Below, piece after piece: positions 1-64,000 of a DNA stretch of 64,000 nucleotides. The stretch comes from Aeoliella mucimassa (GTDB taxonomy: Bacteria > Planctomycetota > Planctomycetia > Pirellulales > Lacipirellulaceae), in assembly GCF_007748035.1 (NCBI RefSeq), contig NZ_CP036278.1:3224001-3288000 (forward strand), given 5' to 3'. Position 1 is the first letter of the stretch. Each line of letters begins with the position of its first letter. Below the pieces are notes generated by a model. It was not told the DNA's origin, made no database searches, and worked only from the letters and a program-made list of their open reading frames with translations. The position numbers and the translations under genes were made by a program.

Positions 1-67
1 CACTCCATCCACAACTCAATTCACCGGTGCGGAAGCAAACGAGCACCGCAATTCATCAGGATCTATC

Positions 68-385
68 ATGCCGATTGCCGAAGACCTTATCCGCGAATCG
101 CTGAAGCAAGTGATCGACCCCGAATTGTTCGTCAACATCGTAGACCTGGGGCTGATTTACGAGATTAAGCAAGACGAGCAGGAAGACGGCACCAACCATG
201 TAACTGTCGACATGACGATGACGAGTCCGGCCTGCCCGGCGGGGCCGCAGCTCATGGCTCAGTCGAAAGATGCGGTCGAGAAACTTGATGGCGTCGACGA
301 AGTTGAAATCAAGCTCGTGATGACTCCTCCTTGGACTCAAGACCGCATGACCGAAGACGCCCGCGATCAACTCGGCATTTTCTAG
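68..385 (+). CDS. MIP18/DUF59 family iron-sulfur assembly protein
   Basis: A 105-residue stand-alone member of the MIP18 (DUF59/SufT/PaaD-like) family. The N-terminus carries the family pattern (SLKQVIDPELFVNIVDLGLIY), followed by a beta strand and the TSPACPAG segment with the conserved cysteine near residue 55, then PPWTQDRMTEDAR near the C-terminus. Members help assemble or insert Fe-S clusters in the cytoplasm. The ATG at 68 gives the normal family length. It ends 15 bases before the mfnD-like gene and may be co-transcribed with it. No other Fe-S assembly gene is adjacent, so its client protein is unknown. Confidence 0.86.
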   Translation: MPIAEDLIRESLKQVIDPELFVNIVDLGLIYEIKQDEQEDGTNHVTVDMTMTSPACPAGPQLMAQSKDAVEKLDGVDEVEIKLVMTPPWTQDRMTEDARDQLGIF

Positions 386-400
386 ATTCGAGCCACGACG

Positions 401-1426
401 TTGAACCTCTTTATCTACGAATGGGTATGCGGCGGGGGATATCTCGACCGCTTGGGTTCTGCCCCGGATTCCCTGCAGCGCGAAGCGTGGGCGATGCTCT
501 CGGCCCTGGTGGCCGACTTTGCTGCACTCGACGGCTGCCAAGTTGCAACGCTCGTCGAGCAAGCGTACGCCGAAGGTATCGACGCGAAGGTCGAAGTCCG
601 CCTTGCCGACTCCGAGAGAGCTCGCAAGTCGCAGTTTGGCAAACTGGTTCGCCAGGCCGATTACACAGTGATCGTCGCCCCCGAGTTCGAAGGTATCCTT
701 TTAGGACTGGCTGGGCGAGTCGAGAGACTTGGCGGTCGACTATTAAGCCCCGATGCAGCATTTGTCGAAATCGCCAGCGACAAGCAGTCGACCTACGAAC
801 GGCTCTACAAACCTCGCATCGCTACGCCCCGCGGGTCGGTGTTGATGTCGGGTGAGCGGTTCGGCGACGGAATGCCCTACCCGATCGTGGTAAAACCGAT
901 TGATGGTTGCGGATCGCTCGGCGTCGTGCGACACGACGGTCCCGGTGCTTGCCCGCTGGAATCGGCCGCTTACCGGTGGGAGGAGTTTGCCGAGGGACTT
1001 CCCGTGAGCGTTGCCTTTCTCTGCAGCGGAGAGCATCGTTTGACGCTCGAACCTTGCGTGCAGCGGCTCAACCAACCGACCGACTTCACCTACCTCGGCG
1101 GGGAGCTTCCGCTCTCGCCTGAACAGTCGCAACGCGCCCACACGTTGGCCGCCCAGGCGATGGATGCGCTACCTACGACCACTGGCTACGTAGGAGTCGA
1201 TCTGGTGCTGGGAGACGCCCCAGATGGCTCCGACGATAAGGTGATCGAGATTAACCCGCGTTACACGACCTCGTACATTGGACTCCGCGCGGCAACAGAA
1301 GCGAATCTGGCGGCCACGTTGCTATCGCTGGTTACCGACGGCGCGGCCGCGGAACCAACCTTCGACAAAGCAGTGGCCTGGAACGCGGATGGCACACTTA
1401 CCTCGGTAGAGAGCGCGGATCGATGA
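401..1426 (+). CDS. mfnD: ATP-grasp ligase, MfnD-like (tyramine/tyrosine-glutamate ligase)
   Basis: A 341-residue ATP-grasp enzyme. The central VVKPIDGCGSLGVV segment (about residues 165-178) is the ATP-binding lysine/glycine-rich strand. The C-terminal VIEINPRYTTSYIG (about 280-293) holds the Mg-binding Glu/Asn pair and the INPR-TTSY pattern seen in MfnD-type ligases. MfnD of methanogens joins glutamate to tyramine in methanofuran synthesis. Methylotrophs making methylofuran may use tyrosine instead, and no tyrosine decarboxylase is visible here. The start is a TTG at 401, because the nearby ATG at 421 is out of frame. The stop overlaps the next start as ATGA. Function rests on family motifs plus the two downstream mfn-like genes. 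Confidence 0.78.
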   Translation: MNLFIYEWVCGGGYLDRLGSAPDSLQREAWAMLSALVADFAALDGCQVATLVEQAYAEGIDAKVEVRLADSERARKSQFGKLVRQADYTVIVAPEFEGILLGLAGRVERLGGRLLSPDAAFVEIASDKQSTYERLYKPRIATPRGSVLMSGERFGDGMPYPIVVKPIDGCGSLGVVRHDGPGACPLESAAYRWEEFAEGLPVSVAFLCSGEHRLTLEPCVQRLNQPTDFTYLGGELPLSPEQSQRAHTLAAQAMDALPTTTGYVGVDLVLGDAPDGSDDKVIEINPRYTTSYIGLRAATEANLAATLLSLVTDGAAAEPTFDKAVAWNADGTLTSVESADR

Positions 1427-2430
1427 CAGGGTGGCTCGGTATCGATGTTGGGGGAGCCAACCTGAAAGTGGCCGACGGCTCGGAGTTTGCCCATCACCAG
1501 CCCTTTGCCCTTTGGCAACGGCCCGACGAACTGGCAGAGGCCCTCACGGGGCTATTGCAACAGAGCCCCGCTTGCGAGGCCATCTGCGCGACGATGACAG
1601 GCGAGCTGGCCGACTGCTACGAAACAAAACGCGATGGGGTGCTGCACATTACCAACGCCCTCTCCGAAGCGGCCGGCGACCGCCGACTAGTAATCTACGC
1701 GGTGGATGGTAGTTTTCAATCTTCGGCCAGCACCTTCATCAATCCGCTCCGCGCGGCCGCCAGTAACTGGCACGCTCTCGCCCGGTTTGCGTCGCGGTTC
1801 CTGCCCAATTCCACGGGGCTGGTGATCGATATCGGTTCGACCACGGCCGACATCATTCCCGTGATCGCAGGAGAGGTAGCCAGCCAGTCGCAAACCGATT
1901 TCGATCGGCTCGTCGCTGGCGAGCTGGTGTATACCGGGGCGAGTCGCACGCCGGTGGCCACCATCGTGAGCTCGCTACCTTACCGTGGTTTGCAGGTGCC
2001 GGTCGCGGCCGAGTTCTTTTCCACCACCGGCGACGTGCAAGCGATCCTTGGCTATCCGCTGCCCGACGATGCGGAGTCGGCCGATGGTCGTGGCTTCTCG
2101 CAACAGGAATGTATCGATCGGCTCGCACGGCAAATCTGTGTCGATCGCGAGTCGTTTAATCTGGAAGATGCGATCACCGCCTGCCAATACATTCTTCCGC
2201 ACCAACTGTTCCCACTGGAGATGGCCGCACTTCGAGTGCTTCGCTCGTTCCCCTCAGGGGAGGTTCCCGTCATCATTTCCGGCTCCGGCGAGTCGCTCGC
2301 CCGGCAGTTGGTCGCCCGACTTCCGCGTACCACGCTGGTCGGTTCCCTTGGCGAACAGATTGGCGAGGTGCCGAGCAGCTGCGCGGCGGCGGTGGCCGTC
2401 GCCCGCTTGGCGATGGAGCAATTTTCGTGA
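1423..2430 (+). CDS. mfnF: MfnF-like H4MPT-linked C1 pathway protein (ASKHA/hydantoinase-like)
   Basis: A 335-residue protein of the hydantoinase/oxoprolinase-like family found with tetrahydromethanopterin-linked C1 genes. It shows two ASKHA phosphate-binding signatures: GWLGIDVGGANLKVADG at the N-terminus and VIDIGSTTADIIPV near residue 135, and a late ISGSGESLA motif. The archaeal homologue MfnF condenses the furan diphosphate with gamma-glutamyltyramine to form the methanofuran core. The gene starts by ATGA overlap with the ligase gene and ends by GTGA overlap with the kinase gene, which implies translational coupling of all three. The substrate in this organism (tyramine or tyrosine form) is inferred, not shown. 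Confidence 0.8.
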   Translation: MTGWLGIDVGGANLKVADGSEFAHHQPFALWQRPDELAEALTGLLQQSPACEAICATMTGELADCYETKRDGVLHITNALSEAAGDRRLVIYAVDGSFQSSASTFINPLRAAASNWHALARFASRFLPNSTGLVIDIGSTTADIIPVIAGEVASQSQTDFDRLVAGELVYTGASRTPVATIVSSLPYRGLQVPVAAEFFSTTGDVQAILGYPLPDDAESADGRGFSQQECIDRLARQICVDRESFNLEDAITACQYILPHQLFPLEMAALRVLRSFPSGEVPVIISGSGESLARQLVARLPRTTLVGSLGEQIGEVPSSCAAAVAVARLAMEQFS

Positions 2431-3011
2431 TCGTTAATCCGGCTCTCGAGGTCGTCAAACTGGGGGGAAGCCTGCTCGCCCGCCCCGACCTCGTGCCGGC
2501 GGTGCGGGCCTGGCTGGCAGATAATCAAGATCGTCCGGTCGTGTTTGTGGTCGGCGGCGGATCGCTGGTCGACCACCTGCGTGAGGTCTGCCGCACGATG
2601 CCGGTCGACGACCACACTGCCCACTGGCTGGCGATCGACGCCATGGAGCTGTCGGCACACTGGCTGGCTTGGCGAATCCCCGAGCTGGCCACGGTTGCTC
2701 ACTACGACAAGGCGGCTGCAATAAAAGACACGTGCCGCACATCCGTGATGCTTTGCGGCTTGTTTTTAAGGGAAAACGAACCACTTCTTCCTGGCACCCG
2801 GTTGCCGATTGGCTGGCAGGTGACCAGCGATTCCATCGCCGCTCGGCTGGCGGTCTGCCTGGGAGCGAGTCGGCTGACCCTCATCAAATCTCGCGCGGCC
2901 ACCGCGGCCGAGTCGACCGACTGGCATCAGGCCACCCGCAGTGGGCTGGTCGATGCGTTCTTCCCGTCGCTGGTCGGCGAGCTGACCGAAGTTCGGGTGG
3001 TTACGATCTAA
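2427..3011 (+). CDS. mfnE: amino acid kinase family protein, MfnE-like
   Basis: A short (194-residue) amino acid kinase fold protein. The N-terminal VVKLGGSLL and the VVFVVGGGSLVDHLRE segment are the phosphate-binding glycine loops. WQVTSDSIAARLA and LTLIKSRAA are the usual late nucleotide-site strands. Archaeal MfnE belongs to this family and phosphorylates aminomethylfuran phosphate to the diphosphate used by MfnF, so position and size fit that role. The start is GTG at 2427, overlapping the previous stop. A uridylate or aspartate kinase is less likely because the protein is short and sits in this operon. The 230 bases that follow hold the promoter of the next operon. Confidence 0.77.
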   Translation: MIVNPALEVVKLGGSLLARPDLVPAVRAWLADNQDRPVVFVVGGGSLVDHLREVCRTMPVDDHTAHWLAIDAMELSAHWLAWRIPELATVAHYDKAAAIKDTCRTSVMLCGLFLRENEPLLPGTRLPIGWQVTSDSIAARLAVCLGASRLTLIKSRAATAAESTDWHQATRSGLVDAFFPSLVGELTEVRVVTI

Positions 3012-3042
3012 CCGATTGTGCCTTCGATTCCCACTTCGTTTG

Positions 3043-3072
3043 TTGACACCACCCCTGTCCGGCAAGTACGAT
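3043..3072 (+). promoter_or_regulatory. candidate sigma70-type promoter of the envelope operon
   Basis: TTGACA at 3043-3048 and TACGAT at 3067-3072 are separated by 18 bases, in the gap before the operon that starts at 3242. This leaves a leader of about 160 bases. A strong purine-rich ribosome site (AAGGAGAAGGAG) lies just before the GTG at 3242. It is inferred from consensus only. Confidence 0.45.
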
Positions 3073-3241
3073 GGATGCTTCTACGGAACTCCCCGCCTAC
3101 GGTCCCCTTCCTTGCCTGGCGGGTACAACTCGGAATAACTCCCGTCGTCCTCTGCGTACTTCTCGTTGAGAAGGATCGCGGTGGTCCGACCACCTAGCCG
3201 TTGTATAACGGTCCCACCTAAAAGGAGAAGGAGTTCGACGC

Positions 3242-4858
3242 GTGTCTTCATCGCTAGACTCAAAGTACGCTGGAACGATTTCCAGCCCACGGAAGATTGC
3301 TCTACTTTCGTTGACAACCCTACTGGCAATCGTGTTCGTGCACGCGCCGGCCTTGGGGTACGACAAAGAAAGTCCCGAAGTGCGGGCAATGGTCGATAAG
3401 GGCAAGGCCTATCTCGAGAAGCACTCGGAGGACCCCCGGCTGGGAGCCAAGTGCCTGGTGGCCATCGTCTTCATTAAGGAGGGCGAGAAAGACCACGCTC
3501 TGGTAAAAATCGCCCTGGATGCCTGTCGCGAAGCGGCCGCCAAGAACGAACCCGAAGACGTTTACTCCAACGGCCTGGCAATCATCTTTCTGGCCGCGCT
3601 CGATGCCAAGGCTCATCGCAATCAGTTGCAGTTCTTTCTGAACGCGATGCAGCGTCGCCAAAAACCTCATGGTGGTTGGGGCTACGACGTCAAGCCGACC
3701 GGTGATACCTCGCAGTCGCAGTACGGCTGCCTTGGCTCTTGGGAAGCTTTTCAAAAAGGCATGCCGATCAACGTGGGCTCCATCGATGGCGTCGCCAATT
3801 GGTTGATCAACACCCAAGACCCCAGCGGTGCCTGGGGATATCAGGGCAAAGTTGGCTCGCCCGACAAACTGGAGGAACAGGAAGAAATCACCTGCTCAAT
3901 GGTAGCTGCTGCCATGGGTAGTATCCTGATCTGCGCCGACCTGGTCGGTATTCTCAAGCCGCACGCGGCCGAGGAACTTGAAGACCAACTGCCGACTGGT
4001 TTTACCGTGAGTAGTGATCGTGACAATAATCGTCCGCGATTAGGTGGCTCGAGCATCAACCCTCGACAACTCCTGCTCGCTGTCCAACGAGGCAATGCCT
4101 GGATGGACAAGAACTACGAAGTCGAGATCAAGCAATACACGTCGTATTACATGTATGCCCTCGAGCGTTACAAATCGCTGGCGGCGATTCTCGATGGCAA
4201 CATCGTTGACCAACCGGTCTGGTACAACAATGGCGTCGAGTACCTGATGAAGACGCAAAGCTCGCGTGGCAGCTGGGATACCGGTTGCGGCGAGCAGTGC
4301 GATACTGCGTTTTCTATCCTGTTTTTGATCCGCTCGATGGAATCGGAACTCAATAGCCTTGAAGGTTCGGCCATCGCTGGTCGTGGCGTTCCCGTTAACA
4401 TCAGTAATCTGAAAGTAAGTGGCAACGACCTGGTGGCTCAGCAGGCGCAGACCGAGATCGACGAAATCATCGGCGATTTGGACGACGAAAAGCTCGCCAA
4501 GCTCGAAGGCGTGATCAACGGTTCCGGTACCCTGAACATCGGCAATGTCGATGAAAAGAGCATCCGCCGGCTGAAACAGGTCGTCCGCAGCGGCGAACCG
4601 GCCGCCCGAATCGTGGCAGTAAAAGCGCTGGCCCAGACTGGCGATTTCGACCACGTTCCTACCCTGCTCTACGCACTGGCCGACACCGACAAAACCCTGG
4701 CACGCACCGCTCGCGATGGGCTGCGGTTCGTTAGCCGCCGATTCGAGGGCTTTGGCCTTAAGGACAACTTTAGCCGCGCCGAACAGTTGGAAGCGGTCGA
4801 CAAGTGGGTGAAATGGTATTCCGGGGTTCGTCCCGATGTACCGGTTGTACTGGAGTAG
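3242..4858 (+). CDS. exported QW-repeat (squalene-cyclase-like) protein with HEAT-like C-terminus
   Basis: A 538-residue protein with an N-terminal signal segment (about residues 17-38, cleavage likely after ALG). The middle has alpha-alpha toroid repeats with QW-type motifs: KPHGGWGYD, DPSGAWGYQG and SRGSWDTG. The C-terminal 100 residues (RIVAVKALAQTGD...LLYALADTDK) look like HEAT repeats. The toroid lacks a DXDD catalytic motif, so it is probably a binding or scaffold protein in the periplasm, not a terpene cyclase. The start is GTG at 3242 behind a strong ribosome site. It leads an eight-gene operon with ExbB/ExbD genes, so a role in an energised envelope complex is inferred. Confidence 0.82.
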   Translation: MSSSLDSKYAGTISSPRKIALLSLTTLLAIVFVHAPALGYDKESPEVRAMVDKGKAYLEKHSEDPRLGAKCLVAIVFIKEGEKDHALVKIALDACREAAAKNEPEDVYSNGLAIIFLAALDAKAHRNQLQFFLNAMQRRQKPHGGWGYDVKPTGDTSQSQYGCLGSWEAFQKGMPINVGSIDGVANWLINTQDPSGAWGYQGKVGSPDKLEEQEEITCSMVAAAMGSILICADLVGILKPHAAEELEDQLPTGFTVSSDRDNNRPRLGGSSINPRQLLLAVQRGNAWMDKNYEVEIKQYTSYYMYALERYKSLAAILDGNIVDQPVWYNNGVEYLMKTQSSRGSWDTGCGEQCDTAFSILFLIRSMESELNSLEGSAIAGRGVPVNISNLKVSGNDLVAQQAQTEIDEIIGDLDDEKLAKLEGVINGSGTLNIGNVDEKSIRRLKQVVRSGEPAARIVAVKALAQTGDFDHVPTLLYALADTDKTLARTARDGLRFVSRRFEGFGLKDNFSRAEQLEAVDKWVKWYSGVRPDVPVVLE

Positions 4859-4894
4859 CCCCCGCCCTGCCCCCTTTGCCCTAGTTATTATTTC

Positions 4895-4915
4895 AACCCC
4901 AAATATACTGGGGTT
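4895..4915 (+). other. intercistronic stem-loop
   Basis: AACCCCA at 4895-4901 and TGGGGTT at 4909-4915 form a perfect 7-bp stem with a 7-base loop between the first and second operon genes. There is no following T-run, so it may be an attenuator or mRNA-stabilising hairpin, not a full terminator. Confidence 0.4.
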
Positions 4916-4950
4916 ACCTCCCTCCCCCCTCAACCAGGAAGGCTTGAACC

Positions 4951-5832
4951 ATGAGTGCTGCAAACAGTCCCGGGACTGCGGCCGCCGGTAAGCATTACCG
5001 CCTGCAAGTGAACTCGTTCGACCGAGTTTCGAGCTTGCTGGTATCGCTGCTGGTGTTGGTGGGGACCACCGTTGCGGTGATGGTGATCATCTTTGTCTTT
5101 CGCCGGTTCAGCCCCGATATGACTCAGGCTGTCGTAATTCCGGTTTCCAAAGCCCGCGGCGAACCGCCAAAGGGATATGCCGAAGACCTGGAACCACCAG
5201 GGCTCGAGGATGCTCCGACCGACATGCCGCCGGAGCTGCAGGAGACTCTCAAAGAGCTGACCAACGCGATTAGTTCGAAAACCGCCATGATTTCGAACGA
5301 CACCTTCCGTGCCGACAAGCAAGCTGGCTACGGTACTGGTAAAGGTCATAAGGACTACGACGGCACCGGCGGCGAAGGTGGTAACGACCCGCCGAAGGAA
5401 ATGCGGTTCGACGCCAGTTCCGAAACCGACTACGCACGGATGATCGACTACTTCGGCGGCGAACTGGCTGTGATTGTGCCGCGGGAAAAGAAGATCTACT
5501 ACGCCAAGAATCTGGCGAACGCCAGGCCAACCACACGTGTTGGCACGCCAGTTGAAGAAAACAAAGCGAATCGTTTCCGCTTCCTAGCGAGCGGTCCTCC
5601 GCTACAGCCCCTGGAAGTCAAACTCGCCCGCAAAGCAAACATCATGAAGGCGAATGCCATCGTGGTGGTGTTCTATCCCGAAGAGTTTGCCACCAAGATC
5701 TACACGATTGAGCAAGCGGAAATGCGGAAGAACGGACACAAGTCGATCGACGAGATCGATCGCACGATTATTCGCGTGTCCAAGCAAGGTAGCGATTACA
5801 ACTTGAATGTCGAAAAGCAAACTTACTTTTAG
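4951..5832 (+). CDS. membrane-anchored hypothetical protein in ExbB/ExbD operon
   Basis: A 293-residue protein that I do not assign to a family. It has one N-terminal transmembrane helix (about residues 27-52), then a proline/acid-rich stretch (about 65-95), a Gly-rich segment near 130-145 and a mixed alpha/beta C-terminal half. This topology (anchor, extended linker, soluble domain) recalls TonB/TolA-like energy transducers, but no TonB C-terminal motif can be recognised. It lies 92 bases after the QW protein and 23 bases before the ExbB-like gene. A role as the partner driven by the ExbB/ExbD motor is an inference from position and topology only. Confidence 0.72.
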   Translation: MSAANSPGTAAAGKHYRLQVNSFDRVSSLLVSLLVLVGTTVAVMVIIFVFRRFSPDMTQAVVIPVSKARGEPPKGYAEDLEPPGLEDAPTDMPPELQETLKELTNAISSKTAMISNDTFRADKQAGYGTGKGHKDYDGTGGEGGNDPPKEMRFDASSETDYARMIDYFGGELAVIVPREKKIYYAKNLANARPTTRVGTPVEENKANRFRFLASGPPLQPLEVKLARKANIMKANAIVVVFYPEEFATKIYTIEQAEMRKNGHKSIDEIDRTIIRVSKQGSDYNLNVEKQTYF

Positions 5833-5855
5833 TTCACTCCTACTTTAGAGATTCG

Positions 5856-6494
5856 ATGGACGTCCTATTTAATGTTGTTGGCATCGTCGTGTACGTCGCC
5901 TTGGCGCTGCTCGCGCTGTGGGGTGCCTTCTGTGCCGTGATTGTTTGGCGACGCGTAGGCCAGGTTCGCTTTAGCGACGAAGAGGAACAAGAAGAGTTCC
6001 TCACCGAACTCGATGGCACCCTCGGCCAAGGCAACTACGCAGAAGCGGTCGCCTTGTGCGAAGAAGATCGTCGGGCGCTGCCACAGCTGGCCTTGTTCTC
6101 GATCGAGAACCGCGAGATCGGCATCGGCAAACTCCAACGCCGGTTGTGGGAACGCTTCCAGCAAGACGTGCTCTCCGATATTGAGCATCGCTTGAGCTGG
6201 GTGGCCACCGTGGTGAAGAGTGCCCCGATGGTCGGGTTGTTCGGTACCGTGCTTGGTATGATGGGTGCTTTCCGTAGCATCGCAACCAGCGAAGGTGGTG
6301 CCGACCCCACAACGATGGCCGGTAACATCATGCTCGCCCTGATCACCACCGCGTGTGGTCTGGCGATCGCGGTGCCGCTGTTGATTGTCACCAATAGCAT
6401 CGTGGTTCGCATTCGCAAAATGGAAGACCTGGTTGGTCTTGGTATCGGTCGACTGATCGAAACGCTGAAACTCGCTTTCGGTCGTTCGCGTTAG
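5856..6494 (+). CDS. exbB: MotA/TolQ/ExbB proton channel family protein
   Basis: A 212-residue ExbB/TolQ-type inner-membrane protein. It has a first helix at about residues 5-30, a cytoplasmic loop, and the typical C-terminal pair of helices: KSAPMVGLFGTVLGMMGAF followed by AGNIMLALITTACGLAIAVP, which holds the conserved Thr-rich channel helix. ExbB forms the proton channel core around an ExbD dimer and powers outer-membrane or periplasmic work. The next two genes are both ExbD-like, which fits a complete motor. No TonB-dependent receptor lies in the window, so the driven process is unknown. Confidence 0.92.
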   Translation: MDVLFNVVGIVVYVALALLALWGAFCAVIVWRRVGQVRFSDEEEQEEFLTELDGTLGQGNYAEAVALCEEDRRALPQLALFSIENREIGIGKLQRRLWERFQQDVLSDIEHRLSWVATVVKSAPMVGLFGTVLGMMGAFRSIATSEGGADPTTMAGNIMLALITTACGLAIAVPLLIVTNSIVVRIRKMEDLVGLGIGRLIETLKLAFGRSR

Positions 6495-6547
6495 TCGCTT
6501 GATTTGCCACTGCCCAACTTCGCTCCCCTACCCCCACCGATTCGGCT

Positions 6548-7081
6548 ATGTCCATTAACGATAAACTCGACTCCGTCGTCATGAAGCGTGCCGACGACTC
6601 GGTTATCATGACTGAGGAGGACGACGATTTTGCTCGTCCTGAACGTCCGGCGCGCGATGCCGACGACCTGGACATGGATATCACGCCGATGATCGACATC
6701 ACCTTTCTGTTGTTGATCTTCTTCCTGGTGTCGTCGACCCCTGACCAATCAACCCCTATCAAGCTGCCGCAGGCCAAGCATGGTAGTTCGGTGAGTCAGC
6801 GGTTCTCCACCATGATTTATGTGGGCCAAGGGGGCATCGATTCGGCGCCGGTCTTCAAAGGGGATGCCAACAACCCGACCGAAGAGTTCTCGCGCGACGC
6901 CGAGCGTCGTGAAGAACAAATCGGCGAGTACATTCGCGCCGGGCTGGCCGAAGACAAACTCGATGTTGTGATCAAAGCCGATCGAACCGTGCCTTGCGGC
7001 AGTATCGACGGAGTGCTCAAAGCGGTGTCGAAGGTGGAAAAAATAAAACTCCATCTCGGTGTGCTGGAGCCCAATTCGTAA
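6548..7081 (+). CDS. exbD: ExbD/TolR family protein (first copy)
   Basis: A 177-residue ExbD/TolR protein. About 45 mostly acidic cytoplasmic residues precede a single helix with the signature LDMDITPMIDITFLLLIFF. The Asp in MIDIT is the conserved proton-carrying residue. The periplasmic domain follows and ends with DVVIKADRTVPCGSIDGVLKAV, the usual late strand-helix. It pairs with the ExbB gene upstream and a second ExbD downstream, so the motor may contain an ExbD heterodimer. A 100-base gap to the next gene is longer than elsewhere in this operon. Confidence 0.92.
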   Translation: MSINDKLDSVVMKRADDSVIMTEEDDDFARPERPARDADDLDMDITPMIDITFLLLIFFLVSSTPDQSTPIKLPQAKHGSSVSQRFSTMIYVGQGGIDSAPVFKGDANNPTEEFSRDAERREEQIGEYIRAGLAEDKLDVVIKADRTVPCGSIDGVLKAVSKVEKIKLHLGVLEPNS

Positions 7082-7181
7082 ACGGCGCCGGGGTGAGTAG
7101 GTCTTGGGGCAGGGACCTACTCACCTCGGTTGCTAACCCATTCAAACGCCCCGTTCATCGCTGTTACCCCTGCTACGATCC

Positions 7182-7685
7182 ATGTCCACCGACCTTCATG
7201 ATGACGATGCCGCAGCCGAGGCCTTCACGCCGCCCGCGCCCAAAAAGCGTACGGACGACGAGTTGGACATGACGCCGATGGTGGACGTGACCTTCCTGCT
7301 GCTGATTTTCTTCATGGTCACCGCGGCCTTCGCCATCCAGAAGGTGCTGGAAGTGCCGCCGGTGAACGACGACGAAGTGTCGGCGATTCCAGTTGACGAT
7401 ATCGAGAAGGATTCGATCGTTGTGAAGATCGACGCCGACAACATCTTCTGGATCAGTGCTCCCATCTGGCCCGACAGCGAAGAGAAAGCGATCACGTCGA
7501 TCGATATGCGAGCCAAGGTGCGCCAGGCAAAGGATGGCGATTCGAACGGCCCTGGCCCAACCAAAATGATGGTGCAAGCGCACGAAGAAGCGGTGTACGA
7601 GAAACTGGTAGACGCGATCGATGCCGGTTCCGCGGCCGAGATTAACGAAATAAGCGTGGCAGTGGTCGAGGACGAAGATTTCTGA
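7182..7685 (+). CDS. exbD: ExbD/TolR family protein (second copy)
   Basis: A 167-residue second ExbD/TolR protein. It has an acidic N-terminus, a membrane helix with LDMTPMVDVTFLLLIFF carrying the conserved Asp, then a periplasmic domain that differs clearly from the first copy after the helix. Paired, divergent exbD genes next to one exbB are common in Planctomycetes and suggest a hetero-oligomeric stator. It is followed 53 bases later by the large PQQ-propeller gene. Confidence 0.92.
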   Translation: MSTDLHDDDAAAEAFTPPAPKKRTDDELDMTPMVDVTFLLLIFFMVTAAFAIQKVLEVPPVNDDEVSAIPVDDIEKDSIVVKIDADNIFWISAPIWPDSEEKAITSIDMRAKVRQAKDGDSNGPGPTKMMVQAHEEAVYEKLVDAIDAGSAAEINEISVAVVEDEDF

Positions 7686-7738
7686 CCCCTCGCCAGGCTC
7701 CCCCATTCATTCGTATTGACATAGACCCCGAAGATTAG

Positions 7739-10700
7739 ATGACAGCCGCAGAGTTAATCGACACGCTGGAAGCCAAAGAGCTACTGCCCAAGGAAACGGC
7801 AGACAAGCTTCGTAAGAAGATTGCCAAGAGCAGCAAGCCCCTCACAGCAAAATCGCTGGCTCGGTTTCTGATTGAAAAGGGACATCTCTCCAAGCAAGAC
7901 GTGGTGGAAGCCCTGGCCGCAGGCGGCGAAGTGAAGCTTCCCCCGCCCGAGCCCTCCAGCACTGGCGAGCCTTCCGGCGTCGACCTGCCGATGGAAGATC
8001 TGCAGGACCTGAGTAGCTCGTCGGAGTGGACCATGGATGGCGAAAGCGGTGCCTTCGCCGAGCCGACCGGCGGCGCCATGGAAGCTGCTGAGCCCACTTC
8101 GAAGAAGAAACGCAAGAAGAGCAAAAAAGGCAACGAATGGGACTCGCCACTATTGCTGATCGGCGGCGGTAGCCTGGTATTCATGGTCGTCGTGGGATTA
8201 TTGATCTACTGGATCATGTTCGCGGAAAACGCCGACAACATTCTTGGTGCTGCTCGCGACGACATGGAAGCTGGCTCGTATGGAAATGCGATCGCCAACT
8301 ACGAGAAGTTTGTCGAGAGCTACCAGAGCAACGCGGAGTACAGCACCGCGCGGGTAGAACTGGCGATGGCCCGCATTCGCCAGCGTCTAGAAACCAGCGA
8401 CGAAAAGGATGCGTTTGAAGTAGCCGAGAAGGAACTGAACGCCATCGGCAGTGAACCCGATTTCCATGTCGCCGAGGAGGACCTTAGCGCCCTGCTCCCG
8501 CGCATCGCTCGAGGGTTGGCCGACAAAGCCGAAGCGAGCAAAGACCCGGCAGTGACCGACGACTTGGCCGCCCGCGCGACTCGTGCGTTGGAGATGGCCA
8601 ACAACACCAAGTACATCCCCAAGTCGCGTCGCGACAACACCGAACTTGAAGAGATTCTCGCGACGCTTGACACGATTGCCAAGCGTCAGCAGTCGCTTTC
8701 CGACTTGGCAGCTGCCCTTAAGCAGATTGAAGAACTCAACGGCCAGGGCGATGCTTCGGCTGCTTTTGCGGTGCAGGAAGAACTGGTCGACAAGCATCCC
8801 ACGCTGCTCAACAACCAAGAGCTGCTGAAGGCATTGCAAAGCATCTCGGAAACCGAACAGAAGAACATTAGCTACGTCGAAGAGCCGGTTGATGCCTCGA
8901 CCAGCGAACGCGACAACAATGTGGTGGCAACGCTTGCCGTAGCGAACCGCCGAATCACTGGCACGTCGCCGGCAACAGGGGCCGTTTGCGTCGTGGTCGA
9001 CGGAGCCGCTTATGGCATCGACTCCAGCACAGGCAACGTGCTCTGGCGTCGCTACACAGGGCCATCCACGTCGCCCCAGGAAGCACTGAGCATCGAGAGT
9101 GACGTGATCCTGATCGACTGGCGGATGCCCGAGCCCAACAAGGTGCAGCAATCGCTAGTGCGAGTGAACGCTGAAACGGGACAACTCGTTTGGCGGTTGG
9201 AACTCGACGATCAAGTCGCCGCACCGACGCTGGCGGGCAATCGTTTGCTGCTTGCCGGAGCCTCTGGCAAGTTGCATGTGGTCGACGCCAAGAGTGGTGC
9301 TCGCGCGGGCTACGTGCAGTTCTCGCAACCACTCACAACGACTCCTACGTTCGACCCGAATAAAGGTGTCGTTTACCTGACTGGCGAGCGATCCAGTTTC
9401 TACAGCGTTTCGATCAACGACATGAGTTGCCTCGGTGTGTACTTCACCAAGCACGCCCGCGGCAGCATCGTGGCTCCCCCAGTGGTCGCCATCGACAAAG
9501 TCGTGGTGGTCGAAAACGATGGCGCCGATACCTCGAAGGTGCTCTTGTTCTCGACAACGGCTAACGGAGCCATCGATAAACAACTCGGCGCACAGCGTCT
9601 TACTGGCCGTGTAGTCACTCAGCCGTTAGTCGACGGTCGCCGAATCACATTCATCACCGACCGTGGGCAAATCGCTGTCTACGAGGTGAGTGTCGGTGCC
9701 GATGGGGATGCTCTAACGCTGGTCGCCCAGAAGTCGGATCGTAGTGCTCAGCCCCGTGTTAGTTTTGGACATATGCTCGATGGCCACGTCTGGGTTGCCG
9801 AGAGTTCACTCGTAAAGTACGCCATCTCTCCGACTGGTAATCGATTGAATGCGGTCGGTTTGAAGAACGATTACAACCGCTCGCAGTACGTCACCCCGCT
9901 CGCGGTACGCGGCGACGTGGTGATTCACACGCGTGGTCGCCGCCGTAAGGCAGGCTTCACCGTGACTGCCTCGAACAGCAGCGATGGCAGCCCTTACTGG
10001 GAAACCGATATCGCGACTCCTGCAGCCGGCAATCCGCTGGCGAGCGCCAATCCCTTGGCTTTGCTCGAAGCCGATGCGAATGGCAAGGTCTACCGATTTG
10101 ATCCCGAGGCCATCAAGACTCGCGTGCAGAACGACTCGCTCGAGAATCCGTTGGGCAATTCCGACGAAACGGTCTACAGCTATTCGAACCTGCTAGCCGA
10201 CGGGGCTGCCGTGTTTGCGGCTGAGGATGCCGCGCACGTGTTGTTGTATTCTCCGAGTGCACCGAAGCCACTCTCGAAGATCGACCTGGCTGCTCCCCTG
10301 GCAGCAAGCCCCACGACCTTTGGTAAAGGCTGGGTGGCTCCGCTGAAAGTTGGGCAGGTGTTTGTGCTCGATGCCGAGTCCGGTAAACCAATCGCCGCCC
10401 CGTTCCAGCCGACCCTCGAAGCAGGACGCACCCTGCATTGGAAACCTGCCAGCGTCTACGACCAGGATCGTCTGCTAATCACCGACGGAGCGACCAAACT
10501 CTACATGCTTGAAGTCGGCGACGATGGGGCTCCCGCGCTTACCGCCGCGAGCGAAGCAACACTCAATCTCACCCCGCTCAGTACCGGCTTCACCGTGGCG
10601 GGCGACGTCGCCGTGGCGATTGCCGCTAATGGCCAACTTTCCATCTACAAACTGCCAGAACTCGAACCGCTGCAAAGCGTGAACCCTGGCGGCCGCGTTG

Positions 10701-11017
10701 TGTGGGGCCCCCATGCCGCTGGCGAAACCGTGGTGCTGGCAACCGCTAAGTCGTTGACAGCCATCGACAGCTCTGGCGCCGCAACCTGGCAGGTTCCCTT
10801 GGAAACCGGTGCTTTGGCCGGCACACCGCTGACTGATGGCGGCTCGATGATCGTTGCCGCCCAGGATGGCACGATCCTGCGAATCAACCTTGCCGATGGC
10901 AGTATTGCTGGTCGGGCCGATGCCGGCGAGCCCATCGCTGCTGGTCCGGTGAAGCTGGGCAACCGCTTGGTCGTCTCCGCCCGTGATGGTTCCCTGTTGG
11001 TTGTCGACGCTCCCTAA
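7739..11017 (+). CDS. membrane protein with PQQ-like beta-propeller and TPR-like linker
   Basis: A 1,092-residue protein. Residues 1-65 form a small helical domain (AELIDTLEAKELLPKETADKLRKKI) that also occurs at the front of planctomycete regulatory proteins. A low-complexity acidic/Lys linker leads to one transmembrane helix at about residues 138-160. A helical TPR-like region (about 165-380) precedes repeated PQQ/WD-like blades such as GAVCVVVDGAAYGIDSSTGNVLWRR and LAGNRLLLAGASGKLHVVD through the C-terminus. Such propellers usually act as periplasmic scaffolds. The stop overlaps the next ATG (TAATG), so it is coupled to the solute-binding-like gene. Its function is unknown beyond probable assembly into the ExbB/ExbD envelope complex. 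Confidence 0.82.
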   Translation: MTAAELIDTLEAKELLPKETADKLRKKIAKSSKPLTAKSLARFLIEKGHLSKQDVVEALAAGGEVKLPPPEPSSTGEPSGVDLPMEDLQDLSSSSEWTMDGESGAFAEPTGGAMEAAEPTSKKKRKKSKKGNEWDSPLLLIGGGSLVFMVVVGLLIYWIMFAENADNILGAARDDMEAGSYGNAIANYEKFVESYQSNAEYSTARVELAMARIRQRLETSDEKDAFEVAEKELNAIGSEPDFHVAEEDLSALLPRIARGLADKAEASKDPAVTDDLAARATRALEMANNTKYIPKSRRDNTELEEILATLDTIAKRQQSLSDLAAALKQIEELNGQGDASAAFAVQEELVDKHPTLLNNQELLKALQSISETEQKNISYVEEPVDASTSERDNNVVATLAVANRRITGTSPATGAVCVVVDGAAYGIDSSTGNVLWRRYTGPSTSPQEALSIESDVILIDWRMPEPNKVQQSLVRVNAETGQLVWRLELDDQVAAPTLAGNRLLLAGASGKLHVVDAKSGARAGYVQFSQPLTTTPTFDPNKGVVYLTGERSSFYSVSINDMSCLGVYFTKHARGSIVAPPVVAIDKVVVVENDGADTSKVLLFSTTANGAIDKQLGAQRLTGRVVTQPLVDGRRITFITDRGQIAVYEVSVGADGDALTLVAQKSDRSAQPRVSFGHMLDGHVWVAESSLVKYAISPTGNRLNAVGLKNDYNRSQYVTPLAVRGDVVIHTRGRRRKAGFTVTASNSSDGSPYWETDIATPAAGNPLASANPLALLEADANGKVYRFDPEAIKTRVQNDSLENPLGNSDETVYSYSNLLADGAAVFAAEDAAHVLLYSPSAPKPLSKIDLAAPLAASPTTFGKGWVAPLKVGQVFVLDAESGKPIAAPFQPTLEAGRTLHWKPASVYDQDRLLITDGATKLYMLEVGDDGAPALTAASEATLNLTPLSTGFTVAGDVAVAIAANGQLSIYKLPELEPLQSVNPGGRVVWGPHAAGETVVLATAKSLTAIDSSGAATWQVPLETGALAGTPLTDGGSMIVAAQDGTILRINLADGSIAGRADAGEPIAAGPVKLGNRLVVSARDGSLLVVDAP

Positions 11018-13365
11018 TGTTTTCTCCGCAGTTAAGCAATCGAATGATGTCCGCTTCGCCACGCCCTGTCGCCTTCCGCTTGTTCCACCTGATGCTGGTG
11101 GTGCTTACGGTAGCCACTTGCGCGGAAACCCTTGCTCAGAACAAGGACGAAGGGCCGCTCTACATGCGGACCCCGTTCGACCGCATCGTTATGAAGTCGG
11201 GGCAAAAGGTTAACGTCCAGAAGTTGCGACTCCCCTGGGGCGGACGCACGGTGCCAGCTACGCTGCCCGCGGCGGGAACCTTCAAGGCCCGGCTGCTTGA
11301 AGGTCCGAATACCCTATCGGAATATGACATCTCCTGGTCGCAAGTCGCCCGCATCGATCTGTTTGAAGACATGATCATGCAAGAAGGTGTGCAACTGACC
11401 AAAGATAAGAAGTTCGACGACGCCTTCCCCTACTTTGCTTACCTATTGAAGGAAGCACCTCAAACTCGCGGACTCGATCAGGCAATCAGCACCTACCTGC
11501 AAACCAATGCCCTCGCTGCTTACGATCAGCATGAGTTCGATCGCGCTTTGGCGATTCTCGGCAGCCTGTACGAACGCACGCCGAACTCCCGTGGGTTGTC
11601 CGGCGCGGTTGATACCGTTGCGAGCAAAATCATCGAGCAGTACCTGGCCGAGAAAAATTACAAAGCGGCTCGATTGACCCTCGATGTAGTCGACCATACG
11701 TTTCGCGGGTTAGACATCAAAGTCGTCAATCAATGGCGGGGTAACTTCAAGCAAACCGCTTCGTCGCAGTTGAAGGAAGCCGAACGGCTGATCAACGCCC
11801 GCCAGTACCTTGAAGCTCGGCAGGCCATCGCCGAAGCAGTCGGCGTATGGCCCGAACAACCAGGTATTGTCGAAATGCAGGAACGCCTGCAACGCGAGCA
11901 TCCCATTGTCACGCTCGGCGTGCTCCAGCGTTCCCCCAGTAAGCCCACGCACCGACTCGATAGCTTCGCGTCCACCCGCGCGGCTTCGCTCATCGCTCCC
12001 ACATTGGTGGAACTGCGAGGCTACACTTCTGAAGGTGGTGAGTACGTTTCGTCGGTAGGACAAGTAGAACTTTCCGATACGGGCCAGGAACTAACCGTTC
12101 AGTTTGTCGACGCTCCCTCGGGCAATCCGGTGGAGACTGGTTTGGCAGCGTCGGCTTTTGCTCGCAAACTGATCGAAGTGACCAATCCCGCCAGCGACGA
12201 GTACGACGAAGCCCTCGGCACGGTCATCGTCGAGGTGTCTGTCGAGTATCCCAATCTCGTCCACATCAAGTTAAGCCACTCGCATGTGCGTCCTGAGGCG
12301 TTGCTCACGCTGCCAATGTCGCCTGCTGTAGGGCAATTAAGCGATCGCGGCATTTTCTCCATTTCGGAGCAAAACAACGAATTGACTCGATTCGTAGCCG
12401 ACCCCGATCACCGCGGGGCGATTGCCGAACTCCATGAAGTCGCCTTCGCCGACGACGAAGACCTGGTAACTGCGGTTTCGCTAGGCACGGTCGACGTGAT
12501 TGACCGCGTGCCGCCATGGCAACTCCCACGTCTTCGGGCAAACAAGCAGGTAGTGATCGGCACCTATAAGCTACCAACCATACACGTGCTGATACCTACA
12601 GGGCGGTCGCCAATTACCAGCCAGCGCGAGTTCCGCCGCGCCCTGTGTTATGGTATCGACAACGAAACAATCATTCGCGACGTGCTACTCGCCGGCAACG
12701 ATGTTCCTGGTTTTCAGCCGGTAAGTGGCCCCTTTCCGGCCGGTTTGAACACAGTTGATCCCATTCGTTACGGCTACAACGGTCAAGTGAAGCCTCGGAA
12801 GTACGATCCCTACATGGCCATTGTGCTGTCGTCCGCAGCATGGTCGAACGTGCAAAAGTCGCAAGGCATTAAAGAGCCCAATCCCGACACGCCGTTGCCT
12901 AAACTCAAGCTTGGGCACTCCTCCGACGCGGTAGCTCGCACTGCTTGCAACGAGATCGTGAAGTACCTTGAACCACTTGGCATTTCGGTCGAGCTCGTCG
13001 AACTCTCCACCGAGGAGATGCTTATGGCCGACGACCTGGTCGACCTCAAGTACGTGGAATTGGAAACTTGGGAACCCGTGGTCGACGCTCGTCGGCTGCT
13101 CGGGGCCAATGGCCTGCTCGGCGAAGCGAGCGATTACATGATGCTTTCGCTCGACCGACTCGATCAGGCCGAAAACTGGAACCAGGTACGCAACGAACTA
13201 TTCAACATTCATGATGTTGCCAGCACCGACCTGCCGGTGATTCCACTCTGGCAAACAGTTAACTATTTCGCCTACCGTAGCGCCCTGACAGGCATATCGG
13301 CCGAGCCGGTTCACCTGTTCCAAGATGTCGCCAAGTGGCAACTCGAGATTCGCCCGCAACGCTAG
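11017..13365 (+). CDS. TPR plus peptide/solute-binding (SBP_bac_5-like) exported protein
   Basis: A 782-residue protein with a signal peptide in the first 40 or so residues. The N-terminal half has TPR-like helices (EDMIMQEGVQLTKDKKFDDAFPYFAYLL and later repeats). The C-terminal half resembles the family 5 extracellular solute-binding fold of ABC dipeptide importers: REFRRALCYGIDNETIIRDVLL is the typical helix after the hinge, and LPVIPLWQTVNYFAYRSAL a typical late segment. No ABC permease or ATPase gene lies nearby, so it may sense or hold a ligand for the envelope complex. The start ATG overlaps the stop of the propeller gene. Confidence 0.78.
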   Translation: MFSPQLSNRMMSASPRPVAFRLFHLMLVVLTVATCAETLAQNKDEGPLYMRTPFDRIVMKSGQKVNVQKLRLPWGGRTVPATLPAAGTFKARLLEGPNTLSEYDISWSQVARIDLFEDMIMQEGVQLTKDKKFDDAFPYFAYLLKEAPQTRGLDQAISTYLQTNALAAYDQHEFDRALAILGSLYERTPNSRGLSGAVDTVASKIIEQYLAEKNYKAARLTLDVVDHTFRGLDIKVVNQWRGNFKQTASSQLKEAERLINARQYLEARQAIAEAVGVWPEQPGIVEMQERLQREHPIVTLGVLQRSPSKPTHRLDSFASTRAASLIAPTLVELRGYTSEGGEYVSSVGQVELSDTGQELTVQFVDAPSGNPVETGLAASAFARKLIEVTNPASDEYDEALGTVIVEVSVEYPNLVHIKLSHSHVRPEALLTLPMSPAVGQLSDRGIFSISEQNNELTRFVADPDHRGAIAELHEVAFADDEDLVTAVSLGTVDVIDRVPPWQLPRLRANKQVVIGTYKLPTIHVLIPTGRSPITSQREFRRALCYGIDNETIIRDVLLAGNDVPGFQPVSGPFPAGLNTVDPIRYGYNGQVKPRKYDPYMAIVLSSAAWSNVQKSQGIKEPNPDTPLPKLKLGHSSDAVARTACNEIVKYLEPLGISVELVELSTEEMLMADDLVDLKYVELETWEPVVDARRLLGANGLLGEASDYMMLSLDRLDQAENWNQVRNELFNIHDVASTDLPVIPLWQTVNYFAYRSALTGISAEPVHLFQDVAKWQLEIRPQR

Positions 13366-13367
13366 TA

Positions 13368-14816
13368 ATGCTCCGCTCTATTAAGTCAACTTGTACTTAC
13401 CTCGCCTCATCGCTCGCTATGCGTGTGCTGATTGGCTGGTTCGCCCTGTCTACCATTTCGTGGGGGGCATCGGTCGACCGTTACTGGGATATCACCCCCT
13501 ACAACATCCAAATACTTGTCGACTGCCGTTTGTCGGAGACCTGGAATCGCCAGCTTGAGCAGAGTTTACCGGTCTATCTGAAATCGCGTGGCCGGGTTTC
13601 GATGGGACCGCTTTGGAAGATTACCATCGCCCAACTGCCCGACGATGTGGCCATCTCGAACGACTCGAACCTTGCGGTCTTCTCCGACAAGGCGATCAAG
13701 TCCGTTCGCACCGATTTCGACAAACTGATCGTCGTATCACTTTGTGAGACCACCACCGGGTACACGGCCAACGCCCAGGAATACGACTGCCTGCTAGAAA
13801 CTTGGAGTCAAATCTGGACTCTTGAAACCCGCAATCAGGCGGAGCTGCAAGAGTTGGCGTTCGACGCCACACTGCAAGCTTTCTCGCCGATGGCTACGTT
13901 TAAAGTCATTCGCGAGACACCCACCAAAGTGGAGATGAGCATGAAAGGTTCGCGATTGCCGCGCCCTGAACACACGCTCCCACTGCTGGAGGAAGGACAA
14001 GTCTTCCGCCCTGTGCTCCGCCGTGTTGATCGCACCGGCCAGCCGGTCGAAAACGGGATTCAGCCTGTCCCCTGGACCTACTTGTCGACCAACGCCTTGG
14101 ATGGCGAGACCACCACGGCCGACATCGTCAGCCATACCCCCATCCCCATGGGCGTTCGCCAGCGTGGCCGTGTCGATCAGGTCGCTGCCTTCGTGCGTCC
14201 TGGCAATCGAGAAACCCGTCTGAAGCTCTACTCACGCGATGAGCAACAAGATCCCTTGGCTGGTTTCCGTGTCTATCAGCGAGACGCGGGCGCTGAAAAA
14301 GGAGAGTTCATCGGCAAGACTACCGACGATGGGACGATCGTCGTCCACCATGGCGAAACGCCGATTCAGGTCGCCTTCGTCCAAAGCAGCGGGCAATGGA
14401 TCGCAAAGATCCCGCTTGTGCCTGGAGCCGATGGAATCATCGAAGCCCCCGTGCTCGACGATAGCAAGCGGCAAGAAGCCGAGGCCAAACTGGTTGGCAT
14501 CCGCGAGCAATTGATCGACTACGTCGCCCAGCGAAACATTTATGCTTCGCGTGCCCGGATGAAGATCAAGGCCAAGGACTTCACCGAAGCCAACCGCCTG
14601 ATTGTCATGCTCGAGAATATACCTTCCGCGACCGCGTTCGATCAGCAACACCTCCGCCCATCCGAGCAGTACATCACCAGCAAAGATCCGCAAGTTCAAA
14701 AGCGGATCACCACGCTCTTCAGCAACACCCGCGACGTGCTGGCCCAGTTCCTGGCCCCCGGCCTGGCCCAGCAGCTCAAGCGAGAGCTCGCCGAAGCCAA
14801 CGCAGCGGCCCAGTAA
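13368..14816 (+). CDS. exported hypothetical protein, last gene of the ExbB/ExbD operon
   Basis: A 482-residue protein with no family I recognise. I choose the ATG at 13368, two bases after the previous stop, over an in-frame upstream start at 13335: it avoids a 31-base overlap and gives a clean signal peptide (hydrophobic stretch about residues 18-35). The body is a mixed domain with a possible beta-sandwich near residues 270-360 and a helical C-terminal tail rich in Lys/Glu/Ala. It is followed by an AGCGGC/GCCGCT stem at about 14869-14887 and then tRNA-Leu, so it ends the operon. Confidence 0.75.
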   Translation: MLRSIKSTCTYLASSLAMRVLIGWFALSTISWGASVDRYWDITPYNIQILVDCRLSETWNRQLEQSLPVYLKSRGRVSMGPLWKITIAQLPDDVAISNDSNLAVFSDKAIKSVRTDFDKLIVVSLCETTTGYTANAQEYDCLLETWSQIWTLETRNQAELQELAFDATLQAFSPMATFKVIRETPTKVEMSMKGSRLPRPEHTLPLLEEGQVFRPVLRRVDRTGQPVENGIQPVPWTYLSTNALDGETTTADIVSHTPIPMGVRQRGRVDQVAAFVRPGNRETRLKLYSRDEQQDPLAGFRVYQRDAGAEKGEFIGKTTDDGTIVVHHGETPIQVAFVQSSGQWIAKIPLVPGADGIIEAPVLDDSKRQEAEAKLVGIREQLIDYVAQRNIYASRARMKIKAKDFTEANRLIVMLENIPSATAFDQQHLRPSEQYITSKDPQVQKRITTLFSNTRDVLAQFLAPGLAQQLKRELAEANAAAQ

Positions 14817-14949
14817 AAGCCGCCCTGTTTTACGCAATTGCGTCAATCGACGTCTCCTCCCACGGCCTGAAGCGGCCGGTTTCGCCGCTACCAGACCACC
14901 CACTTGTCACTGACGCAGATTAACGTAAGCTTATATCTACCACTACCAA

Positions 14950-15033
14950 GCCGGAGTGGCGGAATTGGCAGACGCGCTGGATTCAAAATCCAGTGCCCGC
15001 AAGGGCGTGAGGGTTCGAGTCCCTCCTCCGGTA
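14950..15033 (+). tRNA. tRNA-Leu (anticodon CAA)
   Basis: An 84-base class II tRNA. The acceptor arm GCCGGAG pairs with CTCCGGT (one G-U) at 15026-15032, with discriminator A at 15033. The anticodon stem CTGGA/TCCAG encloses loop TTCAAAA, giving anticodon CAA. A variable arm (GCCCGCAAGGGCGT) and T-arm GGGTTCGAGTCCC are present. The 3' CCA is not encoded. A terminator hairpin follows. Confidence 0.97.
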
Positions 15034-15046
15034 CTCTCTCAAACGC

Positions 15047-15082
15047 AAGGACTTAGGGCGGTTTATCCCTGAGTCCTTTCTT
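15047..15082 (+). terminator. intrinsic terminator after tRNA-Leu
   Basis: AAGGACTTAGGG (15047-15058) pairs with CCCTGAGTCCTT (15067-15078) as a 12-bp stem with one G-T pair and an 8-base loop, followed by TCTT. Confidence 0.7.
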
Positions 15083-15581
15083 ATGCCCATAAGGGATTCG
15101 TGGTAAATCAGAGTCGGCTTTGGATTCGTACTGCCCTTGCATCACTGGCTCGCCTGCTTTCTCAAATCTGATCCAGGACAATGGTCTGCCATTGCTTCTT
15201 AGGAAGTAGATCCACCTCAACAACTGAGGGATCGTTTCTCGAGCATGTCTACCCCAGGATGGTTGACTGGCTGTGGTCCGCGAGCGGGAATGTTCACCTC
15301 TGGCAAACTGGTGTAATTGGTCCAGATCCACATTCCTTTGTAAGCGAATGCTCAGGACCTCCATGGACAGATTACGAAGTTGCTCCAAGCCATCAACCGA
15401 TGCTTTGTAATAGCCCGCACTCTGCTGCCGTAGCATAGATAGGGGAATGAATCACTTCACCATGGCTCTTATGTGCCTTCACAATCAGACTAATTGGACA
15501 GTGGTGAGAGATGGTATTCGTCTGGCAGTGTTGTACCGAAGACAAGGATGATTAGTTCTTAGTTGGGAAGCACGAGTTGCC
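15083..15581. other. intergenic region without a supported gene
   Basis: About 500 bases between the tRNA terminator and the porin gene. Open frames on both strands have no recognisable domain, signal peptide or ribosome site. I also see no integrase remnant or tRNA-end direct repeat that would mark an integration site. Confidence 0.5.
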
Positions 15582-17033
15582 ATGAGGCTCATTCGATTAT
15601 CACTATCGCTAACTGTATTCGTCAGCACACTCTTTGGTGCAGCGCAGACTTGGTCGGGGGACATCCACTCCTTCCCCCAACAAGGCATGCTCTTGGCACA
15701 ACCTCTCTCGGTGGCGGTAGCCTCTTCGCGAGCCCCTGCAGCAGAAGACAAAAGCATCGCTTCCGATGGTTACTTCCCAACTGCACCTGTCGACGATGAA
15801 CCTGATTCCAACTCATTGAACGACGAGTCGACGCTCGAAGAGCCGACAGATGAAACTCTGCCGCGGTTGAACTTGTTCGACGATCGGTTGCATCAACTGG
15901 GACCAGTAGTGGGCGAGTTCGCCTATACAGGTGAGTTCTTCAATAATGCACGCGGAGGTCTAAGCACGAAGTCCGCTACCCGATATCGCGGGAATCTCGA
16001 CTTGATTCTCGACTTTGACCTAGAGCAAATCGCTGGATTGTCCGGCGGTACATTTTTTCTCTACGGCCAGCAAGGGCACGGCAGTGGTATCACTGAAGAC
16101 TTCGTGGGGGACTTTCAAACAATCAGCAATATCGACGCCGGCGATTTTTCGCAAGTGAGCGAATACTGGTAGTTACAGCCATTGGCCGAAGGTTTAATCA
16201 CCTTCAAGTTTGGAAAACAGGATGGCAATGCCGACTTTTGTGCCCTCGATTCGGCGGCCAGTTTCATTGGATCGTCGTTCGGCTTGATTCCGAACGTACC
16301 GCTGCCAACCTTTCCCGATCCGGCGATGGGAGCAGCCGTGTACTTGACGCCCAATGATGCCTGGTGGATTGGCGCAGCGGTGTTTGATGGCTGTTCCAAT
16401 GGACGAACCTGGGGGTGGTCCGACTTGGGGTGTGAGGGATCGCTAAGCATAGTCGAGGCGATCTATCGTCCTGCATTTGCCAGCGGTTCGCTGCCCGGCG
16501 GCTATCATGTTGGTCTGTGGTATCACAGTGGTGAGGTTAGCAACATAGGTACGGGGGAACCCCACGCGGGCAACTATGGCCTATTCACTGCTGGCGAACA
16601 ACTCCTCTGGAAAGAGCATGACAGTCCGGAGGACGACCAGGGCTTGGCCCTATTCGGTCAGTTTGGCTGGGCCCCTGAAGAGTACAACGACGTGACGCAG
16701 TACTACGGCGGCGGCTTGCTTTACAAAGGACTGTTCAAGGGCCGCGACAATGACTACGTTGGCTTCGGTATTGCCCACGCGTGCTTCAGCACTGCACTGA
16801 CCAGTCCGCTCATCATCAGCCGTCAAACGGTTTATCGAGGTAGAACCCACACCTTCCTGAGCCCAATGGGAAGTGAAGATTCAGACATGAGCGAAACCGC
16901 CTTGGAGTGGTTCTATCTCTATGAGGCGACCCCCTGGCTGCAGTTGCAGCCCGACCTGCAATATATCGTCACCCCAGGAGGGAGCGGTCGCGATGCGCTC
17001 GTCGTTGGTCTTCGCTTCCAATGCATGCTGTAA
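15582..17033 (+). pseudogene. carbohydrate-porin (OprB-like) gene interrupted by an in-frame amber codon
   Basis: The reading frame starts with a signal peptide ([20 protein letters not shown]) and continues as an outer-membrane porin. The N-terminal part has [20 protein letters not shown] and [14 protein letters not shown]. After a TAG at 16170-16172 the same frame goes on with LAEGLITFKFGKQDGNADF, typical of OprB-type porins, and ends with a beta-strand plus terminal aromatic-rich strands (QPDLQYIVTP, LRFQCML). Both parts together (about 483 codons) are normal porin length. The stop follows Trp196 at a place where related porins commonly have Tyr, so one base change from TAC or TAT explains it. 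It could be a true pseudogene or an assembly error. Confidence 0.8.
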
Positions 17034-17060
17034 TCGCACGCGCTGCTTCGATAGCACACC

Positions 17061-17312
17061 TTACCGATATTGGTATTGCTGGCGAGGTTGCACACTCTGT
17101 GGCTCGACAGTGTGTCGCGTGGATCGACCAGAGCGAGTCGATCGATAGTTCAATTGTCCCTGGCGTGCGCGGTGATACCAACGAGCGGCTACACAACTGC
17201 TCTGCAAAGTAGAGTCGGCACTAACGGTGGAAGGAGCATTGCCGATCAGCAGCACTCCGTTGCAAGCGATCAATGCCGTTAATACGAGAAAGAGACGTAG
17301 ACGACGTTTCAT
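17061..17312 (-). CDS. possible small exported hypothetical protein
   Basis: An 83-codon frame whose first 32 residues form a convincing signal peptide (MKRRLRLFLVLTALIACNGV, then an AXA-type site near STVSA). A GGAG sequence lies about 11 bases before the ATG. The rest is Arg/Gln/Tyr-rich and has no recognisable domain. Low-complexity composition and the lack of any known family make this doubtful, and a frameshifted remnant is equally possible. Confidence 0.35.
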   Translation of the reverse strand: MKRRLRLFLVLTALIACNGVLLIGNAPSTVSADSTLQSSCVAARWYHRARQGQLNYRSTRSGRSTRHTVEPQSVQPRQQYQYR

Positions 17313-17848
17313 CTGTGGTGACTCCGCTAGAGAGACAAGAATTCTAACCCAAGCTGTTGTAGTTCATCCTAATCAAGCAACAGATATCTTCAACTGGTTG
17401 TATTGCATCGATTAGCCGGCTTGGATGGCCGAGCGGTGAGATTTTCGAGCAGATCAGGGTCTCTCTCGGTTCTAGGGAAATGAGTGTCCGCGCAAGCATC
17501 GCAATTACGTATTCCACCTCTCTAGTCGACGCCTTTATCAGGCAGAATAACAGGGGTCTCTCGCTGGATTATCGACAACACTTTTTGCTTGCAAATGGCC
17601 ACTTATGGTGGTCTAATGAACAGGTGCAATGTGTGTTGGTTTTGTATCGATGGGAGGTTAGCGAGATGTGATGGTTTTTGACAATTCAAACGTGTCGCAG
17701 TGCGCAGGCGAATGGTTGGTTGCGTAGGTGTTCGCTGCTGCGCGGGTGTCAAAGCTGCAGGCTAGATCCTTCGGGTGCTGGAAGCTGCTCCCGTCAGGAT
17801 GACATTCCGCAATCTGCAATCACAAATCTCCAATCGGCCCCCTCCCAG

Positions 17849-17876
17849 AATAGTTTCCCACCCATGGGAATCTATT
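17849..17876. repeat. hairpin repeat, copy 1
   Basis: AATAGTTTCCCA (17849-17860) and TGGGAATCTATT (17865-17876) form a 12-bp stem with one mismatch and a 4-base loop. The same arms recur at 17950-17992. Confidence 0.65.
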
Positions 17877-17949
17877 TTTGGCAACTATCGTGGAGGTGTT
17901 GATGTAAGTGCATGCCTACAAACGACTTGTGATAAGTGCGCAGCGGGAA

Positions 17950-17992
17950 AATAGTTTCCCATCCGATGCGTTTTGGGAAATGGGAATCTATT
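17950..17992. repeat. hairpin repeat, copy 2
   Basis: Left arm AATAGTTTCCCA (17950-17961) and right arm TGGGAATCTATT (17981-17992) are identical to copy 1 but have a 19-base loop. The right arm occurs a third time at 18058-18069, with a degenerate left arm near 18035-18044. Confidence 0.65.
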
Positions 17993-18135
17993 CGCACTCG
18001 AATACCACTGGTTTTATAGAGTTGCGCGAGATTCAATTCTCCCATCGGTGGGTAAATTGGGAATCTATTTCATCGGCTGCAGCAGGGGGCGTTGCAAAGA
18101 CCGACGATTGAGAATAATCGCCTGCCAGCAGGTGG

Positions 18136-20502
18136 TTACTCGGACAGGATCTCTTCGAATGTTTCCTTGCCGATTGGGTATTGCGACCAGGTTTCGTAGT
18201 CGAAGTGCCACCACTCGTAGCGGAAGACTTTAAAGCCTTGGTCTTCCATCATGTTGCGGAGCAACCGCCGATGCCATCGCTGGCGGGCGGTGCCGCCTGG
18301 GTAGAGGGGGTACGAGCGTTCGGAGAACTCGTCGTAGAGCGACGTCATATCGATTGGCTCGCCGGTTTGCAGATCATACAGCGTGAGGTCAACCGCACAG
18401 CCACGGTTGTGTCGCGAGCCGTAATCCGGATCGGCGACGAACCTGCGCAGATGAGCCGGCGTGCCATCCCAGAACATTTTCGTCACCACCCAAGGGCGGT
18501 ACGCGTCGTGAATCAACAACCCGTAACCAGAAGCTTCCAACTGTTCTTGTGCGGCCGCAGTGGCCTCGGCCGCGGGGCGCTGCATCATTGCATGGGCCGA
18601 CGTGTAGAACGGCGTGCCCATGAAGTTGCGTGTGGTTGCGTAGCGAATGTCGAGATGAATGCCGGGCGCGAGCTTGTCGAGTTCCACCAGATCGAACTCG
18701 CGGAGTTTGCGAGGTTCGCGGGGCGGATCAGCCGCGGCGGCCATCCGTCGGAGTTCTTCAACTGGCTTGGTTGGCTTCAGTTCGAAGTGCTGCTGCAGAC
18801 TCTCGCCAACCAGCAAGCGTTTGAAGTCGACGCACGCAGCTTCGACCGATTCAATCTCCCCCTCCTCGTTTCGCTCGAAAACAAGCTGCTCACCCTCGTA
18901 AAGTCCTCCCTCGGCCGGGAACGCGAACACGTCTTTTTCGACTTCGGTGAGTGGGTAGTAGAAAAACCACTCAATCAACGCCCACAACTGCCCGTCACGC
19001 TCGAACACATAGAGCTTGTTATGATCCCAACCATAGATGCCGATGTACTGCTGAAAATGCTCCGGACACTCCGGCGGGCAGGTATCGGGCTGGCGTTGCC
19101 AGGTGTTGCCATCGATCGACAGCTCGCCGGAATCCGAGAGCTTGATTTGTGGCCCGTAGCCATCGAGGTCGTCGACTACCAGAGTATTGTCGGTGAGCGA
19201 CCGCAGCTCGCGGCGCTGGTATCCCTTTTCCATGTACAGCTTGTTATCGTCGGCCAGCAGGTGCAGGGTTTCGCCATTGCAAGCATAAGGTCCCTCCAGC
19301 GAGCGAGCCATGTTTTCTGGCAGTCGCTTGCTCGTTGGGCACTCAGGCAACGGTTCGCCGGCGCGGTGAGCGAGCAGCAGTCGCACGGCGTACTCACAAA
19401 CACGACTGGTAAATCCATTGGAGCAATCAACCGCCGAGGTGACGACCACGCCGATCTCGTCGTCGGGCAGACCGAGCACGTTGGTCGAAAACCCATAAAC
19501 CGCTCCTCCATGGCCAAAGGTGCGATGCCCCTCAATTTCGCTCAGTCGGAACCCCAGTCCATACGTGGCGTGCGCACCAGTACTATCAGCGGCCGGCGTG
19601 AGCATCTCGCGAATCACCTCTGCGGGCATGATTTGCTGGCCGGCGAACTTGCCTTGGTTGCAAACCATTGCCACAAAATTAGCCAGATCGCCGACCGTGC
19701 AGTACAGGTTACCCGCGGGGGCGGTACCGAGCGCGAACGTGGGGGCAGGCGTCCGCGGGGCGTGCACCGACCACATCCAGCCGGTGGCCGACAGGCGATC
19801 GATTTCGTCGGTCCGCACAAAATCGCTGTGCTGCATGCCGAGTGGGACAAGCAACCGGTCGGTGGCCAACTCGGCAAATGGCTGATTGCCGACGACTTCG
19901 GCCACGCGTCCAACGACCGACACCGCAGCGTTGGAGTACTTGGTGTTAGTCTCCGGAGGATGGACCAGCTTGGTCTCATTCAAGCTATTGACGGTCGCTT
20001 CGAGTGTGGGCTCGGTAGGATCGAAATAATGTCCGACGGGCGGTTCGCGGACGATGCCCGACCGGTGACACATCAACTGACGGAGGGTGATTGGTTTGTC
20101 GTAGGGATTCTCGGGGGCGAACTCGGGAAGGTACTCGCGGATATCGGCGTCGAGATCAAGCTTGCCTTCTTGTGCGAGCTGCACAACCAGCATGTCGGTA
20201 AAGAGTTTCGACACCGATCCGACTCGGTACACGGTCGAATCGGTCACCGGTTGCCGGCTTCTGGTGTCGACCGTACCGAATCCTTGTTGCCAGACGGTGT
20301 GATTCTGATCGACCAAAGCGATCGACACCGCCGCGAGCCGCTTCGATTTCCGCTCGGCCTTGATGAATTCGGTGAGCTTCTCCATCACCGGGGCGTAGTC
20401 GTCGGCAGTGGGATTGGCAGGTGGAGCTGTCACGGCGTCGGTTGTTACAGGCGTGGCGGCCAAGAGCATTACGAGAAGAAGTGCAACTGGCAATCGGTGC
20501 AT
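18136..20502 (-). CDS. fused serine hydrolase (beta-lactamase family) and D-Ala-D-Ala dipeptidase (VanX-like)
   Basis: A 788-residue exported fusion. I choose the ATG at 20502 because it starts a clear signal peptide (MHRLPVALLLVMLLAATPV). A longer frame from 20610 would run into the upstream gene. The N-terminal half is a class C beta-lactamase/D,D-peptidase-type hydrolase with SXXK (VGSVSKLF), YXN (TKYSNAAVS) and a late HGG (FGHGGAVYGF). The last 200 residues are a VanX-type zinc dipeptidase: DAYRP, SRHNRGCAVDL (zinc His/Asp) and EWWHF (catalytic Glu, zinc His). VanX cleaves D-Ala-D-Ala. The fusion probably trims peptidoglycan peptides outside the cytoplasm. It lies 50 bases after the epimerase gene, consistent with D-amino-acid salvage. 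A middle region of about 170 residues is unassigned. Confidence 0.88.
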   Translation of the reverse strand: MHRLPVALLLVMLLAATPVTTDAVTAPPANPTADDYAPVMEKLTEFIKAERKSKRLAAVSIALVDQNHTVWQQGFGTVDTRSRQPVTDSTVYRVGSVSKLFTDMLVVQLAQEGKLDLDADIREYLPEFAPENPYDKPITLRQLMCHRSGIVREPPVGHYFDPTEPTLEATVNSLNETKLVHPPETNTKYSNAAVSVVGRVAEVVGNQPFAELATDRLLVPLGMQHSDFVRTDEIDRLSATGWMWSVHAPRTPAPTFALGTAPAGNLYCTVGDLANFVAMVCNQGKFAGQQIMPAEVIREMLTPAADSTGAHATYGLGFRLSEIEGHRTFGHGGAVYGFSTNVLGLPDDEIGVVVTSAVDCSNGFTSRVCEYAVRLLLAHRAGEPLPECPTSKRLPENMARSLEGPYACNGETLHLLADDNKLYMEKGYQRRELRSLTDNTLVVDDLDGYGPQIKLSDSGELSIDGNTWQRQPDTCPPECPEHFQQYIGIYGWDHNKLYVFERDGQLWALIEWFFYYPLTEVEKDVFAFPAEGGLYEGEQLVFERNEEGEIESVEAACVDFKRLLVGESLQQHFELKPTKPVEELRRMAAAADPPREPRKLREFDLVELDKLAPGIHLDIRYATTRNFMGTPFYTSAHAMMQRPAAEATAAAQEQLEASGYGLLIHDAYRPWVVTKMFWDGTPAHLRRFVADPDYGSRHNRGCAVDLTLYDLQTGEPIDMTSLYDEFSERSYPLYPGGTARQRWHRRLLRNMMEDQGFKVFRYEWWHFDYETWSQYPIGKETFEEILSE

Positions 20503-20552
20503 GGAATCATCTTTGGGGTAATTATGACTTATGATTCGCCTGTTCTCTACTA

Positions 20553-21572
20553 TCACGGCTGCCAATCGGCACCGCAACCATGGTGGGGCGACAAAGTGAC
20601 TCGCCCGCAATCAATGCTCACACCGTCCGCGGGGTCCCGCCCAAGCAACAGCGCCCCGTCGAGGTCGGCACAGTCGAGCAGCGGCAGCAACTGCGCCGCG
20701 GCCGAGATGCCGATGGAGGTCTCCAGCATGCAGCCCACCATCGTGGTCGCCTCCGCCCGACGTGCTTGCCGAAGCATGCGAAGCGCCGGAGTAAGCCCAC
20801 CACACTTACAGAGCTTAACATTTATCCCGTGAAAAGTCTCCAAACAAGGTTCCACATGCTCCTCGGTACAACAGCTTTCGTCGGCGATGATCGGCAAGCA
20901 GGCGTTGCGAAACACCTGCAAATGTTCTTCCCTCGTCGCAGTTGGCGGCAGCGGCTGCTCGATGAATTCGACTCCCAACGTGGCAAGCTGCTCCGCGTAG
21001 CGAAGCGTATCGTCCACGGTCCAGGCGGCGTTCGCGTCGACCCGCAGCAACTCGTCGGTATTCGCCCGCAGCAGGGCCATTACTTCCATGTCGTGTGGAG
21101 AACCGAGCTTTACCTTGTAGCACGACCAGCCAGGATGCGATTGCAAGTTCTCGAGCATGGCCTCCGGCGTGTCGATGCCGATGGTCCAACTCGACTGAAC
21201 TGTGTTGTTCCACTCGAGACCTTGCATCGCGTACCAAGGCTGCTCAGCTCGCTTGGCGACCAGATCGTGACACGCCATGTCGAGCGCCGAGAGGGCGAAA
21301 ACATCATGCGCGAGCGCCGAGTGCAAAGCGTTCCACAGGTCGTCGCCAGAGGTAGGCTCGATGGCTTCTACAAGACTGCGAACCGACTCGACGCTTTGCT
21401 GCAGCGACTCGATGGTATGCCCGTAGTAGGTGCTGGCTCCGACCTCGCCCAAACCTCGAACACCTTCGTGCTCCAACTCGATAACCAGCGTTGCCTGGTG
21501 AGTGGTCACGCTGTGGGCAATTCGAAACGGGGCTTTGAGCGGAAGATTCCACCGATGCACGTTCAGTTTCAT
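20553..21572 (-). CDS. enolase-superfamily dipeptide epimerase / DgcA-like racemase
   Basis: A 339-residue member of the muconate-lactonising subgroup of the enolase superfamily. It shows the catalytic KXK on strand 2 (CYKVKLG), metal ligands in RVDANAAW, EQPLPP and IADESC, and the last lysine in VKLCKCGG. These are the marks of Ala-Glu epimerases and of N-acetyl-D-glutamate racemase DgcA. The start codon overlaps the stop of the DUF1611 gene (ATGA). DUF1611/DgcN and DgcA are known partners in a D-glutamate pathway, so a DgcA role is as likely as L-Ala-D/L-Glu epimerisation. The downstream VanX fusion supports peptidoglycan-derived substrates either way. Confidence 0.88.
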   Translation of the reverse strand: MKLNVHRWNLPLKAPFRIAHSVTTHQATLVIELEHEGVRGLGEVGASTYYGHTIESLQQSVESVRSLVEAIEPTSGDDLWNALHSALAHDVFALSALDMACHDLVAKRAEQPWYAMQGLEWNNTVQSSWTIGIDTPEAMLENLQSHPGWSCYKVKLGSPHDMEVMALLRANTDELLRVDANAAWTVDDTLRYAEQLATLGVEFIEQPLPPTATREEHLQVFRNACLPIIADESCCTEEHVEPCLETFHGINVKLCKCGGLTPALRMLRQARRAEATTMVGCMLETSIGISAAAQLLPLLDCADLDGALLLGRDPADGVSIDCGRVTLSPHHGCGADWQP

Positions 21573-22705
21573 CGCGTCAGCTCGAGTTTTAATTGTTCGA
21601 CTGCATCAGCGAGTTTCCCTGCCCCTTGGCGAAACACATCGCAAGCCGGCAAACCCAATTCGTCCTGAACCCGCGCGACTTCGTACTCGGCGGCCTGATC
21701 GTCAAGATTCCGACAGTTGGCCGCGACGCCAATCACTTTGGCTGGGTGACGAGCGTTGGCCATCGACTCGTAAATACTAATTAAATCCCGTAAAGAATGA
21801 AGTGGAACATGCGCCAGTTCATGCACCGATCGACGCCCAGCCTCGTAGCACATGATGAGTCCCTGAGGAGCACACCCATGCAACAAGCCCAAGGTGACCC
21901 CCGAGAAACTAGGGTGCGTCAGCGAGCCCTGCCCTTCGACGAGCACAAACTCGTGTTGCTGATGACTGACGACCAACTGTTCGACCGCCCCCGACACGAA
22001 GTCGGCCACCACGCAATCGACCGGCACCCCGCGCCCGGCGATCATGATTCCCGTTTGCCCAGTGGCCAGAAAGCGGGCATCGCGCCCACGATTTTGCAGT
22101 TCGCGCTGTACTTCGAGAGAGACTACCATCTTGCCGACCGCACAGTCGTGCCCCACGGTATGCACCCGCAGGTTGCTGGCGGGAAACTCTGCACAGCTGG
22201 CAACGCTCTTGAAACGATTCCGGCGGACGTCGATCAACTTGGTGCCATGCCTTGTTGCCGTCTCCGTCAACTGAGGATCGTCGACGAGGAACTCATGCAG
22301 CCCCGAGACAATATCGACCCCATTTTCGAGGGCTTCGGTGAGCACCGGCTTCCACGACTCAGGCAGCTTGCCACCCGCGGGTGCGATGCCGATGAACATG
22401 GCATCTGCGTCGGCGATCTGCTGCGCGCTGCTCACGATCGGCACATCGCCACCGGTGCCAAACACCTGCTGAGCGGTATTGCCTGCTTCGCTACGGTCGA
22501 GCACTGCAGCGATGTGCTGTGGGCGGTAACGCAACAAGCCGGTCGCGGTTTTCGCTGCTCCCGAGCGCGAAGCTCCATCGGTAACAATCACGATTCGCTG
22601 GTATTGCAACAAATCGATCGGCGAGTCGTCCACGACCTTCGGAATGAGTCGTGCATGCAGTGGTTTATGATCGCCGATCGGCAGATCGGTACGAAGTTGG
22701 GCCAT
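21569..22705 (-). CDS. DUF1611 (DgcN-like) protein
   Basis: A 378-residue DUF1611 protein: an N-terminal Rossmann-like domain (RIVIVTDGASRSGAAKTATGLLRY), then a P-loop-like domain with VGHDCAVGKM near residue 200, followed by FVLVEGQGSLTHPS, both hallmarks of the family. One family member, DgcN, acts as D-glutamate N-acetyltransferase together with DgcA. GAGGAG lies about ten bases before the ATG. The gene overlaps the epimerase by four bases and probably leads a three-gene operon ending with the VanX fusion. I am sure of the family and less sure of the exact reaction. Confidence 0.85.
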   Translation of the reverse strand: MAQLRTDLPIGDHKPLHARLIPKVVDDSPIDLLQYQRIVIVTDGASRSGAAKTATGLLRYRPQHIAAVLDRSEAGNTAQQVFGTGGDVPIVSSAQQIADADAMFIGIAPAGGKLPESWKPVLTEALENGVDIVSGLHEFLVDDPQLTETATRHGTKLIDVRRNRFKSVASCAEFPASNLRVHTVGHDCAVGKMVVSLEVQRELQNRGRDARFLATGQTGIMIAGRGVPVDCVVADFVSGAVEQLVVSHQQHEFVLVEGQGSLTHPSFSGVTLGLLHGCAPQGLIMCYEAGRRSVHELAHVPLHSLRDLISIYESMANARHPAKVIGVAANCRNLDDQAAEYEVARVQDELGLPACDVFRQGAGKLADAVEQLKLELTR

Positions 22706-22912
22706 AGTCGTATTACTCCTCTTGTGCGCATGCAGCTTCTGCTACCTACTCGCACAAGTAAAAACCTACCAAGAATGCGTAGCCGCTGTAGAAACTGGCC
22801 ATCGTCCAGGGAGACAACTGCCTGCCAGACTGCCCCAGGCAACTCACCAACGCTGGTGATTACCCACTGGCAAACAGTTGCCTCGAAGACGCTTGTTCAA
22901 TTGAGGTGCCGT

Positions 22913-23992
22913 TTAGAATGCGGCCTGATCGACGATTTCCTCACCATTGATACTGCCGAGCGCGCGATAGGCGATTTCGTCGACATCGTAAGTTATGGTG
23001 ACCACCGAGCCATCGCAATTTACGTACTGACACCCACCCGGGTGACTGCTTCCGAATACCGAGTACACATCGACTTGCTCGGTTTCGGAGTCGGATTGCG
23101 GTGGGTGAGTGGTCCATCGCTGGATATCGATGTCGTATCCGAGGTCCCAACCTTGATCATTGCCGGCCGTGTTCGAAGTATCGTACTCGCCGAACGGGAT
23201 GTGCTTCTCGCCAAACAGGATCGTCAACGAAGTGCCATCTACGATGCGTGCCAGCCGAGTGGTGCTAAGCGCCAGAATCGGACCATTGCCCGGGTCTTTG
23301 ACACCACGCCCTTGCTTGATGGCAAATGGTGTAGTGTATTCGTAGAACAGGTTCTTCATTTCGCGAATGTCAGGCATCTGGTTGCCAACTGGTGCAGGCC
23401 CTTCCCACATACCATCGGGTGGGAAGATGCTACCGCCGTTGGCCGCGTAGTCGTTGCGGCCAACATACTCAGGGCGGGTGACGTTGAAGTAGGCGCTCGA
23501 GTGAATATAGGGATACACACTTGCTCCCCGACGCGATGGACAAACAAACTCTGGCACCGGTGTCGATACTCGCTGGCCGCTGAAATTCAACTGCTCGGTC
23601 GAAATCACCTTAGCATTGCCGTCGGAACCCAAATTGCGAAGGGTACCGCTTTCGAGATACTCCAACACGTTGAAGTACCAGCCGCCTGGTTGCTCTATGC
23701 CATATCCCGCGTCAGGATCTCCCGCCCACCGCCAGCCCCAACCACCGGTAGGCAAATAGCCGTGCGACGACTCGTGGTTCAAAGCCGCTAGACCAAACTG
23801 CTTGAGTTGATTGATGCACTGAGTTCGTCGAGCGGCCTCTCGTGCGGCTTGCACGGCCGGCAGAATAAGTGCAACGAGAATGCCAATGATGGCGATCACC
23901 ACCAGCAACTCTACCAGTGTGAATCCTGGTTTCACTTTCGTTTGATAGGAATACTGTTTTAACACCTTCCTGCTCCTCCAATCGCATGTCAC
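22913..23992 (-). CDS. DUF1559 pilin-like protein
   Basis: A 359-residue planctomycete-type DUF1559 protein. It has a class III-like prepilin leader with [20 protein letters not shown] (cleavage before Phe, with Glu5), followed by [20 protein letters not shown] and the family features [15 protein letters not shown] and [10 protein letters not shown]. The C-terminus has the usual [12 protein letters not shown] segment. Such proteins are abundant in Planctomycetes, and most have no known role beyond pseudopilin-like export. A palindrome (AGGCAACT at 22837-22844, AGTTGCCT at 22876-22883) lies downstream and may act in termination. The adjacent PEP-CTERM gene is on the same strand, 73 bases upstream. 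Confidence 0.92.
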
Positions 23993-24065
23993 TTGATAAG
24001 ACGTTCTGGCTCGTTGAACTAATCGATCTGCAGGTAACCATTCCTACTCGATCGACACGACTTGC

Positions 24066-26294
24066 CTACACTCGGCAGCGTACTTGTTGCGCGAAACCGA
24101 CAAGCATTAGCACGGCCAGTCCTAGAGTTGAGGGTTCCGGAACCGTGGTTGCTGCTAACGAACCAGTCAGCGAGACCTTCCCCCCTATGTATCGTTCGCC
24201 GTTGATCTGGTACGTAAAAACCAAATCGTCGGTACCCGATGTGTCGAACGCTTGGCCCAGCGTGATTGATCCACCCGCTGCTACCGTGGTTTCACCGAGG
24301 AGGAAGTACTCACTGACCTCACTGCTGCTCGGGTTGCTGCCGATCTCCCATCCAGATCCATCGCTAGTACCGGTGGAAACGCCTGGGAGTGATTGCTCGG
24401 CGATCGGCAACCATCCGTTGCCGGTGCCACCAGATGTGCCAAAATTCGCCTTCCAGGTGTCGTACTGGTCCATCCCAATCACACCGTTGTGGGGGTCATT
24501 CGGTAAAGCACCCGCATCGGCGCCTAGGTTGTCGCGCCATACCGTGTAGTCGGCGAGATTGACTTCGCCATCAGCGTTGTAGTCGCCAGCCGCACCGCCC
24601 AGATTGATGGAAGCAGATTCACTAACCAAGGAGTAAGAGTCTATGGTAAGTTCCATGTTGTTTGGATTCACGACAGTTGCGGTTCCGTTAACGGGGTCGA
24701 CCTGCAACTGCAGCGGCTTGGCAAACGCCTCGTCGGCGTTATCGGTGATAACCAAGTTGTCGGTTGCAAAACTCGTAGAACCTGCAATGCGGACTGCCTT
24801 CCACGAATTAAGAATCGGACTATTTTCAATCGTCAATGAAGCAGAAGGATTCTCGATATCATCATTGTCCACCCACAGACTGTATATATCTTGGAAAGGT
24901 TCATTGCCATCGTCGTCGAAATCGATACCAACAACCATGCGATGCATCGTTCCCTCGGGAAGAGCCGAGACCGAACTCATTAGTAGATCACCTTGATTCA
25001 GGCTAATGCCCAGGTTCGATTGCCCAAACGGCTGACCAATAAACAGCGTCTCAGCTCCATATCCTTGTCCAGTTAAATCATCTTCTTCGAAAAATGCCAA
25101 ACCTCCCCAACCATCAAGGGTGGTGACCTCCATATCGAATGCGATATAAACTTGCCCGCTATCGAAAGGATCGATCGGAGTTTCTGTGATTCGAAATGCG
25201 TCGTAGCCAGGTGTCGAGAGCGAAGTATCGTCTTCCACGATATTCCAGATATCTCCAGCTCGCCAACCACTGCCCGAACCTTCGTAGGTGAAGGAGTCCT
25301 TCACGTAGGTTTCGGCTTGGGTCGAAATCGCAAGGCCAAACGTGAAGCACAAAGCTAGCAGCAACACTCGCACACGACTCCGACGCGCGGCAACGCCGAT
25401 TGCGAGAAGAGATCCTAACAACACCACCGAAGAGGGCTCGGGAACCGCCACCCCTGCCAGCATGGCATCAAAGGCCCCCAGCCCGTTTGCTTCGTCATAC
25501 GCATTTTGGAAGAGTCGGAAATCTTCGAGATCATGATCGAGATCACCATCCATATCGCCGACCCGATACGCCTGCCCGAAGCTCAGGCCGGCAGTCGCGT
25601 TTTGTCCCGACTTGAAAGCGGTCCAGTCGTCGACGTCGACAACGCCGTCGCCGCTGAGGTCGGCCAGTTCACGAGAGCCGGTGAAAGTGACAATGCCCAA
25701 GATTTCCTTGACTTGCCCACCGTCGTTAACCATCAACGAGATTTCGACGTCTTCAAAAGGCGACGGAATCCAGGCGTTGCCGAGGTCGATGGTCGAACCG
25801 CCAAGGCTTGCGCCGTCTACTGCATTGGGAGGAACAGTCATCTCGACGAGTCCTCCAATCGAATTGGACATGACTTGCCAGTTTGTGTCGTCTACCGAAC
25901 CATCCCCGGCGGCGTCGTAATTGCCAGCAATCGGAGTCCATCCCACAGGATCGAGCGAACCCGAGGAAGAAGTCATCGTGTAACCAACCACGTTCGCTTG
26001 GGTCGACGAACTGGCTATGGTCACCGTGCCAGTGGTGCGATCGACCTCGACATCCACCGTGGAGGTCAACCCAACGTCTGTCGGCAACGTAGCGATCACC
26101 AGATTGTCGGCCGCGTTCAGCACTCCATCATCGGGATTCGAACGAAACGCGGTGCGGACCCAAGGAGCGTCGATCGGAGAGTCGGCAAGAGGTACCACGA
26201 ACTCGTCAGTTGGCGAGCTAAAGTCGTAATTGCCAGGACCCCACAGGCGATACTTCGCTTGATTGTTGCGAAGGGCCTTGTTGACTAACTCCAC
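24066..26294 (-). CDS. 3' part of an IS-interrupted PEP-CTERM/dockerin gene, containing two tandem modules
   Basis: A 742-codon open frame that is the downstream part of the gene starting at 27833. The first 10 or so residues are encoded by the IS end. From NNQAKYRLWG the host protein resumes: a dockerin-like ADLSGDGVVDVDDW with a second calcium-type motif DMDGDLDHD, then a PEP-CTERM signal (VPEPSS at 284-289, helix, RRSR). Without a stop it then enters a new signal peptide (VRVLLLALCFTFGLA, from residue 308), a paralogous second module, another dockerin motif (DYNADGEVNLADYT) and a final VPEPST plus helix. GGAG sits four bases before the GTG at 25373, so the second module may be translated on its own. 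The role is unknown; the protein is presumably sorted to the envelope. Confidence 0.8.
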   Translation of the reverse strand: MELVNKALRNNQAKYRLWGPGNYDFSSPTDEFVVPLADSPIDAPWVRTAFRSNPDDGVLNAADNLVIATLPTDVGLTSTVDVEVDRTTGTVTIASSSTQANVVGYTMTSSSGSLDPVGWTPIAGNYDAAGDGSVDDTNWQVMSNSIGGLVEMTVPPNAVDGASLGGSTIDLGNAWIPSPFEDVEISLMVNDGGQVKEILGIVTFTGSRELADLSGDGVVDVDDWTAFKSGQNATAGLSFGQAYRVGDMDGDLDHDLEDFRLFQNAYDEANGLGAFDAMLAGVAVPEPSSVVLLGSLLAIGVAARRSRVRVLLLALCFTFGLAISTQAETYVKDSFTYEGSGSGWRAGDIWNIVEDDTSLSTPGYDAFRITETPIDPFDSGQVYIAFDMEVTTLDGWGGLAFFEEDDLTGQGYGAETLFIGQPFGQSNLGISLNQGDLLMSSVSALPEGTMHRMVVGIDFDDDGNEPFQDIYSLWVDNDDIENPSASLTIENSPILNSWKAVRIAGSTSFATDNLVITDNADEAFAKPLQLQVDPVNGTATVVNPNNMELTIDSYSLVSESASINLGGAAGDYNADGEVNLADYTVWRDNLGADAGALPNDPHNGVIGMDQYDTWKANFGTSGGTGNGWLPIAEQSLPGVSTGTSDGSGWEIGSNPSSSEVSEYFLLGETTVAAGGSITLGQAFDTSGTDDLVFTYQINGERYIGGKVSLTGSLAATTVPEPSTLGLAVLMLVGFAQQVRCRV
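26265..26273. repeat. target site duplication, left copy
   Basis: GTTGCGAAG directly before the left end of the IS, matching 27309-27317 exactly. Nine bases is the usual duplication length of the IS903 group of the IS5 family. Confidence 0.93.
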
Positions 26295-27226
26295 TCGAAC
26301 TGTGGAAGCCCGAGTTGGGTGAATTGATTGATGATTTTACAGCGCAAGCGGGCTTCCGTTTGTTGGTTTTCGAATACTCGGTTTTTGAGATGGCTCCCAA
26401 AGCTTTGTTTCACTCGGTACATGGTCGTTTCCGCCAAGCTTCTACGATGATAGCCCACTTCCTCTTTCCAACTCCTACGCCCCTTGCGTCGAATCTGACG
26501 AATTGCCTCGTCCCGGGGCAAAGGCTCCTCCGCAGAGTTGCCATGTTGTTTGATCTTGGCGTTGTGCTGCGGCGGAATCACCGGCTCAATGCCTTCGGAT
26601 TCCAGCCCTTCATAAACCTTCCACTTGTCGTAACTACCGTCGCCGTGAAACTTTTTTACGGGCTGCTCCACCTGCTCCAGCATTTCGGGAACCGCATCGG
26701 CATCGTGGCAACTGTTCTCGGTCAAAATCTCCGCCACAATCTCGCGGGTGTCAGGATTCACCGACAAATGCAGCTTCCGCCATGTCCGCCGCTTCGACTT
26801 GCCATGCGTCCGCATCTTCCATTCGCCCTCGCCAAACACTTTCATGCCGGTGCTATCCACCACGATATCGATGTCGCCCCTCTTGTTAGCGATATCGAGC
26901 GAAACATTCAGCTTGCTGGCTCGCTTGGCGAGCGAAGAATAATTGGGAATCGCTGCCTCGACGCCCAACATCGCCACCAGCGAGCGGCCGAATCCCTCAG
27001 TCTGCCGATAGGGAAGTTTCAGCAGTTCGCGAATCGTCAGCAAGCACTCGATCGCCGTATCGCTGAAGACAAAAGGGCGACCGACTTTTGTCTGGTCGTT
27101 AGGATGTTCCCAGTTCTCCAACGCCTCGTCGCTAAACCAAATAGTGATGTTTCCACGCTCGATGAGCGACTTGTTATACTCCTTCCAGTTCGTGACTTTG
27201 TAGGTTCGTTTTTCTTTCGTAGCCAT
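26285..27226 (-). CDS. IS5-family DDE transposase
   Basis: A 313-residue transposase. The catalytic triad is visible as DIDIVVDSTGMKVFG (first Asp), FHGDGSYD (second Asp) and the IS4/IS5 signature Y-2-R-3-E-6-K in GYHRRSLAETTMYRVK. The N-terminus (KVTNWKEYNKSLIERGNITIW) is typical of IS5-family enzymes. I choose the ATG at 27226, preceded by GGAG at proper spacing, over an upstream in-frame start at 27265. The coding region ends only 11 bases from the IS end. A hairpin covers its ribosome site. Confidence 0.95.
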   Translation of the reverse strand: MATKEKRTYKVTNWKEYNKSLIERGNITIWFSDEALENWEHPNDQTKVGRPFVFSDTAIECLLTIRELLKLPYRQTEGFGRSLVAMLGVEAAIPNYSSLAKRASKLNVSLDIANKRGDIDIVVDSTGMKVFGEGEWKMRTHGKSKRRTWRKLHLSVNPDTREIVAEILTENSCHDADAVPEMLEQVEQPVKKFHGDGSYDKWKVYEGLESEGIEPVIPPQHNAKIKQHGNSAEEPLPRDEAIRQIRRKGRRSWKEEVGYHRRSLAETTMYRVKQSFGSHLKNRVFENQQTEARLRCKIINQFTQLGLPQFEWS

Positions 27227-27233
27227 GTTCGAT

Positions 27234-27281
27234 CTCCGTAAAAAAGGTACGTGGTTCCATTCCACGTTAGTTTTTACGGAG
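27234..27281 (-). promoter_or_regulatory. hairpin sequestering the transposase ribosome-binding site
   Basis: CTCCGTAAAAA (27234-27244) is perfectly complementary to TTTTTACGGAG (27271-27281). Inside, ACGTGG (27249-27254) pairs with CCACGT (27262-27267). On the transposase mRNA the inner copy of ACGGAG is the ribosome site eight bases before the ATG, so the fold would block translation of transcripts entering from outside. Similar protection is known for other insertion sequences; here it is inferred from sequence. Confidence 0.6.
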
Positions 27282-27833
27282 GTTTGTGACTAATTGTTCA
27301 ACAAGGCCGTTGCGAAGTGTGATCTCAAGAATCGAGGATTGAAGTGTCCCGTCCAAATCAACTCCCGTATGCAGCACATTATAAGGAGCCATTCTCGAAG
27401 GATCCTCCGCAACGTTCGAAGCATTGGTCGCTACACCAAGATCGCTCAGCCCGTTTTCTCCACCCCATGGATTGCCATAGAAAATGGCTTCGCCCCAATC
27501 GGCTTCCCACACGGTGAATCCCCCCCAGTAGGTACCATCGCCAGGAGTAATTTGGGTGAAGTCGAGGGCCATGTAGATTTGGCCAATCGCGTTCACATCG
27601 ATCGGCTCGGCAAACTCACGCACGCCGCTGTCGACGAACTCAAGCACCCCCGCTTCGAGGCTCGAAAGGTTGCCCCAGGCGGAATTCTCGGCCCAGCCGA
27701 CGCCGGATCCGATCGAACTGAAGTTATCGGATACAAGAATCTCGGCTCTTGCCAATCCCGACCCAAGAGAGATCAATGCCACGGCACTGGCCAGACACCA
27801 ACGAAGCGATTGCTGACGTTTCTTACAAATCAT
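27267..27833 (-). pseudogene. 5' fragment of the IS-interrupted PEP-CTERM gene
   Basis: The N-terminal part of the protein that continues at 24066-26264. I choose the ATG at 27833, which starts a signal peptide (MICKKRQQSLRWCLASAVAL, site near LARA), over the longer frame from 27890. The exported part, EILVSDNFSSIGSGVGW and onward, resembles the module repeated later in the same gene (DSFTYEGSGSGW). The frame leaves host DNA at 27308 after SILEITLRN and stops 14 codons inside the IS. Confidence 0.85.
27309..27317. repeat. target site duplication, right copy
   Basis: GTTGCGAAG directly after the right end of the IS, identical to 26265-26273. Confidence 0.93.
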
Positions 27834-28256
27834 GGAACTGCCCTTCTGAATACCTAACCACCACCACACAACTCGCATGCGATGCGTCATTAGAAGTGAC
27901 TTAGCTATTGATTGTTCGTATCCACCTGCACTAAGTGGGTACGTTTCGAGTCATCGCGTCTTACGGGACGGAAGCACCCGCATCGCAAGTTGTCTAGCAA
28001 CTTGCAATGTCCTAAGAGACATGAGACTCAACGATGGATGATCACCTTGCGACAATAACGCCTGTCGCTCCTCCCGTGAGGAAGAGTTGAAAGATGAATG
28101 GATAGGAATGACACCCAAGCAGTGATTGTTCGCTCGTAGAGCGGAACTGTATCACCCCACTAACAGTCGCGAAGACTGCCACTACTTCCAAGATAGCCAC
28201 AGGTAAAATCGATGCAATGCGTTCCAACGCACACCCTGTGTCTTTTTGCGCACCGA
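27834..28256. other. intergenic region with a stem-loop
   Basis: About 420 bases between the PEP-CTERM gene and the 3' end of the XylR-like regulator gene. GCAAGTTG (27985-27992) and CAACTTGC (27998-28005) form a perfect 8-bp stem with a 5-base loop, perhaps a terminator for the regulator or an operator. A 100-codon open frame at 28042-28344 overlaps the regulator and shows no domain, so I do not call it. Confidence 0.45.
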
Positions 28257-29414
28257 CTAGCGACCGATGCGTAGGTCGCTCGGATTCACCCCGAATTGAT
28301 GCCGAAACACTCGTGATAAATAGGGTCCACTGGAGAAGCCACACTGATCGGCGATGCTGGCGATGCTTAGCGTTGTCGATAGTAAAAGCTGTCTTGCTTT
28401 CTCGAGTCGCATACGGCGAATCTCCCGCGCGGGAGTTCTACCAAGTGCTTGTTGAAAACGCTGCTCTAAGGATCTTCGTGATATATGAACCATGCGGACA
28501 AGCTTGTGCACTTCCACCTGATCGGGCGGGAGTTGCCAAATCAACTTTACGCATTCCGATACGACCGGATCATTGATCGACATCATATCGGTAGAACGCC
28601 GAAGTCGAATGCTTAATGGCTTGATATAGCGAGTCTTCCGCGGCGTCTTACCTGAGTTCATGATCCGGGTGAGGAGCTTTGCCGATTCGAGACCAATTCG
28701 ATGATACGCCAACTCGATGCTCGAGATCTCTGGCGTAACCGACTGGCAGAGCAAGTCGTCTTCGTCGCCCGAAAGTACAGCAACTTCGCCAGGAACATCG
28801 ATGCCCTTCCAACTACAAACTTCCACCAACTGCCGTGCTGGATAAGGATCGGCCGCAAACACCCCCACAGGCTTTGGTAACGACTCTAACCAACTCGCAA
28901 CACGATCACGATCATCCAACCACTTTGTTCTTGAAGAGTTCCTGCGCGGAGCATACCGATGACATTCAAATCCAGCCTCGGCCAGAATGCGACACCACTC
29001 TCCCTCGCGGCTAGCGCTATAGCGACCAATCTGAGGGGCGTAGCTCGCAAAGTTCTCCAACAACCGGCTTCGGAAATGCTCCATCGCCATCTTGGCCCGC
29101 GCGGTGTCGTCGGTCGCAACGTGACCAGCCCAGGGCTCGTCGAGAAACATACCCGACACATTCACTGTCGGAATGCTGGCTTGCTTCACATGTGCAAGCA
29201 TCGATTGTTCGCGCATCGAAACAATCATGCCATCGAGTTGCGAGCCTTTGGGCAAGCGGAGCCGGCCTTGCGAGTCGCGCGGAGCGATGAGCAATTGCCA
29301 AGAGACGCCTACCGCGTAGCGAGCCACTGCTTCGACAATCCCGCGCCCCCAGGAGTCGTCGATATCAACCAGCACCGCAATCTGCACGACGTGAGAATTC
29401 TTCTTGTCCAACAT
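28257..29414 (-). CDS. XylR-like transcriptional regulator (LacI-type sensor plus AraC HTH)
   Basis: A 385-residue regulator. The N-terminus (VQIAVLVDIDDSWGRGIVEAVARYA) opens a periplasmic-binding-protein/LacI-like sensor domain to about residue 275. The last 100 residues are an AraC-type double helix-turn-helix (VHISRRSLEQRFQQALGRTPAREI and SIASIADQCGFSSGPYLSRVFRHQFG). Proteins of this layout bind a sugar and control carbohydrate genes. The target is not clear: the flanking genes are the IS-split PEP-CTERM gene and, divergently, the GcvH-like gene. The start at 29414 gives the complete sensor domain. Confidence 0.9.
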   Translation of the reverse strand: MLDKKNSHVVQIAVLVDIDDSWGRGIVEAVARYAVGVSWQLLIAPRDSQGRLRLPKGSQLDGMIVSMREQSMLAHVKQASIPTVNVSGMFLDEPWAGHVATDDTARAKMAMEHFRSRLLENFASYAPQIGRYSASREGEWCRILAEAGFECHRYAPRRNSSRTKWLDDRDRVASWLESLPKPVGVFAADPYPARQLVEVCSWKGIDVPGEVAVLSGDEDDLLCQSVTPEISSIELAYHRIGLESAKLLTRIMNSGKTPRKTRYIKPLSIRLRRSTDMMSINDPVVSECVKLIWQLPPDQVEVHKLVRMVHISRRSLEQRFQQALGRTPAREIRRMRLEKARQLLLSTTLSIASIADQCGFSSGPYLSRVFRHQFGVNPSDLRIGR

Positions 29415-29707
29415 GAACTACGGCTCGTCACACGCCTGAAATTGCCAACGCATGGGAGGGAGAAAGGCAAATCTGGTGAGTGACTCCAAGCTGCCGACAG
29501 ATGCCTCTACGGAACACGCCTGTAGTGCCCGTAATACTGCAGCGTAATTCGGGACAGAAGCGGCCGCAAGTCGCTTGGAATACTTGCGATTTGCCGCGTC
29601 GGCAGCTATATGTAGAGGGTTATGTCAGCCCCGATTTGCAGGTGATTCGGACGACACCTCGGCAGGCTAACCCGATTGACCTTCCCCCCACCTACGCCAG
29701 CTTAGCG

Positions 29708-30187
29708 ATGCCCATTGATCCGTCGAAAACGGTTTACTACCGCCGAGGACGTTTTACGACGCGACTCCCCAAAGAGTATTTTTTTACTCCATCGCATTAT
29801 TGGATCGAACAAACCGGCGATGATACCTTTCGGGTTGGCTTAACCCGTTTTGCTACTAGGATGTTAGGAGATTTTGTCGAGATTCATTTCGACACGCATC
29901 CTGAAGACAAAATTGAGGAAGGACAGACCATCGGCTGGGTTGAGGGGTTTAAGGCTTTAGCAGACATCTACTGTATCGCTTCAGGAACCTTCGTCGGTCG
30001 CAATCCATCAATCGATAGTGATCCTCAGCAAGTGGACAACGATCCGTACGACCGTGGTTGGCTGTTTTCCTATAATGGGAGCATGCCTGGCACAGTGCTG
30101 ACGACCGATGAATATATTGCATTGCTAGACTCCACCATCGATAAAATGCTCGCCGAGCAACAGCAGCAAGAGGATAAATCATGCTAA
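29708..30187 (+). CDS. GcvH-like lipoyl carrier protein
   Basis: A 159-residue glycine-cleavage-H-like protein. It follows the family closely: HYWIEQTGDDTFRVGLTRFA, then VEGFKALADIY, where Lys72 aligns with the lipoylated lysine, then NDPYDRGWLF. Glycine replaces the usual serine before the lysine pair. I choose the ATG at 29708 because residues encoded from an upstream frame (from 29480) show no family similarity; no strong ribosome site is seen. No glycine cleavage P or T gene is present, so this is a specialised lipoyl carrier. Its end overlaps the GTPase gene by seven bases. About 290 bases upstream separate it from the divergent regulator. Confidence 0.85.
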   Translation: MPIDPSKTVYYRRGRFTTRLPKEYFFTPSHYWIEQTGDDTFRVGLTRFATRMLGDFVEIHFDTHPEDKIEEGQTIGWVEGFKALADIYCIASGTFVGRNPSIDSDPQQVDNDPYDRGWLFSYNGSMPGTVLTTDEYIALLDSTIDKMLAEQQQQEDKSC

Positions 30188-31287
30188 AAGCCCGCTATAC
30201 AATGATCGGCGGATTCTTGGGTGCCGGCAAAACCACTGCCATCCTGGCGATCGCAAAACGTCTTACTGACCAAGGTTTACGCGTAGGACTCATTTCCAAT
30301 GATCAAAGCGTAGGTCTCGTCGATACGACGATGTTTGGTGCGCAAGGATTGGCCACCGAGGAAATAAGCGGTGGGTGCTTCTGCTGCAAGTTTGATTCGT
30401 TGGTGCAGGCATCCGAACGTCTGACGGCCGACGCCAGCCCCAATGTGTTTCTCGCCGAACCAGTGGGCAGCTGCACCGACTTGCAAGCCACGGTTGGCTA
30501 CCCACTTCGCAAGCTCTATGGAGAACACTTTAACGTTTCGCCGCTGAGTGTATTGGTCGATCCGATACGTGCCCAGCGCATTCTCGGCTTGCTCGAAGGC
30601 AAGTCGTTCTCGCCAAAAGTATCGTACATCTATTGCAAGCAACTCGAAGAAGCCGATTTGATAGTGATCAACAAGTGCGATCTGCTAGAAGAATCAGATC
30701 TAGATGAATTGCAGCGTGAACTCGAGCAGCGATTTCCGCAGTCCGAAGTCTTACGCATCTCGGCGCGACATGGCGATGGATTGGACCAGTGGATGGACCG
30801 CATGGAGCAGGAAGGCCCTGCAACGCGAAAGATCATGGATGTCGACTACGATATCTATGCCGAAGGGGAAGCCTTGCTTGGTTGGGTAAACGTTTCAGCG
30901 ACCCTCACCGGTGACGATCTCGATGGAAATGCGTTGTTGCATGAGCTACTCACGTCGATCAACCAACAGCTTAACGAGCAATCGATCGAAGTAGCCCACC
31001 TGAAGGCCACGCTCGCCCCCTCAGAAGGGCTGGATCTGGCAGTGGCGAACGTGGTGCGACAAGCCTCGGAGGTGGAATTGGCCTACGAATTGAACGCTCC
31101 CATTGCGGCCGGCCAGCTGCTGGTGAATCTGCGGGCTGAGGGAGACCCGCAGGATCTTAAGTCGATCGTGGAGGACGAGCTGCAAAAAGTGTCCAGCAAG
31201 TTTTCGGCAAACTCGGAAATCCGCCATGCCGAAGCCTTCCGCCCTGCCCCGCCCCAGCCGACGCATCGGGTTACTTGTGCCGACTAA
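30181..31287 (+). CDS. COG0523 (CobW/G3E-family) GTPase, probable metallochaperone
   Basis: A 368-residue G3E GTPase. It has the Walker A loop GGFLGAGKTT near residues 10-19, the metal-binding GGCFCC (CXCC, Cys66/68/69), and NKCDLLEE as the guanine-specific motif near residue 160. The C-terminal 150 residues form the variable domain. Relatives deliver zinc, cobalt or iron-type metals to client enzymes. It overlaps the GcvH-like gene upstream, and a small Cys protein follows after 125 bases. The metal and client are unknown; the neighbours suggest a client among the Fe-S or prenyltransferase-like proteins. Confidence 0.88.
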   Translation: MLKARYTMIGGFLGAGKTTAILAIAKRLTDQGLRVGLISNDQSVGLVDTTMFGAQGLATEEISGGCFCCKFDSLVQASERLTADASPNVFLAEPVGSCTDLQATVGYPLRKLYGEHFNVSPLSVLVDPIRAQRILGLLEGKSFSPKVSYIYCKQLEEADLIVINKCDLLEESDLDELQRELEQRFPQSEVLRISARHGDGLDQWMDRMEQEGPATRKIMDVDYDIYAEGEALLGWVNVSATLTGDDLDGNALLHELLTSINQQLNEQSIEVAHLKATLAPSEGLDLAVANVVRQASEVELAYELNAPIAAGQLLVNLRAEGDPQDLKSIVEDELQKVSSKFSANSEIRHAEAFRPAPPQPTHRVTCAD

Positions 31288-31412
31288 CGTGGTGTAGCCT
31301 ACCGAAATGCGAACATTATCATCTCCCGGGAAGTTCAACTAGACTTCCGCGGCGGGTACACTGGTGATTTGCCGCCCATCACCGTGCTTCATTAGATATT
31401 TCACGAGTTGCT

Positions 31413-31778
31413 ATGTCGTCGCCCCCCATTCTCTACTGTCGCTGTGCCTATGCCAAAGTGGTACCAAAAGAGGTCAAAGATGGCGTGCTCGAGCAATTGG
31501 TAGAGTCGGGCGTGGCGTTCGAATCGGTCGCCGACTTGTGCAATATGTCGGCCAAACGCGATCCGACCCTCGCGTGCTACGCTCAACAACCTGGCTTGAA
31601 GATTGCCGCCTGCTACCCTCGAGCGGTGAAATGGTTGTTCGCTGCTGCTGGGTCTCCGCTCACTGAGGAGAATGTCGAAATCGTGAATATGCGAACTCTC
31701 AATGCCGATGAGTCATGTGCCCAACTACTCGGTGAGCCCTCTGGCGAAGCAGACAATACTACCCAGGAGACCGAATGA
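31413..31778 (+). CDS. small cysteine protein resembling the N-terminal domain of HdrA
   Basis: A 121-residue protein with an N-terminal CRC motif (ILYCRCAYAKVV), further cysteines in VADLCNMS and LKIAACYPRAVKWLF, and a closing VEIVNMRTL. The order (early Cys pair, lone Cys, A-C-P/Y-R, then N-hR) resembles the N-terminal Fe-S domain of heterodisulfide reductase subunit A, but without its flavin domain. This is a visual match, not a proven homology. It overlaps the ferredoxin gene by four bases, so the two are likely coupled and may act as a redox pair. Confidence 0.7.
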   Translation: MSSPPILYCRCAYAKVVPKEVKDGVLEQLVESGVAFESVADLCNMSAKRDPTLACYAQQPGLKIAACYPRAVKWLFAAAGSPLTEENVEIVNMRTLNADESCAQLLGEPSGEADNTTQETE

Positions 31779-32638
31779 TGAGTGCCACCGTCCAGAGAGT
31801 CGTCCTCTACGAAGGCCAGGCGAGCGAGCCATTTCAAAAGGGAGCCCGGCTCGAGCTACTCACTGCGTTGCTCGATCGCGGGTATTCGGTGAGCTGTGTG
31901 CAGACCGACGACGATTTTCGCGGCCAAGGTCATCAAAATCTCGTTGTTCTTGGGCAGTTTAACGGCCCAATTCCTACGATCACTCCGCAAGACACCAAAG
32001 AAGCAAACCTGCACGTACGCGATATCGCAGGGCTCGATTCCGACCAGGTGCTAGGAGTGGTGGAAGACGCCTGCCAGACCACCGGCGGCGTCGGTTCCGA
32101 GGGCTGGAAGCCTTGGTTCCCGGTCATCGATTACGATCGTTGCACCAACTGCATGCAGTGTTTGAGTTTTTGCCTGTTCGATGTGTACGGGGCCACCGAA
32201 GAAGGCAAGATCACCGTCCGCAACGAAACGAACTGTAAGACCGATTGCCCTGCGTGTTCGCGGGTTTGCCCGGAAGTGGCCATTCTGTTCCCCAAGTACA
32301 AAGCGGGACCGATCAATGGCGACGAAGTGAATACCGACGATGTCCGCCGTGAGGCGATGAAGGTCGATATCTCGTCGCTGCTTGGCGGAGATATCTACTC
32401 CATGCTTCGCGACCGCAATGCGAAAGCGAAGTCGCGGTTCTCCAAGGAACGCGACGACGAACGGGCGCTCAAGGAACGGCAGCGGTGCCTGAAGAAGCTA
32501 CAAGCTGGCATGGGCGATCTGGACATTCCGGCCGAAGCCCTGACCAATCTACCGAGTGCCGACGAAATCCGGTTGAAAGCCGAACAGTCGAAGAAGATTG
32601 CCCAGGAAGCACTCGAAAGACAGAAAAAAGACCTTTAG
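31775..32638 (+). CDS. 2[4Fe-4S] ferredoxin-domain protein
   Basis: A 287-residue protein. Residues 1-100 form an alpha/beta domain I cannot place. A ferredoxin domain follows with two cluster motifs: CTNCMQCLSFC (Cys123/126/129/133) and CKTDCPACSRVCP (Cys154/158/161/165). The second has an extra-long first spacing. The last 90 residues are charged and helical, probably coiled-coil. It likely carries electrons for the radical SAM protein or the HdrA-like subunit. The start overlaps the previous gene. Two adjacent ATG codons exist and I use the first. Confidence 0.87.
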   Translation: MMSATVQRVVLYEGQASEPFQKGARLELLTALLDRGYSVSCVQTDDDFRGQGHQNLVVLGQFNGPIPTITPQDTKEANLHVRDIAGLDSDQVLGVVEDACQTTGGVGSEGWKPWFPVIDYDRCTNCMQCLSFCLFDVYGATEEGKITVRNETNCKTDCPACSRVCPEVAILFPKYKAGPINGDEVNTDDVRREAMKVDISSLLGGDIYSMLRDRNAKAKSRFSKERDDERALKERQRCLKKLQAGMGDLDIPAEALTNLPSADEIRLKAEQSKKIAQEALERQKKDL

Positions 32639-32961
32639 GTCACAATTGGTCGCAAAATTCCCCACCAAGGCGGGATTTTGAGGGTCTAACCCGCGAGATC
32701 CGTGGATTTTTACGTAACCAGCAAGCCCCAGATCGGTTAAACTAGAAGGCCTATCCACGATCGCCCGAGGCCTTTGTGAGTTCGACATCTCAGTCGCGAT
32801 GTCGGTCCTGCAGAGGCCTCTTCATTCGTAGCTACCGTAAGTTCCTACCAATTCGACTCGCCTGCGGCTTGCCAGACGCTTGCCCCCTGCAATAAAGGGT
32901 TAGACTCTGCTGGCCCGAATGTCTCTCCCCGCCCCGCTCCTGCCCTTCGCCGATTTCACGT
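32639..32961. other. 323-base gap inside the Fe-S/isoprenoid cluster
   Basis: The only long gap in the cluster. CGACATC (32783-32789) and GATGTCG (32798-32804) form a 7-bp stem, and three AGGCCT sites lie between 32747 and 32820. An imperfect AAAATTCCCC/CGGGATTTT palindrome lies at about 32654-32680. It may contain a terminator for the first four genes and a promoter for the next six. No gene is seen. Confidence 0.45.
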
Positions 32962-34152
32962 ATGCTCGCCCGACTTGCTACCCGGATGCTGATGGAAACC
33001 GATAAGCGACTGCTTTGGAAGTTCGCTTATAACTTCGGTTACAAAGGCATGCGATCGGTTCAGAAATACAAACAGCGGCTGAAAAAGGGAGTGCACTTTC
33101 CCCCTTTTCTCTTCATCTCAATCATTAACTCTTGCCAACTCCGTTGCCAGGGTTGCTGGGTCGATGTATCGTCGCCCAGGCAAATGCTGAGCCTTGAGGA
33201 ACTCGATCGCCTGGTAACTGACTCCAAAAAGCACGGCAATAGCTTCTTTGGCTTGCTCGGCGGCGAGCCGTTCATGCATCCACAGATGCTCGAGCTGCTG
33301 GCCAGGCATCCAGACTGCTACTTTCAGATCTTCACCAACGGCCAATTGATCACCGACGAAGTCGCGGCAAAGCTGCGCAAGCTTGGCAACGCAACCCCGC
33401 TGATCAGCATCGAAGGCTCTGAGGTCGTTAGCGACGAGCGTCGCGGAGGCCAGGAAGTTTTCAATAAGACCGTTGCCGGTCTGAAGAACTGCATCAAGCA
33501 CCGACTCATCGTTGGTGTCACTAGCAGTATCTGCCAAACCAACTACGATCTGGTTAGCGAGCAATGGCTGAAGCAACTCATCGACCTCGGCGTGCACTAC
33601 GTATGGTTTAACACGTATCGAGTGGTTGGTCCCGAGCCGGCTCCGCATCTCGCCTTGCGGCCTGAACAAGTTCTGGAGTTGCGCCGGTTTATCGTCAACA
33701 TGCGGACTCGGATGCCGATCGGCATCGTCGAGCCCTACTGGGACGATCGCGGCCAGGCACTTTGCCCCATGTCGACAGGTGTGAGTCATCACATTGGTCC
33801 CTCCGGTTCGATCGAACCTTGCCCGATCATTCAGTTCTCCAAGGAGAACATTCGCGACAGCGACAGTATCTACGATCTGATGACCAACTCGCAGTTCCTG
33901 AAGGACTTTCGCGAGTTGTCGGCCGAGGCCACGCGAGGCTGCGTGGTGCTCGAACGACCTGATCTTGTGAAAGATATTGTCATCGAGCATTCCGCCAGCG
34001 ATACCACGCAGCGCCAAACGGCCATGGCGGAGTTAGACAAGCTGGCTCCTAGCAGCAGTCAACACAATCCAGAAACACAAATCCCAGAGAAACACTGGCT
34101 CTATCGCTTTGCGAAAAAGCACTGGTATTTCGGATTTGGAGCCTACACGTAA
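32962..34152 (+). CDS. radical SAM protein with SPASM-like C-terminal cysteines
   Basis: A 396-residue radical SAM enzyme. The 4Fe-4S motif is CQLRCQGC (Cys58/62/65, CX3CX2C), followed by LLGGEPFMHP, the SAM-contacting GGEP-type motif, and PLISIEGS. C-terminal cysteines (Cys268, Cys287, Cys327) could bind an auxiliary cluster. The first 45 residues are basic and may associate with membrane. The gene lies between the Fe-S redox genes and the DUF116-prenyl synthase, so its substrate may be an isoprenoid lipid. The exact reaction is unknown. A peptide-maturation role is less likely because no precursor peptide is visible. Confidence 0.87.
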   Translation: MLARLATRMLMETDKRLLWKFAYNFGYKGMRSVQKYKQRLKKGVHFPPFLFISIINSCQLRCQGCWVDVSSPRQMLSLEELDRLVTDSKKHGNSFFGLLGGEPFMHPQMLELLARHPDCYFQIFTNGQLITDEVAAKLRKLGNATPLISIEGSEVVSDERRGGQEVFNKTVAGLKNCIKHRLIVGVTSSICQTNYDLVSEQWLKQLIDLGVHYVWFNTYRVVGPEPAPHLALRPEQVLELRRFIVNMRTRMPIGIVEPYWDDRGQALCPMSTGVSHHIGPSGSIEPCPIIQFSKENIRDSDSIYDLMTNSQFLKDFRELSAEATRGCVVLERPDLVKDIVIEHSASDTTQRQTAMAELDKLAPSSSQHNPETQIPEKHWLYRFAKKHWYFGFGAYT

Positions 34153-34266
34153 CGCTCGCCCCCTACGATTTCGTACGCTTGAATCATCGACAACCAGAAA
34201 TGCGAATTGCCGGTTCCTGCGTCGTCTAAATACAATGAATGCTTGGTGCATCGCTCGGAGTACACC

Positions 34267-36009
34267 ATGGAATTACCCGTAATAAGCTTGCCGCGTGCGG
34301 TTCCTCTGCAACGTGAACGCAAGCCGAAAGAGAACATCCCGCAAACTCGCGGTGAGCGCGAGCAGATACGTAGTCGGCTGCGCGCCTACGTAGAGGAAGT
34401 CGGTGCGGTTCCTCCGCTAAGTATGACCGAACTCCGGGGCATTGCCGAGCAGTTTGTGGAACGGGAAGGCTTGGACACCATCTACACCGACTACGTCGGT
34501 GTGCTGCTCAACAGCGAAGTCTGGCGCGATCATCTGGCGACCATCCCGTTCGAACGCCGGCTACTGCTGCTCCCCAAGTGTCTGCGAATTGAAGACCAGT
34601 GCCCCGCTCCGTTCGACGAGTTCGGCCTGCTCTGCAAGCAATGCGGACTTTGTTCGATTCAAGACCTGCAGGAAGAAGCCGAGCGGCTTGGTTACGCTGT
34701 GTTGGTGGCCGAAGGTTCGGCCCTGGTGATGGCGATTATCGAAACCGGAAAAATCGACGCCATCGTAGGTGTTAGCTGCTTGTCGGTGCTCGAACGTTCG
34801 TTCCCGTACATGGAAGCGGCCGCAATTCCCGGCATCGCCATTCCCCTGCTGCAAGACGACTGTGTCGATGTCACCGTGGACCTCGACTGGGTGTGGGAAG
34901 TACTGCACTTGACCAGCGACGATCGCACGCATCGCTTGAACCTTGATGGCCTCCGTGAAGAAGTGAAGGGGTGGTTCGATTCAGCGATGCTTGAGCATCT
35001 CATGGGGCCTGCAGCGAGCGAAACCGAAGTACAAGCCCGCGAGTGGCTGGCGAAGGATGGCAAACGCTGGCGCCCATTCCTGACTGCTTGTGTATGGAAA
35101 GCTGCGCAGGAAGATCACGATGTCGAGATCCCCGATTCGGTAAAGAAGGCAGCCATCGCCGTGGAATGCTTCCACAAAGCATCGCTGGCCCACGACGACA
35201 TCGAAGACAACGACGACTATCGCTACGGCGAAGCGACTCTGCACAAGCAGCATGGCGTGCCGGTTGCGCTGAACTTGGGCGACCTTTTGCTCGGTGATGG
35301 ATATCGACTGATACTCGAGTGCGACGCGCCCGCTGAAGCACGTCTGGCCATGACCCAGGCGGCAGCCTCTGGCCATCGCACGCTGAGTCTCGGCCAAGGT
35401 GCGGAACTCAACTGGACCCTGGCCCCCTCGCCCTTGAGCCTGACTCAGGTGCTCGACATTTTCCGCAAGAAAACGTCGCCAGCGTTCGAAGTTGCCCTGC
35501 AACTGGGAGCTTCGCTTGTTGGTGCAACCAGCGAGGAGATGCAAATCATCACTCGCTATAGCGAAGCCCTCGGTATCGCCTATCAGATTCGCGACGATGT
35601 CGAAGACCTGACCGACGCCGATTCGCCAAACGATCTGCTGGCGATGCGTCCTTCGCTTCCCTTGGCTATTCTCCACGAACGCACCAAGGCGAAACCCGAA
35701 CAGCGAGCCCTTGTCGAAAAAGCCTGGCGGCGAGAGTGCACGCCCGAAGAGATCGCAACCATCAAGGAATTGATGGAAGAGTTCGAAGTAGAAACCCGCT
35801 GCCGAGTACTGCAAGAGTCGTACAAGGAAGAAGCGGTGCAATGCCTGAAGGACCTGAAGAGCGCCAGCCTAAAAGGGCTGCTGCGGCGCGTCGTTAGCAA
35901 GATTTTCTCCATCGAAGTGAAGGACTGGTGCAGTGAGTTTGAGGCTCGAAATGCTGCAAGTAGCGAGACTAGCCCCCAATCAACTGGGGGAAGCAACGCC
36001 GCTGGTTGA
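34267..36009 (+). CDS. fusion of DUF116 Cys-rich domain and isoprenyl diphosphate synthase
   Basis: A 580-residue fusion, using the ATG at 34267 (MELPVISLP); an in-frame ATG at 34207 adds 20 residues without family similarity. Residues 30-215 form a DUF116-like domain: LLLPKCLRIEDQCP and LLCKQCGLCSIQDL hold six cysteines, followed by IDAIVGVSCLSVLERSFP. Residues 235-580 are a trans-isoprenyl diphosphate synthase with KRWRPFL, the first Asp-rich motif DDIED (310-314) and the second DDVED (443-447), so catalysis looks intact. It should make a polyprenyl diphosphate while the DUF116 part may bind a metal cluster. The fusion strongly links Fe-S chemistry to isoprenoid synthesis. It overlaps the next gene by 77 bases. 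Confidence 0.9.
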   Translation: MELPVISLPRAVPLQRERKPKENIPQTRGEREQIRSRLRAYVEEVGAVPPLSMTELRGIAEQFVEREGLDTIYTDYVGVLLNSEVWRDHLATIPFERRLLLLPKCLRIEDQCPAPFDEFGLLCKQCGLCSIQDLQEEAERLGYAVLVAEGSALVMAIIETGKIDAIVGVSCLSVLERSFPYMEAAAIPGIAIPLLQDDCVDVTVDLDWVWEVLHLTSDDRTHRLNLDGLREEVKGWFDSAMLEHLMGPAASETEVQAREWLAKDGKRWRPFLTACVWKAAQEDHDVEIPDSVKKAAIAVECFHKASLAHDDIEDNDDYRYGEATLHKQHGVPVALNLGDLLLGDGYRLILECDAPAEARLAMTQAAASGHRTLSLGQGAELNWTLAPSPLSLTQVLDIFRKKTSPAFEVALQLGASLVGATSEEMQIITRYSEALGIAYQIRDDVEDLTDADSPNDLLAMRPSLPLAILHERTKAKPEQRALVEKAWRRECTPEEIATIKELMEEFEVETRCRVLQESYKEEAVQCLKDLKSASLKGLLRRVVSKIFSIEVKDWCSEFEARNAASSETSPQSTGGSNAAG

Positions 36010-36826
36010 GAACTTCTATTGGAGCCAACTGAACGACGATGGTGGATTCGCCGACCGCGACGGCAAGAGCGACCTCTACTACACCGCCTTTGGCCTGCAA
36101 GGTCTTGCGGCTTTGCAGTGCGAGGTTCCCGTCGAGAAAGTCCGGCATTATCTCTCGTCATTCGCTGACGGCGAGGGACTCGATTGCGTGCACACCGCCT
36201 GCTTGGCTCGCTGCTGGGCGTCGGTCGCTCCTGGTCAAGTCGATCCTACGTTAACCAGCAAGTTGCTGAGCGAAATCGAAGCTTACCGCACCCCAGATGG
36301 CGGTTACCATATCGATCGTGATTCCGAACATGGCGACATCTATGGTTGCTTTCTTGCTCTGGGGGCCTACCAAGACCTTGGCCAAACGCCCCCCAATCCA
36401 TCAGGTATTGTTCAGTGCGTGCAAGCTTTGCGTACCGAGGATGGTGGCTACTCCAATGGCTACGGGCTGACGATGGGGCTCACTCCTCCCACCGCTGCCG
36501 CGGAAACACTGCTTCGCCACTTGGCACCGAGCGCACAGCACGCCGACGCGGAGCATGAACTCTGGCTGCTGAGACGACTGCACCCCGATGGTGGATTCTA
36601 CGCACTCGACGAGGCTCCGCTGCCCGATCTGCTATCCACCGCAACCGCGATCCACGCCTTGGCTGGTATGAAGTCGCCAATCGAACCATTGCAGGACGCC
36701 TGCCTAGACTTCCTCGACACTTTGTGGACTGCTCAAGGTGGTTTCTATGGAACTTGGGAAGACGACACCTTAGACTGCGAGTACACCTACTATGGGTTGC
36801 TTGCCTTGGGACATCTGAGCCTGTAA
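35933..36826 (+). CDS. QW-repeat protein resembling protein prenyltransferase beta subunit
   Basis: A 297-residue alpha-alpha toroid with five repeats containing GGF/GGY motifs: DDGGFAD, PDGGYHID, EDGGYSNG, PDGGFYALDE and AQGGFYGTWED. The last repeat contains DCEYTYYGLLALGH, which recalls the Asp-Cys-His zinc site of protein prenyltransferase beta subunits. No DXDD motif is present, so it is not a class II cyclase. It could be a lipid-binding partner or a transferase acting on the polyprenyl product. The GTG start overlaps the synthase gene by 77 bases; ATG at 35951 is an alternative. The next gene is the cyclase. Confidence 0.8.
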   Translation: MSLRLEMLQVARLAPNQLGEATPLVENFYWSQLNDDGGFADRDGKSDLYYTAFGLQGLAALQCEVPVEKVRHYLSSFADGEGLDCVHTACLARCWASVAPGQVDPTLTSKLLSEIEAYRTPDGGYHIDRDSEHGDIYGCFLALGAYQDLGQTPPNPSGIVQCVQALRTEDGGYSNGYGLTMGLTPPTAAAETLLRHLAPSAQHADAEHELWLLRRLHPDGGFYALDEAPLPDLLSTATAIHALAGMKSPIEPLQDACLDFLDTLWTAQGGFYGTWEDDTLDCEYTYYGLLALGHLSL

Positions 36827-36847
36827 CACCTCACCCCGCTGCACCCA

Positions 36848-38740
36848 ATGATCGATTTCTCGTTCCTCGAACAACTGCGACTTACGCTCAAGAACGCGCG
36901 TGACACGCTGCTTAACGAGCGGAACCGTGAGGGACATTGGGAAGGCGAACTGGCAAGCAGTGCCCTTTCCACGGCAACCGCGGTGTGTGCTCTTTCACGC
37001 CTGCTAAAGGCTCCCAACGCTGACTCCACCTGCGATGTGGATGTCGCAACCCAGCAGGTTTCAGCCGGTCGCGAATGGTTAGCAACTTACCAGAACACTG
37101 ACGGCGGTTGGGGCGACACGACCAATAGCCTGAGCAACATCAGTACTTCGGTACTGTGCTGGTGTGCGTTTGCGGGGGTCGAGTCGCAGTACTCCGACAC
37201 GGTACAAGCAGCTGAGCGGTACATCACCGAGAAGTCAGGGAGTCTCGAAACCGCCGATCTAGTCCGCACAGTAAAAGAACGATACGGTAAGGATCATACC
37301 TTCTCGGTACCGATCCTCACCACCATGACGCTACATGGCCGACTCGGCGACGCCCGTCGCGCTTGGCGGCGAATCCCATCGTTGCCCTTTGAGCTCTCGG
37401 CTTTCCCACGCGAGTGGTTCGCCGCTCTGCGATTGCCAGTCGTCAGCTACGCCCTGCCCGCATTGATCGCCATCGGACTAGTTCATCATCACCAGAGCCC
37501 CACCCGCAACCCTCTGACTCGCTGCGTTCGCAATGTAGTGCGTCGTCGAGCACTAAAGGTGCTTGAAAGCATCCAACCGCCGGGCGGTGGGTTTCTGGAA
37601 GCGACTCCGCTCACCAGTTTTGTACTTCTCGGACTGCTCAACTCCGACGAATACTCCTCACCAGTAGTCGCTCAAGGTGCAGGCTTTCTCCTCCGCTCCT
37701 TCCGAGAAGATGGCAGTTGGCCCATCGATACGAACCTGGCCACCTGGGTAAGCACGCTTTCGGTCAATGCATTAGTGAATGATTCGGATGACGCCAAGGT
37801 GCTCAGCGACAACTCCTCATCACACCTTACTGACTGGCTACTCGACCAGCAGTATAGCGAACGCCACCCCTACACCTACGCTGCCCCAGGTGGTTGGGCG
37901 TGGACCGATCTGCCAGGCGGCGTGCCCGATGCTGACGACACCCCTGGCGCGCTACTTGCGCTGAAGAACCTGAAGGCTAGCGACTCAACGCTCGACGCTG
38001 TCGTACAAGCAGGCGTGCAATGGTTGCTCGACCTACAAAACTCCGATGGGGGAATCCCCACCTTCTGTCGCGGCTGGGGAACACTGCCTTTTGATCGCAG
38101 CAGCTGCGATATCACTGCCCATGGAATGCGAGCCTGGAATACCTGGCGTTCTGAGCTGCCGAAATCAATGCAACCAAAAGTCGACAAGGCCCTAACACAG
38201 GCTATGTCGTTTCTGGTTGCTCGACAGCGCGCCGATGGTGCCTGGCCCCCACTCTGGTTCGGCAATCAGCTCGCTGTAAACGAAGATGAAACCAATCTCA
38301 CGTACGGTACTTCTCGCGTGGTGCTTGCTCTGGCGGAGCTCGAAAAGCAGGGCACTAGATTGCAACAGCAGTCATCATGCATGAAGCGTGGAACAGATTG
38401 GTTGCTAACCGCCCAGAATGCAGACGGGGGCTGGGGAGGAGTGGAGGCTGTTCCTTCGTCGATTGAGGAAACCGCTTACGCTTTGGAAGCACTGACCGCG
38501 GTCGCCATGATTCAAGCCATTCCCAACATCGAACAGGTGATTCGCTGTGGGGCCAAATGGCTCATCGAGCATACCAACCAAGGGACCAACTTCCCTGCGA
38601 CTCCAGTAGGATTCTACTTTGCCAAACTCTGGTACCATGAGCGGCTATATCCCATGATCTACACGGTCGCCGCACTGGGGGGAACGCATGCCTACTTGTC
38701 AGCTGAGACTCCAGCAACTGTCATGGAGCCGACGTCATGA
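36848..38740 (+). CDS. squalene-hopene cyclase family (class II terpene cyclase) protein
   Basis: A 630-residue protein of typical squalene-hopene cyclase length. QW motifs occur at YQNTDGGWGD, QNSDGGIP, RQRADGAWPP and AQNADGGWG. The proton-donating DXDD motif is intact as DADD at residues 361-364, the same relative position as in hopene cyclases. The C-terminus (FYFAKLWYHERLYPMIYTVAAL) matches the usual membrane-facing end. Squalene synthase or HpnCDE genes are not present in the window, so the substrate may be squalene made elsewhere or the product of the neighbouring prenyl synthase. It is co-directional with and 21 bases from the QW transferase-like gene. Confidence 0.88.
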   Translation: MIDFSFLEQLRLTLKNARDTLLNERNREGHWEGELASSALSTATAVCALSRLLKAPNADSTCDVDVATQQVSAGREWLATYQNTDGGWGDTTNSLSNISTSVLCWCAFAGVESQYSDTVQAAERYITEKSGSLETADLVRTVKERYGKDHTFSVPILTTMTLHGRLGDARRAWRRIPSLPFELSAFPREWFAALRLPVVSYALPALIAIGLVHHHQSPTRNPLTRCVRNVVRRRALKVLESIQPPGGGFLEATPLTSFVLLGLLNSDEYSSPVVAQGAGFLLRSFREDGSWPIDTNLATWVSTLSVNALVNDSDDAKVLSDNSSSHLTDWLLDQQYSERHPYTYAAPGGWAWTDLPGGVPDADDTPGALLALKNLKASDSTLDAVVQAGVQWLLDLQNSDGGIPTFCRGWGTLPFDRSSCDITAHGMRAWNTWRSELPKSMQPKVDKALTQAMSFLVARQRADGAWPPLWFGNQLAVNEDETNLTYGTSRVVLALAELEKQGTRLQQQSSCMKRGTDWLLTAQNADGGWGGVEAVPSSIEETAYALEALTAVAMIQAIPNIEQVIRCGAKWLIEHTNQGTNFPATPVGFYFAKLWYHERLYPMIYTVAALGGTHAYLSAETPATVMEPTS

Positions 38741-39897
38741 CACTGTATCTCGACGACAATGCATCCACGCGAGTCGACCCACGTGTCATTGACTTAATGG
38801 TCGATGTCATGCGAAACCAATATGGCAATGCTGGTAGTTCGCACATATTCGGCTCGCAGGCCAAGCAGCTGATCCATACGGCTCGCGACCAAATCGCGAA
38901 CTTAGTAGCCGCACGTCGCCACGAGGTAATCTTTACTAGCGGAGCGACAGAGAGTAACAATCTGGCACTCCTCGGACTTGCAGAGCATGGCTTACGAACC
39001 GGCAAGCGTCATATCGTTAGCACACAAATCGAACACAAGGCAGTGCTGGAACCACTGGAGCAACTGCGAACACGTGGTTTCGATATCACTCTGGTTCCTT
39101 GCGATTCCCAAGGCGTTGTTTCGGCAGAGTCGATCGTCGATTCCATCCGCGACGATACGTTGCTGCTGAGTGTCATGCAGGTGAACAACGAGACCGGAGT
39201 CCGCCAACCAATAGCTGCCTTCGCCGAGGCCATAGTGTCTCGCGACGTGTGGTTCCATGTCGATGCAGCCCAAGGATTTGGTAAAGACCTCGATCCACTC
39301 ACCCACGCTGGAATCGATCTAATCAGCATCAGTGGGCATAAGATTCACGGCCCTCAGGGCGTTGGTGCCCTGATCGCGCGACGCCACAAGAACGAGTTGC
39401 CCCCACTACAGCCCTTAATGTTCGGCGGTGGCCAGGAACTCGGCATTCGCCCCGGCACCTTGCCAACTGCGTTAATCGCAGGGTTTGGACTGGCCGCCGA
39501 ACTAGCAGCCGCGGAAGCCGACGCACGCAAAGCTCACTGCCAGCAGGTAAGAGCCTTGTTGTTCGAATCGCTAAACTCGCTTTCCGTTACTTGCCATGGC
39601 AGCTCTAAAGACCAGCTTCCGAACACCATGAATATCTCCATCCATGGCATTAGCTCTGATCAAGCGATTGAGGTGCTCGATGACTGCCTGGCCTTGTCCG
39701 ACGGATCGGCTTGCACCTCGGTCTGCGCCACTGCGAGTCACGTTTTGCGTGCGATGGGAGTCCCCGACTCCCTGGCGGATTGTGCTATTAGACTCTCTTG
39801 GAGCTATCAGACAAACTTAGCGGAATTACGCGACACTCTACCGCATGCCATTGGTATACTTGGTGACTTGCAAAACAACGATTCAACGTCATCCTAG
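38737..39897 (+). CDS. cysteine desulfurase (IscS/NifS class V aminotransferase family)
   Basis: A 386-residue PLP enzyme. It has TSGATESNNLA, the aspartate/His PLP region (VDAAQGFG), the Schiff-base lysine in ISGHKIHGPQG and a catalytic-loop cysteine in SDGSACTSVC. It removes sulfur from cysteine for Fe-S or other sulfur transfer. The ATG overlaps the cyclase stop by four bases. No IscU, SufU or tRNA thiolation gene is close, and no dnd genes follow, so it probably serves the Fe-S proteins of this cluster. Confidence 0.92.
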   Translation: MTLYLDDNASTRVDPRVIDLMVDVMRNQYGNAGSSHIFGSQAKQLIHTARDQIANLVAARRHEVIFTSGATESNNLALLGLAEHGLRTGKRHIVSTQIEHKAVLEPLEQLRTRGFDITLVPCDSQGVVSAESIVDSIRDDTLLLSVMQVNNETGVRQPIAAFAEAIVSRDVWFHVDAAQGFGKDLDPLTHAGIDLISISGHKIHGPQGVGALIARRHKNELPPLQPLMFGGGQELGIRPGTLPTALIAGFGLAAELAAAEADARKAHCQQVRALLFESLNSLSVTCHGSSKDQLPNTMNISIHGISSDQAIEVLDDCLALSDGSACTSVCATASHVLRAMGVPDSLADCAIRLSWSYQTNLAELRDTLPHAIGILGDLQNNDSTSS

Positions 39898-39933
39898 AGC
39901 GACGGCTTGCCTGTCACGGATTCGATCCATTCC

Positions 39934-40611
39934 ATGAACACATCGGATAATGCCCCGCGGGTTTCCACTTCATTTCAGCGTTACTTCGCCGAAGCGATTG
40001 GTACCTTCGCCCTCGTGTTCTTGGGAGCGGGAGCGGCCGCAGTGGATAGCGCGACCGGTGGGGCCATCACGCACGTTGGTATCGCTATCGTGTTTGGTTT
40101 GGTGGTTTTCGCAATCATCTCGGCAATAGGAGAGCAGTCGGGCGCTCATATCAATCCAGCGGTCACCTTGGGGTTTTGGATTTCTGGCCGTTTTGCTTCA
40201 CGCGACGTCCTCCCCTACATCGTTGCCCAATGCTTAGGGGCGATCGTCGCCGGATCTGCGTTGAAACTACTCTTTACGCAAGCCACTTCGCTGGGCGAGA
40301 CGCTCCCGCGATATTCGGCTCAACAATCTTTCTTGCTCGAAATCATTCTCACCTGGTTTTTGATGTACGTCATTCTATCTGTTGCAACGCGGGCCAAGGA
40401 GGAAGGACTCGTTGCAGGCTTGGCCATTGGTGCAACCGTAGGTTTACTCGCCATGATGGGAGGGCCGATCTGCGGAGCGTCGATGAATCCCGCTCGATCG
40501 CTAGGCCCCGCACTTGCTTCAGGGAACTTGCAGATGCTCTGGATCTATCTAATTGGCCCCACGATCGGTGCCGCGCTGGCCGTTTTCACGTACAAGATCA
40601 CGCATAACTGA
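39934..40611 (+). CDS. MIP family aquaporin
   Basis: A 225-residue six-helix channel protein. Both half-helix motifs are present: SGAHINPAVTLGFW and GASMNPARSLGPAL. I choose the ATG at 39934; an upstream TTG at 39907 adds nine residues. Size and the narrow second NPA region fit a water-type aquaporin (AqpZ-like) more than a glycerol facilitator, but selectivity cannot be read with certainty. It lies 36 bases after the desulfurase on the same strand. A functional tie to the cluster is unclear. The next gene is convergent, ten bases away. Confidence 0.92.
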   Translation: MNTSDNAPRVSTSFQRYFAEAIGTFALVFLGAGAAAVDSATGGAITHVGIAIVFGLVVFAIISAIGEQSGAHINPAVTLGFWISGRFASRDVLPYIVAQCLGAIVAGSALKLLFTQATSLGETLPRYSAQQSFLLEIILTWFLMYVILSVATRAKEEGLVAGLAIGATVGLLAMMGGPICGASMNPARSLGPALASGNLQMLWIYLIGPTIGAALAVFTYKITHN

Positions 40612-40620
40612 TAACGCCGT

Positions 40621-41376
40621 CTACTGACGTTGGATCTTCAAGAAGTCTTGGTGGCAAGAAAATGAGTAGCCTCCATCTAGGTCAGCAAATCGCTCCTCGA
40701 CATACTTTTCTAAATCGCCCCACGGAAGTCCCTCGGGAACAGGCAACACATTCAGCACAAACTCCGCAATCTGGCAGGCTGTCTCCAGGTCATTCGCATG
40801 GATGGTTGCTTGCACGCGTTCTAGTTCGGCGCGGTAGGGCCCTCCCTCCATATCGTTCAGCATCGGTACCAGCTGACTGATGTCAAACGAATCTCCAAGA
40901 AAGTGTTGTACCATCTGCATACAATCGGTTCTTGGATTCTGTAACGCCAATACCAGCACGCCTTCGTCGTCGAGCCAACTTAACAAACGCTGCAAGTTGC
41001 TGGACCACTCCGATTTCGGAATGTAGTAGAACACATGCGAACAGAGAACAAGATCGCCAATTGCTTCCGGTTCCGAATCCATGATGGTCACTTGATGCGA
41101 CCGCCCGCAAAGAGGGGCTAACTCGTTGAACAACGACTCGTTGGGCTCAATACCGATGCCAGAATCGAACGACTCGAGCAACCACTGAGTCAGCGTACCA
41201 TTGCCCGCTCCGGCGTCGATTAGTACGCGTCGCTGAGATAGTTTTGAAACAGCCTGCTCAAGCCATTGCATCGCATTCTGCTTCTGGTTCGTGTGTTCAA
41301 GGAAAACACGAAAGGCATCGTAGTATGCGGGATCGCTTGAATCATAGGATTTAACAGACTTGCTAACCGAAGACAT
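40621..41376 (-). CDS. class I SAM-dependent methyltransferase
   Basis: A 251-residue methyltransferase. The start ATG at 41376 (MSSVSKSVKSYD) is preferred to a longer frame from 41511. Motif I is VLIDAGAGNGTLTQWLL near residue 50, followed by the acidic GIGIEPNES, the DLVLCSHVFYYIP segment and LVLALQNPRTD. The C-terminal half is variable and gives no substrate clue; some resemblance to small-amine methyltransferases is weak. It converges on the aquaporin gene and is transcribed away from the atypical response regulator. Confidence 0.85.
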   Translation of the reverse strand: MSSVSKSVKSYDSSDPAYYDAFRVFLEHTNQKQNAMQWLEQAVSKLSQRRVLIDAGAGNGTLTQWLLESFDSGIGIEPNESLFNELAPLCGRSHQVTIMDSEPEAIGDLVLCSHVFYYIPKSEWSSNLQRLLSWLDDEGVLVLALQNPRTDCMQMVQHFLGDSFDISQLVPMLNDMEGGPYRAELERVQATIHANDLETACQIAEFVLNVLPVPEGLPWGDLEKYVEERFADLDGGYSFSCHQDFLKIQRQ

Positions 41377-41804
41377 AACACGCAACCCAACGATGGTAAA
41401 TCCAGATGCGGTACCGACTCTTGTGAGTCGGGCGTTAATACAGCACTTGATGGTAGCGACCTGGCGTATCGCCGCAACCGTCTTTCTTCCATACCGTGAA
41501 CTCAGGCCCAATCAGTCGCTATAAGGATCACTTTCCAGGAGACAGAAACACCTACTGCAGACATCCGCAGTCCTCGATTAAGGCAACTACTTACCTAACT
41601 TTCTCCCTTTTTGGTTCACATTCATTTATGGGAAGCCGCTGAATGGCTGAACCTCGTTTCACTTTTCTCCAATTCAAACCATTGAGCTCCTTCCTTTGTG
41701 ACTTCCACAATCCCCTAAATACGCCATAATAGTGAAGCTGACTCGTTTTCTTCGATAGGAACAAGCTAATTCGATCTGCCAGGCGGTATAGGAGTACGAC
41801 TTCG
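41377..41804. other. divergent intergenic region
   Basis: About 430 bases between the divergent methyltransferase and regulator genes. It should hold both promoters but no strong consensus pair was found. AGGAG about ten bases before the GTG at 41805 is the regulator's ribosome site. Confidence 0.45.
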
Positions 41805-42662
41805 GTGCAAAACCCAACTGGAAAACTGGAAGCTGGTTTCACCGCTGATCGGCCCTCGACCGATCGCGCAGGTGAGCCCTACTCCAATACTCCGGTAAGT
41901 ACCAACGTCCCAATTCAACAAGCTTCTCCCAACGGCAGCCGTGCTGGGGAGCAAGGGCCGCTAGTGCTATTGGTTGCAGGCAACGAAAATCGTCGACTGC
42001 AGATGGAACGGATTGTCACACAGGCTGGTTACGACGTTGATTTCGCTCCCTCTGGTCGAGAAGCTTTACGCTGCCTTCGAGACACGAACGATTACAAACT
42101 TGTTCTCCTCTGTGAGGTTCGAGATATCGACGCGGTTTCGATGTGTCGACAAATCAAAGAGTGGGGACGGCTGCCGATCACCTCCTCGGTGATTGTCTTG
42201 CAAGATCGGTTTAAGGCCGACCAGGTAGTCGACTGCTTGACTAACGGAGCGAGCGATTACATCTCGGGGCCTCATTTTTCCGACGAACGGGTGTTGCTCG
42301 CTCGGCTGCATGTTGCTGTGCGAGGTTATCATTTGGCGCCGGATGACCGCACAGTCGACTCTGACACTCCATTAGTTGTCGGCCCTCTGACGATCAATGC
42401 GATAACCTTCCGAGTCACGGTTGCTGACCATGGGGATGTACTACTCACAAAACTTCAGTTTCACTTACTTTCGCGGTTAGCTCGTCGCCCTGGGCGGGTG
42501 TTTCTGCACGACGAGCTGCGTCACTTTATTTCGCAGTTTGGTGGAGGGAATCCTACGGACCAGACGATCAAGTCGCACATGTCGAACTTGCGAAAGCGTC
42601 TCGGCCCGGCTGGCGGAATGATCAAGACCATTCGCGGTGTCGGCTACGTCTTGCAGGCATAG
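41805..42662 (+). CDS. OmpR-type regulator with a degenerate receiver domain
   Basis: A 285-residue protein: 50 unstructured residues, a receiver-like domain (about 52-175) and a winged-helix DNA-binding domain (about 190-285, with LTKLQFHLLSRLARRPGRVF and QTIKSHMSNLRKRLG...IRGVGYVL). The receiver has lost its chemistry: the acidic pair is replaced (VAGNEN at 57-62), the phospho-accepting Asp is Cys103 (LVLLCEVRD), and the conserved Lys is replaced at ISGP (153-156). It probably works without phosphorylation, or senses redox through cysteines, which is speculative. The start is GTG. No kinase is adjacent. It converges on the large BatD-like gene. Confidence 0.87.
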   Translation: MQNPTGKLEAGFTADRPSTDRAGEPYSNTPVSTNVPIQQASPNGSRAGEQGPLVLLVAGNENRRLQMERIVTQAGYDVDFAPSGREALRCLRDTNDYKLVLLCEVRDIDAVSMCRQIKEWGRLPITSSVIVLQDRFKADQVVDCLTNGASDYISGPHFSDERVLLARLHVAVRGYHLAPDDRTVDSDTPLVVGPLTINAITFRVTVADHGDVLLTKLQFHLLSRLARRPGRVFLHDELRHFISQFGGGNPTDQTIKSHMSNLRKRLGPAGGMIKTIRGVGYVLQA

Positions 42663-42686
42663 TGCTCTGCTTCAGAAGTAGCAACA

Positions 42687-45600
42687 CTAGCCGCGCGGCC
42701 GAGCTTGCTGCGACCAGGTTCTCGCAATACCCACCAAGTCGGGCTTCTCGCCGGCTTCTTCTTCGAAGTAGTATTGTTCGATTCCTTGACGCGACTGACG
42801 CAGTTCTTGCAACTGCTTTGCATCAATTCCGTTGCGTGACTCTATGCGATCGAGCAATCCGATGACCGAAAAGGGAGTAATCCGTTCAGGCATCGCAAAC
42901 TCATTCTGAGTCACTTCAATCGGCTGACGCGACGAGAATGCGACGATCAATGCAATCACCCCGAGGATCACTACGATCGGCCCCGCGTACCACCACCAGG
43001 GAGTGCTTGCGGTCGACGCGTACTGCGACTCCAACTCAATCACTGAATCGACCGCCAGCAGATCAGCGTCGTCGTATCGTTGGTAAATCGCTTCGGTGAC
43101 TTCCAACTTCGGCTCAGCGAATTCAAACGAGGTCGGCGGAGTTGGCAGGTCCTCTTTCGTTTCCATGTTAACCAACCACGAACGTTCCGAAAGGATCACG
43201 TTGCTAGGACTATCGGGATCAAACTGCGAGATTGATAATCCCTCGTCCTTCACTTCGGTGACTTCAAAACCCTCTGGTTCGATTGACAGCAGCTCATCGA
43301 GATCTGGAACCAGACCTTGAGCCACGGCTTTCACTTCCAGAACCAACAGCCCATCCTTTGCCTGACGTTCATCCAGGGTCTGGGTTATGCGAATCTGATC
43401 TGCTGGGCGGGGATCCTTCGGGGCGGTCGCTGCATCCACTGGCAGCGGCGGGGACGAAATCGGAATCACCGCGTATCCCGAGGTATCCAAGAAGTCGAGA
43501 TCGACCTGGAACGAGGGAATCTTGTCGACTTCAGGAGCTTTCGCCTTCAGCAATACGTAGGCATACGGAGTGTATCGCCAGCCGTACTCCGGCAGCGAGC
43601 GCGAATTCACGTCCTCGCTCTGGAAGGTGACCGACAACACTTCAAAGCTATCACCCACCGCAGAAACGACTTGCTCTTCAAACTTGTCGCGGTAATTCTC
43701 CAGAGGGCGGCCGTAGTTGTAGTAGTAACGGGAGCCATTGTTCTGATTCTGCAAGTAACGAGAGAAACCGCCCGACTCGCGCTCGATTTCGCGGGTGTGC
43801 ACCAGATTCACGAACACCCCAAACGGCTTGTCTTTACCAATGGTATCGCTGCCATCGATTTTGGTTTCGAGCTTGATCTCCGTCACCAGATCTGCGTAAT
43901 AGTCGAAGATTTTCTGGGCTTCTTCCGCACGCTCATGATCGCCGACGATTGTCAGTCCGCTCTCAAGATAGCGATACTTAAGGGCCGGTTTGATGCTGCT
44001 CATGCGAGTGAACAACGAGTTGGCAAACTTTGCCATGTGACGGTCGGCGGCATCACCTGGAAGTGAGAGAATCGCCTGACGAATCAAAGGAAGCTGGCTG
44101 GGGTCTTTCGGCTTGTCCTGGCTTAAGCGTCCCGGATCGCAGGCACCGAGACTAGCGTAGTACCAGATTTCGAATGGCTGAGTGGTTTCCTGATCCTCAC
44201 GAATATCGCCGACGGTCTTCGAGTAAAGATCGGCTGCAAGCTGAAAATCGTCGAAGGCATTCTCCAAGCGATCGACAAACTGCGAGTCAGGAGCAATCTC
44301 GCGACGAAAGTCATTCGCGTCGTGCCTTAGCGAAGCCTGGGCCAATACTAACGACCAATCATCAGGATGCTTGGCCAGTCCCCCCTGCACGACCGCGAGG
44401 GCGACCTCGTAGCCGCGCTGAACTTCTAGTGCGATATCCCGCTGCTTTCGATTCGTCTTGGCATCCTTCTGTACCGCGGGAACGCGCCACATGCCGACGA
44501 GGTTGGTTCGCATTTGTTCCGCGAGCGCGGCGAGGGTCTCGGGCTTCAGGTTATCGATCGGACCAAACACCTTCGCGATGGCTTCGAGCTTGTAAACCTC
44601 TGCAGAACTATGGCAGGTGGTAAAGGCCTTTGCCAGCAAGCTTTCGTCCACGTTGTCCAATGGCAAAGCATTGAGTCGCTCCACCAACTCCGCCAGCTCT
44701 TTAAGATTACGTTCCTGCTTCGAACGCGTAAGCGGAATGCTCTCGGCACGTTGCTCGAAGCCATACATGTAGACATAGCTATTTGTGCGGTTGCGATCGA
44801 CATTCGGATCGTGATTATCAGTCCAGATTCGCAAGAAATCGCTCACCAGGCTGTCTGCCACTTCAGGGTGTGTTTGTGCGAGCCGTTCGATGTAGGGGAA
44901 TGCTTCGTCCTCTTCATTCACCTTGAGCAGCAATTGGGCCACTTGCTTATCGATCTTGGGACGAAGTCCTTCGTCTACGTACTTGAGCCAGGTATTGCTG
45001 GGCTGAATCTTAAGTATTTCATCCACGGCGATCGCTTCGGGGTCGTTGCTATTGCGTGAACGCGACACCTGCATCGTGTCGTAGTAGAAAATGTTGCCAT
45101 ACATATCGCGTTGCAGTGCGGGGCGTCGAGAGTCGGAAGTGTCAAATTGATACGACACTTCCGCTTCACGTAACCAGACACTCGCAAGAACGCTCAGTTT
45201 GTCTTTCCATAATTCGGCGGTCTCCGGCGAGGTTTCCACCAGCGCTTCCACGGCGGTCGACTGCAGCTTCATCAATTGCAATCGTTTTCCCGGATCGTGA
45301 ATGTTCGCCTGCAATGCGCGAGCCGATTGGTTGCCGATAGTCGAGAGGATTTCGACGCCGCGATAGCTGGCCTCGCGAAACGCATCGGCCAGCCACTCTT
45401 GTCCGAGATTCTCGCGAACTTGGGGGGCTAAATCGACCGCTTGGGTCAACGCTAGTTGCTGCTCGGTTTCCTCTACCTCTTCAGCGGCAAGAATCTCTTG
45501 CACCGATTTCCACGCCTTTTCGAGATCTTCCACGCGGTGATCTTTACGATACAACGCATAGAAATAACGAGACAATTGAATCAGCGACTTGAACTGCTGA

Positions 45601-46841
45601 TTTTCAATGGCCTCTTCGAGCTTCGGTAGAAATGCATCGGCTTTGAGCGTGTGGCCTGACTGCATCAGTAAATCGACCACTTGCGTGGCATCGAACGCCC
45701 GCGTCTCCTCGTCTTGGGAGAGTTCTTGTTGGAATGCGTGGAGCAACTCGTCCAGTTGATATCCGCTGGCGAGATAAACGCGAACGAGCCCCGCGAGCAT
45801 TCTCACTTGGGTTTCATCCAACTCAGCGGGAGCTAGCTTGACGATCGCCATGTAATCGTCGAGCGAGATCACATTGGTTTCTGGTTGAGCCCCTCGCTGG
45901 TTCTGCATTTGAAACAGTTGCTGCAACTGCTCACGAACTTCTGGTGAAGCGTCGACAGGAGGTTGTGAGGGAGTGGTTGCGAGCGACTTGACGATTTTTT
46001 CATAAACCGCCTTTGCTTCGTCTTCCTCAAGCGTTTCGAGAAACGCCTTGACCGAATCCCACCGACCGAGAGTCACATCCTGCTGCAACTGCTTGAGTTG
46101 CTCGGCAAAACTTGGCCCCTCAGGCTCGCTTGGCTCCTCCTCGCTTTCGGATTCTTCGCTGGTTTCGCCTGCTGACTCGCTATTGGCCTCTTCCGCGTTC
46201 CCTTCTGGGGGTGCAACGGCCGACTCCTCTTCGGAAGATTCCGCTGACGCCTGCTCTGCTGTATCTTCAGTTTCGGATGCCGGTGATTCGGTCGTTTCGT
46301 TCTCTACACTGTCTGATTCCGCAGTCGTTTGGTCGGTCTCCGTCGCCTCCGTTTCAGGGGACGTTTCTTCTTCGGATGAACCCTCCTTAGGGGTACTATC
46401 CTCTGCCGCACCTTCCTCAGCATTGCCTTCCGCGGTCGCTGCTTCCTCAGCCTTTTTCTTGTCGGCGGCTTCTTTCTCCGCGTCTTTGATTTGCTTCAGC
46501 TCAAAAGCCTTCCAAGTGGCCAAAATCGTAGAGGGTCGGCGGTCGAACCGAAGCTGCTGGATCTTTTGCAGACGCTCCTGCTTTTCCTGCTGTGCTTCGC
46601 TGTCTCCCTCCTCGCCGGTTTCGACGGCTTCGCCTTCAATGTCGTCGACAAACTCAACTTCATCGTCTCCCTCCCCGAACATTTCAACCACTTCGAACGA
46701 TAGACCGTTTTGCGACCGTTGGATCACTCGGACGGCGCCGGACGTCGGAGCCGGAATGGCTTGTGCCCACGCAGGCTGCGATGCAGTGGCAAGGAAACCC
46801 AATAACAGGGCTGCAAACGTACTAGCGAGGGTATTCTTCAT
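42687..46841 (-). CDS. large exported acidic protein, last gene of the MoxR/Bat-like operon
   Basis: A 1,384-residue protein. I choose the ATG at 46841, giving a clean signal peptide (MKNTLASTFAALLLGFLATA). Residues 60-260 are a Glu/Ser/Thr-rich low-complexity stretch (EEETSPETEATETD-type). The middle is alpha-helical and TPR-like. The C-terminal part contains two beta-domain segments (LTFQSEDV region and DFLDTSGYAV), a single helix near residues 1275-1300 (WWWYAGPIVVILGVIALIVA) and a short cytosolic tail. This resembles the role of BatD (anchored, with repeated domains) but is much larger. It is 102 bases from the Cys-tail gene. Its function is inferred from operon position. Confidence 0.75.
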   Translation of the reverse strand: MKNTLASTFAALLLGFLATASQPAWAQAIPAPTSGAVRVIQRSQNGLSFEVVEMFGEGDDEVEFVDDIEGEAVETGEEGDSEAQQEKQERLQKIQQLRFDRRPSTILATWKAFELKQIKDAEKEAADKKKAEEAATAEGNAEEGAAEDSTPKEGSSEEETSPETEATETDQTTAESDSVENETTESPASETEDTAEQASAESSEEESAVAPPEGNAEEANSESAGETSEESESEEEPSEPEGPSFAEQLKQLQQDVTLGRWDSVKAFLETLEEDEAKAVYEKIVKSLATTPSQPPVDASPEVREQLQQLFQMQNQRGAQPETNVISLDDYMAIVKLAPAELDETQVRMLAGLVRVYLASGYQLDELLHAFQQELSQDEETRAFDATQVVDLLMQSGHTLKADAFLPKLEEAIENQQFKSLIQLSRYFYALYRKDHRVEDLEKAWKSVQEILAAEEVEETEQQLALTQAVDLAPQVRENLGQEWLADAFREASYRGVEILSTIGNQSARALQANIHDPGKRLQLMKLQSTAVEALVETSPETAELWKDKLSVLASVWLREAEVSYQFDTSDSRRPALQRDMYGNIFYYDTMQVSRSRNSNDPEAIAVDEILKIQPSNTWLKYVDEGLRPKIDKQVAQLLLKVNEEDEAFPYIERLAQTHPEVADSLVSDFLRIWTDNHDPNVDRNRTNSYVYMYGFEQRAESIPLTRSKQERNLKELAELVERLNALPLDNVDESLLAKAFTTCHSSAEVYKLEAIAKVFGPIDNLKPETLAALAEQMRTNLVGMWRVPAVQKDAKTNRKQRDIALEVQRGYEVALAVVQGGLAKHPDDWSLVLAQASLRHDANDFRREIAPDSQFVDRLENAFDDFQLAADLYSKTVGDIREDQETTQPFEIWYYASLGACDPGRLSQDKPKDPSQLPLIRQAILSLPGDAADRHMAKFANSLFTRMSSIKPALKYRYLESGLTIVGDHERAEEAQKIFDYYADLVTEIKLETKIDGSDTIGKDKPFGVFVNLVHTREIERESGGFSRYLQNQNNGSRYYYNYGRPLENYRDKFEEQVVSAVGDSFEVLSVTFQSEDVNSRSLPEYGWRYTPYAYVLLKAKAPEVDKIPSFQVDLDFLDTSGYAVIPISSPPLPVDAATAPKDPRPADQIRITQTLDERQAKDGLLVLEVKAVAQGLVPDLDELLSIEPEGFEVTEVKDEGLSISQFDPDSPSNVILSERSWLVNMETKEDLPTPPTSFEFAEPKLEVTEAIYQRYDDADLLAVDSVIELESQYASTASTPWWWYAGPIVVILGVIALIVAFSSRQPIEVTQNEFAMPERITPFSVIGLLDRIESRNGIDAKQLQELRQSRQGIEQYYFEEEAGEKPDLVGIARTWSQQARPRG

Positions 46842-46943
46842 GACAGAGGTTCTCTTCAGCAACGCGAGCTTACATACAACCAGCTCACGCGGCCAAGCAA
46901 AACAAGCGGCCGCATGAGCTGGAAAAGTCTTGTTTCAATACGA

Positions 46944-47669
46944 CTACGATCCACTACCGTCCGCGGGAGGACCGGAACTGGCCCCACGAGCGTCCTTCGA
47001 TTTCTTCTTGCCATTGCTCGGCTTCTTGCCAGGTTTCTTGCATTTACAATTGCATTGACCGCTGCTGCAGCTCTTGCACTGCCCTGGCAGGTCGAGGGCT
47101 TCTAATTCCGTCAAATCCATGCGGGCGAGGCGAATACTGGCTTCGAGGTCTTCGGTGTACTGTTCGGCCGCTTTCTCGTCGCCGGATTCCTTCGCTTCTT
47201 CAGCCAGCAAGCGATAGGTTTGACGCGCCGACTCGATCTCGAGTTCCCAATGCTCACGGGGTTCCCCCTCTAGTCGCATGAGCCAGGTCAAATAGTATTC
47301 GGCCGAAGCCATTGCCGCCCGCGTTTCGGTAAGAATCTTGGCATCCGCGCTTTCGCTCTTCTCCAACTCGTCGAGCAAAGAGGTCAAATCGTCGTAGGCA
47401 GCGGGCAATTGCTGCGACAGCATGCGTGCCTTAGCGCGTTCCAGCCGAATACGCTGCTCGACCTCGGGCAGGTCGGTTTCCAGCGTCTCTAGGGCAGCGC
47501 TGCACGACGCATCGACGGCCGCCCAGCGCTCGTTGCTCGAGTCGAGCGATGCTTTACGCAGTTCGAGACCAGCCAGCTCGTTTTGAACCGCATCTTGGCC
47601 GGGGCCAAAATGGTAGAAGGCGAAGCCGACTGGCACGGCGATCCATGCTAGTAGTAATGCGAGGCGCAT
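46944..47669 (-). CDS. exported helical protein with a Cys/Lys-rich tail
   Basis: A 241-residue protein. A signal or anchor segment (MRLALLLAWIAVPVGFAFY) is followed by about 170 residues of TPR-like or coiled helices (RWAAVDASCSAALETLETDL and later repeats). The last 45 residues contain seven cysteines in a short run (CKSCSSGQCNCKCKK begins near residue 200) and a Lys/Gly/Ser tail, a likely metal-binding or cross-linking segment. The position between the second VWA gene and the giant protein parallels BatC. No enzymatic motif is seen. Confidence 0.72.
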   Translation of the reverse strand: MRLALLLAWIAVPVGFAFYHFGPGQDAVQNELAGLELRKASLDSSNERWAAVDASCSAALETLETDLPEVEQRIRLERAKARMLSQQLPAAYDDLTSLLDELEKSESADAKILTETRAAMASAEYYLTWLMRLEGEPREHWELEIESARQTYRLLAEEAKESGDEKAAEQYTEDLEASIRLARMDLTELEALDLPGQCKSCSSGQCNCKCKKPGKKPSNGKKKSKDARGASSGPPADGSGS

Positions 47670-47678
47670 AACAATCTC

Positions 47679-48779
47679 CTATGAGGGGGCAGAGGTAACC
47701 GATGGGCTGGCCTTCGATTGTAAGGCAGCCTTAGGCGCGTGTCGATTAAACTTCTGAGACGTTACCCGTTTTCTTTCCCTGGAAACGGTATTGGAGTAGC
47801 GAACGCCTGGTTGCCAGCCTGATCCAAAGTAATGCAGCAGCAGCGGAATCACACTAATCGCTACCGCACCGGTAGCTGAGGCAATCAGGGCAAACTCGCG
47901 AAGGGTCAGTTTTTCGAGCGTGCTCACGGCATCGGTAGCGGCAATCGAGCGAATAAGCGACGTGCTAAGGTGTTTTTGATTGCCATCGTGGTAAACGCCC
48001 CCCAACCGCACGGCAATTTGCCGTAACGTCGAGGCGTCTTGTCGACTTTGCCGGCCGTCGATGAATTTGCCCGCGACTGGATCTCCCACACCAACCACCA
48101 CGACGTGCTCGACCGACTTCGGCATTTCGGGCATGCCGGTGGCTGGCACCGTGTCGCCATCGCTCAACAGCAATAGCGTGGTGGAACGCGGCGGGAAATC
48201 GGCGACAATATCGGCTGCCTCGCCGAGGCCGGCAAACAGGTCGGTTTTGCCAATGTTAAAAGCCAGATGCAACGGCAAGTCGTCCAGGATGTTATCGACC
48301 ACCTGCCGATCTTTGGTATCGATCACCACCGGCTTGGCTCCGTTGTAGACCGCGACCACCGAGGTTCGATAGTTCGGCAGCTGCACCCGCTCGAAAAACG
48401 AGTTCATCAAGCGATGCACTTGCTGTTGGCGGCTAATATCGCCTTCTGGGCCCGCATCGACCAGCCGCATGCTCGGCGACACGTCGAGCACCAGCACCAG
48501 ATGTTTGAGTTCACTCTCGGCAATCTTCGTGCTGGTGTGCACCTTTGGTTCAATCAGCAGCAATGTCGTCAGCCCCCACACACAGGCGGCCACGGCGGCG
48601 GCCAACACAAACGGGGCGACACGGACCCACATTCGCGGGCGGGCTTCGGGACCGAACGCCAGGTGCGCAATGCGATGCATACGTCGCCAGTGCAACGCTT
48701 CGGCCAGCAGCGTGATGGCCAAGGCTATGAATGCGGCAAGTACGGCTACCATGGCGTATAACGTAATCCCAATGAACAA
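47679..48779 (-). CDS. VWA-domain membrane protein (BatB-like)
   Basis: A 366-residue membrane protein. It has N-terminal helices (about residues 8-30 and 55-78), a von Willebrand A domain with the metal site DVSPSMR (DXSXS, near residue 100) and later LLLLSDGDTVPATG, then a C-terminal helix near residue 295. BatB-type proteins partner BatA and are acted on by MoxR chaperones. The start overlaps the BatA-like gene by 34 bases; a later ATG at 48752 (MVAVLAAF) is possible. Confidence 0.88.
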   Translation of the reverse strand: MFIGITLYAMVAVLAAFIALAITLLAEALHWRRMHRIAHLAFGPEARPRMWVRVAPFVLAAAVAACVWGLTTLLLIEPKVHTSTKIAESELKHLVLVLDVSPSMRLVDAGPEGDISRQQQVHRLMNSFFERVQLPNYRTSVVAVYNGAKPVVIDTKDRQVVDNILDDLPLHLAFNIGKTDLFAGLGEAADIVADFPPRSTTLLLLSDGDTVPATGMPEMPKSVEHVVVVGVGDPVAGKFIDGRQSRQDASTLRQIAVRLGGVYHDGNQKHLSTSLIRSIAATDAVSTLEKLTLREFALIASATGAVAISVIPLLLHYFGSGWQPGVRYSNTVSRERKRVTSQKFNRHAPKAALQSKASPSVTSAPS

Positions 48780-49666
48780 ACGAGTCCCAAGCCAATGATG
48801 CTCAGGCCGGTCAAAGCGTAAGGTCGATAGTAGTCCACCGCGTCGGCGGCAGTGCGTTCCATTTCGGCCTGTTCCATATCGTCGATGCGCGTGAACACCG
48901 AGTTCAGCCCTTCGACATCGCCGGCAGAGAATGCTTCGCCGCCGGTGTACGAGGTGATGTTGATGATGGGATCGGGGATCTCCGACTCGGCAATATGAAT
49001 CGCGTACAGCACGATGTTGTTCTCTTTGAGCTGGTTGGCAATTTCCATATCGCTGCCATTGAGTAGATCGAAACTGTTGCCGTCGGACACCAATAGAATC
49101 ATGCGATCGCCATTGTCGGTTTCGATCAAACGCCGCTGGCAGGCGAGCAGTGCTTTGCCGATTTCGGTACCGCCAAACATCGGCGGCGCGACTTCAGGTC
49201 GCATGAACGGCGGGGCGTAGCGAATCGCCGACGAGTCGGTGGTGATTGGTACCCAGTGCATCACCTCGTTGCCGAAGAACGTAAGCCCGAAGGCATCACC
49301 CTCGCGGGCGACGAGAAAATCGTCGATCGCTTGCATCGAAGCGTCGTACCGATTGCCTTCGCCAAACGTGGCCATCATGCTGCCCGAGACGTCGACGCAG
49401 AACTCGATGTTGGTCAATTTGCGATGAACCTCTGGCTCGGTCAGCCGAGTCGGCCCTGCCAGAATCAGCACGACCACCGCCAGCAGCAGTGCCGGCAGCG
49501 ATGCAACCGAGTTGAGCAGCGTTCGCAGCCAGGGCCCGCTACCCGTCTGGCCATGATCGTAGGGCATCACCACCCCCGGCCGACGGCGACGCCATTGCCA
49601 TAGCAAAATGGCGATTGGCACCAACATCAGCAGCACAATAATTGGCCAGAACAGGCGGAAGCTCAT
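48746..49666 (-). CDS. VWA-domain membrane protein (BatA-like)
   Basis: A 306-residue VWA protein with an N-terminal helix pair (IIVLLMLVPIAILLWQW and LLLAVVVLILAG), a VWA domain with DVSGSMM (DXSGS metal site) and MILLVSDGNSF, and a C-terminal helix (ALTGLSIIGLGLVCSLGL). This is the BatA layout. It starts by ATGA overlap with the preceding gene's stop and overlaps the BatB-like gene downstream, so subunits are likely made in fixed ratio. Confidence 0.9.
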   Translation of the reverse strand: MSFRLFWPIIVLLMLVPIAILLWQWRRRRPGVVMPYDHGQTGSGPWLRTLLNSVASLPALLLAVVVLILAGPTRLTEPEVHRKLTNIEFCVDVSGSMMATFGEGNRYDASMQAIDDFLVAREGDAFGLTFFGNEVMHWVPITTDSSAIRYAPPFMRPEVAPPMFGGTEIGKALLACQRRLIETDNGDRMILLVSDGNSFDLLNGSDMEIANQLKENNIVLYAIHIAESEIPDPIINITSYTGGEAFSAGDVEGLNSVFTRIDDMEQAEMERTAADAVDYYRPYALTGLSIIGLGLVCSLGLRYTPW

Positions 49667-50514
49667 ACCTCGACCGCCTCCTTCGCCTCGGTGGTCAACG
49701 ACTCACTCGGCAGGTTGCGGTAGGGTGCGAGAAGCTCGGGGATGTCGACCGGCATATCGTCGTCCGGGCGGTGCAGCCAGGCTTCGAGCTGACGAAGCAG
49801 CTGGCCCCCTTCGGGATGCTCAAGCACCTTTCGCCGAGCTTCGGCGGCCGGAATATGATCGAGGCCGAGTCGCTTTCGCCAGAAGGCAAACAGCACCCGT
49901 TCGAGTTCCGCTAGCTCCGCCTGGGTCAGCTCACCAGCCACAGCGGCTTCGACCGTCGGACGAAGTCGATCTGCGAGAGTCCGTGGACGCTCTTCGCTTG
50001 AGGCCTCTAAAGCGGCCGATCGCTTCTTGCCGACCGTAAGTATCGCGTACCCGATTGCCAGCCAGGCGAGAAAACCGAGCAGCACCCAGGTCCAGTACCC
50101 TCCCACGCGGGGAAGTGGAGCCGACTCGAGCATGTTGGGTTCAATCTGCCCCGGCGGCAGGATGGCTGTGACCGTTACCATGGTCGCTGGCAACTCGACC
50201 GCTTGTTGTCCATCGGTCGGTTCCAGGTACTCCACCAGGTTGTACTCCCCTGGTTCGAGGGCGTAGTACTCAAACGTGTATCGATGCGACGTGCCATGCG
50301 GATGGCTTTGGACCAATCGCAAGATGAATGGATCGTCGCGAGTCTCCAGCGGTTTGACTTGCAGCAGTGGACCTGGCAGCACGAGATCTTCGATCGTCAC
50401 CGGAAAGCCGACCGAAGTGGCTTCCGGCGTATCGCTCGGCGACACGTCCGCGCTGGTTGCGGGAACCGCCAGCAGGGCGAATAAACAGACAGCTGGTAAT
50501 AGAGTCTTGATCAA
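49663..50514 (-). CDS. exported membrane hypothetical protein in the MoxR/Bat-like operon
   Basis: A 283-residue protein. The best start is a TTG at 50514, whose TTGA overlaps the DUF58 stop and directly opens a signal peptide (MIKTLLPAVCLFALLAVPA). A longer frame from 50652 would overlap the DUF58 gene by 140 bases. A beta-rich extracytoplasmic domain (SHRYTFEYYALEPGEY) leads to one helix (YWTWVLLGFLAWLAIGYAIL, near residue 140) and a helical cytoplasmic domain with Leu/Arg/Glu repeats. Family not recognised; it matches the unnamed protein often found between DUF58 and VWA genes. Confidence 0.78.
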   Translation of the reverse strand: MIKTLLPAVCLFALLAVPATSADVSPSDTPEATSVGFPVTIEDLVLPGPLLQVKPLETRDDPFILRLVQSHPHGTSHRYTFEYYALEPGEYNLVEYLEPTDGQQAVELPATMVTVTAILPPGQIEPNMLESAPLPRVGGYWTWVLLGFLAWLAIGYAILTVGKKRSAALEASSEERPRTLADRLRPTVEAAVAGELTQAELAELERVLFAFWRKRLGLDHIPAAEARRKVLEHPEGGQLLRQLEAWLHRPDDDMPVDIPELLAPYRNLPSESLTTEAKEAVEV

Positions 50515-51371
50515 CGCGCTCCCCTTCGTAGTAGATCGCGAGCGCGAAAAAAGTTCCGCAAGTTGTGGACAAACGGCTGGTCGGTCGGCAGTAGCAAATG
50601 ATCGATTCCGCGGCGTTTCAGCGCTTCGGCGGTTTCGTCGTGCTCGAGCCATTTCCTGCCGGAGCGAGTGGTAAACTGCTTGCCAGTTTCGGCCTCGCCG
50701 GCACGCACAAACCCCGCCCGCCGCACGCCCGACTCGGCTGGGTCCTGCAGTTGAATCACGGCCACGTCGTGTTGCTCGGCCAGTTGCCGGAGCGCTGGCA
50801 CCGCCCGCGGGTCGTGCAGATCGCTCAGCACAATGACCAACGACGTACTCGAAAGTCGAGGCGAGAGCTGGGCGACTCGCATGCCGAGCGAAGTCGATTC
50901 GTCGTAGCGATGGCTTCGCAATTCATGGAACCATTGTAGGATCTGCGTTTTCGACAGGCTCGGCTCCACCCGCAGCGTTCGCTCACCGACCGCTACCACG
51001 CCGACAGGGCTGGCACGGTCGAGGCAGGCGAACGCAATTCCTCCGGCAATATGGATGGCCATCCAGTACTTGCTAATGTGATGACTGCTGATCGTCATCG
51101 AAGCCGACGTATCAATCAGCAGATAACATGGGAGCCGCTTGGGAGCTTCGTATTCTTTAACGAACACCCGCCCCGCCCGGGCAGTCACGCGCCAGTCGAT
51201 ACTTTTGACCGAGTCGCCAAATTGGTATGGCCGCGACTGCACGTACTCCAGGCCCGACCCGAGGAACGGTGAGCGATCGTTGCCGTAGCTCAGGCTGGTC
51301 GCCAATCGCTTGATAGCGATCACGAACTGCCGCGAGTCGAGCGGTTCAATATTATGAAGTGTACCTTCCAA
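50511..51371 (-). CDS. DUF58 domain protein
   Basis: A 286-residue DUF58 protein. It has the family start (GNDRSPFLGSGLEYVQSRPYQFGDSVKSIDWRVTARAGRVFVKEYE) and a VWA-like fold with LLIDTSASMT and SLVIVLSDLHDP. DUF58 proteins sit between MoxR and BatA/BatB in this operon type and are thought to be part of a MoxR-handled complex. It starts 48 bases after the MoxR gene. Confidence 0.92.
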   Translation of the reverse strand: MEGTLHNIEPLDSRQFVIAIKRLATSLSYGNDRSPFLGSGLEYVQSRPYQFGDSVKSIDWRVTARAGRVFVKEYEAPKRLPCYLLIDTSASMTISSHHISKYWMAIHIAGGIAFACLDRASPVGVVAVGERTLRVEPSLSKTQILQWFHELRSHRYDESTSLGMRVAQLSPRLSSTSLVIVLSDLHDPRAVPALRQLAEQHDVAVIQLQDPAESGVRRAGFVRAGEAETGKQFTTRSGRKWLEHDETAEALKRRGIDHLLLPTDQPFVHNLRNFFRARDLLRRGAR

Positions 51372-51418
51372 CCATTCATCCTTTCGGTGAACTGATCTGC
51401 CAGTTCGCCTGCAACCAA

Positions 51419-52426
51419 TTACGCACCGACTTCTTGCAAGATTTCCTGCAGCGCGGACGCCGTGGTGCGTCCTTCGGCCAACGCTTCGTAGTTGGCGCGG
51501 ATGCGGTGCAGAATGACGTCTTCCGCCAGTTCGTAGAGGTCTTCGGGAGTCACGTAGTTGCGACCATGGATCAGCGCCCGAGCGCGGGCGGCTTTGGTCA
51601 TCGCGATACCAGCACGAGGGCTGCAGCCGAGTTCAAGATCGGGGTGCCGGCGGGTGCGATCGATGATTTCGATCACGTGTTCGAGGAAGGTGTCGCTCAC
51701 GTGCACTTCATGCACCGAATGCATCGCTTCGACCAGCATGTCTTCGCTGCCGACAGGCTCGTCGTTGATCGAGTCGAACTCGTTGCGAGCGACGGCTCCT
51801 TTGCCTTCGCGACGGATACCGAGCGACATGTTGCGTCGCAAGATTTCGCGTTCGTGCTCTGGCTCCGGATATCCGAGTCGATGCAGCAACATGAAACGAT
51901 CGAGCTGGGCTTCGGGCAGTTCGAACGTGCCCGACTGTTCGACCGGATTCTGGGTGGCGATCACCAAAAACGGCACCGGTAGCGGATAAGCCGTATCGCC
52001 GATCGTTACCTTGCGTTCCTGCATCGCTTCGAGCATGGCGCTCTGCACCTTGGGAGCTGCCCGATTGATTTCGTCGGCCAGCAGCAAGTTCGTGAAGATC
52101 GGACCTTTGTGGGTGCGGAAACTGCCCGACTGCTGATCGAGAATCTCGGAACCGAGAATATCGGAAGGGAGCAAGTCGATCGTAAACTGAATACGACTGA
52201 AGTCGAGATGAATCGCCTTGCTCAGGGTCGATGCGAGCAACGTCTTGGCGACGCCCGGCACGCCTTGCAAGAGAATATGTCCGCTGGTGAACAACGCGAT
52301 GAGCAATCGCTCGACCACCACGTCCTGGCCGACGACGACTTGCCCTACCCGCTCACGAACGCGAGCAATGAACTCAATCGTCCCGTCAACCGTTTGCGTC
52401 GGCGGATCACTCTCTACGATGGACAT
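51419..52426 (-). CDS. MoxR-family AAA+ ATPase
   Basis: A 335-residue MoxR ATPase. Start at ATG 52426 (MSIVESDPPT). It has Walker A GVPGVAKT, Walker B LLADEINRA, the AAA sensor-1 ATQNPVEQSGTF, and EAQLDRFM. The C-terminal lid carries GCSPRAGIAMTKAARARAL. MoxR proteins act as chaperones for VWA-domain partners, and two are encoded downstream. It heads the operon; about 270 bases upstream, before kptA's end, should hold the promoter. Confidence 0.95.
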   Translation of the reverse strand: MSIVESDPPTQTVDGTIEFIARVRERVGQVVVGQDVVVERLLIALFTSGHILLQGVPGVAKTLLASTLSKAIHLDFSRIQFTIDLLPSDILGSEILDQQSGSFRTHKGPIFTNLLLADEINRAAPKVQSAMLEAMQERKVTIGDTAYPLPVPFLVIATQNPVEQSGTFELPEAQLDRFMLLHRLGYPEPEHEREILRRNMSLGIRREGKGAVARNEFDSINDEPVGSEDMLVEAMHSVHEVHVSDTFLEHVIEIIDRTRRHPDLELGCSPRAGIAMTKAARARALIHGRNYVTPEDLYELAEDVILHRIRANYEALAEGRTTASALQEILQEVGA

Positions 52427-52698
52427 GGTGGGTGCCTCTCTCACTTCTTATTCAAGCCAACAAATTGGCTGGTTCGCAATGTTCCCTACGGTACCCCGAT
52501 GGCGTTCTGTACGGCATTTCACCGAGGCGAGTTCGATTCTAGACGATGCAGGTGCGGGTCACAACAATTCAGATGTCAATTATTTCGCACGGCGAAGCGG
52601 TGCTATTCCAACAGCCGCAAACTTGCTCGATACACTCAAATTCCCTTCGAATTCCTCGAATCCATGGTTTGTCACTAGTTTACCAGGGCAACCCACGA

Positions 52699-53259
52699 TC
52701 ATGGTTCGATCACCCCCAAGTACTTCGGCGGCACGTGCTCGGTGAGCCATACCTCGTTTCCGGTCTTATAGAATAGGTATCCATCGGCCGCCATTTGCCT
52801 GGCGTCGACCGCCACCAGCACCGGTTTGCCGTGACGCATGCCGACCTGCAGCATCGTCTCTTGGTTGGTCGAGAGATGCACATGGTGTCGACGACCTTTT
52901 CGCAATCCATCGGCCTGGATCGATTCGAGATTCCGCGTCGCGGTTCCGTGGTACAACACCTCCGGCGGGGTTTGGGGCTCGTAGCCGAGATCGACCTCGG
53001 TGGAGTGTCCCTGTCGGGCGCGAATCTGGCGGCCGTCGCTCGAAAACTCAAATCGCTGCTTGTCGTTCTCCTCAACGACCACTTCCAGCGTTTCGCGAGT
53101 GAGTCTTTTGCCATGCTCTTGGTAGGCGGCCAACAATCGGTCGACCTCTACCCAGCCACCATCGCCGAGTTCGATGCCGACCGAGTCGGGGCGATGCCGG
53201 AGCACGTAGCTCAGGCCCTTACTAATCTTCTTCAATTGTTCCTTATTCATCGCTTTCAT
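52699..53259 (-). CDS. kptA: RNA 2'-phosphotransferase KptA/Tpt1
   Basis: A 186-residue Tpt1/KptA enzyme: SKGLSYVLRHRPD, RARQGHSTEV, LYHGTATRN, and HVHLSTN are the NAD and 2'-phosphate binding motifs. It transfers a 2'-phosphate from RNA to NAD+, releasing nicotinamide. A bacterium without 2'-phosphate-forming tRNA splicing would use it in RNA repair or a related ADP-ribose reaction. It overlaps the NADAR gene by 17 bases, so the two are probably co-translated. Nicotinamide from its reaction could be recycled by the nicotinamidase encoded nearby. Confidence 0.95.
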   Translation of the reverse strand: MKAMNKEQLKKISKGLSYVLRHRPDSVGIELGDGGWVEVDRLLAAYQEHGKRLTRETLEVVVEENDKQRFEFSSDGRQIRARQGHSTEVDLGYEPQTPPEVLYHGTATRNLESIQADGLRKGRRHHVHLSTNQETMLQVGMRHGKPVLVAVDARQMAADGYLFYKTGNEVWLTEHVPPKYLGVIEP

Positions 53260-53704
53260 TTCCTACTGGTGCGTTTCGCAATTCGTCACGCACCTCCATT
53301 AATATTTTGCCGAGCCAGTTCTGGCCGGTCTTTTTCGCACCGCATCCCCAAAAGTAATCGCGGGGAGCGGCTTCGACGAGTGTCTCGTCGCCGGTGCCGA
53401 GCAGCAGTTCACGCAATTCGGGATGCGTGGTGAATTTCGCCCGCACCGCATCGCGCATGATGTCGAGCTTCACCGCTTCCCAATCCGACCGTAGCGGTAC
53501 CTTACGAGTACGCCCAAGCTGTTTGGCAACCATCGGATTGTCTGCTGTGCGGATGGTCTCGGCCTGCTCATGACCAGGGAACTTCATCGCCTGGAAATAA
53601 TGCTCGACCGTCGGGTAGTGTTTGCCATCGATCTCGAATGCATGATTCGAGAAGTTCGACAACTCACTGTACAACGTTCGCTTCGAATAAAATTCAATGG
53701 CCAC
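53243..53704 (-). CDS. NADAR (YbiA-like) family N-glycosidase
   Basis: A 153-residue NADAR domain protein. It has the family order FYSKRTLYSELSNFSNHAF, YPTVEHYFQAMKFP, and late DYFWGCGAKKTGQNWLGKIL. NADAR proteins cleave N-glycosidic bonds of ribose-phosphate compounds; some members remove ADP-ribose from guanine bases in DNA. The link with KptA and the NAD salvage genes points to ADP-ribose chemistry. A riboflavin-type role (as for YbiA) is the alternative. It is 12 bases from the nicotinamidase gene. Confidence 0.93.
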   Translation of the reverse strand: MAIEFYSKRTLYSELSNFSNHAFEIDGKHYPTVEHYFQAMKFPGHEQAETIRTADNPMVAKQLGRTRKVPLRSDWEAVKLDIMRDAVRAKFTTHPELRELLLGTGDETLVEAAPRDYFWGCGAKKTGQNWLGKILMEVRDELRNAPVGNESDE

Positions 53705-53716
53705 CTGTTACTCCTT

Positions 53717-54313
53717 TCATTGAATCACGACTCCGGCCGATTGCATTTCGGCAAACGCCGCCTGGCAATCTCCCGGCTGTAGTTCGACCCCTCGCACCCC
53801 CTCGGCAATTACGCTTGTCGCCAATCCGAGCTTCACCGCATCGAGCGCGGTGAACTTCACACAATAGTCGGTGGCCAATCCCACCAGATCGACCGCTGTT
53901 ACGCCATGCTTCGCCAGATAGTCGCCCAGCCCAGTCGCCTTACGATGACCGTTATCAAAAAACCCGCTGTAACTATCGATCGTGCGATCGGTTCCCTTAG
54001 TGACTATGTGATCGATCTTCCCGCGATCGAGCTGACCGGCCAGCTCCGCCCCCGCGGTACCTTGCACACAATGGTCTGGCCAGAGGACTTGATCGAGTCC
54101 ATCGACCACGATCACCTCGCCGACCTTATGGCCTGGATGCTGGCTGGCGAACGACTGATGATCGACCGGATGCCAATCCTGCGTCGCGACCACCAGGTCG
54201 TAGTCGTCCATCAGGCGATTCGCGACCGAGATCACCCGATCCCCCTCCGGAACCTGCAGCGCACCGCCCGGTAGAAAATCGTTCTGAATGTCAATCAGCA
54301 ATAGTGCTTTCAT
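53717..54313 (-). CDS. pncA: nicotinamidase (isochorismatase family)
   Basis: A 198-residue cysteine hydrolase. Start ATG 54313 (MKALLLIDIQNDF) is the family start; a longer frame from 54478 is rejected because it overlaps the NrtR gene. Catalytic Asp is in DIQNDF, metal-binding residues are in QDWHPVDHQSF, and the catalytic Cys is in ATDYCVKFTA. It converts nicotinamide to nicotinate, the first step of the deamidating NAD salvage path completed by the nicotinate phosphoribosyltransferase at 55204. Confidence 0.94.
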   Translation of the reverse strand: MKALLLIDIQNDFLPGGALQVPEGDRVISVANRLMDDYDLVVATQDWHPVDHQSFASQHPGHKVGEVIVVDGLDQVLWPDHCVQGTAGAELAGQLDRGKIDHIVTKGTDRTIDSYSGFFDNGHRKATGLGDYLAKHGVTAVDLVGLATDYCVKFTALDAVKLGLATSVIAEGVRGVELQPGDCQAAFAEMQSAGVVIQ

Positions 54314-54392
54314 CGGCTTGTCGCTTGTTAGACGGGGATTTCTTGCGGCTGTAAGCTTGTTAATCAATGCTTTTGTGAGTAACGCTCCATGA

Positions 54393-55082
54393 CTAAATCT
54401 CGAAGTGAAATCCTTTCTTGGTAAGTCGGTCGTAGGCCCGTTTGTCGAAGCGGTAGAGCCGTGCGGCGCGGTGGGCAACGTCTTTTTCGATCTCCGAGGT
54501 TTCTTTCAAGATGCCCATCGCGAGCACTTTCTTGCGGAAGTTGCGTTTATCGAGCTCACGGTCGAGAATCACCTCGTACAAGTGCTGCAACTGGCGTAGC
54601 GTGAACCGCTCGGGCAACAGCTCGAAACCGATCGGTTGGTAACGTACTTTGCCGCGCAGCCGTTCGTAGGCGGTCTCGAGTATCTGCTCGTGATCGAACG
54701 CCAGCTTGGGTAAATCATTCAGGTCGAACCAGGCGGCGTTGCGGGCGTCGGTGCTCGCTTGTACGTGATGACCTTCAAGGTTTACCAACGCGTAGTAGGC
54801 GACGGTCACCACCCGCTCTCGCGGATCGCGCTCGACGCTACCAAACGTATAAAGTTGCTCGAGATAGATCTGATTGAGACCAGTCTCTTCGCTCAACTCC
54901 CGGCGGGCGGCTTCGTCGAGTGGTTCGTCGACGCGGACAAATCCCCCCGGCAGCGCCCACTCTCCCTCGAACGGCGGCAAATCGCGCTCGATCAGCATCA
55001 CCTGCAGCGCCTGCTCGTCGAGCCCGAATACGACAATGTCGACCGTCAACGCCGCGCGGGCGAACTCATAGGTGTAAGCCAT
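54393..55082 (-). CDS. nrtR: NrtR-like NUDIX/winged-helix regulator of NAD metabolism
   Basis: A 229-residue protein. The start ATG 55082 ([12 protein letters not shown]) removes 16 unlikely upstream residues. A NUDIX domain ([24 protein letters not shown]) binds ADP-ribose in NrtR proteins, and the C-terminal winged helix ([28 protein letters not shown]) binds DNA. NrtR represses NAD salvage genes. Here it leads pncA, the NADAR gene and kptA, and matching palindromes lie before it and before pncB. A plain NUDIX hydrolase is unlikely because of the C-terminal domain. Confidence 0.93.
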
Positions 55083-55094
55083 GCTATGCTCCTT

Positions 55095-55111
55095 GGTGTA
55101 TGATGTACACC
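55095..55111. promoter_or_regulatory. candidate NrtR operator before nrtR
   Basis: GGTGTATGATGTACACC is a palindrome (GGTGTA, 5-base centre, TACACC) 12 bases before the nrtR start. The same half-sites recur before pncB at 56683-56699, so they likely form a shared NrtR site. Confidence 0.65.
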
Positions 55112-55117
55112 ACCATA

Positions 55118-55130
55118 GTGTTGTTAACAC
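55118..55130. promoter_or_regulatory. second palindrome before nrtR
   Basis: GTGTT and AACAC flank three bases in a 13-bp dyad next to the first site. It could be a second operator or overlap the promoter. Confidence 0.4.
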
Positions 55131-55203
55131 ACGAAGTCAATTCGATGTTCACTGTTTTTGCAACGCTTTCTGTTGATGGAACCCTTCAAGGCAAGAACGG
55201 GGA

Positions 55204-56664
55204 CTAGCTCGCTGAACCCCAGCGGCGGTCGCGAATCATTTGCTCGCGCAATTCGTGCAGCCCGATTTCGAGTCCCACTGGGTACTCGTGCGGATTCATC
55301 AGCCGGCGGACGCTTGGGTGCAGCCGCGCGAGCTCGGTGGTCGCCCGCGATCGGCTCTCGTGAATCGACTCGGGACGGGAAACCAGGTCTCCTCCCCGCA
55401 GCACTGGCACCAGCAAATCGGTGCTAGTAGCCTCAGGAGGAAAGTGTTTGCGACGGTTTGCATCCTTGACGTCGACAATGCTCTCGCGGGAGTCGATGCC
55501 GGAAGTTTCGTCGTAAATCATGTCGCCGACCAAGGTGCCTTGCTGCTCGAACCGCCGGACCTGCAACACGCCTGGAATCGTGGTCTTGGCGGTTTGTTCC
55601 GATAGTTTCAGCTTTGGTTGCCAGCTACCATCGGGCTGCTGCATGGCTCCGAGCTTGTAGACTCCCCCGAGGGCGGGTTGGTCGTAGGCAGTTGCGAGCT
55701 TTGTGCCGACTCCCCACACGGCAATCTTGGCCCCCTGCCCTTTCAGGCTTTCGATGATGTGCTCGTCCAAATCGTTCGAGGCGACGATCGTCGCCTGGGG
55801 AAAGCCCCCTGCGTCGAGCATCTTACGGGCTTCGATGCTCAAGTAGGCCAGGTCGCCAGAATCGAGCCGAATGCCCACCATCTCGTGCCCACGCTCGCGA
55901 AGCCGTTTGCCGATTTCGACCGCGTGCCGCACTCCATCGAGCGTGTCGTAAGTATCGACCAGGAACACGCAGTTGTTCGGCATCGCTTCGGCGTAGCCGG
56001 CGAACGATTCGAGTTCGTCGTCGAACGACATCACCCAACTGTGGGCGTGGGTACCTTTGACGGGGATGCCGAACTGCTTGCCAGCCAGCACGTTGGAAGT
56101 AGCCGCACAACCGCCGAGATAAGCCGCCCGACTGGCTGCCAATCCGCCATCGACTCCCTGGGCTCGTCGCAAACCGAACTCGAGCACTGGCTCGCCGGCC
56201 GTGACTCCGCTGATGCGCGACGCTTTGGTCGCGATGAGCGTTTGGAAATTGATGATGTTCAGCAGCGCGGTTTCCAAAAGCTGACATTGGAGAATCGGCC
56301 CGCGAACCCGCACCAGCGGCTCTTGGGCGAAAGCCAAAGTGCCTTCGGGCATGGCATCCACATCGCACGTTAAACGCAATTCGGCCAGGTACTCCAGAAA
56401 GCCGGCATCGAACAACGGACGATCGTCGTTACCGGTGAGCGTCGCCAGGTAGTCGATGTCGGACGACTCGAATCGAAACGACTGCAGGAAGTCGATGGCC
56501 GGCGCCAGTCCGGCCGCGATGGCGTACCCACCGGCGAACGGAGGTTTGCGGAAAAAGAGATGGAACACCGCGTGCTGCTCGCTTCGCTGCAGCTTCCAAT
56601 AGCCGAACGCCATGGTGAGCTGGTAAAGATCAGTAAGCAGCGCTAATCCGGTAGGAGTCGTCAT
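55204..56664 (-). CDS. pncB: nicotinate phosphoribosyltransferase
   Basis: A 486-residue type of nicotinate phosphoribosyltransferase. It shows [15 protein letters not shown] at the start, the [19 protein letters not shown] helix, [14 protein letters not shown]-type motif (EFGLRRAQG), [10 protein letters not shown] near residue 210, and [14 protein letters not shown]. It makes nicotinate mononucleotide from nicotinate and PRPP, the second step of NAD salvage. A matching NrtR palindrome lies 19 bases upstream of the ATG. It ends 93 bases before the palindromes of nrtR. Confidence 0.96.
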
Positions 56665-56682
56665 CGTTGGGCCTCGCTAGTT

Positions 56683-56699
56683 AGTGTCATTATTACACC
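56683..56699. promoter_or_regulatory. candidate NrtR operator before pncB
   Basis: AGTGTCATTATTACACC reads on the minus strand as GGTGTA...ACACT, matching the operator-like palindrome before nrtR in both half-sites and in length (17 bases). It is 19 bases upstream of the pncB start. Confidence 0.65.
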
Positions 56700-57110
56700 A
56701 TCATCGGACGCCGCAAGTCCCAGCGGCCAACTCTTTCGCAGAACCAGCTCGGTAAACGACGCCGGCTGCCGTTGCTGAGCGACGATTGTGCCCCCACTTT
56801 CGTTGTGCCCCCAAAACCCGGAAATCGATGCGCGGGGCGAAATCTTCGTCGATCGCCTCGCTCGTAACCTTTGGCCACTAAAGGGGTTAGCGATATGGCT
56901 CATGACGTAAGTCTCCAAGTGTGCCCCCAGGGTGGGGGCTTTATCGGCACTTTTAGCGGGCGATTTCGCCCCACTCGACCGTGGTGATCTCACCGTGAGA
57001 CCACCCAACGTTCGTACACCTATTAGAGCAATTCGTCGGCTGATTACCACAACGATTTATGGCCATTTCATCCCGGTAAATCGGGGAATGTGCTTGACTC
57101 GAATGGGTGG
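56700..57110. other. intergenic region with a G/C hairpin
   Basis: About 410 bases between pncB and the pectinesterase fusion. GCCCCCA (56923-56929) and TGGGGGC (56933-56939) form a tight 7-bp stem with a 3-base loop followed by TTTAT on the plus strand. TTGTGCCCCC is repeated twice near 56785-56813. No gene is seen; open frames here have no domain. Confidence 0.45.
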
Positions 57111-59435
57111 CTAGCGAGGAGTTTTCTGCGGCCGAATGGTCACGTGCTCCATCGAAATCGAGCCGGCGTGCTCGATGACCTCGGTCGCCGAGATGCCTGC
57201 GAACTCGCAGTTGGCGAAGCGGATATTGTCGATGATCGCACCTTCGTACCCGCGGACGTACATCACGCGAGGGCTGGCGGTGCTGGTGACGTTTTGCAGT
57301 TCGATATTCCGCACGATCGCCTGATGCGGGCCGTTCGGACCTTCTTCGTACAGCAGGTCGATCGTCAGCACGGCTTCGGCCACCTGGCCGATTTGCACGT
57401 TCCGCATGAAGACGTTCTCAAGCACCCCGCCCCGTTCGGCGTTGTTCTTGAAACGCAGCGCCCGATCGAGGTGCGGGCTATCCATCTGGCAATCTTCGAC
57501 CCACACGTTGCGAATGTCTCCCGAGCACTCCGATCCGAGCACCACCCCACCATGGCCGTCCTTCATGGTACATCGGCGGACGATGATGTTCTCGCTAGGC
57601 ACATCGACACGGCGGCCATCGTTGTTACGGCCCGACTTGATGGCAATGCAGTCGTCGCCGGTATCAAACAAGGTATCCTCGATCAACACGTCGCGACACG
57701 ACTCCGGATCGCAGCCATCGCTGTTCGCTCCGTGACTCTCGATGGTCACCCCGCGTACGGTGATACTCTGCGAGAGCACGGGGTGGATCACCCACATCGG
57801 CGACCGCACGATGGTGACTCCTTCGATGAGTACGTTCTGGCATCGATACGGCTGAATAAAATTGGGTCGCAGGTAATGCCCCGCGCCGAACACGCGCTCG
57901 GAGACAGGTTTGCCTGTGGTGCCATACTCCACCAGCGCGTTGCGATCCTTCACTTGCAGCGCCGGACCCCGTTTGCGAAGCGCTGGGTCCTTGGGGTTCC
58001 ACGCCCACCAGGTTTCGTGAGTGGCCCCGCCGTCGAGGGTGCCTTGGCCGGTGATGGCGATGTTTTGTTGCTCGAACGCATAGATCAGCGGCGAGTAGTT
58101 CATGCACTCGGTCCCCTCCCACCGAGTAAACACAAGCGGGTACTCGTCGAGGTCGAACACCCACTCGAGCGTCGCCTGCTGTTCAAGATGCAGATTCACG
58201 TTGCTACGAAGCACGAGCGCGCCGGTCGGCCAGGTGCCCGCTGGCACCACCACGCGTCCCCCACCCGCTTCGTGGCAAGCGTCGATCGCCTGCTGAATTG
58301 CAGCGGTACAACGTTCGCCAAGCTTCGCCCCGTACTGGGTGATATCGAAGCGACGATTTGGGAACGTTGGGGCTTCGATCCGGTCGAGCACCGACTGCAT
58401 ATCGCTCCAGCCACGCGGGGTGAAGCTTGCCTTCGCTCGATCGGCCTCTGGATTCCACCCATCGTCGCCAGACAACACGTTGGTCATGGTAAGTTGCTCC
58501 GCCTGATCGTTGTTGAGCTGTGTTGCCCAAGTGACTCGCTCTTCGCCGGCCGCTCCAGGTCCGCTATTCTGATACTCACTATACCGCACGGTCGATTCGC
58601 GGGCGGGGTCGCTCCAATTGTGCCACCCCTCGGGGCGTATGGATTCGGAGAGCTCACACTGCAGGAAGCATGTCATCGCATGGCTTCGCCAGGGCCGCCC
58701 GAGGTAGGCCCGCACGTCTGGCTCGCTGGTGACTCGGCAACGGTGAAACACGAACCCGTAGGATTGCTCTTGGGGCGTGGAGGCGGCAGTGATGTAGCCG
58801 CTGCCGCGAAGGTGGATGTCGCACGCTTCGAACCACGCCGTCGCGGCGCCGAAGATGAAATCGACATGGCCCTCAATACGACAACGCTCGAAATAAGCGC
58901 GACCGCGATTCAAGAGGAGCGTATCTTGCCAACCGAGAAACTGGCAGTCGCGAAACACCAGCTTGTCGCCATCGGTCCGCATCGCGAGCGCCTGACTCCC
59001 CGGCCCTGCAGAGTTCTGAATGGTGAGTTGTGCGAACTCGCAACGCTCTCCATCTACCTGTAAGGTCGGCGTGCGGAACGTACCGAGCGGCTGGCCATCG
59101 TCGCCCAAACTCTTGGCATTCAAATGGTAGGTGAGAATCGTGGAGCTGGCCTCCTCGCCAACAATTCGCAGGTTACCCCGCTCGCGCTGGATGTAGACTC
59201 GCTCGTTGTAGGTACCAGGCTTCACAAGGATCACCCACGCGGGCCCCGCAGGGCGGTACGGCGCGGCATACACCGCATCTTGGATCGATGTGTAGTCACC
59301 GGAACCATCGGCTGCTACGACTGCGTCGGCTGGTGGTGTGCGATCTTCCGGGGCACGATTGGTCTGGGCGAAGCAGTTACTTGCAATACCGGCAAGGACT
59401 ATGAGAAAGACGAGTCGGCAACGATTGGTTTGCAT
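57111..59435 (-). CDS. pectinesterase (CE8) fused to polygalacturonase (GH28)
   Basis: A 774-residue exported enzyme. After a signal peptide (MQTNRCRLVFLIVLAGIASN, site near FAQ) comes a carbohydrate esterase 8 domain to about residue 310: GTYNERVYI, FLGWQDTLLL, VDFIFGAATAW and YLGRPWRSH carry the catalytic Asp/Gln residues. Residues 365-770 form a GH28 right-handed helix with HGANSDGCDPESC (NSDG in place of NTDG), DTGDDCIAIKSG and DGHGGVVLGSE, all catalytic. The fusion would de-methylate pectin and cut it in one protein. An esterase gene lies 36 bases upstream, on the same strand. Confidence 0.94.
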   Translation of the reverse strand: MQTNRCRLVFLIVLAGIASNCFAQTNRAPEDRTPPADAVVAADGSGDYTSIQDAVYAAPYRPAGPAWVILVKPGTYNERVYIQRERGNLRIVGEEASSTILTYHLNAKSLGDDGQPLGTFRTPTLQVDGERCEFAQLTIQNSAGPGSQALAMRTDGDKLVFRDCQFLGWQDTLLLNRGRAYFERCRIEGHVDFIFGAATAWFEACDIHLRGSGYITAASTPQEQSYGFVFHRCRVTSEPDVRAYLGRPWRSHAMTCFLQCELSESIRPEGWHNWSDPARESTVRYSEYQNSGPGAAGEERVTWATQLNNDQAEQLTMTNVLSGDDGWNPEADRAKASFTPRGWSDMQSVLDRIEAPTFPNRRFDITQYGAKLGERCTAAIQQAIDACHEAGGGRVVVPAGTWPTGALVLRSNVNLHLEQQATLEWVFDLDEYPLVFTRWEGTECMNYSPLIYAFEQQNIAITGQGTLDGGATHETWWAWNPKDPALRKRGPALQVKDRNALVEYGTTGKPVSERVFGAGHYLRPNFIQPYRCQNVLIEGVTIVRSPMWVIHPVLSQSITVRGVTIESHGANSDGCDPESCRDVLIEDTLFDTGDDCIAIKSGRNNDGRRVDVPSENIIVRRCTMKDGHGGVVLGSECSGDIRNVWVEDCQMDSPHLDRALRFKNNAERGGVLENVFMRNVQIGQVAEAVLTIDLLYEEGPNGPHQAIVRNIELQNVTSTASPRVMYVRGYEGAIIDNIRFANCEFAGISATEVIEHAGSISMEHVTIRPQKTPR

Positions 59436-59471
59436 GATAAGAATTAGGTATAGAAGAGGTGATTAGAAAAG

Positions 59472-60374
59472 CTACAGGTGCTTACCAAGCCATTCACGCA
59501 GCTTGCGTTTGTACCCTTCGTCGAACTGGTCCCACTCCGACTGGCGGTGCGGGGCTCCTTCGATGCGGTATAGCTCGCACGGTACGTCCCACCGCTGCTC
59601 GGCGATCTTTTGCTGGATGTGTACCGACTGCTGGAGGGGGACACTGCGATCGGCGCTACCATGGATCAGCAGTATCGGTGGCATCTTGTCGTGCAGGTAG
59701 TTGATCGGCGACGCCTCGTAGAGTCGCTGCAAAGTGATTGCCAGCGACTCGTCCTGCTCGCAGTTCATCAAGTCTCGCAGGGCTTTGCTAGGCCCGCTGC
59801 GGCGGCCGAGATCTTCGAGAAAGTCGGTAGTCGGCGCCAGACCGATGAGTCCCTTAAGTCGGTGCGGACTGGTATCGCGTATGGCCGCCCAGAACGCCAG
59901 TTGCCCGCCGGCCGAGTAGCCAAGTATCGCGATGCGATCAGGGTCCCCGCCATACTCCGCGATGTGATCCTTGGTCCAGGCGACTCCGTCTTGCACGTCG
60001 TCCAAGCAAGCTGGCCAACGATGCTGGGGGCTCAAGCGATACTCGAGCGACACGTAGATGCACCCCGCTTGGGTGAGTGTCTCGAGCACCGGGGCGATCA
60101 TCGTCTTACGATCGCCAGATCCCCATCCCCCGCCATGCACGACGATGACCACCGGCAACGAGCGATCTGCCGACTCGCTGGCTTCCTTGGTCTCGACCTG
60201 CTCAGGCACCACCACGTCGAGCAGCAACTCCTCGTCGCCCACCTGCTTGTAGGTCAGTGTGGTCACAGTGGGTTCGGCCGTTGCTGGCTGCGCAGTTGCG
60301 AGTAACAACACGAGTGCGCACCCCTGGATCAAACGCTGCCATCGCTCTGCTATATACAAAGTGAGTGAAGCCAT
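59472..60374 (-). CDS. exported alpha/beta-hydrolase esterase
   Basis: A 300-residue hydrolase with a signal peptide of about 33 residues. Oxyanion motif VVIVVHGGGWGSGD, nucleophile elbow ILGYSAGGQLA, and a late Asp/His region (LLIHGSADRSVPLQQ and GAPHRQSEW) form a complete triad of the BD-FAE/acetyl-xylan-esterase type. It is transcribed with the pectinesterase-polygalacturonase downstream and probably removes acetyl or feruloyl groups from plant or algal polysaccharide. The exact substrate is not readable. Confidence 0.9.
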   Translation of the reverse strand: MASLTLYIAERWQRLIQGCALVLLLATAQPATAEPTVTTLTYKQVGDEELLLDVVVPEQVETKEASESADRSLPVVIVVHGGGWGSGDRKTMIAPVLETLTQAGCIYVSLEYRLSPQHRWPACLDDVQDGVAWTKDHIAEYGGDPDRIAILGYSAGGQLAFWAAIRDTSPHRLKGLIGLAPTTDFLEDLGRRSGPSKALRDLMNCEQDESLAITLQRLYEASPINYLHDKMPPILLIHGSADRSVPLQQSVHIQQKIAEQRWDVPCELYRIEGAPHRQSEWDQFDEGYKRKLREWLGKHL

Positions 60375-60776
60375 CGTTCTTTCGATCCTGGAGTAGAGTC
60401 ACGGTTGCCAACCAAGGCGGACCTGTTGAGGAGTGTCGCTGCCAATAGCGAGACGTCATTGTCGCATAGGAGCCCCACCAGTCGCAACGCGCTGTCTGCT
60501 GCTACGTCGTTCTTATAAGCAAACAAGATGCGTACCGCACGCGAGTCTGTTTCAATCAAATTCCTCAGTATTTCGCAAATTGACCAGTCGATAAACTGCC
60601 AATCTCGAATTGGTCACATCACCCAATGCATACCCACGATTCATCGGCATCCTGATCGGCGACTTTGCTATACTGGCGAGCCGCTTGTTCGTGATCACTG
60701 TATGTGTTCTCTTCTTCTCCGCTTTCCTCATGCGGATCGCATGGTGGGAGCCCTTTACCGACTGGCAGGTTACCTG
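60375..60776. other. divergent intergenic region
   Basis: About 400 bases between the divergent esterase and fucosidase genes. TATACT at 60669-60674 is a possible -10 for the fucosidase, but no good -35 matches. No gene is seen. Confidence 0.4.
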
Positions 60777-62480
60777 ATGCTACGATGCCTTGCGTTTCAG
60801 CCGATCGTTTCCCGCTTTAACCTCAAATGCCTTGTCACTTCGATGGTGAGTTCGCTGGTCGCGATCTCTTCTGCGATGGCTCAGGTCGACGTTGATAGCT
60901 TCCCCGAAGCGAAGCTCGATTTTCCGATTGCCGATGGTCCTTTCGAGCCGACTTGGGAGTCGATCGACGAGCATCATCCGGGCGAGGTCCCTTGGTTCCG
61001 CGAAGCGAAGGTCGGCATCTGGATTCACTGGGGGCCTCAAGCTGCGGGAGAGTCGGGCGACTGGTACGCGAAGCATATGTACCTGGAAGACCACTCGGCA
61101 GCAGCGAACCATCGCGAGCGGTTTGGCCATCCCTCGGAGTTTGGGTACAAAGACGTGCTGAATCAGTGGAAGGCCGAGAAATTCGACGCCGAGCGTCTGA
61201 TGGACTGCTTTCATCAGGCGGGTTTTCGCTACGCGGTGATCATGGGCGTGCACCATGACAACTACGATTTGTGGGATTCGAAATACCAGCCATGGAACTC
61301 CACCCGCATAGGCCCGAAGCGGGACATTCTAAAAGAGTGGGTCGACGCAGCACGCTCGCATCAGATGCGCTACGGGGTGACGTTTCACCATGAGTATACC
61401 TGGTGGTGGTGGCAACCCGCGTTCGGTGCGGACACCAATGGCCCGCTGGCTGGGGTTCCGTACGACGGCAACCTTACCGCGGCCGATGGTAAAGGGACCT
61501 GGTGGGATGGACTTGACCCGAAGGATTTGTATGGCATTCCGCTCACAGGATATCCCGCCTACGAACCGATTCACCTGATCGCCCACGGCCGCCAGGGCAT
61601 TTTCGATCACCATCAGGAGTATGCTCGGCAGTACGCGACGCAGTGGGCGCTGCGGATCATGGATGTGATCGACAAGTACGATCCCGACTTCATCTATACC
61701 GACGGCAACTCCACGCAGCCTTTTAGCGGCAAACGGAGCGGTTCGGGCTGGAAGTGCGACGCCGCCCAGCGGGTGGTCGCCCACTACTTTAATCGCACGC
61801 TTGAGCGACGAGGCGACATCGATACGTTTGCCATCGTCAAGTTCAGCCGCCCACAGCACGGGCTGGCCTCGACCAGCGAAAGCCGGGTGTCGGGCGGGAT
61901 CAACAGCTCGCGAATGTGGATGGGCGAGCGGGCCATCGGCAGCTGGTTCTACGCGCCCGACTTTGTGTACGACAGCGGTTCGGTGATTCACTCGCTGCTC
62001 GAGTACGTGTCGCGCGATGGCAACTTTGCTCTCTCGGTGCCACTGACGCCGGAGGGGGAACTTACCGCCGAGGCGACCACGATGCTCGAAGAGTTTGGCG
62101 CCTGGATGAAGATCAACGGTCAAGGCATCTATGGCAGTTCGGCTGCTTTCACGTTCGGCGAAGGCTCGCACCAGTTACCCGGCGGGGGACTCAATCAGAA
62201 AACGGCTGACTATGAGTTCACCACCGAGGACTTCCGCTTCACCAAAGGCAAAGATGGTGCCTTGTACGTCTGGTGCATGACCGTACCAGACGATCTCGAA
62301 TGCCTGAAGATTCGATCGCTGGGAACCTCGCGTAAAGGAGTGTCGCCCCCTCCCAAGAGTGTCGAACTGCTCGGCAGCGATGCTCCCGTAACCTGGAAGG
62401 CGACCGGAGACGCCCTAGAGATTACGTGCCCGATGATGAAAGAGTTTCGCACGGCAGTAGGATTCCGCGTGCAGTACTAA
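60777..62480 (+). CDS. alpha-L-fucosidase (GH29)
   Basis: A 567-residue GH29 enzyme. The start is uncertain: ATG 60777 (MLRCLAFQP) gives a usable signal segment ending near SSAMAQ, while longer frames to 60528 look non-coding. Family features: WFREAKVGIWIHWGPQA, HHDNYDLWDSKYQPWNS (active-site HXD-type motif), and DFIYTDGNS, which contains the nucleophile Asp region. The C-terminal domain is a beta-sandwich. It removes terminal fucose from glycans or algal polysaccharides. It is transcribed divergently from the pectin genes, which suggests a shared carbohydrate diet. Confidence 0.93.
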   Translation: MLRCLAFQPIVSRFNLKCLVTSMVSSLVAISSAMAQVDVDSFPEAKLDFPIADGPFEPTWESIDEHHPGEVPWFREAKVGIWIHWGPQAAGESGDWYAKHMYLEDHSAAANHRERFGHPSEFGYKDVLNQWKAEKFDAERLMDCFHQAGFRYAVIMGVHHDNYDLWDSKYQPWNSTRIGPKRDILKEWVDAARSHQMRYGVTFHHEYTWWWWQPAFGADTNGPLAGVPYDGNLTAADGKGTWWDGLDPKDLYGIPLTGYPAYEPIHLIAHGRQGIFDHHQEYARQYATQWALRIMDVIDKYDPDFIYTDGNSTQPFSGKRSGSGWKCDAAQRVVAHYFNRTLERRGDIDTFAIVKFSRPQHGLASTSESRVSGGINSSRMWMGERAIGSWFYAPDFVYDSGSVIHSLLEYVSRDGNFALSVPLTPEGELTAEATTMLEEFGAWMKINGQGIYGSSAAFTFGEGSHQLPGGGLNQKTADYEFTTEDFRFTKGKDGALYVWCMTVPDDLECLKIRSLGTSRKGVSPPPKSVELLGSDAPVTWKATGDALEITCPMMKEFRTAVGFRVQY

Positions 62481-62521
62481 CGCAATCAGAAGAGCCATTT
62501 CCTCGGGGGAAATCAAAAGAG

Positions 62522-62578
62522 ACTGCTCGCGCACGGCTGGCACAAGCTTGGAAATGCCGAATGCCGTGCGCGAACAGT
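62522..62578. terminator. bidirectional terminator-like inverted repeat
   Basis: ACTGCTCGCGCACGGC (62522-62537) pairs with GCCGTGCGCGAACAGT (62563-62578), 16 bases with one mismatch, loop of 25. It sits between two converging genes. No clear T-run follows, so the termination role is inferred. Confidence 0.6.
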
Positions 62579-62591
62579 GATGATGGCCGAC

Positions 62592-64000
62592 TTAGCGAAG
62601 CCGATAGCCTAGTCCTGCAACGGCAATCGCCAGTAATAGCCAACTCGAAGGCTCGGGAACCGCACCAACACCGCTGATGGGAAGCGACGAACCAAAGTTC
62701 GCCTTCCACAGCTCGTAGTGTTCGTACCCCACGGTACCCAGCCCGTTATCGTTCGGCAGTACGCCACTGCCAAGATTGTCGCGCCAGACGGTGTAGTCGG
62801 CCAGGTTCACGATGTTATCTTCATTGTAATCGCCTGGCAGTGCGTCGGCCGTAAAGGCTCCGTACATGACCGCGCCGGCCGTGCCTTCGTCGTCGCCCAT
62901 CAACAGGAAGTTAAACTGCAGATCCTGCGTGCTCCCAGTGTAGAGCGGGCCGAGGTTAATGGCCGCTCCTGGACCGATGGTGGTGAAGCCTTCGGTGTCG
63001 AACTCAGCCAACAGCGAAGCCCCGTTGTCGAGTGCTTCGAGCCAGGTGTTGGTAGTGGCCGACTGTTCGGCGAGACTGTTCCAGCCCGCTTCGCTCAAAG
63101 CACCGCTGCTCGAGAGGATCTCGTAGGCGTCGATCTCCACGGTGGTGCTCGACGTGTTGCGAAGATACACATCGCCTGAACCGGAGGGGTCGACTTGCAG
63201 CACGAGATTATTCACCTTCGAACCGGTATACTCCACCCGCCCGGTGAAGGTCTTGCCATCCGACGAACGGCGATACACAAACTGCAGGTCCTCGGTGTCG
63301 CCGGCGAACGTGCCAGCCAGCGGTTTGTAGATGCTGCCGAGGGCAACGTCGCTGCCGAATGTCGCATCGGCACCGATTTTTAGCTCTCCAATGTTGCTGG
63401 TGGTTTGGGAGGTTTCGATCCAGTCAGACCCAAGCTGACCACTCTCCACCAGGCTCGTCCAATCGCTCGCTTTGTCGCTCAGCATGCCGAGATCGGAGCC
63501 GACGTAGTAACCGTCGAGGGTAATGCTCGAGCTACCAGGGTGCATGATGGTCGCCGCCCCGGTGTCGCGATTTACTTGCAGTACCAGGCGTTCTTCGATC
63601 ATGGCGGTAATGCCGACGCGGCCGCCTCCTAAATCCGTCTGAACGGTGGCCAACGACTGATTCGGAGCCAATCCACCGATCCAGCTTAACGAGCTGAAGT
63701 CTCCGGTGATCGAATCGGCCTCGACAACGGTCCATGTATCCGTGGCGGCTGGTGTGTAACCGGTGAAATCGAGCACAAGCTGTCCACCCACGGTAGCACT
63801 GGTGCCGGCTGATATAAAACCGTTGTTCGCGTTACCGGCGACCCCCACCTGATAGCTACCCGTGAGCGAAAGACTGCTATCGGTACCTACGGTCGCACCG
63901 GCTCCGATGGCCAGCGAAGAACTGCCACCAATGGTAAAAGAGCCTTCGGAGGTGAGCGAACCGCCCGACAGCACCGAGACCGCCCCGCTGCTCACGTTCA
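62592..64000 (-). CDS. PEP-CTERM/dockerin-type exported protein, 5' end beyond the window
   Basis: The last 469 or so codons of a longer gene; the frame is open at the right edge, so the start and signal peptide are outside. The N-terminal part present is Gly/Ser-rich (SGSLTSEGSF-type) and looks like a beta-helix of an autotransporter-like protein. A dockerin-like DYNEDNIVNLADYT region and a C-terminal PEP-CTERM signal (VPEPSSWLLLAIAVAGLGYRLR) follow. The middle repeats a module (LVLQVNRDTGAATI and later) like the one in the IS-split gene. No function can be assigned. Confidence 0.85.
   Translation of the reverse strand, partial: NVSSGAVSVLSGGSLTSEGSFTIGGSSSLAIGAGATVGTDSSLSLTGSYQVGVAGNANNGFISAGTSATVGGQLVLDFTGYTPAATDTWTVVEADSITGDFSSLSWIGGLAPNQSLATVQTDLGGGRVGITAMIEERLVLQVNRDTGAATIMHPGSSSITLDGYYVGSDLGMLSDKASDWTSLVESGQLGSDWIETSQTTSNIGELKIGADATFGSDVALGSIYKPLAGTFAGDTEDLQFVYRRSSDGKTFTGRVEYTGSKVNNLVLQVDPSGSGDVYLRNTSSTTVEIDAYEILSSSGALSEAGWNSLAEQSATTNTWLEALDNGASLLAEFDTEGFTTIGPGAAINLGPLYTGSTQDLQFNFLLMGDDEGTAGAVMYGAFTADALPGDYNEDNIVNLADYTVWRDNLGSGVLPNDNGLGTVGYEHYELWKANFGSSLPISGVGAVPEPSSWLLLAIAVAGLGYRLR

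Follow-up and report, generated by a model that had tools for sequence, protein, structure and literature searches.

In the Ton system, a Ser-x3-His-type motif in the transmembrane (TM) segment of the transducer binds the motor. The Agl-Glt motor of Myxococcus comprises one TolQ-type and two TolR-type subunits, and Glt parts carry cytosolic regulatory domains. In PVC bacteria, TPR, tolQ-like and paired tolR-like genes occur with vWA transducers, and AglRQS is counted among such motors in the accessible part of the same report (PMC12204202). The Planctomycetia sampled here yielded neither canonical TolB nor canonical Pal. Described members of the class bud, and in two of them proteins or polysaccharides enter by a route that depends on energy and, according to its describers, awaits characterisation. 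The present study concerns an operon that appears to encode a proton-driven envelope machine, apparently neither Ton nor Tol-Pal, which is kept together across much of the Planctomycetia and may explain how these bacteria hold the outer membrane or put it to use. Among the open-licence PMC matches listed, none dealt with this operon.

The window, i.e. the whole 64,000-nucleotide stretch of Aeoliella mucimassa DNA that was analysed, contains the operon at positions 3242-14816, the span given in the initial annotation. Its eight genes all lie on the + strand, with gaps of 100 bases or less between them:

3242..4858, + strand: P0001, exported QW (prenyltransferase/squalene-cyclase-like alpha-toroid) and HEAT protein (Pfam)
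4951..5832, + strand: P0002, membrane-anchored candidate transducer (AF2 model; no Pfam or NCBIfam family)
5856..6494, + strand: P0003, ExbB/TolQ-type proton channel subunit (MotA_ExbB 1.4e-24)
6548..7081, + strand: P0004, ExbD1/TolR-type subunit (ExbD 8.4e-16)
7182..7685, + strand: P0005, ExbD2/TolR-type subunit, divergent paralogue (ExbD 8.5e-22)
7739..11017, + strand: P0006, membrane protein with PQQ/BamB-type propeller (PQQ_2/BamB-like 2.6e-26)
11017..13365, + strand: P0007, exported protein with TPR-like and family-5 solute-binding domains (SBP_bac_5 3e-16)
13335..14816, + strand: P0008, exported/anchored protein with TolB-N/FlgT-like domain (AF2 model; no Pfam family)

Pfam matches bear out the ExbB and two-ExbD motor of the initial annotation at its coordinates and strand, and the two ExbD copies are as divergent as it had claimed, BLASTP aligning just 43 columns around the TM segment. 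Its exported QW/HEAT protein corresponds to P0001 (SQHop_cyclase_C 5.1e-7; HEAT_2 1.4e-4, under cut-off), its PQQ-propeller membrane protein to P0006 (PQQ_2 match and a TM segment by hydropathy) and its TPR/solute-binding protein without an ABC transporter to P0007, in which the TPR matches are weak and for which no permease or ATPase partner was recognised among the eight operon genes. All seven genes that it named are present, but an eighth, P0008, had been overlooked; the absence of a TonB receptor holds for the operon but not for the genome, which has three Plug-domain genes elsewhere. Pfam recognised no outer-membrane barrel, pilin or inner-membrane permease in the products of the eight genes, PADLOC gave 0 matches for the eight proteins at E<=0.001, and predicted promoters and terminators showed no excess over shuffles.

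The best NCBIfam matches of the motor are TolQ and TolR, both below the equivalog cut-offs (71 bits vs 221 for P0003 and TolQ). The TM Asp is invariant in both ExbDs (Asp50 in ExbD1 and Asp35 in ExbD2, 32/32 loci each), as are Thr131 and Thr165 of ExbB (32/32 loci), while positions 118 and 166 vary. ExbD1 and ExbD2 fall in separate groups with support 100/99 in a tree of 59 rows, 6 of the 65 assigned rows having been dropped beforehand as lacking the motif used for trimming. A long N-terminal extension is present in 51 of 72 ExbD2 rows (84 loci), with two CxxC pairs in 42 of these 51, and two of the 72 rows carry a Ser/Thr kinase; the P0005 of the window lacks both the CxxC pairs and the kinase. 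Kinase fusions to ExbD2 were seen in loci L066 and L147 (apparently one clade) and a fusion to the propeller protein in L055, where DMG replaces DFG, while a convergent kinase gene lies within 200 bp of P0008 in 11 of 34 loci. These kinase links speak for the preferred reading given below; the small number of fusions, the DMG of one of them and the lack of kinase and CxxC pairs in the window's P0005 speak against it.

Gene-neighbourhood conservation across Planctomycetes, which the initial annotation had proposed as a check, was indeed found. Across 40 loci, operon genes recur in 24-40 and the seven flanking window genes in none (single-sequence phmmer), P0002's own 40/40 being an effect of selection because the loci were picked for having it; 20-kb regions were compared, and the farthest flanking gene (18136-20610) is barely within their reach. 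The run P0002-P0008 is intact in 28 of these 40 P0002-selected loci, and all eight genes occur together in 18, where P0001 precedes P0002. Among the best 80 loci in a scan of organism-named contigs, P0002 adjoins ExbB in 31 of 32 orthologous loci, the single exception beginning 149 bases from a contig edge. Where the motor lies away from P0002, an ExbB orthologue was found elsewhere in 15/15 genomes searched (12 of family f12 and three others), with ExbD1 beside it in all 15, and the complete motor trio was present in 5/5 f12 regions fetched; on this gene order, the trio moves as a unit. In genome G081, the P0002 orthologue lies at about 1,132,820-1,133,716 of the chromosome, apart from an exbB-exbD1-exbD2-propeller-SBP-P0008 run at about 2,201,600-2,211,500. 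In a further family, f14, P0002 stands beside a divergent trio in two of three regions (L234 and L236, one genus) and the remaining periplasmic parts were not seen beside it, so these parts may not be strictly required.

A profile search, which like our other genome searches scored the best 5-11 candidates per genome, with absences valid at that sensitivity, found P0002 homologues in 180 of 198 Planctomycetia genomes and none in the other 18; a first, single-sequence count of 143/198 was therefore too low. One match per genome was seen in 170 of the 180 positive genomes, and P0008 homologues occur in 169/198. Outside the class, P0002 gave five weak matches in 273 genomes of the phylum, the split between 21 class members and these 273 others being read from row order, in which the first matchless rows are already labelled 'same phylum'. 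All five cover profile positions 6-158, lack the C-domain and were taken as chance. P0008 gave four matches in the 273, one of them real-looking (G260, 7e-27), on a 7-kb contig that shows no further operon gene.

P0002 has one predicted TM segment near the N-terminus, a linker and a C-terminal domain. Its AF2 model (mean pLDDT 76.3, most of the C-domain >90) places a helix/TM at 22-53, a linker with a helix at 94-115, a low-confidence Gly-rich stretch and an alpha/beta C-domain at about 147-293, and we regard the protein as a candidate for the membrane-anchored transducer of the motor. It matched no Pfam family at E<=0.1 and no NCBIfam family; in fold searches against PDB chains nothing reached Z>=5 (the top VIA score was Z 3.2, the lowest Foldseek E 0.11), and the best match of its profile to PDB sequences (E 0.024) was taken as chance. 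Searching the full-length model gave no TonB, TolA or vWA fold rows for the C-domain, a result that excludes none of these folds. The initial annotation had called this protein 'TonB-like', which only its topology fits: TonB_C was not found, and just one of 41 homologues has the S-x3-H motif, at the far end of the hydropathy segment. A His occurs in or at the edge of that segment in 8/41 homologues, and at aligned TM positions 18-50 it is absent in all 41 sequences. In the same genome, S...H is present in the transducer candidates of four further ExbB loci, and the TonB_C gene shows SVCLH (by eye). Lack of the motif seen at those four loci, and a C-domain matching no known fold, are points against the preferred reading given below, in which coupling of P0002 to the motor is only proposed.

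P0001 has a hydrophobic stretch at 15-40 and is probably non-catalytic on the evidence of its sequence; the D.DD motif is absent in 19 of 26 aligned sequences, and in the remaining seven, the window's included, it stands at 0-based index 411-535. P0006 comprises an N-domain (about 1-70), a TM segment (about 134-166, hydropathy), a putative TPR-like region and the propeller; the N-domain would be cytosolic, and outside its own family its profile matched six Ser/Thr kinases only (E 3e-5 to 5e-4). The SBP_bac_5 domain of P0007 is common to 7/7 relatives tested, in one just below the Pfam cut-off. The P0008 model (mean pLDDT 88.8) shows a TolB-N/FlgT-like domain at about 54-210, a beta region, a CnaB/Ig-like domain at about 290-375 and a helical C-terminus. 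Foldseek matched it to A. baumannii TolB (4.8e-8), an LPHT ring chain (6.7e-8) and FlgT (9.7e-7), and VIA gave Z scores of 7.6-8.3 for TolB chains, 8.5-8.7 for FlgT and the LPHT chain and 10.1 for the Ig-like domain. To be counted against the preferred reading is that the TolB-N-like fold is matched about equally by the unrelated YjjX, CT253, HpaA and PelC (Z 7.3-7.9), and that a Z near 8 can reflect no more than a common arrangement. The best match of the P0008 profile to PDB sequences (E 0.19) was taken as chance.

Judged from gene content and order, ExbB and two distinct ExbDs are inherited together with P0002 and the propeller, TPR/solute-binding and TolB-N/FlgT-like proteins. Our preferred reading, evenly poised between acceptance and doubt, is that the operon encodes a Planctomycetia-specific, envelope-spanning, proton-driven machine, Tol-Pal-like in its working but not a member of Tol-Pal. 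This retains from the initial annotation a conserved ExbB/ExbD/ExbD operon without a TonB receptor, and drops its 'TonB-like' component. In such a machine, ExbB5 would enclose an ExbD1-ExbD2 heterodimer moved by proton flow, and the motion could reach the outer membrane or wall by way of P0002 and four periplasmic parts (P0006, P0007, P0008 and P0001), and might there serve to hold, constrict or remodel that layer. Because the S-x3-H motif is missing, coupling would differ from that of TonB and TolA. In some lineages at least, cytosolic domains of ExbD2 and P0006 may make the motor responsive to phospho- or metal signals, candidates being Zn-ribbon-like, kinase, and FHA-like or kinase-associated N-domains; the kinase-ExbD and kinase-propeller fusions, if functional, would place a proton motor directly under cytosolic phospho-control. 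The main text of an essential-gene paper on P. limnophila names no ExbB, ExbD or Tol (PMC10632474), and the accessible part of one on Verrucomicrobium no ExbB, ExbD, TolQ, TolR or Tol-Pal (PMC12283558).

In the initial annotation, macromolecule uptake had been offered as a possible purpose. The same machine might instead power uptake of macromolecules (dextran, protein) across the outer membrane into an enlarged periplasm, possibly at crateriform structures and with P0007 binding the ligand, which we consider unlikely, though appreciably probable. In the accessible part of a study of Gemmata obscuriglobus, dextran was found in 23% of 1,065 cells vs 0/816 CCCP-treated cells and GFP in 10.15% of 1,281 vs 0% of 1,294 cells, with the cargo remaining periplasmic and the uptake system awaiting characterisation according to the authors (PMC5394234); CCCP, however, blocks further energy-dependent processes too. 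The operon includes an SBP_bac_5 domain, but with no outer-membrane barrel, pilin or permease recognised in it, the genes give no substrate path. The class-wide presence of P0002, against five weak matches in 273 genomes elsewhere in the phylum, agrees with the available descriptions, in which six of the seven Isosphaeraceae under comparison possess crateriform structures, the seventh being without data (PMC7716859), and Phycisphaeraceae are without such structures or without data (PMC8882080, PMC7783415). Budding vs binary fission fits the class boundary about equally, as far as the accessible text goes (PMC8882080), although one Phycisphaerae strain may bud (PMC7783415), and the distribution therefore does not single out uptake. 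If, and only if, f14 corresponds to the Isosphaeraceae, which have crateriform structures, its lack of other periplasmic parts beside P0002 also counts against uptake.

Force transduction for gliding, secretion or envelope assembly, as in Agl-Glt or in the PVC-group systems with TPR-TolQ-TolR-TolR-vWA genes, is less probable still. The combination of a single ExbB with two ExbDs matches Agl, P0006 has a BamB-type propeller, and a Planctopirus-like relative (L231) weakly matches a T3SS cytoplasmic domain, which we take to be FHA-like. The TPR, tolQ-like and paired tolR-like loci with vWA transducers (PMC12204202, accessible part) point the same way, but the genome has a distinct vWA-type locus (L104: vWA-like, TPR, ExbB and ExbD genes, the VWA score just below the Pfam cut-off), and P0002 has neither a Pfam vWA domain nor a His at aligned TM positions 18-50.

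We regard as distinctly doubtful a broader proposal in which the operon would be the engine of crateriform membrane-spanning contacts, with a kinase-switched ExbD1-ExbD2 motor and P0002 as a transducer of a new type, serving both macromolecule capture and Tol-Pal replacement. The locus offers a widespread, mostly single-copy, class-restricted candidate motor with a motif-less transducer, and with it one deletable candidate for the replacement of Tol-Pal, for the energy source of uptake and for the envelope-spanning part of crateriform structures.

It is highly improbable that the operon is an ordinary energiser of the Ton type serving TonB-dependent receptors coded elsewhere. The ExbB/ExbD family match and the three Plug-domain genes would agree with it, but the genome's own TonB_C gene adjoins one of these Plug genes (G000:C1, 5.485 Mb), and its detection indicates that the TonB_C test on P0002 works. 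Of 41 sampled class genomes having neither TonB_C nor Plug, 40 keep P0002; together with the absence of TonB_C from P0002 and of S-x3-H from 40/41 homologues, this argues that the operon is not a Ton system. A decayed or accidental cluster without joint function, for which gaps of up to 100 bases and promoter and terminator predictions at shuffle level might speak, is hardly credible in view of the seven-gene run in 28/40 loci vs 0/40 for the tested flanks and the invariant ExbD Asp and two ExbB Thr.

Set against known systems, the operon shares with Ton an ExbB/ExbD-family motor and an anchored periplasmic protein, and differs in having no TonB_C, S-x3-H in only 1/41 homologues and no receptor. 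Family-5 ABC importers have a permease and an ATPase beside the binding protein, neither of which was recognised among the eight genes. P0008 resembles FlgT of the Vibrio flagellar motor H-ring over 203 aligned residues (VIA Z 8.5, rmsd 10.9 A), a likeness at domain level only because the rmsd is large, and the operon itself contains no flagellar gene. The layout of one TolQ-type and two TolR-type subunits is that of Agl-Glt, the periplasmic parts of which differ, by description, from those found here; putative regulatory domains on the cytosolic side of machine parts are a further likeness to Glt. With the vWA force transducers of PVC bacteria the operon shares a TolQ-like gene, a tolR-like pair, a TPR gene and a linker-bearing anchored transducer, whereas the P0002 C-domain has no vWA recognised by Pfam and the His of the SHLS motif in the TM segment is absent (PMC12204202, accessible part). 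As to Tol-Pal (TolQ-TolR-TolA-TolB-Pal-CpoB), the canonical system was not found in the class genomes sampled, since TolB_N occurs in 0/59 genomes (3/14 controls: E. coli, Caulobacter, Bacteroides) and Pal (TIGR02802) exceeds its cut-off in 0/59 (2/14 controls), with weaker Pal matches in 31/59. The lack of a Pal counterpart, and the 18/198 class genomes without P0002, are to be set against the preferred reading of a Tol-Pal-like machine. Common to both are a TolQ/TolR-family motor, a single-TM anchored candidate transducer, propeller and TPR-like proteins in one operon, mostly in single copy per genome, and, in P0008, a predicted TolB-N-like domain. Unlike Tol-Pal, the operon has two ExbD types, no TolA-like motif that we could find and a propeller protein bearing its own TM segment, and it additionally has SBP_bac_5, QW/HEAT and kinase-linked domains.

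The window occupies positions 3224001-3288000 of a 6.6-Mb single-contig genome, and its segment at 3242-14816 comprises eight open frames, all in one direction, with gaps of no more than 100 bases and two overlaps. Pfam and NCBIfam searches recovered the gene set claimed in the initial annotation, as listed below; no Pfam family was matched by P0002, the anchored candidate transducer, or by P0008, the last gene of the operon.

3242-14816, + strand: operon of genes P0001-P0008
P0001: squalene-cyclase-like (QW) toroid with a HEAT match below threshold
P0003, P0004 and P0005: one ExbB/TolQ gene and two ExbD/TolR genes (ExbD1, ExbD2)
P0006: BamB/PQQ-type propeller
P0007: SBP_bac_5 protein with weak TPR matches
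14950, downstream of the operon: tRNA-Leu

Gene-neighbourhood conservation was borne out in 40 regions of 20 kb, each selected for having P0002: 28 keep the run P0002-ExbB-ExbD1-ExbD2-propeller-SBP-P0008, 18 additionally carry the QW/HEAT gene upstream, and operon genes recur in 24 to 40 of the 40, whereas seven flanking window genes were recovered in none, the farthest flank lying hardly within the regions' reach. The flank at 68-3011 holds consecutive DUF59-like (by eye), ATP-grasp_3, Hydantoinase_A and amino-acid-kinase genes (last three by Pfam), a set which we take to resemble methanofuran-type C1 cofactor genes, and which was not found beside the operon in 40 relatives' loci. On the other side are an OprB-family porin gene (15582-17033) interrupted by a single in-frame TAG (16170-16172), and a gene (18136-20610, - strand) in which a beta-lactamase-family and a D-Ala-D-Ala dipeptidase domain are joined.

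In genome searches limited to scoring the top few candidates of each genome, the single P0002 sequence matched 143 of 198 Planctomycetia genomes, and a profile of 41 homologues matched 180, of which 170 have one match each; in a wider-phylum search with this profile, all 21 class members named in the output matched. Outside the class the profile matched 5 of 273 genomes, all weakly and all without the C-domain; the P0008 profile matched 169/198 genomes inside the class and 4/273 outside it, one of the four convincingly (L241:3824-5731, whose 7-kb contig shows no further gene of the operon). Among the matches listed on organism-named contigs, the best 32 ExbB loci (L116-L147) scored >260 bits versus ≤130 for the others, and P0002 adjoins ExbB in 31; the other locus, L123, begins 149 bases from a contig edge. 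Among the names in the titles of these loci are Stieleria, Rhodopirellula, Rubripirellula, Mariniblastus, Blastopirellula, Planctomicrobium and Thermoguttaceae; the three taxa whose classification was checked belong to class Planctomycetia. In a MAG assigned to Planctomycetota at phylum level (L148:6055-15719), genes that look exported come after a distant ExbB-ExbD-ExbD-propeller arrangement, possibly an older form.

The ExbB-ExbD-ExbD trio is absent from the operon in five regions examined of one family, f12 (L069-L073). An ExbB orthologue was located apart from P0002 in all 15 genomes searched (12 from f12, three others), each time adjoined by ExbD1, and the complete trio was present there in 5/5 f12 regions fetched. 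In a second family, f14, a divergent trio adjoins P0002 in two loci of a single genus (L234, L236) and not in L235, other operon parts not being seen at comparable scores in these three loci. Based on these exceptions, the core looks like the motor plus P0002.

The transmembrane Asp is kept in 32/32 rows for both ExbD1 and ExbD2, as are Thr131 and Thr165 of ExbB (positions 118 and 166 are variable). The two ExbD copies are divergent, as had been claimed, forming separate groups (support 100/99) in a tree of 59 rows, from which 6 of 65 assigned rows were left out. The natural reading would be a motor of 5:1:1 composition in which the two ExbDs pair as a heterodimer. A long N-terminal extension is present in 51 of 72 ExbD2 rows (84 loci), 42 of the 51 having two CxxC pairs, with Pfam Zn-ribbon matches below cut-off; P0005, the window's own copy, has no CxxC pairs. 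At L066:8568-10142 and L147:8882-10396 (one apparent clade), a Ser/Thr kinase domain carrying HRD and DFG motifs is joined to ExbD2. At L055:9172-13602 the propeller protein is fused to a Ser/Thr kinase (HRD, DMG for DFG) ahead of its transmembrane segment, preceded by an N-domain shared with P0006; a profile of this N-domain matches only six Ser/Thr kinases outside its own family (E 3e-5 to 5e-4). A convergent kinase lies ≤200 bp from P0008 in 11/34 loci and is absent from the window, and the propeller protein of the Planctopirus-like L231 weakly matches (7e-5, below cut-off) a domain presumed to be FHA-like. With so few fusions, some of them from a single clade, phospho-control of the motor is a lead.

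We favour a Tol-like role in the envelope, given that the genes occur across much of the class, mostly in one copy, that no canonical Tol-Pal turned up in the 59 sampled class genomes (TolB_N 0/59; Pal above the model cut-off 0/59, weaker Pal-model matches 31/59), which also rejects the operon as canonical Tol-Pal, and that no substrate channel is recognised among the operon genes. The last point also weighs against the serious rival, that the operon powers macromolecule uptake. The operon's class boundary is at least roughly shared by two published traits: budding, and crateriform structures accompanied by macromolecule uptake that is sensitive to CCCP (PMC5394234, PMC8882080, PMC7783415 and PMC7716859). 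Possible budding in one Phycisphaerae strain is noted in PMC7783415, and PMC11131199 gives uptake as demonstrated so far only in some Planctomycetia. Sequence cannot choose between these traits. A Ton system is rejected, as P0002 is retained in 40 of 41 sampled class genomes lacking both TonB_C and Plug (present in 13/59 and 18/59) and S-x3-H occurs in only 1/41 homologues, at the far end of the segment; the 'TonB-like' label given to P0002 is not supported.

A histidine lies within or at the edge of the transmembrane segment in 8/41 P0002 homologues, with none at aligned positions 18-50. In the same genome, a TonB_C gene adjoins a Plug gene at 5.485 Mb, and S-x3-H is present in the transmembrane segment of all candidate transducers adjoining the four of five other ExbB loci that were compared (L104-L107). 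The S-x3-H membrane proteins at L106:7915-9690 and L107:2438-6280 have squalene-cyclase-like matches at or just below cut-off, and toroid proteins therefore recur as ExbBD partners. At L105:3434-13706, an ExbB/ExbD locus that includes an S-x3-H protein weakly matching Laminin_G sits next to TssF, TssG and VasE of type VI secretion.

Among known systems, L104 (vWA-like, TPR, ExbB and ExbD genes) is close to the vWA system outlined in PMC12204202, but has one ExbD and a VWA score slightly below cut-off. Tol-Pal is described as largely reduced in Planctomycetes in a 2022 survey (PMC8871954). Foldseek places the predicted fold of P0008 nearest to TolB and FlgT, for which VIA Z is 7.6-8.3 and 8.5, respectively. 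Unrelated proteins that share this general fold reach nearly the same values, and this predicted similarity is a likeness rather than a demonstration of function. With that TolB-like predicted fold, a propeller and a TPR-like protein, the operon layout recalls Tol-Pal.
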